Assembly: GCA_017418275.1 (NCBI GenBank)
Contig: JAFONX010000009.1
Coordinates: forward strand, 1-38,225
Direction of reading: 5' to 3'
Length of the DNA: 38,225 nucleotides
Source of the DNA: Candidatus Saccharimonadota bacterium
GTDB taxonomy: Bacteria > Patescibacteriota > Saccharimonadia > Saccharimonadales > Saccharimonadaceae
Part shown: positions 1-38,225 of the stretch, one piece after another
Position numbering within the stretch: position 1 is the first letter of the stretch
How the letters are laid out: each line of letters opens with the position of its first letter
The notes under the pieces: model-generated
Databases searched by the model: none
Seen by the model: the letters and a program-made list of their open reading frames with translations, nothing else
What the model was told of the DNA's origin: nothing
Program-made: the position numbers and the translations under genes

Positions 1-133
1 TGGTCCATATACCGCAAGAACGCTGCCTGAAGTTGCTAAGAGCATTCAAGAATACCTAATCTATTACAACTATGCTAGAATACATACAACTTTAAGAATG
101 ACTCCTATGCAAATGTTGCAAAGGTGCTGACCC
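1..133 (+). mobile_element. Insertion sequence, right end with terminal inverted repeat
   Basis: This is the 3' end of an insertion sequence. Bases 116-133, read on the complement, give GGGTCAGCACCTTTGCAA. The left end of the element at 38101-38119 reads GGGTCCAGGACCTTTGCAA. The two share a ten-base core and the outer GGGTC, so they are related terminal inverted repeats. No target-site duplication can be checked because the other end lies outside the window. Confidence 0.65.
2..130 (+). CDS. IS3/IS481-like transposase, C-terminal fragment (truncated by window start)
   Basis: The frame beginning at base 2 is open for 42 codons and ends in TGA. It encodes the end of an rve-type integrase core, with the typical pattern YNYARIHTTLRMTP in which an Asn-x-x-Arg-x-His-x-x-Leu stretch is followed by a TP motif. 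That pattern is characteristic of IS3 and IS481 family DDE transposases. The catalytic residues lie upstream of the window and cannot be seen. The stop codon falls inside a terminal repeat (116-133) that matches, as its inverse, the start of a second element at 38101. The 3' end of the gene therefore runs up to the end of the element, as is usual for these families. Family level is supported; the subgroup is not. Confidence 0.8.
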   Translation, partial: GPYTARTLPEVAKSIQEYLIYYNYARIHTTLRMTPMQMLQRC

Positions 134-140
134 CTCTAAG

Positions 141-163
141 GAGCGGGCGCGAAAACCCCGCTC
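141..163. other. Hairpin downstream of IS and flavodoxin gene
   Basis: GAGCGGG (141-147) pairs with CCCGCTC (157-163) across a nine-base loop. It lies between the transposase stop and the 3' end of the minus-strand flavodoxin gene. There is no clear T-run on either side, so a terminator role is possible but weak. Confidence 0.35.
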
Positions 164-192
164 TTGACTCAGAAAACCTACTATAAACCCGG

Positions 193-696
193 CTATTCCT
201 CGCTGCTTACTAGACCAAGCTCCCCTAGCCAAGCCTTGACGACATCCTCGCCAGCATCCTGCGAGAAGCGAATACCCTCGCGCCATTCACGCATACCGGA
301 AGCCTTAGCCGCAAGCAAGCGATCGCTATCGCCGAGCGGACTCGAATGTGAGGTCGCAAACGGAATTACAATTTTGTTTGTAAAGTCATTTCCTCGCAAA
401 AAAGCATCTACTGGCCAGGCTGCAATACCCCACCAAATCGGATAACCCAAGATAATCGTGTCGTACTCGGCCCAGTTATCTGGTCTTAACTGCACAAGTT
501 CCATTTCGCGCTCAGCCTCATTACTATGTTCGCGCACAACGCGCGAACCATTATCTGTCCAGTCGAGATCTTCATCATAATACGGCTCACTAGGTTGAAT
601 CTCGAATATATCTGCACCAAGTTCGCCCGCTATCATCTCCGCCACGCGCTTCGTATGCCCCTGTGCCGAAAAGTACACCACTAAAACTTTGCCCAT
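193..696 (-). CDS. Flavodoxin family protein
   Basis: This is a 167-residue soluble protein with the flavodoxin fold. The N-terminal strand VLVVYFS is followed by the phosphate-binding loop AQGHTKR (residues 11-17), which binds the FMN phosphate. A second flavin-contacting segment, LGYPIWWG, lies near residue 90 and is typical of the flavodoxin_4-type subgroup. Such proteins carry electrons or act as small flavin-dependent reductases in the cytoplasm; the partner cannot be inferred here. The start is supported by a strong AAGGAGG Shine-Dalgarno site four bases upstream. The gene begins 8 bp after the stop of the hydrolase-Nudix gene on the same strand, so the two are probably co-transcribed. 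Confidence 0.85.
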   Translation of the reverse strand: MGKVLVVYFSAQGHTKRVAEMIAGELGADIFEIQPSEPYYDEDLDWTDNGSRVVREHSNEAEREMELVQLRPDNWAEYDTIILGYPIWWGIAAWPVDAFLRGNDFTNKIVIPFATSHSSPLGDSDRLLAAKASGMREWREGIRFSQDAGEDVVKAWLGELGLVSSEE

Positions 697-704
697 TTTC
701 CTCC

Positions 705-1682
705 TTATTTATTTAGCTTTTGTCGCACTTCATCAATTGTAATCTTTGTATACTCAAAATCCGCCAACTCGCGAGCCTCGTCTAGACTCATAAATCTCGC
801 CTGCTCCACTTCTTCAGCCTGCAATTTTAGCTCCGTGCCGCTCGTCGGGCGCGCTAGATAATACACTACTTGCTTCAAAACCTTTCCGCCATGCAATAGA
901 TAGTTATTACTAATTGGATCGTGATCAATAATTTCAACATCGAGACCGACCTCTTCTTTGGTCTCGCGGAGAGCGGTTTGCTCATCTGTTTCGCCCGGCT
1001 CCTTATGGCCTTTCGGGAAGCACCAAAACCTGTCTCCGTTGCGCGAGATTTCACGTTCAAGCAGAACTTCGTCTTTGTCGTTCAAGATAATACAACCACA
1101 ACTAAATTCAAATCTCGTCTCCCCCGCCGCAAGCTCCGACACGCCAGGCAACTCCGCGAGTCCAGCCTTATGTCCCATATGACCAATATTTTCTACCAGA
1201 ATTCCTTCGCCACCAATCTTCTTTGGAAAATCCTGCAGAATTCGATACGGCACGATATGATCATCGTTGCTAAAGATACAGAAGCTCTCCATAATCGCCT
1301 CGCGTGCATGCGCAAGCTCGATTTCGCTCAGATTAATTAGAGCAACTTTTTCGTTCAAAACATCTTTTCCGTCAACAGTAAATGGCTCAGCAAAGCCCGC
1401 CAGCGAAATAAAACGGTTCAGGCCCTTTCCGCTAGCCGCCAAGTACTTCAGAAGCATACCGTTGCCAATCGAATGCGCAATCACAGCGCAATCATCACCA
1501 AAGAAATCAGGATATTTTTCAAAAACCGAAAAATACGCCTCAACCGAGATATCCTCGCGCGTTGGAAAATCTGGCATTGCAACTTCACAACCAAGCGCCT
1601 CGAGCTGTTTTTTGAAACTGCGAAAAATCTCCGGTACACCATTATATCCGTGAACTAAAAGCACTTTTTGAGGACTATTCAT
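705..1682 (-). CDS. Alpha/beta hydrolase (RBBP9/YdeN-like) fused to a Nudix hydrolase
   Basis: This 325-residue protein has two catalytic domains. Residues 5-185 look like the small serine-hydrolase family RBBP9/YdeN: a VLLVHGYNG oxyanion strand, a nucleophile in AHSIGN (Ser71), an acidic residue in NDDHIVP (Asp140/141) and a His in IGHMGHKAG (His168 or His171). Residues 190-325 form a Nudix domain. Its Nudix box is complete at 225-247 (G-x5-E-x7-RE-x2-EE-x-G-L), so metal-dependent hydrolysis of a nucleoside diphosphate-linked substrate is expected. The substrate is unknown. The fusion reads through without stop or frameshift. Its ATG lies only 6 nt from a TAAAAT box (1689-1694), suggesting a leaderless mRNA. 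The flavodoxin gene follows closely. Confidence 0.85.
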   Translation of the reverse strand: MNSPQKVLLVHGYNGVPEIFRSFKKQLEALGCEVAMPDFPTREDISVEAYFSVFEKYPDFFGDDCAVIAHSIGNGMLLKYLAASGKGLNRFISLAGFAEPFTVDGKDVLNEKVALINLSEIELAHAREAIMESFCIFSNDDHIVPYRILQDFPKKIGGEGILVENIGHMGHKAGLAELPGVSELAAGETRFEFSCGCIILNDKDEVLLEREISRNGDRFWCFPKGHKEPGETDEQTALRETKEEVGLDVEIIDHDPISNNYLLHGGKVLKQVVYYLARPTSGTELKLQAEEVEQARFMSLDEARELADFEYTKITIDEVRQKLNK

Positions 1683-1688
1683 ATCTTT

Positions 1689-1694
1689 ATTTTA
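1689..1694 (-). promoter_or_regulatory. -10 element for hydrolase-Nudix gene
   Basis: The minus strand reads TAAAAT six bases before the ATG at 1682. Transcription from this box would begin about at the start codon. It is back to back with the methyltransferase promoter at 1722-1727. Confidence 0.5.
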
Positions 1695-1721
1695 CTACAA
1701 TCTCACTTTCAACATATTTTG

Positions 1722-1727
1722 TATAAT
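1722..1727 (+). promoter_or_regulatory. -10 element (TATAAT) for methyltransferase gene
   Basis: A perfect TATAAT ends six bases before ATG 1734. It rules out the longer upstream reading (from 1668), whose codons would run through the promoter, and it predicts a leaderless transcript. Confidence 0.6.
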
Positions 1728-1733
1728 AGCCTT

Positions 1734-2255
1734 ATGAGCTTCCTAACGATCATTAGTATTATTTTTGCGATATTCATTCTCTTTTACGGAATCTTCGCCT
1801 TTACGGGCGCTCCCTATGTACCCTCCCACAAACAAGAAATTGAGTTGCTTTTCAAAAACTTATATCCGCTCAGCAAAAAAGACCATGTTATAGACCTCGG
1901 CTCGGGCGATGGAATTGTTCTTAAAATCGCGGCCGAGCATGGCGCAAAAGCTACCGGCATTGAGCTTAACCCAGTTTTAGCTACAATTAGCCGCCTACGC
2001 CTGAAAAAGACTAAAAATGTTGAGGTTGTAATACAAAACTTTTACAGCTACCACTTCCCAAAAAGCACTACAATTGTTTATTTGTTTGGACTCGATAGGG
2101 ATTTTAAGCGCATGGAAGCAAAAGTCCAAAACGAAGCCAATCGCCTTAATAAAACCCTCTATTTTGTTTCTTACGGTTTCGAATCTCCTACCATGAAGCC
2201 AGAAAAAACCTACCGCGCGTATTTCTTATACAAAGTTACGCCAAAAATTATTTAG
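1734..2255 (+). CDS. Membrane-anchored class I SAM-dependent methyltransferase (FAM173-like)
   Basis: This is a 173-residue protein. Residues 3-24 are a hydrophobic segment, followed by GAPYVPS and then a Rossmann methyltransferase domain. Motif I, VIDLGSGDG, is at 52-60 and the acidic end of strand 2, GIELNP, is near 77. The order TM, PYVPS, DLGSGDG, ELNP resembles the FAM173/ATPSC-KMT lysine methyltransferases, which are anchored and modify membrane proteins. That likeness is a recollection of the family, not a search result, so the substrate is left open. The start at 1734 is chosen because TATAAT sits six bases upstream. The 3' end overlaps the convergent sortase gene by 8 bp. Confidence 0.75.
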   Translation: MSFLTIISIIFAIFILFYGIFAFTGAPYVPSHKQEIELLFKNLYPLSKKDHVIDLGSGDGIVLKIAAEHGAKATGIELNPVLATISRLRLKKTKNVEVVIQNFYSYHFPKSTTIVYLFGLDRDFKRMEAKVQNEANRLNKTLYFVSYGFESPTMKPEKTYRAYFLYKVTPKII

Positions 2256-3024
2256 CTTCTTTCTTGGTATTTGAGTCGTAGCTCAAAACAACCACCTGAC
2301 GATAGTTTGTTTGACTATGGCAAGTAGAGAGCGCAATATATTTACGCTTCGGATCTAGCGTGCGTTTTTGATCCGCATGCTCGCTAATATAATTCAAAAA
2401 CGGCGTAGCATCCTTCTTGGATTGCGTCACGGAATAGATTTCGCTCGCATCCTTATTTACGACCAGTTCCGCATCAACTGTTAGCGGATAGTCCCCCTCT
2501 GGCGTATAAAGCGTGCCCGTGCGATGTTCGTCAAAGAAGCTCTTCTCGTGATAGCGACGAAGCTGACCAAACATAATATCGTCGTTCATATTGTGGCCAA
2601 AAATCAGGATATAGGCATCCATCCACCCGCGACTATTATATTCATCCATAAAGGCACTACCGGCTAGGGCGTATTTTTTATCATAGCCGTGCGAAAGATA
2701 AAAGGTATTATCGTCACCGTGCATAATCACTTGACTAACATTCGTACCGTCAAGCTCGATCCAACCCATGACGTCCTGATTAACAGCTAAGAGGCTTTCG
2801 AAGTCAATCTTGCGTGCGCCGTCGTCATCTTCGATTACATATTCCTTTACGATCCCGGAATTCGAAGCCTCCTCGTAAACCATCGCAGAATCATAGATGA
2901 CATAAACACAAAAAAGCAAAACAACAAGAAAGAAGATAATATAGACCCAGTCTACTACCCGGCTTACAACGTAAACAACATGTTCGCCAGTTGTAGCAAG
3001 CTCTTTCTTTTCAGGCTTTTTCAT
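2248..3024 (-). CDS. Class B sortase (pilus-type)
   Basis: This is a 258-residue sortase, a membrane transpeptidase that joins sorting-signal proteins to each other or to the wall. An N-terminal cytoplasmic tail is followed by one transmembrane helix (about 24-44) and the sortase barrel. The class B features are IFGHNM with His144, then GQLRRY, and the LSTC motif with Cys235 followed by Arg242 (TNYRQVV). All three catalytic residues are present. The gene starts 2 nt after the stop of the signal-peptidase-like gene, forming a two-gene unit. Three proteins with C-terminal sorting-type signals are encoded just upstream. This places the enzyme as the probable polymerase of a pilus-like fibre, as class B SrtC2 is in streptococcal FCT islands. 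Confidence 0.9.
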   Translation of the reverse strand: MKKPEKKELATTGEHVVYVVSRVVDWVYIIFFLVVLLFCVYVIYDSAMVYEEASNSGIVKEYVIEDDDGARKIDFESLLAVNQDVMGWIELDGTNVSQVIMHGDDNTFYLSHGYDKKYALAGSAFMDEYNSRGWMDAYILIFGHNMNDDIMFGQLRRYHEKSFFDEHRTGTLYTPEGDYPLTVDAELVVNKDASEIYSVTQSKKDATPFLNYISEHADQKRTLDPKRKYIALSTCHSQTNYRQVVVLSYDSNTKKEAK

Positions 3025-3026
3025 CT

Positions 3027-3530
3027 TTAAATCCCACGCGTGCGCAAAATACTAATCACCTTACCGTCTATCTGATTTTTCGAATAAGCGCCAAAAGTGC
3101 GCGAATCTTCGAGTTCATAATGATTGTCGCTAACGAGGAAGAAATAACCATCCGGAACTTTGTACGGATAGTTCAACTCGCCTAGGACATTATTATCAAT
3201 ATCTACCAGTGAACCACTGAATTCATGCTCGATATCGAGGGTCGAACCATTCACAAGAATTGAATCTGAGCTCGTAATCGTAACTTCGTCACCACCACAA
3301 GCAATCACGCGCAAAAACTGTCGCTCGCCTTCGCGTATCACAGTTACAACATCACCAGCATGACAACTCTTGTCCAGATGGTAATAGAAGGCCAAATCAC
3401 CGCTATTAACATTAGGATACATCGCATTGGTCTTGACGCGCGAGAAGCCAAAAACTACGAAAAAGAGTATAAAATAGACGGCTTCAATAGCGATGATTTT
3501 GATAATCAGAGCAATTAATTTTCTTTTCAT
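3027..3530 (-). CDS. Signal peptidase I-like protein lacking catalytic Ser and Lys (SipA-like pilus assembly factor)
   Basis: This 167-residue protein has one N-terminal transmembrane helix (about 5-29) and the S26 signal peptidase fold. Box B, normally S-M-x-P, reads NAMYPN, so the nucleophile position (residue 36) is Ala. Box D, normally K-R-V-I-G-x-x-G-D, reads FLRVIACGGD, so the general-base Lys is Leu73. Box E (SDN...EDSRTFG, 134-147) is intact, showing that the alignment is right and the fold is kept. The protein should not cleave peptides by the usual mechanism. In streptococcal pilus loci the SipA protein has lost the same residues and is needed for pilus polymerisation. The sortase and pilin neighbours fit that role. 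A TAGAAT box lies six bases before the ATG. Confidence 0.85.
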   Translation of the reverse strand: MKRKLIALIIKIIAIEAVYFILFFVVFGFSRVKTNAMYPNVNSGDLAFYYHLDKSCHAGDVVTVIREGERQFLRVIACGGDEVTITSSDSILVNGSTLDIEHEFSGSLVDIDNNVLGELNYPYKVPDGYFFLVSDNHYELEDSRTFGAYSKNQIDGKVISILRTRGI

Positions 3531-3536
3531 TTCTTT

Positions 3537-3542
3537 ATTCTA
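3537..3542 (-). promoter_or_regulatory. -10 element for sipA-like/sortase pair
   Basis: The minus strand reads TAGAAT six bases before ATG 3530. It lies just after the T-run of the pilin terminator, so the two assembly genes can be expressed separately from the pilins. Confidence 0.45.
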
Positions 3543-3543
3543 A

Positions 3544-3575
3544 CAAAAAGCCCGAACCAGTGTGCTGACCCGGGC
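3544..3575 (-). terminator. Rho-independent terminator after pilin gene
   Basis: On the minus strand GCCCG (3575-3571) pairs with CGGGC (3554-3550), with a partly paired interior, and is followed by TTTTTG. It separates the major pilin-like gene from the sipA-like gene and may act as a partial terminator to set dosage. Confidence 0.7.
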
Positions 3576-3587
3576 AATTTTTAGTTT

Positions 3588-4685
3588 TTAAGCTTCGTTC
3601 TTCTTACCAGATTTTCGGAGAGTCACTACGCCAACCGATGTAAGGATAGCGAGTACGATGAATGGGAGGATATTAAAGAAGTGACCGGAAATCGTGTTCG
3701 TTTTCTCGTTAACAAAGTCGTGCGTTACAGCGGTCGCATTAACGGTCAGGTCACCAGTAGCATATCCTTGAACCTCGTCAATGTATGTAGTATGTTCCTG
3801 CCTACCTGTTTCCGTGATTTCGTAATCGACTGCGCCTTGAATGAATTGACCGTCATTTGTACAACTTGAGTTCGAGCAACCAATTAATGCGGTTTCACCG
3901 TGTTTAAGAGTAAATTCACAGTCAGTACCATAATCGCAGGTCGTAACCGTACCCTCTATATAAATATTATAGTTATCACCAAGAAGTGACGTATTGTGGT
4001 CTGCAAGCACTTTATAAGTGAAGGCCGCTGTCGGATCGGCAGCATTGCCTCTAACCTTATTGTTTACAACGATATGACCGTACTGCAACGGAATACTGCT
4101 TGAGAGTACTGGCACATCCTTCGTCCAGTATTCTGCTGCATATAAGTCGTCAATAATAAGAGGCTCTCCAGTAGAGTCAACATAAAGTTGGTAGCCGAAT
4201 TTAATCGCTTTTCCACTCTCGTCATCAGCAGGAACACTCGGATTTGACGATGTTACATTGCTAACTTCTACAGTATAAGTATCAAATGCCGAATCAGGCT
4301 CTAGCGCTTGGCTAAAGTCCAAGTGGGCACATTTTTCCACAGTACTCGTCATACCGTTTTCATTGAAGCTAATTGTAAAGTTACCCGCGGTACTGCTTGT
4401 AGCAGTATAGGTAGTATCGTTGAAGGTCGTATTCTTGGTTACTTCGGTCATATCAATACTGCCGTTGCTTGTCAGATAGACGGTAAATGCTACCTGCGTT
4501 GCGGCGACGATATTATTGAGCGTATAACAGATTTCAACATTACCCGGGTTTAAGGTTGCAACACCACCTTCCGTGCCTAATTGTTGATAATAATCATATG
4601 CGCTAGCATTACCTGCGCCCACAAGAGTTATAATGCCGGCGCCAGCAAGGGCGACCGCTGGTAAGATTTTTTTGATGTTTTTCAT
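3588..4685 (-). CDS. FctA-type pilin-like surface protein with predicted Lys-Asn isopeptide bond
   Basis: This is a 365-residue secreted protein. It has a signal peptide (1-29, ending ASA), an N-terminal beta domain (30-200) and a C-terminal domain of the Spy0128/FctA isopeptide type (about 204-328). The hallmark FTLKHGETALIG is at 258-269. The expected bond partners are Lys210 (NNKVRGN) and Asn326 (DFVNEK), with Glu292 (YEITET) as catalyst. The C-terminus has a hydrophobic helix (336-356) and basic tail like a sorting signal, but the motif before it is NTISG, not LPxTG. The gene has its own promoter upstream and a terminator downstream. This suggests a highly expressed fibre subunit polymerised by the neighbouring sortase. 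Confidence 0.8.
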   Translation of the reverse strand: MKNIKKILPAVALAGAGIITLVGAGNASAYDYYQQLGTEGGVATLNPGNVEICYTLNNIVAATQVAFTVYLTSNGSIDMTEVTKNTTFNDTTYTATSSTAGNFTISFNENGMTSTVEKCAHLDFSQALEPDSAFDTYTVEVSNVTSSNPSVPADDESGKAIKFGYQLYVDSTGEPLIIDDLYAAEYWTKDVPVLSSSIPLQYGHIVVNNKVRGNAADPTAAFTYKVLADHNTSLLGDNYNIYIEGTVTTCDYGTDCEFTLKHGETALIGCSNSSCTNDGQFIQGAVDYEITETGRQEHTTYIDEVQGYATGDLTVNATAVTHDFVNEKTNTISGHFFNILPFIVLAILTSVGVVTLRKSGKKNEA

Positions 4686-4713
4686 TTTTCTCTCTCTTTT
4701 TTCTTTAATTTTT

Positions 4714-4722
4714 ATTTTACCA
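4714..4722 (-). promoter_or_regulatory. Extended -10 promoter for pilin-like gene
   Basis: The minus strand reads TGGTAAAAT, an extended -10 element (TGn followed by TAAAAT). It lies 28 nt before ATG 4685 in the gap between two pilus genes. An AGAGAG ribosome site lies between box and ATG. Confidence 0.55.
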
Positions 4723-4750
4723 TAAGCGTTTTATAATCACAAATTCTGCA

Positions 4751-5911
4751 TCATGTCTTCTCCTTCGACCTTACGAGAAGTAGTATTACCACGCAGACAA
4801 TTGAAGCCGCCCCGAGTATCATGAAAGCTCCGTTACCTAATTCGAGGCCAGTATTCACAATCTTATCGATGATTGTTTCTTTTGCTCGGCGGTTAATAAA
4901 AAGGGTTTTGTTTTCAGTTGGATTTTCGTATGCAATCTTCTCGACTTTTACGCGCTCACCAAGCGATTTGTCGTCAATCCAAGTAGTATACCCCTCGACA
5001 TCGGCATATTCAGTATAACTATAGCTCAAGCCAACCAGTATTTCGTTTTCGTCCGTTTCACTCTTGCCAATAATCGCCGATTCGCCATGTTTTAGATAGA
5101 GAGTAGCTATTTCCCCTGGTATTGCTTCCGTATCTGATTGCACCGATTTGCCGCCAAAGGTATATTTTTTAGAAGGCGCATCAATTGTATATCTATCTTC
5201 TTCGGACCCCTCAATCAAAAGTTCATACTTAAAGACGTCATCTTTACTCGAGTCATTACCTTCGACGGTATTCGTAATTTCGGTATAACTATACTTTTTT
5301 GGAACAAAATCGTTGTAACACAAGAAATGTGCGTGATTCACTTTTGTAAATTGTGGCGTACCCGAAACAACTTTTCGTAGGTTTGTAATAAAAGCGAAAT
5401 AGCCTCCCGTCGGTTGGTATTCTTCGTCAAATGCGTTTTGTACAACAACATCAAAGGTATAAGCTATTTCGTCATTGTAAGCTAAATCTTCTGGTGCAGA
5501 GCTGATCGAGAGCTTCATATTATAAACCGCCGGCGTCGCTGGCACACTTACGTCCGAAAAATCTACAATCAGATTCTTAGCGGTAGACGTCTGCTCCATC
5601 GGTTCGAGCGTAAAGTCTATATTAGGAACGCCCTCTACAGCATCAAGACCATCCGTCTCCATAATTTCATAGGTAAAATCACCGCCAGCAATATTCAGTG
5701 TTGCATATTTGACTTCCTGCGTGACCATAAAAGACGATGGGCCATCATCCGAATTTTCGCCAATCGTAATCCTATCTTCGGCGTGCGCGAGCGAACCGAA
5801 GCCTAGAATACTAAAAAGGCCAATCAAGATTAGACCAATCGCTTTTAGTGCCTTATTGCTCTTCATTAGCACCTCGTTTTTCTTATTAGCTTCAGAGTAT
5901 TTATTTTTCAT
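4751..5911 (-). CDS. Second FctA-domain pilin-like surface protein
   Basis: This 386-residue secreted protein has a signal peptide with hydrophobic core about 23-40, ending AHA near 44. An N-terminal beta domain (45-200) is followed by an FctA-like domain (about 207-342) marked by LYLKHGESAIIG. The expected isopeptide Asn (FINRR, Asn340) and Glu (YSYTEY, Glu301) are present. The Lys position reads TNTVEGN, with Thr where the neighbouring pilin has Lys, so this domain probably lacks the bond. The C-terminus has IVNTG, a hydrophobic helix (about 361-380) and RSKEKT, a sorting-like signal without Leu-Pro. It starts 9 bp after the adhesin stop, behind a GGAAGGGA ribosome site. A second plausible start is ATG 5866, behind GAGGTG, which gives a more usual signal peptide. 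Confidence 0.75.
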   Translation of the reverse strand: MKNKYSEANKKNEVLMKSNKALKAIGLILIGLFSILGFGSLAHAEDRITIGENSDDGPSSFMVTQEVKYATLNIAGGDFTYEIMETDGLDAVEGVPNIDFTLEPMEQTSTAKNLIVDFSDVSVPATPAVYNMKLSISSAPEDLAYNDEIAYTFDVVVQNAFDEEYQPTGGYFAFITNLRKVVSGTPQFTKVNHAHFLCYNDFVPKKYSYTEITNTVEGNDSSKDDVFKYELLIEGSEEDRYTIDAPSKKYTFGGKSVQSDTEAIPGEIATLYLKHGESAIIGKSETDENEILVGLSYSYTEYADVEGYTTWIDDKSLGERVKVEKIAYENPTENKTLFINRRAKETIIDKIVNTGLELGNGAFMILGAASIVCVVILLLVRSKEKT

Positions 5912-5920
5912 ATCCCTTCC

Positions 5921-8749
5921 TCAGCCTCGAATTTTCCTTACTACAAAAATGCCAAGACCCGTGAATGCGCCGCCAAAAGCAATCGCAATCACAAGACTCG
6001 GCTTTTTATTGAAGACACCCGTAATTTCCGTCGAACTATCGTTTGTAAGAGTTATCGTTTGGCCAACATCACTGAACGCTACGTTGCCAGAAGCACTTGC
6101 GTCCGCCGCCGCACCGTTGTCCGCTACAAAAACACCACTATTTGACGTAGCGCTACTACAGCCAGTCCCCGTAAGGTCAGAACAGATATACGATACAGTA
6201 TATCCACCGCTATTCGACCCAGTTATTGTATAGCTGCCGCCGATATAGACGCCATATATCACTATGCCACTTCCGTGATTTAAGCTTATCGTAGCGTCGC
6301 CATTTACAAAGTTTACAACACCCTCGTGACTAAGACTACCAGACGGATCAGTAAGCGAATATGTATCATAATCAAAGGAGCCAACGAGCGGTTCGTCGTT
6401 TTCGTCAGTAGCATGAATCGTAATCGCAAAGCTCTTGTCTACGCTGGCGGTATTACCCGTCACTTTATTAGCAATCGCAATACTTGTCGCAATACTTGTT
6501 TCTGCCTGTTTAAGATTCGTTACGACCCACTCATAACCCGGACTTAACATCTCAATCATAAAATCATTATTACTATTGCTAGCTATAAGATCCATAATAT
6601 CCCATGCAAGCGAACCGTTGCTCTGAGTATCATCCACTGTCGCCCCTTCGTCATACAGCATAAAGTAATGCTTAGTCGTGTTTGCCAAGATGTATGGACT
6701 CGGCGCAGACACTTCTTGCCAGTAGTAGAGCTGACCGCCGTTTGGACAGCTTGGATTTGACGTAGTCGCGTAGCCACAGAGATTCGAGATTTGAAGCAAA
6801 CCGTTATTATTCGTAGCGCCATAGGTTCCGTCTTCGGCGCCATTCAGGTCAATTTCTGTTTCAGTGCCAAGTTCACCAGTCGTCGTATCATACGCAACCT
6901 GCACAAGCTCAAATTCTACGCCTTCAATAGCTTCAGTAAGATTATTCGCATTAACCTTCTTAATGCTCATCGTGCCGTTATTGCTATTACTGATAGTACT
7001 GCCGACCGTGTGGTCACAAATAGCCGTGCTAGAATACTCTTCGCCGTTAGCATGAAGTATTGCGGTATTGAAATAAGTCGCGGTATCGTCAGGAATTGGA
7101 TAGGCTACCGTTACACTGTACCAAATTTTGCGAGCAATACCGTCTGGCACATAGGCTGTCAAGACACGCGTTTCACTATCGTAATTAAAGCTACAATCAT
7201 ACACGATGATATCATTTTCGTCCGTGCAGATAATTGCATCGGAACTAGACAAAGTATTATTAGCTGGATTGTCCGGGTCGAGATTGGTCGCACTAAACGC
7301 GGTTGTCGAGATATTGACGTTATTCGAAATCCAATCAGTAACGGCCAACATCGGTCGCGTCTCGCCAGATTCGTACGGTTCACCATTATTCAGAAAAGCA
7401 TAGTTAGCCGCATTGACCAAGATAGAATACGTGATTTTATTTGTCGAATCAAGGTTTTGGACAGTAAGGTCACGTTTATCAATTTGAGCGCTTGAGTCAG
7501 TGATCGGAATAACAGGGCCAATAAAACCAGGGTCGATTTCGTCTGTACTGAAATGTACAGTTCTAATAAAGTCTTCAAACGCAGCAAGATCGCTAGTAAC
7601 CGTAGCAGTCATGCCGTAGTATTCACTAGTTCCTACTGGATTAGTCGAGCCAAGATCAGTTTCGAATTGAATATAATAATCACTACCATTCGCATTATTT
7701 CCGCTCATTGAATTATTGAGCGTATAGCCAGAAATACCAGCGCCAGAACAGTCATGGTTACCAACCTCGCAATAACCATAAAGGAAGTCCGCCATATTTA
7801 TTTCGGCAGTTTTATTATCTGCAGAATAAGCAATATAGTATGACGGAATCGAAATCGTTGTGGCACCAGAATCAAAAATACAATTATCGGTCGTACAGGT
7901 TCGCATCACAAAGCCCTCACTTGTATTAAACGTATGACTACCACTAAGAGCTAGGCTTACTTTAAGATCCGGAAAAAAAGTATTTGTATAAAACTCTACG
8001 TTATATGTTGCATAGTAATTACCATTGCTTTCTTGAACGGCTGTCATATTAAAGGTATTAGCAAAAGAATCGGAAGACTTGTCGTAAGCCGTGGCATAAA
8101 CTCTAGCTTCTGGATAATTATTGTAAACCATAGAATTCGTAGTGACCGTCCCCACTGTGCCAGGTAGCTCAAAAACGTCGCGGTCATGTACACCTACTTC
8201 TACTTTATCTAGATTTAATACTACCGAAAGGTCAATTGATACATTCGTAGTATGCGCGGACCACCAAGTCATTGCATCGTTAGTCGATTGCGGAACCACA
8301 GTTATAACATTGCTCTGCACGGTATATTCCGCAATAGTTACACCGTCCTTAATGATGGAAATTGGACTTGTAATGTTTTCAACCGAAGAAACAAAAGGAT
8401 TTGTGCTATAGATACTAACAGCACTACTGAGGTCATAAATCCAAGCATCGGCGTTCTTAGCGTTTTCGAGCTCGTTATCGTCAAGATTAAACTCAAGATT
8501 CAGTTTCACCTGCCCGTCTCGGTCAACATTAGCAGCAGCCGAGCCATCAAGCTTCGTGAGCGTACCTGTAATATTACCACCCGTAAGCGCGTCTGTATAG
8601 GCCAAATTCAGATCTCCAGAAGCTTGCACGGTAGTACAGACAATGACAGCAGCAGTCAACAGCAATCCTGCGAAACTGCTGACAACTAGTTTGCGACGTC
8701 TCTCAAATTTGCTCTTGCGCGCAAATGTTCCGTGACGCAGAAACATCAT
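5921..8749 (-). CDS. Large pilus tip-like adhesin with SpaA/CnaB and FctA-like domains
   Basis: This is a secreted surface protein of about 940 residues. A basic N-terminus (RKSKFERRRK) precedes a signal-peptide core, then a long Thr/Ser/Asn-rich beta region. Around residue 600-720 there is a SpaA/CnaB-type domain (SIKKVN at its start, YYWQEVSAP near its end). The last 180 residues form an FctA-like domain beginning ANKVTGN and ending TITLTN. TEITG, a hydrophobic helix and RKIRG close the protein, again a sorting-like signal without LP. It is the first gene of the pilus-like cluster, as the tip adhesin cpa is in streptococcal islands. ATG 8749 is preferred over GTG 8758 because AGAGAGG lies eight bases upstream of it. 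Confidence 0.75.
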   Translation of the reverse strand: MMFLRHGTFARKSKFERRRKLVVSSFAGLLLTAAVIVCTTVQASGDLNLAYTDALTGGNITGTLTKLDGSAAANVDRDGQVKLNLEFNLDDNELENAKNADAWIYDLSSAVSIYSTNPFVSSVENITSPISIIKDGVTIAEYTVQSNVITVVPQSTNDAMTWWSAHTTNVSIDLSVVLNLDKVEVGVHDRDVFELPGTVGTVTTNSMVYNNYPEARVYATAYDKSSDSFANTFNMTAVQESNGNYYATYNVEFYTNTFFPDLKVSLALSGSHTFNTSEGFVMRTCTTDNCIFDSGATTISIPSYYIAYSADNKTAEINMADFLYGYCEVGNHDCSGAGISGYTLNNSMSGNNANGSDYYIQFETDLGSTNPVGTSEYYGMTATVTSDLAAFEDFIRTVHFSTDEIDPGFIGPVIPITDSSAQIDKRDLTVQNLDSTNKITYSILVNAANYAFLNNGEPYESGETRPMLAVTDWISNNVNISTTAFSATNLDPDNPANNTLSSSDAIICTDENDIIVYDCSFNYDSETRVLTAYVPDGIARKIWYSVTVAYPIPDDTATYFNTAILHANGEEYSSTAICDHTVGSTISNSNNGTMSIKKVNANNLTEAIEGVEFELVQVAYDTTTGELGTETEIDLNGAEDGTYGATNNNGLLQISNLCGYATTSNPSCPNGGQLYYWQEVSAPSPYILANTTKHYFMLYDEGATVDDTQSNGSLAWDIMDLIASNSNNDFMIEMLSPGYEWVVTNLKQAETSIATSIAIANKVTGNTASVDKSFAITIHATDENDEPLVGSFDYDTYSLTDPSGSLSHEGVVNFVNGDATISLNHGSGIVIYGVYIGGSYTITGSNSGGYTVSYICSDLTGTGCSSATSNSGVFVADNGAAADASASGNVAFSDVGQTITLTNDSSTEITGVFNKKPSLVIAIAFGGAFTGLGIFVVRKIRG

Positions 8750-8772
8750 CGAAAACACCTCTCTTTTTTTAT

Positions 8773-8795
8773 TTTTGACCTTTTTGTTTTGACCT
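8773..8795 (-). promoter_or_regulatory. Paired AGGTCAAAA motifs upstream of adhesin gene
   Basis: On the minus strand AGGTCAAAA occurs twice, 14 bp apart (8773-8781 and 8787-8795), between the likely promoter and ATG 8749. The same nine bases occur once before the surface-protein gene at 35487 (35440-35448), also followed by an A-rich run. A shared regulator site or 5'-UTR element is possible. The rest of 8750-8850 is A/T-rich with a TAATAAT box near 8810 and no gene. Confidence 0.35.
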
Positions 8796-8850
8796 ACAAA
8801 ACTTAATTACATTATTACACAAGCTTTTTTTAAAACGCAAGTGCTTTTTT

Positions 8851-9819
8851 CTATTTTTCTACGTCGGTACTTTTAGCGGAGTCTGATGAATCTTTTTTCG
8901 ATGGTTTTTTCGCGATTTTAGACGACGCGCTTGCTTTATGGCGCTTTGGAATTGGCGGCATTAATTCATTCTTTAGACGCTCGAGAGCTTCAATAGCATT
9001 TACTTCTCCAGCTTCCGCGGCGCGACTGTAATATTCCACTGCCTTCACAAGGTCAGGCTCGACGCCCTGTCCAGTCTCATAGGCATAGGCCATATTAGAC
9101 AAACCCGTAACATCTCCGAGTTTTGCAGCCTGCTCGTAATAATAGAAACCCATTTTAGGTTCTTTTTTCGAGATGCCTAAGCCAAGACAATACATGCGAC
9201 CGAGCTGGTTATAACAGTACGGATCATTCATGCTTGCCCCCACCTGATACTGACGAAGCGCTTCGGCATAGTTTTTCTCTACAACAAAGCCATTTTCATA
9301 ATACAAACCTAGGTAAAACGGCGCTTCACGAATGCCGCTTTTAGCGAGTTTTTCAAAGATACAAAAAGCCGTCTCGCGGTCTCTCCGTACGCCACGTCCA
9401 TGATGAAGTAGATTAGCATAATTAAACGATCCGCGTTTATCTCCAAGTAAAGCCGCACGCTGATACCATTTAGCCGCCTCTTTATACTCCGGCTTGCCCG
9501 TCCGCTGGCCGTATTCGTAAATATTACCAATGTTTACCATGGCGGTTGTATTACCAGCTTTAGCCGCTTCTCCCAAAACAGAAAGTGCCATTACAGTAGC
9601 ACTGCGCGATGTACCAAGCAACGCTAAAAGATAGCCAAAATTGTTTGCCCCTTTTACGCTACCCTCTTCGTAGGCGCGCTTATAGATAGCAAGCGCCTTA
9701 GCTTTGTCTTGCTTGTATAGAATACCGTTTTCAAGATTATAGCCAAGCGTACAAAGTTCCTCTAGTTCTTCTTGTGAGAGTTTGCCGCTTTTTAGTTCTA
9801 AAATAATTTCGTCGTTCAT
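8851..9819 (-). CDS. Sel1-repeat (TPR-like) protein
   Basis: This 322-residue protein has no signal peptide or membrane segment. From about residue 22 to 285 it is built of Sel1-like repeats of about 36 residues, recognisable by recurring patterns such as AAKWYQRAALLGDKRG, YYYEQAAKLGDVTG and YYSRAAEAGEVNA, each followed by G(Q/R)GV-type turns. Such solenoids act as protein-binding scaffolds; the partner is unknown. The C-terminus (from about 292) is a Lys/Ser-rich tail (KRHKASASSK...) that is probably disordered. The ATG lies only 10 nt downstream of the CCA end of tRNA-Arg on the same strand. No separate promoter or ribosome site is evident, so the gene is probably co-transcribed with the tRNA. 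Confidence 0.85.
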   Translation of the reverse strand: MNDEIILELKSGKLSQEELEELCTLGYNLENGILYKQDKAKALAIYKRAYEEGSVKGANNFGYLLALLGTSRSATVMALSVLGEAAKAGNTTAMVNIGNIYEYGQRTGKPEYKEAAKWYQRAALLGDKRGSFNYANLLHHGRGVRRDRETAFCIFEKLAKSGIREAPFYLGLYYENGFVVEKNYAEALRQYQVGASMNDPYCYNQLGRMYCLGLGISKKEPKMGFYYYEQAAKLGDVTGLSNMAYAYETGQGVEPDLVKAVEYYSRAAEAGEVNAIEALERLKNELMPPIPKRHKASASSKIAKKPSKKDSSDSAKSTDVEK

Positions 9820-9829
9820 ATATCAAAAT

Positions 9830-9905
9830 TGGTACACCCGAGAGGAGTCGAACCTCCGACACCTGGTACCGGAAACCAGTGCTCTATCCACTGAGCTACG
9901 GGTGC
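9830..9905 (-). tRNA. tRNA-Arg (anticodon CCG), CCA encoded
   Basis: On the minus strand a full cloverleaf is present: acceptor GCACCCG/CGGGTGT (with a G-U first pair), D stem GCTC/GAGC, anticodon stem CTGGT/ACCAG around loop TTCCGGT (anticodon CCG), and T stem GGAGG/CCTCT around TTCGACT. A73 and a genomically encoded CCA follow. A TATAAT box lies upstream at 9916-9921. Confidence 0.95.
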
Positions 9906-9915
9906 ACTACTCTTA

Positions 9916-9921
9916 ATTATA
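9916..9921 (-). promoter_or_regulatory. -10 element for tRNA-Arg and Sel1 gene
   Basis: The minus strand reads TATAAT ten bases before the mature 5' end of the tRNA, preceded by TG. It is likely also the promoter of the Sel1 gene behind the tRNA. Confidence 0.6.
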
Positions 9922-9974
9922 CATCAGGGAAAGAACAACGGCGCTCCCCTATATCTTTTACCTCTTGAAAAGTG

Positions 9975-9980
9975 TATAAT
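9975..9980 (+). promoter_or_regulatory. -10 element (TATAAT) for murB-folD
   Basis: A perfect TATAAT ends six bases before ATG 9987. It predicts a transcript starting at or next to the start codon, and it excludes the in-frame GTG at 9972 that lies inside the box. Confidence 0.6.
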
Positions 9981-9986
9981 TTAGCT

Positions 9987-11000
9987 ATGAAAATACGCGA
10001 GAATGTGCCAATTGCCAAATTAACCACAATGCGTCTCGGCGGTCCGGCGCGTTACGTTATTGAGATCGAAAGAGTTGAAGACCTTCCAGAGGCCTATGCT
10101 TTTGCGGCTGAAAAAGACCTGCCAGTTTATGTCTTGGGTGGCGGCAGTAATATCGTTGGTCGCGACGGCGGTTTTGATGGCGTTATTCTCGTTAATCGCT
10201 TACTGGGCATGGGCGAAGTCGCACCTGCCAAAGACGACAAGATTGAGCTTTGGGCTGCTAGTGGCGAAGCCCTCGATGATTTCGTGCGCTATAGCACCAA
10301 ATACGGCTGGTCTGGCATGGAGTGTCTGAGCGCGATTCCTGGCACAGTTGGCGCCGCTCCAGTACAGAACGTCGGCGCATATGGTCAAGATATCGCGGGC
10401 GTGCTCAAAAACGTCGAAGCTTACAATATTAAGACCAAGCAATTTGTCACTCTGCCTGCCTCGAAACTCGATTTAGGATACCGTCGCAGCATCTTTAATA
10501 CAGGCGAACTCGTTGGTCGCTATTTCATCACAAAAATCACCGTCACTCTCGAGAAAACAGAACTCAAACCGCCATTTTACAATTCCCTACAAAAGTATCT
10601 CGACGACAACGAAATCGACGAATACACTCCCGAGAATATTCGCAAAGCCGTCCATGCTGTGCGCACTAAACTACCGAATCCAGAATTCATCGCAAGTAGT
10701 GGCAGTTTCTTTAAAAACGTTTATCTAAATGAAGATGATAGCAAGAAAGCCATCGACAAAGGCATTCCGGTCTGGGATGGTGGCAAAATTCCTTCTGGTT
10801 GGCTCATCGAAAACGCTGGTCTAAAAGGCCAACTCATCCACGGTATGCGTGTCTGGGAGACCGCAAGCTTAGTCCTTGTCAACGAGAGCGCTAAGAGTTA
10901 CAAAGATCTCGACGCGGCACGCAAAGAAATCATCAAAACAGTACAAGACAAATACGGACTCACCCTCGAGCAGGAGCCGATGGAACTCGGAGACGAATAA
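9987..11000 (+). CDS. murB: UDP-N-acetylenolpyruvoylglucosamine reductase (MurB)
   Basis: MurB reduces UDP-GlcNAc-enolpyruvate to UDP-MurNAc with NADPH and FAD, the second committed step of peptidoglycan synthesis. The 337-residue protein has the N-terminal FAD domain with TTMRLGGPAR (13-22) and the pyrophosphate loop GGGSN (51-55), then AIPGTVGAAPVQNVGAYGQ (117-135). The substrate domain carries the catalytic Ser in SGSFFKN (Ser240). The extended C-terminus with the LEQEPM region resembles E. coli type I MurB. The start is fixed by the promoter. The stop overlaps the folD start as TAATG, so the two genes are translationally coupled. The presence of murB fits a walled bacterium. Confidence 0.95.
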   Translation: MKIRENVPIAKLTTMRLGGPARYVIEIERVEDLPEAYAFAAEKDLPVYVLGGGSNIVGRDGGFDGVILVNRLLGMGEVAPAKDDKIELWAASGEALDDFVRYSTKYGWSGMECLSAIPGTVGAAPVQNVGAYGQDIAGVLKNVEAYNIKTKQFVTLPASKLDLGYRRSIFNTGELVGRYFITKITVTLEKTELKPPFYNSLQKYLDDNEIDEYTPENIRKAVHAVRTKLPNPEFIASSGSFFKNVYLNEDDSKKAIDKGIPVWDGGKIPSGWLIENAGLKGQLIHGMRVWETASLVLVNESAKSYKDLDAARKEIIKTVQDKYGLTLEQEPMELGDE

Positions 11001-11785
11001 TGAGCGAAAAACTAAATGGCAAGGAGTTGGCGAGCTTCATTAAAGAACGCCAAGCCGCACAGGTGCGTAGCCTCAAAGGGCGCAAAATTCAACCCAAACT
11101 AGCAATTTTTTACGATAACGACAATCCAGTAATTCTGAAATACATTTCACTCAAACAGCAATACGGCGACGATATTGGCATTGAGGTCGAAACAATCAAG
11201 TTTAACAAAGATAATGCCGAAGAATTACTCAAGAAATCTGCTAAGGATAAGGCAACTCAGGGCATTATCGTACAGCTGCCGCTCAAAGAAGTAGATAATA
11301 GTATCCTAGATTTAATTCCGCTCGAAAAGGATGTCGATGGTCTGCGCGAACAGTCCGACACTGCGACCGCTATGGCAATTCACTGGCTATTAACCGGTTA
11401 TGGGGTCGAGCTACCAAAGCTCAAGCTAGCAGTCGTTGGACGTGGCAAACTCGTCGGTCGTCCGCTTATCAAGATGTGGACCGAGAGCGGCTACGACGTA
11501 ACTACTTTTGGCCGCGATAGTAATCTGCATGATTTGATCAATTTCGACGTAATCGTCACCGCTACTGGCGTCCCAGGTGTAATTACGAGCGATATGCTTA
11601 AAATTGGCGCAACCGTAGTTGATGCCGGTACCGCAAGCGAAGATGGTGTCATCAAAGGTGATCTCGCCGAAGAGGTGCGCGAGCGCGAAGACCTAATCCT
11701 AACACCAAAGATTGGCGGCGTTGGGCCACTCACGGTCACAATGCTTTTCGAAAGAGTCTTGCAGGCTTGCGAAAAACAGAATTAG
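11000..11785 (+). CDS. folD: Bifunctional methylenetetrahydrofolate dehydrogenase/cyclohydrolase (FolD)
   Basis: FolD interconverts 5,10-methylene-THF and 10-formyl-THF, supplying one-carbon units for purines and formyl-Met-tRNA. The 261-residue protein is slightly shorter than usual (about 280-300). It shows the active-site pattern YISLKQQYGDDIGI (catalytic Tyr48 and Lys52), QGIIVQLPLK (87-96), KDVDG (110-114), the NADP-binding VVGRGKLVGRPL (145-156), and PKIGGVGPLTVTML near the C-terminus. It overlaps murB by one base (TAATG) and ends in TAG, followed by a strong terminator. The pairing with murB has no obvious pathway logic and probably reflects genome compaction. Confidence 0.93.
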   Translation: MSEKLNGKELASFIKERQAAQVRSLKGRKIQPKLAIFYDNDNPVILKYISLKQQYGDDIGIEVETIKFNKDNAEELLKKSAKDKATQGIIVQLPLKEVDNSILDLIPLEKDVDGLREQSDTATAMAIHWLLTGYGVELPKLKLAVVGRGKLVGRPLIKMWTESGYDVTTFGRDSNLHDLINFDVIVTATGVPGVITSDMLKIGATVVDAGTASEDGVIKGDLAEEVREREDLILTPKIGGVGPLTVTMLFERVLQACEKQN

Positions 11786-11794
11786 ACTTTTACG

Positions 11795-11826
11795 AAAATA
11801 CCCCCTCAAAGAAGGGGGTATTTTTT
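11795..11826. terminator. Bidirectional Rho-independent terminator between folD and VirB6-like operon
   Basis: AAAATACCCCC (11795-11805) pairs with GGGGGTATTTT (11814-11824) around an eight-base loop, followed by further T. The A-run on the other side makes it work on the minus strand too. It ends murB-folD on one side and the long VirB6-like operon on the other. Confidence 0.9.
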
Positions 11827-11833
11827 ATGTTGT

Positions 11834-14014
11834 TTATGGATGAGCTTTGTTAAAGTCACTAATTGCAGTTTCAAGACCATCGTAGTCGCTCGCCGTAGCG
11901 TTCTGATATGCTTTCAGCTTCTTCATGTCGGCATAAGTTGATGCGATTTGACGCTGAATGTCCTGATTAGTACCGCTCTTCATATAACTTTCCAGCTGCT
12001 CAATCTGTGGTTTCGCGACGTCCGCAAGCCATTCAGCATTAAAGTCGTCTGACCGAGCAAGCGCTTCAACCCACTGGTTGTGCTCGTAAACTGGCTGACC
12101 TTTTTTAGTACCAATCTGCTGACCATTCCACTTTGCTGCAGCGCCAGTCGGCGGAGTATCTGAGGCGATTGCTTTATAATACTGACGCATCGCGCCATGC
12201 TTTCTCTTGAGTACACCATCACTGTCCGCAAGACGCTTGCGTGCCACCTCGCGGCGGATCTCATCTGCCCTCTCACCGTCACCGAGATTATCAAGAGCCG
12301 TAGCAATGCAACCATCGGCGTCATTCTTATCATTAACGGTATTCCAATGCCTAACAGCGCCAGAAATCTGCGCCGCAATATCTTGAGCCGTACCATCGCT
12401 ATTAATAATCTCTGCAATTTTATCAGGCATTCCTTCGTTACCCACACTCGCAAGCATCTCTTCGGTAGCTTTGGCCTGCTGATCCATTTCCTCGTAGCGC
12501 GCCATCTCTTCGGCATTATTATCACTACGCCGCAAGGCACGATCTTGCTGGGCGCGTTTTGCGGCATCTAGGCGCTGCCTCTGACTATGCGAACGAGTCA
12601 TCCCGCCCCACCAGGCTTTATCGCCGTTTTTATTCACGCCAGCACGCATGCGATTCGCTCGCTCCTTTGCGCCACGATCAAGTTGTCGCCCGAGTTTACT
12701 ATTGCGCGCAACACTTCCGACAAAACCTTTAAGTTTGTTCGCGAGACCCTGCAGCTTCGCGCCTAGCGCGCCAGCCGACTGGATAATTGTTTTTGGGATC
12801 AAAAAGATCGGAATCACGCTTGCCGCTACGGCTATCACCATTGTAAAGATATTCACGGCGCCATTCTTATCGCTTACCCCCATCGCCGCCAAAATAACAT
12901 TTGCAGCAAAAGCACCACCTTTTACCATGAGCGAACAAATCGGATAGGCAAGCAGTAGCCCCCTGAATAGACCAAACCATTGATTAAAGGTCTTTTTAGT
13001 GCCCGGTAAAATATATAATAGAACCGCTACTGGCGAAGTAATCGTCAAGAGAATAATTAGGGCTTTACGTAACTGAATCACGGTTAGTAGCAACAATATA
13101 CCAATTACAGTCGAAAGAACCGCTACCAGCATCAAGAGCGTTAGCGACTGACCAGACGCAAGCGCAGTTTTTGTCGCGAAGAAAGCCATAATACCAGCTA
13201 ACACACCGCCAACCGAAACTCCACTCATAAACATAGTTTGACTCTGAGTATCCGTCAGGGCGTTAAAGTTAATCTTAGCTTTAGCCGAAGCCGCCAGTCC
13301 ATCAAACACTGCACCAACACCGTCACCAATAATATTTGCAACATCTATGGCTATACGACAAAGGAAGAAGGAAAGATTTATAATAATCGCAGCAGCAATG
13401 ATACGCGGCAAAGATTTTTTAATACCATAGTTAGATATACCCAATCCCGTGATTTGCGAAACGATCATCACCATAAGCATGGCGACCAGAATAATGTCCG
13501 CGATAATCCGGAAGCGATTCCAGGCCTTCTCGAGAGTTTTCGAGCTAAAAATCGTCGGATCCATACTCATGTATTTCTGAACATACGGATACACAGTAGC
13601 TGTCAGCCCGCCGGCCGCCTTGTTTAAACCACAGGCAAACCAACCCCAACCCGAAGCCTCTTTCGTACAGTTCGTCGCTTTGCGGTCAGTTTCGATCAGA
13701 CTTGTATCGTCCCCCAAATTTATCAAGGCGTCATCGAAGTTAAAATCACCGCGACTCGTCTCGCCATCCAACGCATTATATAAATCACTAGAATACACAA
13801 GATCATTCCGCACCAGGCCATCACCTAAGCCTAAGTTAGACTTAGCGCACGTATAGTAGGATATCGAATCCGTCGAGATTGTACCGCATTTTTTCCAAAC
13901 CTTGTCAGCATTACTTTCGGCATAAATGTCCGCGCTAATTGTCAAACCAAAAAGCCCACTAAGCAACAGCATTGCTACCGACAATACAATTTTTCGAACA
14001 TTTTTATTCTTCAT
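11834..14014 (-). CDS. VirB6/TrbL-like polytopic membrane protein (paralog 5)
   Basis: This protein has 726 residues from ATG 14014. A signal peptide (1-32) and an extracytoplasmic stretch with a Cys pair (Cys116 and Cys128, spacing C-x11-C with GWGWFAC) precede about six hydrophobic helices. The conserved core reads SQITGLGISNYGIKK, then LPRII, INLSFFLCR and AIDVANIIGDG. A later block has VAVLLYILPGTKKTFNQWF. The second half is a long soluble, Arg/Gln/Ala-rich helical region. VirB6/TrbL proteins form the inner-membrane channel part of type IV secretion systems. The start overlaps the preceding MNCT gene by 11 bp. The longer in-frame reading from 14101 lacks a signal peptide start. It is the last gene before the terminator. 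Confidence 0.75.
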   Translation of the reverse strand: MKNKNVRKIVLSVAMLLLSGLFGLTISADIYAESNADKVWKKCGTISTDSISYYTCAKSNLGLGDGLVRNDLVYSSDLYNALDGETSRGDFNFDDALINLGDDTSLIETDRKATNCTKEASGWGWFACGLNKAAGGLTATVYPYVQKYMSMDPTIFSSKTLEKAWNRFRIIADIILVAMLMVMIVSQITGLGISNYGIKKSLPRIIAAAIIINLSFFLCRIAIDVANIIGDGVGAVFDGLAASAKAKINFNALTDTQSQTMFMSGVSVGGVLAGIMAFFATKTALASGQSLTLLMLVAVLSTVIGILLLLTVIQLRKALIILLTITSPVAVLLYILPGTKKTFNQWFGLFRGLLLAYPICSLMVKGGAFAANVILAAMGVSDKNGAVNIFTMVIAVAASVIPIFLIPKTIIQSAGALGAKLQGLANKLKGFVGSVARNSKLGRQLDRGAKERANRMRAGVNKNGDKAWWGGMTRSHSQRQRLDAAKRAQQDRALRRSDNNAEEMARYEEMDQQAKATEEMLASVGNEGMPDKIAEIINSDGTAQDIAAQISGAVRHWNTVNDKNDADGCIATALDNLGDGERADEIRREVARKRLADSDGVLKRKHGAMRQYYKAIASDTPPTGAAAKWNGQQIGTKKGQPVYEHNQWVEALARSDDFNAEWLADVAKPQIEQLESYMKSGTNQDIQRQIASTYADMKKLKAYQNATASDYDGLETAISDFNKAHP

Positions 14015-14603
14015 CCGCCTTCTTCCAATCTTTGATGTCTTTCGGTTCCGAGTAGCTTGACGTGCCACCAGGGCCACATTGAATCTCCGCCCCAGGACCA
14101 ACGTTCTTAATTGACTCTTTCATTTCGTCAAAGAAATCCGGTAGCGCCTCATCGAATTGTTTTCTAGTCAGCTGAACATCCCCAACACGGCGCGCAACAT
14201 AGTCGCCCTCGAAAAGCTGTTCCTTCTCAGCCAATTGTGGCACGGCAGACCAGATATATACATTATCGCCATGTGCATAAATAGAAGCATATGCGCCATA
14301 AAGGTCATAACGATCAATATAAAAGTTCTCGCCGCCCTTATCCATCGCAAAAGTCAGCGTGAGCTTAGTTGGAGTGATAGTTGCGTCTTCGTCTCCGACT
14401 GGAGCCCAAGTTACAGTACAATTCATCGTTTCGCGATTATTTATCATTTTTGCAAACTCGCTGCGTAGAACTTTTTCCGAAGCGATTTTACCGCTGCGAA
14501 CACCTATGATAATTAGACCAATCGTCGCTAAGACAAACGCTGCACCTAATACAGCAATTGTAATAATCGATCTCCGGCGTGCTATTTGTGATTCTCTATC
14601 CAT
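14004..14603 (-). CDS. Bitopic MNCT-domain protein (partner of VirB6-like protein)
   Basis: This 199-residue protein has a short basic cytoplasmic N-terminus, one transmembrane helix (about 12-34) and an extracytoplasmic domain. The domain starts with a helix ending NNRETMNCT (Cys62). It continues through YIDRYDLYG, then DNVYIWSA and RKQFDEALPDFFDEM, and ends with IQCGPGG (Cys176). The same landmarks occur in the proteins at 17319-17990 and 22876-24180, so the three are homologs. I do not recognise the domain as a named family. The two conserved Cys probably form a disulfide outside the membrane. It is sandwiched with a 1-nt gap and an 11-bp overlap between two VirB6-like genes, which argues for a joint complex. 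Confidence 0.7.
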   Translation of the reverse strand: MDRESQIARRRSIITIAVLGAAFVLATIGLIIIGVRSGKIASEKVLRSEFAKMINNRETMNCTVTWAPVGDEDATITPTKLTLTFAMDKGGENFYIDRYDLYGAYASIYAHGDNVYIWSAVPQLAEKEQLFEGDYVARRVGDVQLTRKQFDEALPDFFDEMKESIKNVGPGAEIQCGPGGTSSYSEPKDIKDWKKADEE

Positions 14604-14604
14604 A

Positions 14605-17319
14605 TTATGATCTCATATTAATCCGTTGTGTTATTACGTCACAGATAGATGTAGCACTATCAGACTGTTGTTGTAGCGCCTTTTTCGCATCATTATCAGT
14701 TGTAGCACTTATTAACGTTTTCGACTTTTGCCTGATAGCCTTATCCATATCTTCCATCACACCACGCATAATCTCGTTGCGCGCATTAGTCAATTCCTTG
14801 CCGTTCAAGCCTTTCCTACGCAAAATTTCATCCAGCTGGGCATTCGCAGCTTTCGTAATTGCCTCCATCCGCACAGTGTCGCAACCACTAGAATTCGTAA
14901 GTGCTCCCAGAACGCCATCATTGCCTCCTGGTCGCGTATGCTCATCAAGAAAGGTTTCCTTGAAGTTATCGCGAAACTTTTGCTCAACAGCCTCTTTCGC
15001 AATACCATCATAGTCCGTAGCCGGCTTGAGCTCTGCACGGTCAGAGCGAATCGTCCTAGCCGTCTCTGCTTCGACCGCAGTTCTACGAATATTCTTAATA
15101 TGCTCAAGATTTGCTACTTGCTCTGGAGACATCGTAGACCGTATTACCGCGCTATCCAAGGCGCCCTCAGCCAGAGCAAGCGCCTTAATCGTGCGCGAAC
15201 TGTGTAGCTCCTTAGGATCTCCTTCGACCTTCGACATAAGATCTTCAACAACACGCCTCTGCGCAGATAAATCCATTTCGGCAAGATGCTTTGGCGAGAG
15301 GCCATCTAATTGTCTTTCCGTAATAGCAAAGTTCTTATCCACGCCCAAATCACCAACGTTTAAGGTGCCGTTATCATTACCGTCTTTCAAAATCGCGTTA
15401 ATCTTATTACTAAGAATTGGGTTTTTCTTTTTAATCGAATTTAGCTCAGCCGGCGTCATACCATTAGCAATCGCTTTTATTGCAGTAACATTTTCTTGTA
15501 CTTTTTTGTCTGCCAATAAAGCCTCGAGTGCATCACGGCCAGCCGCACCGTCCGCCACCAATGCGGATGTATAGGCGCTCAACTGAACCGGATTCATTGT
15601 TTTCGGATCGGCGGCCATTTTCTTCATAGCATCACTAACCTGCGTCACGTTAAGGTTATCGTTTTTAATCTGTGCGCGCCAAGCCGCAGTTTCAAGGTTA
15701 CGTTCCTGATTTCCAATATCCGCAAAGCGAGCGTCTGCCATTTTTTTCTTTTTAGCACGAATCGAAGCTTTAACGCGTGAAAGCTCACCCGCAGAAGTAT
15801 GTTCTAGATCCGTACTACCCGCTTTAAGATTCGGATTTTTTACCTTTGCACGATAAAGACGTTGCCCCTTAAGCATACCTCTGCGAATTTGAAGATCCGT
15901 AAGCGGTACGGAGACTTTTTCATACTCGTTACTCGTAGGGTTAAAGACATAGAAATTGCTGCGTTCATTTTTCTCCACATCCTTTAACTTCTTTTTATAG
16001 GCGTTCGCACGGCGCTCTTCAGACTGAATACGCACGGCATTCTTGATATATGGCGCGTTAGGGGAAAGCTTATCTCCAGCTCGTAGTGTAGCATTATAAG
16101 CACGCTTCACGAACTTCGTCGCCTTATTGTCGTTAGCGTTGATTATTTGCTTCTTCGGCGTAATTTTGTTACCAAAGCCAAGCCACGAGCGCTTATAGCC
16201 CGCACGCGCAAGTTGTATATTCTGATCAGAACGACGCTCCAAATCTGTCACCCAGCGATGCCTACGAAATGCGCCCCGTCCATTCTTCTGTAGAAAACCG
16301 TTTAATCTTGCCATCGCACTCTCGGCCGCGCCTAGAGACTTCATCATCACGGAAGGAATTAAGAAATATGGTACGGTCGCAATCAGCAAAAAGCTAAGAT
16401 TTCGCAGAATTTCAGCATAACTGCCACTATCGGTCCACGTGCCATATATCACCGCCCCCGCATAGCTGCCTCCGTATATCATAAGACTACAGATTGGATA
16501 AGCAAAAAGAATACCTTTAAACAGCGAGAACCACTTGCTAAAGATGGATTTCGTACCCGGAAGCATGTAGCATACAAATGCAATAGGCGCAAAGACCACA
16601 AGCAATATACAAAGCGCTTGGCGCACGACCGAAACCACAAAGAGCAAGCATACCGCGAGCAGAATTGCTACAAAGCCTAAAATAACTAGAAGAATAATCT
16701 TCGTACCTAGACCCTTAGCCGTAATAACAAGGAAACTCACCACGCCAATCATTAGGGTCATAAGTGCCGTACCGCCACCAGTAGTAAAGTTAATATCCGG
16801 TGGAATCGAATCAATCATTAGATCTTCAAACATTGAACCAAGCCCAGAGCCGAGGATATTCGCAAGATCAATAGCACCTTGACAGATTAAATACGAAAGG
16901 TTAACCATTACGATGCCCGCTATCATGCGCGGTAACATTTTCTTGACGCCGTAATTACTGATACCGATACCCGTAATCTGCGAAAGGACCACTACAAAAA
17001 GCAAAATTCCAAAAGCAATATTCGCTAAGCCCCGCACACTACTCCAGGCGGTATGGAGCGCGTGTCCAGGCGAGCCGATATATTCGTAGTCGAAGGTCGC
17101 CGGACTGATCTCAAGAAAAAAATCAGCAAAAACCTCATAAGCGGCGGTCATAAAGGACGCAATGTGATCCAGTGAAGTACAAGTCAAGTTTTGGAAAAAG
17201 CCATCACATTCCGGTTTGCTATACTCGCCATTTGCAGCAAAGGAACGCGGCGCGAAGACGCCAAACACCGCAACGAAAGTAATTGCAATTAGCGCCAGAC
17301 GCTTGAAAAGTTTTTTCAT
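14605..17319 (-). CDS. VirB6/TrbL-like polytopic membrane protein (paralog 4)
   Basis: This is a 904-residue protein. A signal peptide (1-29, ending SFA) and a short extracytoplasmic piece with Cys38 and Cys47 (C-x8-C, shorter than in the paralogs) precede several membrane helices. Core motifs are SQITGIGISNYGVKK, MLPRMIAG, VNLSYLICQ and AIDLANILGSG, then CYMLPGTKSIFSKWFSLFK and LFAYPICSLM. From about residue 340 the chain is a very long (over 550 residues) charged helical soluble region. Its ATG overlaps the stop of the preceding MNCT gene as TGATG, with GGAGGG as ribosome site, so translation is coupled. Function is inferred only from the VirB6/TrbL likeness. Confidence 0.75.
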   Translation of the reverse strand: MKKLFKRLALIAITFVAVFGVFAPRSFAANGEYSKPECDGFFQNLTCTSLDHIASFMTAAYEVFADFFLEISPATFDYEYIGSPGHALHTAWSSVRGLANIAFGILLFVVVLSQITGIGISNYGVKKMLPRMIAGIVMVNLSYLICQGAIDLANILGSGLGSMFEDLMIDSIPPDINFTTGGGTALMTLMIGVVSFLVITAKGLGTKIILLVILGFVAILLAVCLLFVVSVVRQALCILLVVFAPIAFVCYMLPGTKSIFSKWFSLFKGILFAYPICSLMIYGGSYAGAVIYGTWTDSGSYAEILRNLSFLLIATVPYFLIPSVMMKSLGAAESAMARLNGFLQKNGRGAFRRHRWVTDLERRSDQNIQLARAGYKRSWLGFGNKITPKKQIINANDNKATKFVKRAYNATLRAGDKLSPNAPYIKNAVRIQSEERRANAYKKKLKDVEKNERSNFYVFNPTSNEYEKVSVPLTDLQIRRGMLKGQRLYRAKVKNPNLKAGSTDLEHTSAGELSRVKASIRAKKKKMADARFADIGNQERNLETAAWRAQIKNDNLNVTQVSDAMKKMAADPKTMNPVQLSAYTSALVADGAAGRDALEALLADKKVQENVTAIKAIANGMTPAELNSIKKKNPILSNKINAILKDGNDNGTLNVGDLGVDKNFAITERQLDGLSPKHLAEMDLSAQRRVVEDLMSKVEGDPKELHSSRTIKALALAEGALDSAVIRSTMSPEQVANLEHIKNIRRTAVEAETARTIRSDRAELKPATDYDGIAKEAVEQKFRDNFKETFLDEHTRPGGNDGVLGALTNSSGCDTVRMEAITKAANAQLDEILRRKGLNGKELTNARNEIMRGVMEDMDKAIRQKSKTLISATTDNDAKKALQQQSDSATSICDVITQRINMRS

Positions 17320-17990
17320 CAGAAACTCCCTCCGCCAATATTCGTGAAGCGACTAATATTTGGACGATAATACTCGAGTTCGTCACCTTGCGCTTTGCAA
17401 TGAATTTTACGATTATCACTATTATCTAGCATTAGACCGTCAGGAAATTCTAACCCCGTGCGCTTAGCGAATTGCTCTTTCGTCTCAATAAAAGATTTTT
17501 CCTTGATGACATTTTTGTCATTTTTCGCGCCGTTATATACCACAGAATATATTAAATCATCCACGTAGATTATATCCGTAACATTGTCTGCTAACCAAAT
17601 ATTACTAATATATGCTTCGTCCCAGCCATCTTTAGCAGCCACAGCATAATCCGAACTTTTCGCTTTGCCCCCTTCATAAGCCGTGCAATTCATTGCATCA
17701 TGATATTCAATACGCGCATTAAACTCTTCAACACTTATGTCGCCTGCTCCTGTATTTGAGAAGCGGCGAATAGCAAGAACAATTATGGCAAGGATTGCCA
17801 AAAAGGACCCTGCCGAAACGCCAATTATCGTTATCAAGCGTTTGCGTTTTTGCGCAGATTCATCAACCGGCACTGATGGTGTACTTGAGACTGCCTGGGC
17901 AAAGAAGTTTTGGCCAGAAAAATTACGCGTACCCGCCGTCCTGGCGCGACTCGAAGTGATATATTTTGGTTTTTGTTTATCTGATTGCAT
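17319..17990 (-). CDS. Bitopic MNCT-domain protein
   Basis: This 223-residue protein has a 50-residue cytoplasmic tail, a transmembrane helix (about 52-75) and an extracytoplasmic domain. Domain landmarks are EYHDAMNCT (Cys102), DGWDEAYISN (121-130), the DLIYSV strand, KEQFAKRTGLEFPDGL and IHCKAQG (Cys198). These align in order with the other two members. The domain is not one I can name. The gene is the first of a tight four-gene unit (17990 to 11834) and has its own extended -10 box at 18015-18023. It overlaps the following VirB6-like gene by one base, supporting a stoichiometric partnership. Confidence 0.7.
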   Translation of the reverse strand: MQSDKQKPKYITSSRARTAGTRNFSGQNFFAQAVSSTPSVPVDESAQKRKRLITIIGVSAGSFLAILAIIVLAIRRFSNTGAGDISVEEFNARIEYHDAMNCTAYEGGKAKSSDYAVAAKDGWDEAYISNIWLADNVTDIIYVDDLIYSVVYNGAKNDKNVIKEKSFIETKEQFAKRTGLEFPDGLMLDNSDNRKIHCKAQGDELEYYRPNISRFTNIGGGSF

Positions 17991-18014
17991 TTTCTGGCTT
18001 CCGGCCTTGTTTTT

Positions 18015-18023
18015 ATTTTAGCA
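18015..18023 (-). promoter_or_regulatory. Extended -10 promoter of four-gene MNCT/VirB6 unit
   Basis: The minus strand reads TGCTAAAAT, identical over nine bases to the boxes at 20829, 24188 and 26538. It lies 24 nt before ATG 17990. Confidence 0.6.
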
Positions 18024-18044
18024 CAAGCTTAATTATTCTTCTTT

Positions 18045-20822
18045 CTAACGGCTCCTAAACAATGCAATTTGCCCGACAACCGCATCGCGACTGACGCCAT
18101 TTTTAAAGCTAAAGCTCGGCGCGGAGATCTTATCGTACAGAGAGCTCATCATGACAGTATGCTGTGCTTCAAGATCTTCTTTAGCTTGCTGTGTTGGAGC
18201 GCCAGCAAGATCCGAGGCTGCCACTTTATCAAGTTCTTTAACGGCCGCTTCGAGACCAATCAAGTCGCCGCTTTCCGCATACTTTGTCGCTTTATCAATC
18301 AAGAAGACCTTATCTGTAGCACTTGCACTGGTCAAATCTCCGGCCTGAATACCATCCAAGGATGCTGGCGGATTATTCGGGTCAAAGGTATAGCTACTCG
18401 GCCTCTGCAATTCATTTGTTGCTTTCGTGTCGATTCTCGTGTTGCGTTGACTAAGATAATCATTCGCGCCATTCATTGAATCAAGCGTAACATTATTTGC
18501 AAGCTCAGGACTGGTCGTAATTTCTTCCATGGCGCGCGTATACTGCACTGAAAATTCTGTATCATAATCGGCTTCCGCGTTGGTACGTAACTGTGTTTTA
18601 GTCCAATCAGAATAGTTTTCATAGTCTGCACTAAAGTTAAAGCTAAGACCAGATTTTGCCAGGTCAAATGATGCAGGAGCACCGCTAGAGGTGCCAACAT
18701 TGTGCCCGCGACCGGCGGATGCTAATACTGCGGCAGCATATGGCGAACGACGCGCCATGCCGTCGAGCTCTTTTTGGCTGAAAACACTAGCCATAGACGC
18801 ATATTCTTCTGTCGTGTGCAAGCCAGAGCTCATATACGCTTCAATTTGAAGAACGCCCTCTTGTGTCTTGGAAAGAGCATGCACGATGGCCGCACGACCA
18901 ATGCCGTCGCCATTTTGATTAGCCTCAACAAGCATCGTGCCAAGCTGCTGAGGATCGAGCCTTTGCAGTTCGTATTCTTCTTCACGCTCCTTAATACGCA
19001 TATTCCGCTCAGAATTTTGAATATATACCGGATCCTGTTTTCGAACCTCATGATCGGCGTCAAATTTATGCCCATTCATGGCATCCTGTAAATAGCGGTC
19101 TGAACGAGCTGGACGATGGCTGTTATACCAGCCACGGAATTTGTTACGTGTTTTCTTGAATGGGCCGTGTTTCGCTTCTGGCTTATAGTGCGCCAGCTGA
19201 TCGAGATGCTTCTGGTTAGCCTTAGCCTGCAAACCTTCAGCAACACCACTTTGGCTAAAGCTACGCGAAGCTCTGTTTGTAAGGTCATTTTGTACTTTAG
19301 CAACAACAGTATTTAGTTTACCGAGAGAGTCATTAATAACTTTCGGAATAAAGAAATATGGCGTTACAGCTACAGCGAATCCGCCCAAGAGACTATATGG
19401 CGTGGTTGGTCCCCAAGTAGCAATCAAGACCTTAGAGGCAAACAGACCGCCATAGACCATAATACTCGCAATCGGAAATGCCAAAAGTAAGGCTTTAAAC
19501 AAATTAAACCATTTATCGAAAATGCTTTTCGTGTTTGGAAGAACATAGCAAATCAGAGCAACCGGCGAAACTACTACTAGTATTACAATCGCGGCACGGC
19601 GAATGCCAAGCGTAACAAAGAGCGCAAAAATCGCAATTAACCCCGCGAGCAATGCCAATATGAGCGGAATCAATAGTGCTGGATTAGTAGCAAGCGCGTA
19701 AATACCCGCTACAATCAGCGCTAGTATAACTGTCAGGTTTGCTACTGTACCCCAGCCATCAGCTGCACCCTTCACCGCAGGGATCGTTACATCTTCGGCC
19801 ATGCTCTCGATTAAACCCCCAATAGATTGGCCAAGAATATTGCTCAAATCAATTGCGAGCTGACAAATGAAATATGAAAGATTAACGAGAACAATGCAGG
19901 CAATCAAGCGTGGTAGAAGTTTTTTGACGCCATAGTTACTAATACCCATCCCCGAAATTTGCGACAAAATAATCACAAACAACAAAATCACAAAAGCAAT
20001 ATTTGCAAGATTACGAAAATATCCCCAAACTTCATAGGTCGAATCTCCAGCCGTCATACTTTTAACATCATCATCAAACTTCAGCAATTCCGGCGATACA
20101 TCGAGCGAATTCGCAATGGTACTTTCATATAGACTAGAAATTGCATCCTGCAAGCCATCGACTATTGGACAGAAAATATAGCCAATCAAGCCATTTTCGG
20201 AGAGACAAGTTGGATCCTCGTCGTCCTTATCCTCGTCCGCAATGTCATAAAAGCCAACGTCCAACGGTTCGTCATATTTGGTACTTAATTGATAATTAGA
20301 AGAACTCGCTTTCTTATCGTTACCGAAACTTATTTTATCCGTGCATTGCGCGAAACTATGGTCCGATGCAAGAAGACAAACGCGCACGGTGTACGTATAC
20401 GGACTCGAGCTAGTATCGTACGATGGCCTGCCATTCGCGACAAAATAATACATATTATCATGCGAATCGCCATCCTTTTTTACAATTGTAAACTGACTGA
20501 CCGACAATATCGTATACCCCGTATTAGCCGAATCCTCACTGATAACCTGAATCTCATCAACGCCTAATTCATAGTCCGTACCACCTCCGGCCGAAGCGCC
20601 AATATAACCTTCGACTTTAACTTTTTTGAGTTTAGTCGCGGTTGCGCGGTCAGTTTTAACATCATAAATTTTTACAGAATCAGCCGGACCATCGGCATAG
20701 ATTGGCACATTTACCGAAAAGAGCGCCAAAAATACAGACACAAGAATACTAGAGATAATACTAAGCCCGCTTTGATGCTTTAGTTTTTGTGCTAAAACAT
20801 TAAAGCCCACTCTTTTGCTCAT
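18045..20822 (-). CDS. VirB6/TrbL-like polytopic membrane protein with extra N-terminal beta domain (paralog 3)
   Basis: This is a 925-residue protein. After a signal peptide (about 18-43) it has an additional extracytoplasmic domain (about 46-190) of alternating beta pattern, including TYTVRVC, not present in the paralogs. Then comes the conserved Cys pair (Cys206 and Cys218, C-x11-CP). The membrane core follows: SQISGMGISNYGVKK, LLPRLIACI, VNLSYFICQ, AIDLSNILGQS, and CYVLPNTKSIFDKWFNLFK. A soluble Gln/Ala/Asp-rich helical tail of about 400 residues ends the protein. The extra domain suggests a role reaching furthest outside the membrane. The gene has its own promoter six bases before the ATG. 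Confidence 0.75.
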   Translation of the reverse strand: MSKRVGFNVLAQKLKHQSGLSIISSILVSVFLALFSVNVPIYADGPADSVKIYDVKTDRATATKLKKVKVEGYIGASAGGGTDYELGVDEIQVISEDSANTGYTILSVSQFTIVKKDGDSHDNMYYFVANGRPSYDTSSSPYTYTVRVCLLASDHSFAQCTDKISFGNDKKASSSNYQLSTKYDEPLDVGFYDIADEDKDDEDPTCLSENGLIGYIFCPIVDGLQDAISSLYESTIANSLDVSPELLKFDDDVKSMTAGDSTYEVWGYFRNLANIAFVILLFVIILSQISGMGISNYGVKKLLPRLIACIVLVNLSYFICQLAIDLSNILGQSIGGLIESMAEDVTIPAVKGAADGWGTVANLTVILALIVAGIYALATNPALLIPLILALLAGLIAIFALFVTLGIRRAAIVILVVVSPVALICYVLPNTKSIFDKWFNLFKALLLAFPIASIMVYGGLFASKVLIATWGPTTPYSLLGGFAVAVTPYFFIPKVINDSLGKLNTVVAKVQNDLTNRASRSFSQSGVAEGLQAKANQKHLDQLAHYKPEAKHGPFKKTRNKFRGWYNSHRPARSDRYLQDAMNGHKFDADHEVRKQDPVYIQNSERNMRIKEREEEYELQRLDPQQLGTMLVEANQNGDGIGRAAIVHALSKTQEGVLQIEAYMSSGLHTTEEYASMASVFSQKELDGMARRSPYAAAVLASAGRGHNVGTSSGAPASFDLAKSGLSFNFSADYENYSDWTKTQLRTNAEADYDTEFSVQYTRAMEEITTSPELANNVTLDSMNGANDYLSQRNTRIDTKATNELQRPSSYTFDPNNPPASLDGIQAGDLTSASATDKVFLIDKATKYAESGDLIGLEAAVKELDKVAASDLAGAPTQQAKEDLEAQHTVMMSSLYDKISAPSFSFKNGVSRDAVVGQIALFRSR

Positions 20823-20828
20823 AGTAAT

Positions 20829-20837
20829 ATTTTAGCA
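20829..20837 (-). promoter_or_regulatory. Extended -10 promoter for paralog 3
   Basis: The minus strand reads TGCTAAAAT ending six bases before ATG 20822, so the mRNA is predicted to be leaderless. Confidence 0.6.
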
Positions 20838-20864
20838 TAAACATTATATGTTTATTTTATTCAA

Positions 20865-22886
20865 TCACGGATTCCTACTTTTATCCGCAACCCCTTTAAT
20901 AATATCTGCACGTCGCACCGAAGTCTTACCCATAAGGTTGGTATCGTCAGAGATGCGTTCACAGTGTGATATAAAGGTTTGAGAGAAGGCATCGTTGCGC
21001 AATGTGAAGTTTCCAGCCTGGAAATCTTGAGGAGTAACTGCTCCGCCTGCGCCGCCTGTACTCTGAACACTTTGCTGCATCATTTCCTCCATAATATCGC
21101 CATTGAGGTTGGCAAAGTCTTCGTCCGAAAAATTATCGAGCATATCTGCCGTATACGTGCTAAGGCCAGGCGAACTGAAGTCCTCGAGCTGCGGCAGTGG
21201 CGCGCCGGAACCTGCAGGCGGATTCGCCGGCGCGTTACCCCATTGAGTTAGAGCTTTGGCAAGGCGAGGATCTTGTTTTGATAGCGTGCCCATCGCTTCC
21301 ATGGAAAGGCTACTACCCATTGCACGCTTCACATTATCCGATAATGGTGCCCGTGAACCACCGAAGCTTGCGTCCGACAAATTCTTACGCAAGACTTTTC
21401 GTCCCCCCGAGCTGCCCGCAAGCGCACGTGTAAGCGCCTTGATTTCCGCCTCCTGCATGCGCACTTCTTGCCTGCCCTTGTCTCCTTTTCCGGCAGCCTC
21501 GCTCAGTGCGTCCTGCGCCTTAGCAAGACGCTCCCCCAGAGCTTCTGGCACCTCTCCACGTAGTTTTATACGATTTGCTGCTTCTTGTTCAAGGGCGCGA
21601 TCCTCGCGATTCTGCATAAGGTCTGGGTTAGCTTTCATATTTTCAAGCTCTCGCTCGTCCGCAGCAAATTTTAACGCTGCATCTACGTGGCGATTACTCC
21701 CAAAGCGACTGCGCTTAATGTTGCCATCTTTGTCACGCTTAATATTTCCTTTACTATCCGTCTTAATACCAGACCAACGATAAGCACGATTGCGATCAGT
21801 CTTATATTTAAGATCTTTTGCCATATCACTGCGCGCAAGCCTTTGTCCTGCAAAGCCATGGATGCCTCGCTTGGCTTGCTCTGTAAACTGTGTTAGTTTT
21901 CCAATAGATCCCTTTATTACACTTGGGATGAAGAAATATGGCACAATGCAGACCAACATTGAACCCAACGCAGCAAAGAAGTTGTTGTCTCCGTCCCAAA
22001 CCTGATATAGAATTTGCGCAGCTAGCGAACCAGCGCCCATCATTATGGCCGCGATTGGATACGCGAGCAGCACCGCCTTAAACAAGCCGAACCACTTTTT
22101 ATAGACGCTATTTAACCCTGGCACAGAATAGCAAATGATTGCAATTGGCGAAACTACCACTGACAACACAGCCAATACTTGTCGTACGCCAAGGACAAGA
22201 AACAAGAAAATGACCGCCAGTAGAAGCCCGATAGCCGAAATCATGACAGGGACAATAAATACTGGACTTATTTTCATTAATACAATTACAGCGCTCAAGA
22301 GGCCAATCACGACCGCAATAACCGCAATCGTGATACCTGTATCGTTTGTACCACGCGCCACTAAAGCACTGTCTTTGACGAGATTGTCAAAGAGCGCCCG
22401 CATGCCACTACCTGCGATATTACTCATATCAACCGCAATTTGACAAATGATATACGATAAGTTCACTAGTACTGCGCAAAGTAGTATGCGAGGTAGAGCC
22501 TTTTTAATGCCGTAATTACTTATACCAACACCCGTAAACTGCGAAAGAATTACAATAAACAGATAGATCACAATCGCAATATTAGCAATACCTTGAAAGT
22601 ATTGCCAAGCAGAGAATACACTGTCTCCTGGGTCGTTCGTGCCTGTATGCGTAAAAAGCTGCGGCTTCACCTCTAGCCATTCTTGCAAAACCGTCACAAA
22701 GATATCATTTACAGTTTTCTGTACCGTATCGATCATTGGACAGCTCATCCAGCTAGTAGCCCCACCCGCGTCTAGACAAGACGACAAATCGAGCTTGCTG
22801 ACAGCATGCGCCGTACCTACCGATAACAGTAGACTCGTCACAATAAACGCCGTTGCTAGGAGCTTTTTGAAGATTTTACTGCGCAT
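20865..22886 (-). CDS. VirB6/TrbL-like polytopic membrane protein (paralog 2)
   Basis: This protein has 673 residues from ATG 22886. The upstream in-frame TTG at 22898 is less likely. It has a signal peptide (1-28, THA), then Cys37 and Cys49 (C-x11-CP, with TSWMSCPMID). The membrane core follows: SQFTGVGISNYGIKK, ALPRIL, VNLSYIICQ, AVDMSNIAGSG, and CYSVPGLNSVYKKWFGLFK. The C-terminal half is soluble and charged, with GSSGG and Pro/Gly-rich linkers. The ATG overlaps the end of the MNCT gene by 11 bp, the same overlap length as at 14004-14014. This is the smallest of the five paralogs and the clearest example of the family plan. Confidence 0.75.
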   Translation of the reverse strand: MRSKIFKKLLATAFIVTSLLLSVGTAHAVSKLDLSSCLDAGGATSWMSCPMIDTVQKTVNDIFVTVLQEWLEVKPQLFTHTGTNDPGDSVFSAWQYFQGIANIAIVIYLFIVILSQFTGVGISNYGIKKALPRILLCAVLVNLSYIICQIAVDMSNIAGSGMRALFDNLVKDSALVARGTNDTGITIAVIAVVIGLLSAVIVLMKISPVFIVPVMISAIGLLLAVIFLFLVLGVRQVLAVLSVVVSPIAIICYSVPGLNSVYKKWFGLFKAVLLAYPIAAIMMGAGSLAAQILYQVWDGDNNFFAALGSMLVCIVPYFFIPSVIKGSIGKLTQFTEQAKRGIHGFAGQRLARSDMAKDLKYKTDRNRAYRWSGIKTDSKGNIKRDKDGNIKRSRFGSNRHVDAALKFAADERELENMKANPDLMQNREDRALEQEAANRIKLRGEVPEALGERLAKAQDALSEAAGKGDKGRQEVRMQEAEIKALTRALAGSSGGRKVLRKNLSDASFGGSRAPLSDNVKRAMGSSLSMEAMGTLSKQDPRLAKALTQWGNAPANPPAGSGAPLPQLEDFSSPGLSTYTADMLDNFSDEDFANLNGDIMEEMMQQSVQSTGGAGGAVTPQDFQAGNFTLRNDAFSQTFISHCERISDDTNLMGKTSVRRADIIKGVADKSRNP

Positions 22887-24180
22887 TTTCGGCGTCAATC
22901 TCCGTCTTGTGCGCCTTCAAGGTGTCCGTGTAGCTATCAATGCCGTCACTCTTGCAGGTAATTGTCATACCCTTGAGCTTCGTGCTCTGATATTCGTCAG
23001 CTGTAAGCTTTACGTAATTATAGAAGTTATCTTCGAATCCACTCTCGAACTGTTCACGATTAACCTTGGCGGACTTTGCGACCTTCTCATTTTCACTGAG
23101 GCGATATTTTGCCGTACCATCTCCGGCCGCACGAACAGTGTTTGTTACGGACCACAAATAAGCATCTTCACCACTGAAGTAGATTGAAACCGGCGCGTTT
23201 TCCAAACCGAGACCACTCACAATAGAGCCGGCACTCAAGCTTCGCGTAGCGTCAAAATTACTTACAAAAACTTCCGTCCAACCATCATTGGCTGCTATTG
23301 TCCAAGCTTTCTCAGTCAGAAGCTCATATTCGCCATCTGTATAGCTTTGTCCGGTATATTTAGCGATATTATAATTCGCAGTACAGTTCATAGCCTGACG
23401 TTCATCGATACGCTTGTTATATTCTTCGTAGTCAATCGTTTCTTCTGTTACAACTACGACCGCCGGTTCGTCTGGCTTTTCAGTCTCGTCACCACCCTTG
23501 TTGGCATTAATAATTGAGATAACGCCCCAAATACCACCGCCCAGCAAAAGCACAACGACAATAATAATTACAATTATTAGTGGCAATGATATATCTGATT
23601 TCTGTTTTTGCGGCTTCGGCTGAATGTAAGGCTGAGGCGCCGGCATTGGCGCCGGCATTGGCGCCGGCATTGGCTGCGGCATTGGCTGCGGCATTGATTG
23701 CGGCATTGGTTGCGGAGCGGGCTGAGGGATTGGCTGCGGTGCTGGTTGGGGTGCCTCCGGCGGCAATTCTGGCTCCGGCTTTGGCACTGGTCGTGGCTTT
23801 GGCGGCGGCGCGATAGGTTCCGGCTCCGGTTCTGGCTCTGATTCGAGGATTGGTTCTGGCTCTAGATCCGGTTCCGGTTCGACGGGATTCGACAAAAATT
23901 CAAGCTCACTATCTTTTATGCCACCAAAAGAAGTTGCGGAACCACCTATGGCAATCTGTGGCTGTTCGCGTGTATTTGTAACACTAAAAGCGTTGGCGCG
24001 ATCATATGACGAAGTTGCATAAGCAGAATTATCTACCTGTTCACGCAACGCTGCAAGCTGCGGATCGTCACTCAATGAGTTACCCGAATTTAGCCTCGAG
24101 CCATCGTCCTTATCCTGATCAGCAAAAGGATTGTTCTGCCTTAGCTGTGGATTTTTACTATTTGCGCCATTATTGTCCAT
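22876..24180 (-). CDS. Bitopic MNCT-domain protein with Pro/Glu-rich cytoplasmic region
   Basis: This is a 434-residue protein. Its N-terminal 197 residues are hydrophilic and low-complexity, with a Glu-Pro stretch (101-122) and PMPQ/PMPA repeats (144-183) encoded by 12-bp DNA repeats. One transmembrane helix (about 198-226) leads to an extracytoplasmic MNCT domain. Landmarks are DERQAMNCT (Cys266), DGWTEVFVSNFDA, EDAYLWSV, NREQFESGFEDNF and ITCKSDG (Cys409). It is the largest of the three homologs. The Pro-rich arm could span or bind cytoplasmic partners, by analogy with TonB-like arms; that is inference. A TGCTAAAAT box lies seven bases before the ATG, and the next VirB6-like gene overlaps its 3' end. 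Confidence 0.7.
   Translation of the reverse strand: MDNNGANSKNPQLRQNNPFADQDKDDGSRLNSGNSLSDDPQLAALREQVDNSAYATSSYDRANAFSVTNTREQPQIAIGGSATSFGGIKDSELEFLSNPVEPEPDLEPEPILESEPEPEPEPIAPPPKPRPVPKPEPELPPEAPQPAPQPIPQPAPQPMPQSMPQPMPQPMPAPMPAPMPAPQPYIQPKPQKQKSDISLPLIIVIIIVVVLLLGGGIWGVISIINANKGGDETEKPDEPAVVVVTEETIDYEEYNKRIDERQAMNCTANYNIAKYTGQSYTDGEYELLTEKAWTIAANDGWTEVFVSNFDATRSLSAGSIVSGLGLENAPVSIYFSGEDAYLWSVTNTVRAAGDGTAKYRLSENEKVAKSAKVNREQFESGFEDNFYNYVKLTADEYQSTKLKGMTITCKSDGIDSYTDTLKAHKTEIDAENAQ
23641..23712. repeat. 12-bp tandem repeat encoding PMPA/PMPQ
   Basis: Six units of about CGGCATTGGCGC or CGGCATTGGCTG in tandem, in frame with the MNCT gene. Slippage here would change the length of the Pro-rich arm by four residues per unit. 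Confidence 0.8.
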
Positions 24181-24187
24181 ATTATTT

Positions 24188-24196
24188 ATTTTAGCA
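24188..24196 (-). promoter_or_regulatory. Extended -10 promoter for MNCT/VirB6 pair
   Basis: The minus strand reads TGCTAAAAT, ending seven bases before ATG 24180. A leaderless mRNA is predicted. Confidence 0.6.
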
Positions 24197-24224
24197 TAAA
24201 CGTCTTGTGCTGGCGACGTAACAA

Positions 24225-26525
24225 TTAGGTCTTTAATCGCTCAATAACTTCGCGCTTGGCGTTTGTTGCGCCCTTATATGATTCACTGCCTGTATAGGCA
24301 CTAGCCGCAGCCCTCACACTCTGCGCCCCAGCTTGCAAATTCGCAATCTGTGCCGGCGTTGTACTAGCATTGGAGAATTCCGGTGCAGCGCCAGACTCAA
24401 TCGCATTAACACGCTGTTCAAGATATTGCACTTCGGAAGTATCTTGCGCTTCAAGCTTACTTCCAGTCATACGTCGCATTGCGTCACCGGATAGCTGATA
24501 CTGATCAATCCTACCCACTTGCATCCCACTACCACTATTCACGACGTCTCTAGCCCAGTTTGCTAGCCTGACATTTTGGCCCTCCATCTCGCCGAAGCCC
24601 TGTTCCATAATAGTCCGCGCGACTGTCTGTTGGTTTTGTGTACTTATTCCATTATTAGAGAGGGCTTGCATGAGAACCATTCGACCCGCTTCGCCCTGCG
24701 ACAAGAGATGTTCAGTAGCCGCTCGAGTTTGGTATTCGTCGTCATTACCCAAAATTGCATTCATGCGCCCAAGCTCTGCGGACTGCGAGGTAATACCCTG
24801 CGACTCCTGAATCTCGCTTTGTTCCGAAACACGTTTTGCATCGTCGCGTGCGCCGATATTTCCAGCATCATCATACAACGCAAAGCGATTAAGTGCTGCG
24901 TTAGATTTTTGCGCACCAGCTAGGTTTCTATCCATATTAGTCGTACGCATACTATTTAGCTTACTGCGCATAGAGTTACGTGTATCTTCCGACATAAATC
25001 GTCGCGTGACTCTATTATCTGCAAGCTTATCACCAATCGAATGCAGATTGCCATCTTTACCACGGTAAGTAAACGAGCGACGGCGCTGAGTTTTTTCAGC
25101 TTTGATGTTATTGGCATCCGTAGCAAATCTGGTCTCGGAAAGCCTTTTACCAGCAAACTTCGTAATGCCATTTTGAGCCTTTAACACTAGGCCATCCAGG
25201 GAGGCCAACGCACTGCGCGTGATTTTCGGTAACATCGTAATAGGTACAATACAGATCGCCATCGAAACAATCGCCATAATAAAGCTCTCGCCATTCCAAA
25301 CCTTCATCACAAGACGGGCTGCAAAGTTACCACCCATCATCAGAAGCGAGGCGATTGGATAGGTTAGAAGTAAGCCACGAAAAAGTTTAAACCATTTATC
25401 AAAAATCGACTTTGTGCCCGGAAGAACCGCCATGGCGATTGCGACCGGCGAAGTTACAACTAGAATAATCATCACAGCTTGACGAACAACTAACATTAAA
25501 TAGGTAAAGAATACCGTAAGTACACCACCGAGCAAAGCCATAATAATTGGCATCAAGAATGCCGGACCAACCGCGATCGCCGCCACGACAATTGCAACCG
25601 CCGCAATCACGACCGCCACTATTACCGATGCAAAAATAGACATACCTGCCACACCGCCAGCATTTTCGAGCTCAATATGACTCGAGAATTCTATAAAGAG
25701 GTTCGCGATGCCAGAACCAAGAATATTACTCAAGTCTACAGCTATCTGACAAATAGGATAAGATATATTCACAACCACCACCAACGCAATAAAGCGTGGC
25801 AACATCGCGCGGAGATTATAGCGTCCTTCACCAAAACCCGTAAATTGTGCGAATATGATAAAGAACAACACTAACACGAAGAAGATATTAGCGTAAGTCC
25901 TAAAGCTTCCCCAAGCATCCTTTGCCGCATTCGTATTAGTCGTTTCATTGGTTGCAACCGTTAAAATCTGCGGATCAAAGACTAGCCATTCTTCAACAAT
26001 ACTTGTATAGATCCGAGTCATAAAGGAAGAAAGACCATCAATGAGCGGACAAGTAAACCAGCTCAGAGCTTCGTTAGCTGCATAGCACGGATCAGTATAA
26101 CCTTCCGCAATTTTTTCACCCTCATCACTGTTACCATCTTCATCTTTCGGCGTAGTACGCACGCGTGTGCCCTCGATCGCGTCGCAACGTACGCGATTTT
26201 TCATCGCGTCATCCTTGCTAACCCCGCTACCGATATATTTCGTGTCACTACATTCCATCATGGCTTCCTGATCAGTAAAACCTGCGTCTTTCACACATTT
26301 CACAATTTCGTCGGCCTGTTCGTCGGCCTTTTTCTTTTCATCATCATTTTGAGGATCAATATTAATATCCATCCCCATGCATACCTCAAATTCTGCTTGT
26401 TTATCTGGAGTGATTTCCGCAAAACTTGCACGACTAGAAAAAAGATTAATGATAGACGCAAAAAGCAGAACCACAAAAAGGCTTATTGCACGAAAACTTT
26501 TTAGATGCCCTTTTGTTTTAAGCAT
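24225..26525 (-). CDS. VirB6/TrbL-like polytopic membrane protein (paralog 1)
   Basis: This is a 766-residue protein. A signal peptide (about 10-36, SFA) leads to a Cys-containing, acidic extracytoplasmic region (37-145) that is unlike the paralogs. The conserved pair Cys147/Cys159 follows (C-x11-CP, LSWFTCPLID). Core membrane motifs are AQFTGFGEGRYNLRA, MLPRFIALV, VNISYPICQ, AVDLSNILGSG, and AMAVLPGTKSIFDKWFKLFR with LLTYPIASLLMMGG. A soluble C-terminal region of about 300 residues follows. The GxGISNYG motif of the other four is replaced by GFGEGRYN, making this the most divergent copy. It is the first gene of the block and has its own TGCTAAAAT promoter. Confidence 0.75.
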   Translation of the reverse strand: MLKTKGHLKSFRAISLFVVLLFASIINLFSSRASFAEITPDKQAEFEVCMGMDINIDPQNDDEKKKADEQADEIVKCVKDAGFTDQEAMMECSDTKYIGSGVSKDDAMKNRVRCDAIEGTRVRTTPKDEDGNSDEGEKIAEGYTDPCYAANEALSWFTCPLIDGLSSFMTRIYTSIVEEWLVFDPQILTVATNETTNTNAAKDAWGSFRTYANIFFVLVLFFIIFAQFTGFGEGRYNLRAMLPRFIALVVVVNISYPICQIAVDLSNILGSGIANLFIEFSSHIELENAGGVAGMSIFASVIVAVVIAAVAIVVAAIAVGPAFLMPIIMALLGGVLTVFFTYLMLVVRQAVMIILVVTSPVAIAMAVLPGTKSIFDKWFKLFRGLLLTYPIASLLMMGGNFAARLVMKVWNGESFIMAIVSMAICIVPITMLPKITRSALASLDGLVLKAQNGITKFAGKRLSETRFATDANNIKAEKTQRRRSFTYRGKDGNLHSIGDKLADNRVTRRFMSEDTRNSMRSKLNSMRTTNMDRNLAGAQKSNAALNRFALYDDAGNIGARDDAKRVSEQSEIQESQGITSQSAELGRMNAILGNDDEYQTRAATEHLLSQGEAGRMVLMQALSNNGISTQNQQTVARTIMEQGFGEMEGQNVRLANWARDVVNSGSGMQVGRIDQYQLSGDAMRRMTGSKLEAQDTSEVQYLEQRVNAIESGAAPEFSNASTTPAQIANLQAGAQSVRAAASAYTGSESYKGATNAKREVIERLKT

Positions 26526-26537
26526 AATCTTAGCTTT

Positions 26538-26546
26538 ATTTTAGCA
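26538..26546 (-). promoter_or_regulatory. Extended -10 promoter for paralog 1
   Basis: The minus strand reads TGCTAAAAT, 12 bases before ATG 26525, within a longer TTATGCTAAAATA match to the other boxes of this block. Confidence 0.6.
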
Positions 26547-26591
26547 TAAGCAAACTTGCTATTTTGTCCGAAAATCCATTTTTCTGAGGCA

Positions 26592-26629
26592 GCAAAAAAC
26601 CTCCTGGATAATTCCAAGAGGCTTTTTGC
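26592..26629 (-). terminator. Terminator-like long hairpin downstream of DUF11 protein gene
   Basis: On the minus strand a stem of about 17 pairs with a few G-U pairs forms between 26629-26613 and 26608-26592, around an ATTA-type loop. Its 3' arm contains a run of six T. It stands between the DUF11 gene and the promoter of the VirB6-like block. Confidence 0.7.
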
Positions 26630-26634
26630 GGGGC

Positions 26635-26757
26635 GAGCCACGAGCAGAAGAGAAGCTCCTGCTCGTTCAATTTGGCTCTGATAGCAAGTTCGGTTTTATA
26701 TCGAGCTAGCACTGCCCCAGCATTCCCTAACCAATCTAGTAGTTAGTTTTTTGGGAA
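26635..26757 (-). other. Structured 3' UTR or small RNA candidate
   Basis: This stretch follows the DUF11 gene stop and precedes the terminator. It contains nested stems GAGCC/GGCTC (26635-26639 with 26674-26678) and CGAGCAG/CTGCTCG (26641-26647 with 26659-26665). A further stem pairs TTCCC and CTAAC (26723-26731) with GTTAG and GGGAA (26742-26757), with a bulge. No coding potential is evident, and it does not match tmRNA, SRP RNA or RNase P consensus segments that I know. Confidence 0.35.
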
Positions 26758-26779
26758 AACTCTATACTAGGCGGTCAAG

Positions 26780-29002
26780 TTATTTTTTGCGACTAATGAT
26801 ATAGCCAGCAGTGGCAGCCGAGAGCGAAGCAATCGCTACAATGGCGCCAAGTGTGCTTTCAGCACCAGTAGTTGGATACTCTGGCACATCAGGCGTTTCA
26901 GGTGTTTCAGGCGTTTTGCAGACAATACCCTTGACAGTTACGTCAGCAGTATCAGTCTTTGTCGTCTTATCATCGTTGTTGTATTTACCAGCAACAGTAT
27001 TGGTAAGCTTAGAATCTTCACAATCGTCAGCAAACGAGTTGTCGACAGTTGCATAGAAGTAGATCGTAGCTTCAGAACCAGCCTCAACGCTACCAATATT
27101 AAGACCACCGTTGACGATTTCGTCACCCATAGTCTTGCCATCAGTGTTCTTTGCGTTGTAGAGAACGGTCGAACCTGCAACATAATTCATGCCAGCAGGA
27201 AGCTTGTCGCTAATTACAACCTTTTCAAGCTTAGTGTTACCAGTATTCTTGAACTGAATGCGATAACGGACAGTTTCGTTAGCCTTAACAGCAACGTTTT
27301 CATGCCATTCATCACTACCCTTGATTTGAACCATCTTGTTTAGTTTGAAATCTGGGGTATCTTCAGTACAAACCTGGCCATCAATCGTAACAACAGCGTT
27401 GTCAGATTTGGCAGTCTTGTCGTTATTACCGTATTTACCAGTAACAACGTTTTCGAGTACAACGTCTTCACATGCACCAGCGAGTGCCTTATCGACAGTT
27501 GCGCTGAAATAGATGCCAATCGTAGCACCGGCCTTAACAGTACCGATGTTCATGCCATCTTCGAAGAAGCCTTTACCAGCAGTAAGCTTACTATCTTTAC
27601 CATTTACAATGGCACCGTAGTTTACTTCGCTGATATTCGTCATGTGTTGTGGAAGATTATCCTTTACAACAACATTCTTAAGGTCAGTATTACCAGTGTT
27701 ATGGAAGCGGATGCGGTAGTAAACCTTTTCACCGGCCTTAGCCTTAACACTTTCAGACCATTCTTTGTCGTTTTCGCGACGAACCATTTTATCGATGTCG
27801 AAGCTTTCCGTACAGACACGGCCATCAACATAAACCTCAGCGGTATCTTTCTTTACTTCAAGATCAGCACCGCCCTTGTCCTTCTTAGCAATAGCTTCAA
27901 TTATATTCTGAAGCATCGTGTTCGAACACTTATCGCTTAGACCCTTGTCAACAGTAACGTTGAAGAAGAGGTAAGCTTCAGAGTTCTGAGCAAAGTTACC
28001 AATATTTACACCAGTCTTAGAGAACAAATCAGTGTCGTTCTGCTGAAGAACTTCCGTCTTGCCAGGTAAGAGCAATTTAACGGAACCAGGAACGAGAGTT
28101 ACGCCCTGTGGGAGAGTGTCACGAAGAACAACATCGTAAACATTAACATTTCCGGTATTTGTAAAGTGAAGGCGATAAATAAGTTCATCGCCAGATTTGG
28201 CTTTGACGTCCTGAGCGTAGTCAGCGTCAGCGCCTTTGATCTTAACAGATTTTTCAATATTGTAGTTTGGCTTTTCAGCAAACTGAGCTTTAACATGGAA
28301 GGTTACCCAACCAGAGTAACCAATACAACCTGGGATTTTACCATCCATTTTGTTGTAACCAAGAGTAGAACCGTTCTTAGTGAAGAGGTTTGAATCTAGG
28401 TCGAACTTACGGGTAGAAGTACAAGCGCGATCATCGGCACGAGTGCTTTCATCGCAGTTTGTATATTTGGCAGTACCTTCGACATAAGCAAGGTTAAATA
28501 CTTCACCGTTGCCAGAAACGAAGGTAGTTTCATCCCAAACTTTACCCGGATCAGCGTTGCTCGAGGTAAGAATACCTTGAACCTTGATCGAGGTCGCAGT
28601 ATCGGTTGGTAAGTTAACGTAAGCTTTTACATTTTCAGCTACGAGATTAAGGTTAGAACCTGCGTCGTTATGAACATACATACGAACAACATATTCTTTA
28701 CCATTTTCAACCGTAGTTGTATCGCCCCAAGAGTTCTTGGAAGCGTCGCCAGTGTATTCAGAAGCGCTCACGAAGTAGCGTTCATCACAAGCATTCTTGT
28801 TAGCACCATTACAATCGGCAACGTTTGTAGAACCGATTAGTGTTGGGTTGTTAGTGATAGAGTTGAAGGTTATCTTATCTGCAGGGTTTTCCATCGTATA
28901 AGTTTTACGATTATCAGGACCAAAAGCAGAGATAACCATCGCGCTAGTCGCAACAGCAGCAACGGCTGCAACTGCGATACCAGCCTTAGTAATCTTTTTC
29001 AT
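26780..29002 (-). CDS. DUF11-repeat surface protein with YPTTG sorting signal
   Basis: This is a 740-residue secreted, wall-anchored protein. A signal peptide (1-27) is followed by a unique N-terminal domain (about 28-250). Three DUF11-type beta repeats of about 145 residues come next, each with the core YRI(Q/H)F-NTGN followed by V-D-LP. They begin near 255, 405 and 555, and each ends with a short VDG or VKG plus Cys segment. A TPETPETPDVPE linker leads to YPTTG (709-713), a hydrophobic helix and SRKK, a canonical sorting layout with Tyr for Leu. DUF11 repeats build surface stalks. The gene has an AAAGGA ribosome site and an extended -10 box, and looks single-cistron. The class B sortase here may not be the one that anchors it. 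Confidence 0.85.
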   Translation of the reverse strand: MKKITKAGIAVAAVAAVATSAMVISAFGPDNRKTYTMENPADKITFNSITNNPTLIGSTNVADCNGANKNACDERYFVSASEYTGDASKNSWGDTTTVENGKEYVVRMYVHNDAGSNLNLVAENVKAYVNLPTDTATSIKVQGILTSSNADPGKVWDETTFVSGNGEVFNLAYVEGTAKYTNCDESTRADDRACTSTRKFDLDSNLFTKNGSTLGYNKMDGKIPGCIGYSGWVTFHVKAQFAEKPNYNIEKSVKIKGADADYAQDVKAKSGDELIYRLHFTNTGNVNVYDVVLRDTLPQGVTLVPGSVKLLLPGKTEVLQQNDTDLFSKTGVNIGNFAQNSEAYLFFNVTVDKGLSDKCSNTMLQNIIEAIAKKDKGGADLEVKKDTAEVYVDGRVCTESFDIDKMVRRENDKEWSESVKAKAGEKVYYRIRFHNTGNTDLKNVVVKDNLPQHMTNISEVNYGAIVNGKDSKLTAGKGFFEDGMNIGTVKAGATIGIYFSATVDKALAGACEDVVLENVVTGKYGNNDKTAKSDNAVVTIDGQVCTEDTPDFKLNKMVQIKGSDEWHENVAVKANETVRYRIQFKNTGNTKLEKVVISDKLPAGMNYVAGSTVLYNAKNTDGKTMGDEIVNGGLNIGSVEAGSEATIYFYATVDNSFADDCEDSKLTNTVAGKYNNDDKTTKTDTADVTVKGIVCKTPETPETPDVPEYPTTGAESTLGAIVAIASLSAATAGYIISRKK

Positions 29003-29042
29003 ATAATTCCTTTCTTAAAAAGATAATTAAGTGGAAATGTTA

Positions 29043-29051
29043 ACTATATCA
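29043..29051 (-). promoter_or_regulatory. Extended -10 promoter for DUF11 gene
   Basis: The minus strand reads TGATATAGT (TGn plus TATAGT) about 40 nt before ATG 29002. A TTGACG occurs upstream at a non-ideal spacing. An AAGAAAGGA ribosome site lies close to the ATG. Confidence 0.5.
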
Positions 29052-29102
29052 TTAATTCGCTTGTTAAAACGTCAAAGTCAGATCGTTACTATGCAAAATC
29101 CT

Positions 29103-29156
29103 GAGATATGGGAGGGAACCTTTTGCAAGGTCCCTCCCTGGGAATGTGCGTATCTC
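29103..29156 (-). terminator. Long hairpin downstream of Pro-rich membrane protein gene
   Basis: GGGAGGGAACC (29110-29120) pairs with GGTCCCTCCC (29129-29138), with one bulged base; outer GAGATA/TATCTC arms lie at 29103-29108 and 29151-29156. It lies just after the stop at 29172. The T-run is poor, so this may be a terminator or an mRNA-stabilising hairpin. Confidence 0.5.
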
Positions 29157-29171
29157 AAGCTTGAAGCCGAA

Positions 29172-30308
29172 TCAGTAAAACTGATCGAGGAGATTGGGAT
29201 CAACGGTCCCAGACTGAACCTCCTCTTCGTCAACGCCTGAAGCTACTGGAGCTTCTTCGTTGACGCTTTCGAGCGGCGGATTGCTTGTCTCAGCAGGCTT
29301 CGATGATTCCTCTTTAGGAGGATTGCTTGTCTCAGCAGGCTTCGATGATTCCTCTTTAGGAGGATCCGGGGCTTTGTATTCCTCCGGAAGACTGCTAATA
29401 TCGGGCTCCGAAGTCGGAGTCGTATCGATATCATCCGGTCTCACCTTTCCACCAATATCGGGGTCAGATGTTACAGGAGCAGCCTCCTCAATCCTTTTTG
29501 GTTCTGGCTCAGAAGGTTCCGACGGCTCCGACGGTTCCGACGGCTCCGACGGTTTCGACGGTTCCGACGGTTTCGACGGTTCCGAAGGTTTCGACGGTTC
29601 CGAAGGTTCCGGCGGTGTCCATTCCGGAACATCCGTCGGCTGATAGCCACATTCCAAACGGAATTTAGCCATCTTACCGTCTTTCCACTTGAACACCAGG
29701 ACGTGACCGCCCTCGTGCTGAGTGCTCTTGACGGTAATCGCCGGACGATCCTGGAAATATGTGCCAGTTGGAAGCTGGTACATCTGGGACGTATAAGTCC
29801 CAATATCCGAGATCGTCACGTCAGCCTCACTGAAAGCCTTTTCGAGTTGTTTATAAACATCCTCTCGGTCCTTCGCACTCTTCAGCAGTCGCTCAGCCGC
29901 CTTATTAGGACGCTCGCCAAGCTTCAGCTTAGAGTCGTGTGACTCTTTAAGAATGTTCGTCCCTCTCTCAAGGTCAATCGCATACGCAATCGCCGCCATG
30001 AGATTAGGATCGCAGCCTTTCTTATCCTTCTTTCCGTCATATTTCATTCGGTCAAGTAGTTCGCCGTAAAGGGTTTTATACTTGCCGCCTTTGACCTCGT
30101 CGTAAGCCGACGGGCCAAAGTTATAAATATGATCCGTACCCTGCACATCATCGTTATAGAAATGAATACCTTTGTCGAGCTCTGGATTGGACTGAGTATA
30201 AGCCTCAACAGCCTGTATCAGCCCGCTCCCGCCCAACAGCAGAAGAATAACGACACAACAGCAAGCTATTGTGCCTAGCGAAGCAAACAGTTTCGTCGTT
30301 CTCGTCAT
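29172..30308 (-). CDS. Membrane-anchored or secreted protein with Pro/Ser/Glu-rich stalk, unknown function
   Basis: This is a 378-residue protein. Residues 8-35 are a hydrophobic signal anchor with an unusual triple Cys (Cys16-18). Residues 40-225 look like a folded extracytoplasmic domain with Cys99 and Cys220, which could pair. Residues 233-268 are (SEP/SKP)n repeats, and residues 317-344 contain two perfect copies of PPKEESSKPAETSN, encoded by a 42-bp tandem repeat. The acidic C-terminus lacks a sorting signal. I do not recognise the folded part. It has a strong AAGGAGG ribosome site and follows the coiled-coil membrane protein by 12 bp, forming a two-gene operon. Its strong signals differ from most neighbours and may reflect recent acquisition. 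Confidence 0.65.
   Translation of the reverse strand: MTRTTKLFASLGTIACCCVVILLLLGGSGLIQAVEAYTQSNPELDKGIHFYNDDVQGTDHIYNFGPSAYDEVKGGKYKTLYGELLDRMKYDGKKDKKGCDPNLMAAIAYAIDLERGTNILKESHDSKLKLGERPNKAAERLLKSAKDREDVYKQLEKAFSEADVTISDIGTYTSQMYQLPTGTYFQDRPAITVKSTQHEGGHVLVFKWKDGKMAKFRLECGYQPTDVPEWTPPEPSEPSKPSEPSKPSEPSKPSEPSEPSEPSEPSEPEPKRIEEAAPVTSDPDIGGKVRPDDIDTTPTSEPDISSLPEEYKAPDPPKEESSKPAETSNPPKEESSKPAETSNPPLESVNEEAPVASGVDEEEVQSGTVDPNLLDQFY
29278..29361. repeat. Perfect 42-bp tandem duplication within coding sequence
   Basis: Two identical 42-bp copies (29278-29319 and 29320-29361) encode PPKEESSKPAETSN twice. Perfect identity at synonymous positions points to a recent duplication or ongoing length variation. 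Confidence 0.9.
29505..29612. repeat. 9-bp repeats encoding SEP/SKP stalk
   Basis: Variants of TCCGACGGT/TCCGACGGC/TTCGACGGT in tandem encode alternating Ser-Glu-Pro and Ser-Lys-Pro on the minus strand. This is a low-complexity coding repeat, not a CRISPR array. Confidence 0.85.
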
Positions 30309-30320
30309 ATTATCACCTCC

Positions 30321-30962
30321 TTAAGGTGTTGCCTGACGTCGGCGGTTAATGAGCACTGTGATTCCGTAGATAATCATAAACAATACAGTTGCTACTAATA
30401 TGCCCGCGGTAAGAGTGAAGCCCCAAACCTCGAACTGGCTGAACTTAGGAACAGCCCCGATAGGGGTCAGATTCTTGTCATAAATCTGCTCTACCACCTT
30501 GGTCGCCCCGATTTTTATCCAGGCACCAGCAATTACACCAGCGATAATCGAGATTATAGCCTCAATAACAATTACAATCGTGCTCACGTATGAGCCGATG
30601 CGATTGCCAAGGCCACGGATCCCGTCCATGATGTTGTTGCCCCAGGTATCCTGGTTCGCAATGATTCTGTTCTGTCCCGCTTTGAGCTCCTGGATGTTGC
30701 CCAGGATATCAACGACTGAGTCGTGAAGCTCCGATGAGAGAGACTGGAATCTGTCTGCTGAAGCGGTCTCGAAGCGTGTAGCGATAACATCGAGTCTTGC
30801 CTTCAGCTCCTCAGCCTTCTGGCCAGTGAGTTGTGCACTGCGTAATGCAAGTGCGTCCATTCTCGCCAGAACCTGGTCTCTGTTTCCCTCGTTCGCTTCA
30901 TTCATTGCCTTTGCGATAGCCTCCATCTCGGCAGCCATCTTGTCAATTGTCCATTTTGCCAT
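30321..30962 (-). CDS. Coiled-coil membrane protein, unknown function
   Basis: This 213-residue protein starts at ATG 30962, chosen for the AAGGAGG ribosome site ten bases upstream. Residues 1-120 are almost wholly helical with heptad-like Ala/Leu spacing (for example VLARMDALALRSAQL), suggesting a coiled coil. Two hydrophobic helices follow (about 128-153 and 182-206) and the protein ends RRRQATP. No enzymatic motif is visible and I cannot assign a family. It heads a two-gene operon with the Pro-rich protein under a consensus promoter (31145-31173) with a leader of about 180 nt. A role as a membrane organiser or receptor for the following protein is possible but unproven. Confidence 0.65.
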   Translation of the reverse strand: MAKWTIDKMAAEMEAIAKAMNEANEGNRDQVLARMDALALRSAQLTGQKAEELKARLDVIATRFETASADRFQSLSSELHDSVVDILGNIQELKAGQNRIIANQDTWGNNIMDGIRGLGNRIGSYVSTIVIVIEAIISIIAGVIAGAWIKIGATKVVEQIYDKNLTPIGAVPKFSQFEVWGFTLTAGILVATVLFMIIYGITVLINRRRQATP

Positions 30963-31144
30963 AATATCGTCCTCCTTCAAAATATTTGTTTTATGGCGCA
31001 TTGGAGATCGGATTGCAGTCCTAACTCAAGCCTCTCCTTTTAGCATTGAGATAGTCACCGTACATATTCTGCACGGTAACGATCTGATTTTAACGAAACG
31101 CTTCTTGCGAAGCCCTGCCGGACACTCCCAATTAAGCTGTGCTT

Positions 31145-31173
31145 ATTATATCAAATCTTTGGCATTTTGTCAA
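31145..31173 (-). promoter_or_regulatory. Consensus sigma70-type promoter with long leader
   Basis: On the minus strand TTGACA (31173-31168), a 17-bp spacer and TATAAT (31150-31145) form a perfect promoter. The leader 30963-31138 contains short hairpins (GCTTC/GAAGC near 31100 and CCGT/ACGG near 31065) and no gene. Region 31174-31245 holds nothing I can identify. Confidence 0.85.
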
Positions 31174-31245
31174 TAGCATTATAGATGAGTTTACAAAAAT
31201 CGCTAAATATTTTATGCATTAGCATTTTAAGATAGTTTTTAGTGC

Positions 31246-32019
31246 TTATTTGGCGAACAATTGCGCCAAACTCTCGGTCTTGACAAAGCTCAGATTCGTG
31301 TTTTGTTCCACATATTCCCGAATTGCCTCATGCTGCGACAGATCAGATTCAAGAATTACCGCTCCGTCGTTTGTCAAACGCTGCTCAACTTGACTAATTA
31401 GGCATTTAATGTCGTAAAGCCCAGAATCTTCCGCAAACAGCGCTTGTTCTGGCTCAAAAGTCAATTCTGGGCTTAGCCAGTCCCATTTTTTATCCACATA
31501 GGGGAGATTTGCGACGATTAGATCATATTCTCCCTGCACTTTTTCAAGCAAATCCGACTCACGAAAGGCGATTTTTGCTCCTAATTTTGCGGCATTTTGC
31601 TCTGCGATTTTTAAAGCTTTTGGCGAAATATCCAGCGCCACAACATCACTATCTGGAAGCTCAAGCTTGAGCGTAATCGCAATACAGCCACTCCCAGTAC
31701 CAACATCGAGGATTTTTTGTGATTTTAGCTCTTTGGCGAGATTAATAATCGCTTCTGTCTCTGGGCGCGGGATCAGCACATCAGGAGTAACCATAAATTT
31801 ACGGCCGTAAAAATTTTTATAGCCCAAGATATAAGCGAGCGGTTCGTGATTCTCGCGACGCAAGCAATCTGCGTCGGCGCGTTTTTCGGCATCTTCACTT
31901 AGCTCAAACTCGGGGTGTGCATGCAAAAAGACTCGGTCTTTGCCGAGGCTATTTGCTAAGATTAGTTCTGCATCAAGACGCGATATCGCTGTTTTTCTCA
32001 GCCATGAGCTCACGTTCAT
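31246..32019 (-). CDS. prmC: Peptide chain release factor N5-glutamine methyltransferase (PrmC)
   Basis: PrmC methylates the Gln of the GGQ motif of release factors, raising termination efficiency. The 257-residue protein has the N-terminal substrate-binding helical domain (shortened to about 70 residues), then the [12 protein letters not shown] segment (78-89), SAM motif DVGTGSG (105-111), acidic ALD in strand 2 and the catalytic NLPY (171-174), the NPPY-type signature of glutamine methyltransferases. It overlaps the end of prfA by 47 bp in another frame, so the enzyme and its substrate are co-expressed. No independent ribosome site is evident, suggesting translational coupling. Confidence 0.93.
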
Positions 32020-33019
32020 TCTTTTGAAGCTCCTCTATAATATCTTCAATATCGCCATCCATGGCGGCAGAGATATTACTACGCGAATAGTGAATACGAT
32101 GGTCGGTAATGCGATCCTGCGGGAAGTTGTAAGTGCGGATTTTTTCCGAGCGGTCACCGGTACCAATCAGGGACTTACGCGCATCAGAGGCATTCGCGCG
32201 ATCTTCAGCAAGCTTACGTTCGAGAAGACGGCTACGCAAAACCGTCATAGCCTTAATGCGGTTCTGTTGCTGAGAACGCTCGTCCTGCATAGCGACAACC
32301 AGACCGGTCGGCAAGTGAGTAATGCGGACAGCCGAGTCGGTTGTGTTAACACCCTGGCCACCATGACCACCGGAACGGTAGATATCGATGCGAAGATCTT
32401 CTGGGTTAATTTCGAGATCCTGCTCTTCAGCCTCCGGAAGAACCGCAACAGTCGCAGTACTAGTGTGAATACGACCCTGAGATTCAGTTACTGGAATGCG
32501 TTGCACACGGTGGACGCCACCCTCGAACTTGAGCTGACCGTAAGGGCGGTCGCCCGAAACACGGAAAATAACCTCTTTATAACCGCCAGCATCGTTGACG
32601 TTTTCAGACTGAAGCTCAACCTTCATGCCGTGAGTTTCAGCGTAGCGCAGATACATACGATAGAGATCGCCCGCAAAAAGGCTCGCTTCGTCACCACCAG
32701 CACCGGCGCGGATTTCAATAATAGCCGGTTTATCATCGTTAGGGTCGCGCGGAAGAAGCATTTCGGAAAGTTTTGCTTCGGATTCTGCGAGTTCTTTCTC
32801 GAGGTCGGTCTTGAATTCGGCGAGTTCTGGGTCTGATTCGGATTCCTGAATATCACTTTTGAGTTGCTCGATTTTTTCACCAAGGGAGATAAGTTCGTCA
32901 ATTTCGTTTAAGCGGCGATTTTTGGCAGCAAAATTTGGGTCAGCATAAGCGTTTGGCTGACTCAAGAAATCGGTGATTGCCTGCTTTTCGTTTTTTAGGG
33001 CGTCAAAATCTAGATTCAT
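31973..33019 (-). CDS. prfA: Peptide chain release factor 1 (PrfA)
   Basis: RF1 recognises UAA and UAG stop codons and triggers peptide release. The 348-residue protein has the expected order: coiled N-terminal domain, [19 protein letters not shown] (105-123), the codon-recognition P-V-T (176-178, in RIPVTES) and the GGQ loop (220-222, in [10 protein letters not shown]). All key residues are intact, so UAG should be read as stop in this organism. This matters for the TAG at 36939. A TATAAT box seven bases before the ATG predicts a leaderless mRNA. It is the first gene of the prfA-prmC pair. Confidence 0.96.
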
Positions 33020-33026
33020 TGGGCAT

Positions 33027-33032
33027 ATTATA
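33027..33032 (-). promoter_or_regulatory. -10 element for prfA-prmC
   Basis: The minus strand reads TATAAT, ending seven bases before ATG 33019. A second overlapping TATAAT lies at 33032-33037. Confidence 0.6.
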
Positions 33033-33151
33033 TTATATTTTTTACCCCTTGTCGAATGAGAGCTACCGTGAAGAATATTCGCTTTACAGAATGCATAATA
33101 TTTCTTTTCCCTGAATATCAGAAGTTACGAGATCATAGTAATAAAACGGTC

Positions 33152-33157
33152 TATAAT
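33152..33157 (+). promoter_or_regulatory. -10 element for CYTH-like gene
   Basis: TATAAT lies 20 bases before ATG 33178, with a GGAG ribosome site at 33167-33170 between them. Confidence 0.55.
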
Positions 33158-33177
33158 AATATTATTGGAGACAAAAG

Positions 33178-33810
33178 ATGACCAAAGATATTGAAGTCGA
33201 GGTTAGTGGACCGCTCAGCAATAAAAAGAACGCCGAACTAATAAAGTTCCTCGAAAAGAACGGCAAAAAGACTACTGTCAAACATCGCGTCCTGATTGAT
33301 TATTCGACATTCCTTGGCGACGGAATCAAAAACCGCAAAAAGGATATTCGCCTACGCATCACGAACGGTCAGCCAGAAATCATCGTCAAGCTTGGCGACT
33401 GGAATAGCTCAAACCATCGCAAGGAGTTGTCCGTCTTTACCGAAGCCGGCAGTTTCGATCGCCTAGTTCAAATCTACGCCGCATTAGGCTACGAAAAAGG
33501 CATGCTCTGCGAGCGCACGACCCAAGTTTACAGGTATAAAGATATCGAGTTTGCCCTTGTCGAAGTACCCAGGCATAGTTTTCACTATGAAGCAGAGATT
33601 ATGTCTTCCGAAGATGGCGTCGAGAAAGCCAAAAAGCATATTGAGGAGGTTTGTACAGAATTAGGTCTAGAAATCTTTTCCAATCAAGGCTACATAGATT
33701 ATATCGAAACCCTCAACAGAGAGGCTAACGAAGTCTTTGAGTTTAAGAACTATACCGAAGGCTACTTCGAAAACCGCTACCACTTTAGCCAAGAGATTAG
33801 CAAGAAATAG
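33178..33810 (+). CDS. CYTH/triphosphate tunnel metalloenzyme-like protein
   Basis: This is a 210-residue soluble protein. The N-terminus EVEVSG (6-11) resembles the ExExK opening of CYTH domains, although the Lys is replaced. Later strands show the charged pattern of the tunnel: DIRLRI, IIVKLG, RKELSVF, CERTTQVYRYKDIEFALVEV and YEAEI. CYTH proteins act on triphosphates or triphosphorylated substrates (adenylate cyclase IV, thiamine triphosphatase, polyphosphatase). Which one applies here cannot be read from sequence. The missing Lys in the first motif lowers confidence in catalysis. It is a single gene with its own promoter, ending in TAG ahead of the tRNA-Val promoter. Confidence 0.6.
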   Translation: MTKDIEVEVSGPLSNKKNAELIKFLEKNGKKTTVKHRVLIDYSTFLGDGIKNRKKDIRLRITNGQPEIIVKLGDWNSSNHRKELSVFTEAGSFDRLVQIYAALGYEKGMLCERTTQVYRYKDIEFALVEVPRHSFHYEAEIMSSEDGVEKAKKHIEEVCTELGLEIFSNQGYIDYIETLNREANEVFEFKNYTEGYFENRYHFSQEISKK

Positions 33811-33830
33811 GTTTTAAGGTGTTAGCTTTG

Positions 33831-33839
33831 TGGTAAAAT
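33831..33839 (+). promoter_or_regulatory. Extended -10 promoter for tRNA-Val and GNAT gene
   Basis: TGGTAAAAT, the same extended -10 form as in the pilin promoter, lies 18 bases before the mature tRNA 5' end. Confidence 0.55.
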
Positions 33840-33857
33840 ATACCCATACAAAACCAT

Positions 33858-33934
33858 GGATCCATAGCTCAGTTGGCTAGAGCGCACGATTCACATTCGT
33901 GAGGTCACAGGTTCAAGCCCTGTTGGATCCACCA
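33858..33934 (+). tRNA. tRNA-Val (anticodon CAC), CCA encoded
   Basis: The cloverleaf has acceptor GGATCCA/TGGATCC, D stem GCTC/GAGC, anticodon stem CACGA/TCGTG around TTCACAT (anticodon CAC), T stem ACAGG/CCTGT around TTCAAGC, discriminator A and encoded CCA. Its last 18 bases recur exactly at 35328-35345. Confidence 0.95.
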
Positions 33935-33941
33935 ATTGTTT

Positions 33942-34451
33942 ATGACGAATATTAGACTCGTTCCACTGACTTTAGAAAACTCAGAATTTACTGAGTTTAT
34001 TTTGAAGATGCGCTTAGATGATACAAATTACGATTTTTATCAGGCAGATGCAGATTTAGAATCCGTAAAAAAATGGATAAGTAAAAATATAGCAAATAAA
34101 GACGACTACTTTATTATCCTGAACGACGAAAAAATGGTGGGATATTGCGCGCTATATGACTATAACTTCGAAAAGAAATTCGCAATGCTTAGTATCGGAT
34201 TATATAGTGAAGACACACGCGGAAAAGGCATCGGCACAGCGGCAACTAAGCAATTAGTAAAATACGGCTTCGAAAATCGTGGCTTAAAAAGCATTCGACT
34301 ATTAGTAAGCGAAGGAAACCCAGCCGCAATTAAAAGTTACGAAAAAGCTGGCTTTTTGAGTTTTGGTACGCAGCCAGCCAACCGTCCATACAATGGACAA
34401 ATGTTTGATTTACGCCGAATGGCAATTATGAATCCAAACTCTTTAGCTTAA
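33942..34451 (+). CDS. GNAT family N-acetyltransferase
   Basis: This 169-residue protein belongs to the RimJ/RimL-like GNAT group. Motif A, RGKGIGTAATKQLV, matches the acetyl-CoA pyrophosphate-binding R-G-x-G-x-G/A pattern. It is followed by LLVSEGNPAAIKSYEKAGF, a typical motif B with Asn and Tyr near the active site. The substrate is unknown (protein N-terminus, small amine or drug). The ATG lies seven bases after the CCA of tRNA-Val with no room for a ribosome site or promoter. The message probably derives from a tRNA-mRNA precursor. The gene sits inside a segment bounded by copies of the tRNA 3' end, so it may be part of an inserted islet. Confidence 0.85.
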   Translation: MTNIRLVPLTLENSEFTEFILKMRLDDTNYDFYQADADLESVKKWISKNIANKDDYFIILNDEKMVGYCALYDYNFEKKFAMLSIGLYSEDTRGKGIGTAATKQLVKYGFENRGLKSIRLLVSEGNPAAIKSYEKAGFLSFGTQPANRPYNGQMFDLRRMAIMNPNSLA

Positions 34452-34512
34452 CTGACTTCTTTGTATGCTGTTAAAGCCCGATTAATTAAGCCCCACCAAA
34501 CATAAGCGCAAT

Positions 34513-34535
34513 AAAAGCCCCGTAGGGCTCTTTTT
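34513..34535. terminator. Terminator after GNAT gene
   Basis: AGCCC (34516-34520) pairs with GGGCT (34525-34529) around CGTA, followed by CTTTTTG and preceded by an A-run. It can serve both the tRNA-GNAT unit and the convergent hydrolase gene. Confidence 0.75.
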
Positions 34536-34548
34536 GTTATTATGCGTT

Positions 34549-35046
34549 TTACCTAATAAACGTTGCGCCCTTCTTTTCTAACATTTGGAAGTATTTATCT
34601 TTCTTTTTCTCGAACATAGTTCCAATAGCTTTCGTATTCACGATAACTTTGAAACCATTTTCAATTGCACCAAGCGCAGTCAAAGCGACACAACCGCCGC
34701 CATCAACGCCTACTACTTCTATGGTGTCGATATCATTCTTCTGCAAGTGTTCAAGCAGTTGTGGATTAGAGAAAGCATTGCCTTTGTATTTATTAAAAAC
34801 CGCATTGCCTTTTTTGAGCAAATCTTCGGCTAATTCGGCGCCCTTGTCGCCATCAAATATTTGTACTGGCGCAAGTTTATTAATAAAGTTTTTCTTCATG
34901 AGATTGCGAATATAAACAATATTCTCATTAGCTTTTATTTCTTCATTAACTTTAGTGATAATATCACTGTCGTATTTAAAGAATTCTGCGTGGTTCTTAC
35001 CGACACACGCTTCTTGCATATCAATTACAAGTAATGCTTTGCTCAT
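34549..35046 (-). CDS. Cysteine hydrolase of the isochorismatase/nicotinamidase superfamily
   Basis: This 165-residue protein starts with LLVIDMQ, where Asp9 is the first catalytic residue. It has the catalytic Lys in the KYKGNAF segment (Lys86 or Lys88) and the nucleophile in VDGGGCVALTA (Cys119), giving the Asp-Lys-Cys triad of the family. Substrates in the family include nicotinamide, isochorismate, N-carbamoyl compounds and others. The metal-binding pattern of true nicotinamidases is not obvious, so the substrate is left open. An AAAGGA ribosome site and a TGGTATAAT promoter precede it. It lies between the tRNA-Val gene and the copy of its 3' end. Confidence 0.8.
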   Translation of the reverse strand: MSKALLVIDMQEACVGKNHAEFFKYDSDIITKVNEEIKANENIVYIRNLMKKNFINKLAPVQIFDGDKGAELAEDLLKKGNAVFNKYKGNAFSNPQLLEHLQKNDIDTIEVVGVDGGGCVALTALGAIENGFKVIVNTKAIGTMFEKKKDKYFQMLEKKGATFIR

Positions 35047-35066
35047 TTTAAGTCGTCCTTTAGCTG

Positions 35067-35072
35067 ATTATA
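35067..35072 (-). promoter_or_regulatory. -10 element for cysteine hydrolase gene
   Basis: The minus strand reads TGGTATAAT (extended -10), 20 bases before ATG 35046; a TTGACG lies nearby at short spacing. Confidence 0.55.
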
Positions 35073-35175
35073 CCATTTAGCGTCAACTATTCTTCTGGCC
35101 CAAATTATCAAGAATATCAGCCTGGATTATGGTTCGAACTTCGCGAACTAAGGTCCACCATAAAGTCGATACAAA

Positions 35176-35196
35176 ATGCCCGCTGGGGTATTTTTT
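35176..35196 (+). terminator. Terminator-like hairpin in noncoding region
   Basis: ATGCCC pairs with GGGTAT around GCTG, followed by six T. It is embedded between inverted ATAAAGTC (35160-35167) and GACTTTAT (35200-35207). No plus-strand gene is visible upstream. The stretch 35083-35175 contains a GTTCG/CGAAC hairpin and GTCCACCA resembling a decayed tRNA 3' end. Confidence 0.5.
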
Positions 35197-35210
35197 ATTG
35201 ACTTTATTAT

Positions 35211-35345
35211 GAGCCGACAGGGCGAGAACCGTAGGTTCACGCGAGCTAGGAGCCGAGCGAAAATGCGAATTTATTCGCCGTTTTCCGAGGCGACGCCAGC
35301 GACCCAAGGCTTTCGCAGAAAGCCGCTGCCCTGTTGGATCCACCA
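35211..35345 (+). ncRNA. Candidate structured RNA or tRNA-derived remnant
   Basis: CCGACAGGGC (35214-35223) can pair with GCCCTGTTGG (35328-35337), closing a domain with inner hairpins GCGAA/TTCGC and GGCTTT/AAAGCC. The 3' end is the exact 18-base tRNA-Val tail with CCA. A TATTAT box lies just upstream and a terminator just downstream. The short minus-strand reading across it shows no protein-like features. It could be a small RNA or scar DNA from integration at the tRNA. Confidence 0.3.
35328..35345 (+). repeat. Direct repeat of tRNA-Val 3' end (possible att site)
   Basis: GCCCTGTTGGATCCACCA is identical to 33917-33934, the T-stem 3' strand, acceptor strand and CCA of tRNA-Val. Such duplication is the usual footprint of tRNA-targeted integration. 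No integrase gene lies in between. Confidence 0.7.
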
Positions 35346-35358
35346 TATATTATTTAGG

Positions 35359-35386
35359 TCCCCGAACGAATCTGGGGATATTTTTT
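35359..35386 (+). terminator. Terminator after candidate structured RNA
   Basis: TCCCC (35359-35363) pairs with GGGGA (35374-35378), followed shortly by six T. Confidence 0.6.
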
Positions 35387-35399
35387 CCCAAAAAAATTG

Positions 35400-35428
35400 T
35401 TGACAAACCAAAAAGCTCATGCTAGCAT
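35400..35428 (+). promoter_or_regulatory. Sigma70-type promoter for secreted beta-repeat protein
   Basis: TTGACA (35400-35405), a 17-bp spacer ending TGC, and TAGCAT (35423-35428) form a promoter with extended -10. AGGTCAAAA (35440-35448) and an AGGGAGG ribosome site (35473-35479) follow before ATG 35487. Confidence 0.75.
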
Positions 35429-35486
35429 GAAATTACAAAAGGTCAAAATAAAAATAGCAAAGCGCAAAAACTAGGGAGGTTTTTGC

Positions 35487-36941
35487 ATGACGCAAAGGCC
35501 AAAATTTTGGGGAGGCAAGTTTTTCATAACTGCCGCCTGTGTGGCAACTCTGACCGCTTCTATACCAAACGCACAGATTAATGCATATTCAATAACAGAC
35601 GTGCCATCTTTCGCCACCACACTCGGTATTCGCGGCACAGATTACGTAGATGATTCCGTAGTGGCCGCAGATGGTGGCTATGTCGTGCTTGATACGGGCG
35701 AGACTACCTCATCTGGCAGAGATCAGGTTGTAGTCGCAAAGTATTCGAATACTGGCGAAGCTATATGGCGCAACATACTTACTGAGACGACCTATGATAG
35801 CGTTTCAAGAGCCATAACATCACTTTCTAATGGCAATTATCTCGCTACGGCAATCGTCAATGGCAGCCCGACACTCTTTGAGATTAGTGATTATGACGGC
35901 CATGTCATTTCAACTACTACTCTTGATCGTACTTATAATTTTTATGATATTACTGAAGCTGCCGTCGACTATGACGGCGCGCCCCTCGTCGTAGGTGTCA
36001 CCAATAGCAAAACAATTTATGCTTTTATTAAAGACCAAAACTCTTATATTCCTGCACGCGAGTACTACGTGAGCGATTCAGTCCAAGTTTATTCCATTCG
36101 TCAAGACGACGATGGCGGTTTCGTTTCGCTAGGATATAACACTACTAATAATTCTTACTTGATTATTCATGCCGACTCAAATGGCTCTACTAGCTTTCCG
36201 CTGTCCCTAGACAGCAACGCAGGTCTCTACGACATTGCCCCATACAATGGTGGATATGTCATTGTTGGTAGTTACGGCAAGCAGATGAGAGTCTGGAAGA
36301 CCAATAACGAAGGTGACATTACTGGAGAATATACCCTCGAAGATCAATCCGATCAAGGAGTCGAATCCTGCTTCATGTCTGTCGATATCTTGAGCAACGG
36401 CAATATAGTTACAGTCGGCTATTCAAACTATGATCGCTCACAGGCAATTAACATCTTAGGTTCATCAGATGCAGTAATCGCACGTCTCGACAGTAATCTT
36501 AATCCAATTTCGGTTCGTAGCTACGGTAGCGATGGCGCAGACTATCTCTATACAGTCAAGGCAGACGGTGAAAGGTTCTATGTTGGCGGCACCTCAAAGT
36601 CATACTATATGGGAATCGATTATGTGGGCGACGAATTTTACAGCATCGTAGCTCGCTTTGGCGCTGGCGTTGCCGCAGACGTCACCTTCCATATAGATGG
36701 AGATATCCCAGAAGGTATATATATCCCAGAGGACGGCACTTATTATTGGGACGAAAACGGCAATAACGACTTGACGATTCCGGCCAGTACCGATGACCAA
36801 ATCTTCAACGGTTGGTATACGGATGAAGATTTAAAAAATAAAATCGATGGCCAGATACCAAGCGATGATTTAGATCTTTACGGCAAATATACTGACCTAA
36901 ATCACGATAAACTAGACGACGAAGACGCTTTCGACGAATAG
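35487..36941 (+). CDS. Secreted beta-repeat surface protein, N-terminal part, ended by in-frame TAG
   Basis: This is a 484-residue product. A signal peptide (about 10-33) is followed by propeller-like beta repeats (about 40-390), with recurrent blocks such as DDSVVAADGGYVVL, AITSLSNGNYLATA, DDDGGFVSLGY and ILSNGNIVTVGY. Then comes a Listeria-Bacteroides (Flg_new) type repeat (395-468) ending FNGWYTDEDL and DLDLYGKYT. The acidic DLNHDKLDDEDAFDE runs into TAG. The frame stays open afterwards to 37331 and supplies an Ig-like domain and membrane anchor, so the complete protein would have about 614 residues. Without the rest, the product would be released rather than anchored. It has a strong promoter and ribosome site. 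Confidence 0.75.
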   Translation: MTQRPKFWGGKFFITAACVATLTASIPNAQINAYSITDVPSFATTLGIRGTDYVDDSVVAADGGYVVLDTGETTSSGRDQVVVAKYSNTGEAIWRNILTETTYDSVSRAITSLSNGNYLATAIVNGSPTLFEISDYDGHVISTTTLDRTYNFYDITEAAVDYDGAPLVVGVTNSKTIYAFIKDQNSYIPAREYYVSDSVQVYSIRQDDDGGFVSLGYNTTNNSYLIIHADSNGSTSFPLSLDSNAGLYDIAPYNGGYVIVGSYGKQMRVWKTNNEGDITGEYTLEDQSDQGVESCFMSVDILSNGNIVTVGYSNYDRSQAINILGSSDAVIARLDSNLNPISVRSYGSDGADYLYTVKADGERFYVGGTSKSYYMGIDYVGDEFYSIVARFGAGVAADVTFHIDGDIPEGIYIPEDGTYYWDENGNNDLTIPASTDDQIFNGWYTDEDLKNKIDGQIPSDDLDLYGKYTDLNHDKLDDEDAFDE

Positions 36942-37331
36942 TGCAAGTACGAGGATAACGTCTTGATTTGTACAAATCCAGACACCAACTCAGTGTCTGC
37001 TGGCGATACGACCAATCCAACTACACCACAAGTGCCAAGCGGTATCGCTGTGGATGGTGCTACTGGCGAATGGGTATCTGATAATCCAGATGTCGCAACC
37101 GTAGACCAAGATGGTCGTGTAACTGGCGTTTCTGGAGGCACTACCGATATCCAATTCGTTATCCGTGACTACGAAGGTAACATTATCTATAAATTTATCC
37201 TCCCTTACACGGTTACAGCTACCGACAATCCTGACACTCTCGATATGCTCCCGATTGTCATGACGATTGCAATCTTCTCCGCAATAAGTTTGACTGGATT
37301 CGTCTCAAAGAGCATCTTCGGACGCCGCTAA
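36942..37331 (+). pseudogene. C-terminal remainder of the secreted protein, separated by TAG
   Basis: This is in the same frame as the preceding gene, directly after TAG 36939-36941. It encodes CKYEDNVLICTNPDTNS, a BIG2/Ig-like domain (EWVSDNPDVATVDQDGRVTG and GGTTDIQFVI) and a transmembrane helix (MLPIVMTIAIFSAISLTGF) ending GRR. It has no signal peptide or ribosome site of its own; the only initiation codon near the start is TTG 36963. A single base change would restore the full protein. It is read here as a nonsense-disrupted 3' end; readthrough or a sequence error are alternatives. Confidence 0.7.
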
Positions 37332-37350
37332 ATAAACTAGCAAAAACACC

Positions 37351-37380
37351 AAACCACCAGCTAAGCTGGTGGTTTTTCTT
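37351..37380 (+). terminator. Rho-independent terminator of secreted protein gene
   Basis: AAACCACCAGC (37351-37361) pairs with GCTGGTGGTTT (37365-37375), loop TAA, followed by TTCTT. Its position after 37331 shows that the transcription unit covers the region beyond the TAG. Confidence 0.9.
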
Positions 37381-37381
37381 T

Positions 37382-37412
37382 AGAAAAAAGAGCTCCCAGA
37401 AGTCCTGGGAGC
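37382..37412 (-). terminator. Rho-independent terminator of HD-domain gene
   Basis: GCTCCCAG (37392-37399) pairs with CTGGGAGC (37405-37412); read on the minus strand it is followed by TCTTTTTTC. Confidence 0.9.
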
Positions 37413-37418
37413 CGTCGA

Positions 37419-37976
37419 CTAGCGGAGTAACTTCTTTCCAATCAGTTCGGCTTTTGCTTCCGCCGATGGCAGGTCATCGTCCGACTTAACGCTTGCTCGA
37501 TTATCACAATCCGAGAGAATCATTAAGTCTTTCTCAAACTGCTCGTCGTACTGATCGAGAAGGTCACGAAGTCGTTCCTGATTCCTACTTCTGAACGGTT
37601 CCGGGGTGTTTTCCTTAATGCCTAACGGGAGCATATGCCCGCGAATCAAGCCAAGCACCTTATCGAATCCTGAGTAGTCCGGATCAAGAAATTCAGTCAC
37701 CTCTTCAACAGTCACGTTTTCATGACCATAGAAACACGCTTCATGTCTCTTATTGAGCGCAGCCGTACGAGGCTTTGCGATATCGTGAAGGCATGCCGCG
37801 ACAAGAGCTTCCTCTGATACTTTGCCGGCTTCGTATTGCTCCAGCATGTTACCGATCACGAGGAGGCAGTGCGTCTCGAACCCTTCTCTGTGATATCTGC
37901 TCTTGTGAAGGATTTCAGAGTTTTCATCAAAGAAGGCTACAAGTTTTTGCAAGTTAAGACAATTTAGAGACTCCAT
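37419..37976 (-). CDS. HD-domain metal-dependent phosphohydrolase-like protein
   Basis: This 185-residue protein starts at ATG 37976, which has an AAAGGAG site upstream and is preferred over the in-frame 37994 start. It shows a full set of HD metal ligands: His36 (GFETHCLL), His64-Asp65 (ACLHDIAKP), His85 (FYGHENV), His114 (LIRGHMLP) and Asp156/158 (ILSDCDNRA). The HDIAKP form resembles the HD domain of CCA-adding enzymes and nucleotide phosphohydrolases, here as a stand-alone domain. Substrates could be nucleotides or tRNA 2',3'-phosphate ends. It is a single gene with consensus promoter and terminator. Its expression signals resemble those at 30321-31173. Confidence 0.8.
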   Translation of the reverse strand: MESLNCLNLQKLVAFFDENSEILHKSRYHREGFETHCLLVIGNMLEQYEAGKVSEEALVAACLHDIAKPRTAALNKRHEACFYGHENVTVEEVTEFLDPDYSGFDKVLGLIRGHMLPLGIKENTPEPFRSRNQERLRDLLDQYDEQFEKDLMILSDCDNRASVKSDDDLPSAEAKAELIGKKLLR

Positions 37977-38060
37977 GTTTTTCTCCTTTCGCACTTTAAC
38001 GTCTCGCGACGATTATCTATGTACTTGGCAATTTATAAAACTCCCACCAACAACTACCAT

Positions 38061-38089
38061 ATTATACCATATTTGCCAGTTTTAGTCAA
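38061..38089 (-). promoter_or_regulatory. Consensus promoter for HD-domain gene
   Basis: On the minus strand TTGACT, a 17-bp spacer ending TGG, and TATAAT (extended -10) stand about 85 nt before ATG 37976. Confidence 0.85.
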
Positions 38090-38100
38090 TCTTACCGTTA

Positions 38101-38225
38101 GGGTCCAGGACCTTTGCAACAAAATAGTTGGCAGTACTTGCCAACAAAAATAGGTAGTTTCATACTTAAAGTTGCTCAAAACCTAAACAGGAAACTACCT
38201 ATGGCATATTGTATAGATAAAGCAA
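38101..38225 (+). mobile_element. Insertion sequence, left end (cut by window end)
   Basis: The terminal repeat GGGTCCAGGACCTTTGCAA (38101-38119) matches the inverse of the repeat at 116-133. Two hairpins follow: GTTGGCA/TGCCAAC (38127-38145) and TAGGTAGTTTC/GAAACTACCTA (38151-38201). The second buries the start codon region of the transposase gene. Confidence 0.65.
38201..38225 (+). CDS. Transposase-related protein, N-terminal fragment
   Basis: ATG 38201 opens a frame reading MAYCIDKA up to the window end, preceded by AGGA (38189-38192). Position inside the IS indicates the first transposase gene or the single transposase of this element. Too little is visible for a family call. Confidence 0.5.

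Follow-up and report, generated by a model that had tools for sequence, protein, structure and literature searches.

Members of the Saccharimonadia are known for life on other bacteria. A cultured Saccharibacterium requires its type IV secretion system (T4SS) to grow as an epibiont, and one VirB6 was essential in a Tn-seq analysis of Southlakia epibionticum (PMC10633639). The MPF-FATA-like T4SS of Patescibacteria is described in the available part of PMC12102498 as a locus near dnaA with a VirB2 array, VirB6, PrgI, a TrsD-like protein, VirB4 and a lysozyme, and VirB8 in Saccharimonadia is given there as missing, strongly diverged or replaced. VirB6 homologs located partly away from virB4 are mentioned in the available text of both reports. 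A review (PMC12857230) describes VirB6 as a pentameric protochannel that is topped by VirB5/IcmX, and VirB4 of R388 as bound by the tails of VirB8. A preceding sequence-only reading of the locus treated here took VirB6/TrbL as normally single-copy; this holds with a known exception, the five RvhB6 proteins of Rickettsia (PMC2653234). As far as the available text of that report goes, RvhB6a-e likewise make up a set of five divergent VirB6 paralogs, whose flanks are large and variable, in the reduced genome of an obligate symbiont, but they belong to a proteobacterial vir-type system in a different phylum, and an interleaved family of bitopic partners is not reported in it.

The array and its genomic setting

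The window, i.e. the whole 38,225-nucleotide stretch of DNA analysed, is contig C7 of an 813 kb Saccharimonadia genome that is 83% complete. It was compared with Saccharibacteria metagenome-assembled genomes, several of which have an animal gut or rumen origin. Eight intact open reading frames at 11834-26525, encoding five large polytopic proteins (V1-V5) and three bitopic proteins (M1-M3), form an array on the minus strand that is flanked by a DUF11 surface protein and by folD-murB (Table 1). The DUF11-repeat protein has an LPxTG-like end consisting of PTTGAES and a transmembrane (TM) segment, and similar DUF11 proteins adjoin the VirB6 module at the same site in several relatives. Elsewhere in the window, at 2248-8758, lies a surface locus with a sortase, a signal peptidase and three DUF7601/SpaA-like proteins, which resembles a gene set for a pilus or adhesins assembled by sortase.

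Table 1. Features of the array and its surroundings in the window.
Feature	Position	Strand	Description
DUF11-repeat surface protein	26780..29002	-	upstream of V1; context, outside the array
Extended -10-like box TATGCTAAAATA	26537..26548	-	just before V1
V1, VirB6-like	24225..26525	-	766 aa; signal peptide, polytopic core, long cytoplasmic tail
Extended -10-like box TATGCTAAAATA	24187..24198	-	just before M1
M1, bitopic MNCT protein	22876..24180	-	434 aa; overlaps V2
V2, VirB6-like	20865..22898	-	677 aa when called from TTG
Extended -10-like box TATGCTAAAATA	20828..20839	-	just before V3
V3, VirB6-like	18045..20822	-	925 aa; additional N-terminal extracytoplasmic region
M2, bitopic MNCT protein	17319..17990	-	223 aa
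V4, VirB6-like	14605..17319	-	904 aa; 1 bp overlap with M2
M3, bitopic MNCT protein	14004..14603	-	199 aa
V5, VirB6-like	11834..14101	-	755 aa when called from TTG
Stem-loop, 13 pairs, strong	11794..11825		between convergent ends of V5 and folD; terminator-like

Coupling of all genes by overlaps of 1-11 bp had been proposed. It applies to the M-to-V pairs M1-V2, M2-V4 and M3-V5 (11, 1 and 11 bp), with V2 and V5 likely starting at the ATG codons at 22886 and 14014, respectively. It fails at four of the seven junctions, as V4 and M3 lie 1 bp apart and V1/M1, V2/V3 and V3/M2 are separated by gaps of 42-54 bp. Against an expectation of 0.06, the window contains four occurrences of the pattern TATGNTAAAATA, three of which are followed after 6-12 bp by the ATG of V1, M1 and V3. 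Similar boxes precede V1, V3 and M2 in G063, and extended -10-like boxes 0-12 bp before gene starts are also seen at 9266, 15513 and 18268 of locus L038 and before PrgI in L037 (5353). Such boxes close to the starts suggest that transcripts in the genus may be leaderless. Their positions divide the array into four putative transcription units (V1; M1-V2; V3; M2-V4-M3-V5), perhaps leaderless and ending at the stem-loop.

The large proteins belong to the VirB6/TrbL family

The five large proteins are paralogs, with pairwise core E-values of 1e-49 to 1e-87 (blastp) and 35-42% identity to the first sequence over the core. Each starts with a signal-peptide-like segment, continues with a polytopic core and ends in a charged tail that is a few hundred residues long. 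The motifs LPR, N.S...C, A.D..NI.G, P.A and WF.LF are invariant in all five, and the replacement of GISNYG by GEGRYN noted earlier in one protein is located in V1. Judged by hydropathy, six to seven hydrophobic segments follow the signal-peptide-like N-terminus in every copy, compared to the five or more TM segments taken to characterize VirB6/TrbL. The Pfam family PF04610 (cut-off 25.9 bits) scores three of the window proteins at 16.7-18.2 bits (E 0.0023 for V1 and 0.0027 for V4) and gives no match to the other two, and the V3 core alone reaches 21.3 bits, also below the cut-off. Among the relatives, 27 of 64 have Pfam TrbL/VirB6 matches, the best at 1.7e-7, and a profile of the 64 sequences retrieves TrwI/VirB6 of R388 as its sole PDB sequence match (E 0.007).

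An AlphaFold2 model of the V3 core (pLDDT 85) points in the same direction. The first seven Foldseek rows contain chains of TrwI and of the R388 stalk complexes (E 0.006-0.07), and the top VIA-align matches are TrwI (Z 8.5 over 254 residues) and DotA of the Legionella Dot/Icm system (Z 7.8 over 247 residues), a Z of about 8 being a modest value for helical proteins. Most unrelated rows near these two align over fewer than 140 residues. Sequence identity to these best fold matches is about 10%, and the V proteins differ from TrwI and DotA in having signal peptides, a length of 677-925 aa and a bitopic partner gene. As profile, fold and phylogeny (see below) all agree on VirB6, the identification of V1-V5 as VirB6/TrbL-like, made earlier from the letters of the DNA, is supported.

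The bitopic MNCT proteins

The three bitopic proteins form one family (pairwise blastp E-values of 1e-2 to 4e-8), sharing two Cys and short motifs. A profile of the MNCT domain scores M1-M3 and their orthologs at E-values of 1e-54 or below, most of these sequences having been part of the model; an independent indication is that a profile of the ectodomain only finds members outside the model in other genera (5e-10 and 3e-9). The YIWS-like strand previously ascribed to all three is found in M1 and M3 but not in M2 of the window (IYSVV), the orthologs of M2 having YVW. By hydropathy each protein has a single TM segment preceded by basic residues, a VirB8-like single pass with a cytoplasmic tail. 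M1 carries a Pro-rich cytoplasmic N-terminus before its TM segment (199-217) and two Cys in the ectodomain, and M2 a juxtamembrane FFAQA motif common to the helical partners in relatives described below. The family has no relative in Pfam, NCBIfam or PDB, in agreement with its initial description as new, and a search of viral contigs returned no MNCT relatives.

The ectodomain-only profile has members in nine of 393 genomes. Weak class-wide matches obtained with a profile that contained the TM segment were discarded, as they mostly covered the TM segment only. The array-type MNCT domain is present in four species, a divergent MNCT partner adjoins VirB6 in two more genomes (G049 and G304), and solo MNCT proteins are encoded away from VirB6 in three genomes, G232, G222 and G126 (loci L213 3310-3852, L212 8410-9375 and L211 7738-8979). 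The MNCT domain is thus spread wider than the array.

The AlphaFold2 model of the domain, with M3 as target (pLDDT 73), is a beta-meander with helices. Its best structural match is LolA-like (Z 6.0, rmsd 5.8 Å over 117 residues), and the first 27 structural rows are mostly LolA, LolB or RseB, at Z values within the range that common arrangements can give. The likeness of the model to LolA/LolB/RseB is weak. Compared to the LolA/LolB/RseB/LprG fold group, which supplies most of its top structural matches, the MNCT domain is membrane-anchored and has a conserved Cys pair, and no sequence similarity to the group was found. The partner position otherwise recalls VirB8 (TrwG, PrgL, TraM, TcpC), which is likewise bitopic with a cytoplasmic tail and an outer ectodomain and is encoded with VirB6. 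However, the modelled MNCT domain is a beta-meander with weak best matches to LolA, and VirB8 families are absent from the Pfam matches of the MNCT, helical and T4SS-linked partners. The structural match list for the MNCT model contains no VirB8 row, which leaves an NTF2-like fold possible.

Pairing of VirB6 with a bitopic gene in relatives

Across the loci compared, 72 VirB6 copies lie outside the VirB4 locus of the genus and are termed second-type here. A bitopic gene is placed directly upstream of 61 of them, overlapping in 48 of the 61 cases, against a background rate of single-TM proteins of 18%. Three of the five window copies show this arrangement (M1-V2, M2-V4 and M3-V5); V1 and V3 lack a partner directly upstream, which counts against reading the array as a set of modules. 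The "dedicated extracytoplasmic partner" postulated from the window alone is therefore borne out as a gene pairing conserved in genus and class, but its specificity for MNCT is not, since in most relatives the gene at this position encodes a helical ectodomain. This makes MNCT one of several partner types.

The ectodomains of most relatives' partners read as helical from sequence and contain a conserved Cys pair. A tail motif, [FY]F..A, located 21-30 residues before the TM segment in nearly all cases, recurs in 33 of 42 other partners, where 1.5 would be expected, and all four M2 proteins have it. Its absence from M1 and M3 is a further point against the module reading, and FF..A is the only specific link between MNCT and helical partners, for M2 alone. 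Homology of the two partner types through the N-terminus was rejected, as the hhalign similarity comprises the TM helix only (29 columns), and a match of the helical-partner profile to 8qah_A (2.5e-10), a designed coiled coil, was read as composition. G145 has two further sites (L120 2324-3826 and L121 1775-3247) where a bitopic protein of about 500 aa takes the place of the VirB6 partner, and a WG repeat was recognised in one of these proteins (E 1.5e-9).

Other lineages show the gene order bitopic-VirB6-PrgI-(TrsD position)-VirB4 in at least ten loci, and outside the genus a second, partnerless VirB6 is often found upstream of bitopic-VirB6-PrgI-VirB4. The VirB6 lineage is thus found with VirB3/VirB4 in T4SS operons elsewhere, the window copies themselves not being VirB4-linked. 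The T4SS-operon partners of these other families (L157-L177) are very divergent, some with lipobox-like N-termini and strand-rich C-termini; by eye, some of the latter resemble an NTF2-like fold, but Pfam returned nothing for them and no such assignment is made.

Distance matrices of VirB6 and of the partner ectodomain correlate at r 0.415 (loci L042-L049 and L082-L087). Within genomes, the pairing of paralogs agrees in eight of 21 comparisons, which is no better than chance, so that strict one-to-one co-inheritance is unsupported in these comparisons and the module reading is weakened to that extent. Swapping of ectodomains, concerted evolution and noise due to weak alignment are all compatible with this result, and shuffling of ectodomains between copies is possible.

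A single T4SS locus elsewhere in the genome

The genome-wide search for VirB4 and VirD4 called for by the sequence-only reading located PrgI/VirB3 and VirB4 on contig C2 and a VirD4/TrwB-like ATPase on contig C22. The C2 locus encodes VirB2 pilins, a sixth VirB6, PrgI/VirB3, a TrsD-like protein, VirB4, a 924-aa membrane protein, a lysozyme/lipase protein and a PEGA bitopic protein, and adjoins recF, dnaN and dnaA (recognised from sequence). Its VirB2 array, VirB6, PrgI, TrsD-like, VirB4 and lysozyme genes near dnaA are the same as those of the MPF-FATA-like locus introduced above. Two of its products are possible T4SS components, the 924-aa protein (L037 9123-11897), which has no Pfam match, and the PEGA protein (L037 13675-14625). 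With one complete-looking T4SS locus on C2, the array represents an additional VirB6 set. The search yielded VirB4 only once, but as the genome is 83% complete another motor could have been missed. No VirB4, VirB3 or VirD4 gene is located beside the array, which counts against reading it as a T4SS module.

Distribution and descent of the VirB6 copies

The VirB6 family was detected in 358 of 393 genomes of the class, mostly in one or two copies (with at most about five candidates scored per genome), and in 44 of the 45 genus genomes. Where loci of the genus were read, one copy is VirB4-linked and the remainder are second-type, at sites other than the VirB4 locus and often beside folD-murB. Six copies each are present in the window genome, G060 and G063, and four in G273, on broken contigs.

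In trees built from Patescibacteria sequences only, and unrooted, the VirB4-linked copies of the genus form one clade (100/100), and the five window copies group with five of G060 (98/95). One-to-one orthologs are clear for V1, V4 and V5 (about 44% identity for V1 and V4), V2 and V3 pairing with two; an ortholog of V1 was found in L122/L132. The orthologs in G060 place the amplification before that split, and the five copies arose once in this lineage, by duplication from a partner-coupled VirB6. With dN/dS values of 0.05-0.26 among three relatives, the array copies are kept under purifying selection. Partnerless VirB6 proteins of other lineages group with the VirB4-linked genus copies (100/96), and the copies are accordingly read as two old VirB6 lineages, one partnerless and one partner-coupled, although in the unrooted tree the stem of the partnerless group bears one partner-coupled sequence, G176_5724. 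The window array is read as an expansion of the partner-coupled lineage.

Discussion

On balance, and with slightly better than even confidence, the array is taken to consist of amplified VirB6 inner-membrane channel subunits and their partners, belonging to the T4SS of Saccharimonadia. By likeness to TrwI and DotA, each VirB6 would form a pentameric protochannel. The partner, predicted to have a single membrane pass, a cytoplasmic tail and an external ectodomain, would fill a VirB8-like (or VirB5/IcmX-like) place, as its position and topology make either the VirB8 layer or a tethered VirB5 a candidate role. The modules of the array would share one VirB4/PrgI motor, and several versions of VirB6 plus ectodomain may let this motor serve different envelopes, hosts or substrates, or may alternatively build a hetero-oligomeric channel. 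The hetero-oligomeric channel and the contact with the host bacterium put forward in the sequence-only reading are likewise conjectural. A more far-reaching and rather doubtful proposal is that the T4SSs of Saccharimonadia use a distinct VirB6 coupled to a bitopic protein whose ectodomain is interchangeable, and that this module stands in for the missing VirB8/VirB5 layer. In this genus the module would have moved out of the T4SS operon, its copies now giving a hetero-oligomeric or host-tuned channel driven by a single VirB4.

One alternative is that the array is a VirB4-independent machine, in which VirB6-derived pores with ectodomains act as contact-gated channels or nutrient conduits outside the T4SS. 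The lack of a T4SS motor gene at the locus, the five divergent copies with long, variable cytoplasmic tails and the often constant site beside folD-murB and the DUF11 surface protein are compatible with it. Yet other families carry the bitopic-VirB6 pair within their T4SS operons, the genome yielded only one VirB4/PrgI set, and VirB6 works with VirB4 in characterised systems, which makes such a machine unlikely. How the copies are used is a related matter. They may be alternatives employed singly, switched by host, phase or growth stage, rather than parts of a mixed complex, as the separate promoter-like boxes before V1, M1 and V3, the diversity of ectodomains (helical, MNCT, WG) at one gene position and the loose co-inheritance of the VirB6/partner pairs would allow; all five, however, lie on one strand and are conserved in relatives under purifying selection, which is what use of every copy would predict, and we give switching little credence. 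Least probable of all is that the MNCT and other bitopic proteins function as surface adhesins or lipid-binding sensors and have no more than the operon in common with VirB6. The weakly LolA/RseB-like MNCT model (best Z 6.0) and the solo MNCT proteins in three genomes speak for it, but the very regular, mostly overlapping pairing with VirB6 across genus and class does not.

In the available, partial coverage of the Patescibacteria T4SS literature (PMC12102498, PMC10633639), neither a VirB6 array nor a bitopic partner is described, and priority is not certain. The "effector cluster" of TM7x (PMC12592800) was considered as a counterpart of this locus and set aside, since it appears to be the pilin array region (locus tags, PMC12102498). 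Five VirB6 copies have a precedent in Rickettsia; the novelty lies in the conserved VirB6-bitopic module, which has been relocated and amplified, and in the MNCT domain. The array and RvhB6 are assumed to have arisen independently, coming from different phyla, and the expansion of VirB6 in a reduced genome parallels that of the intracellular Rickettsia. For the composition of the T4SS in Saccharimonadia, the findings mean that VirB6 and a bitopic protein lie inside the operon in some lineages and are amplified elsewhere in others. The conserved module is a concrete candidate for the missing VirB8 layer, testable in Southlakia or Nanosynbacter.
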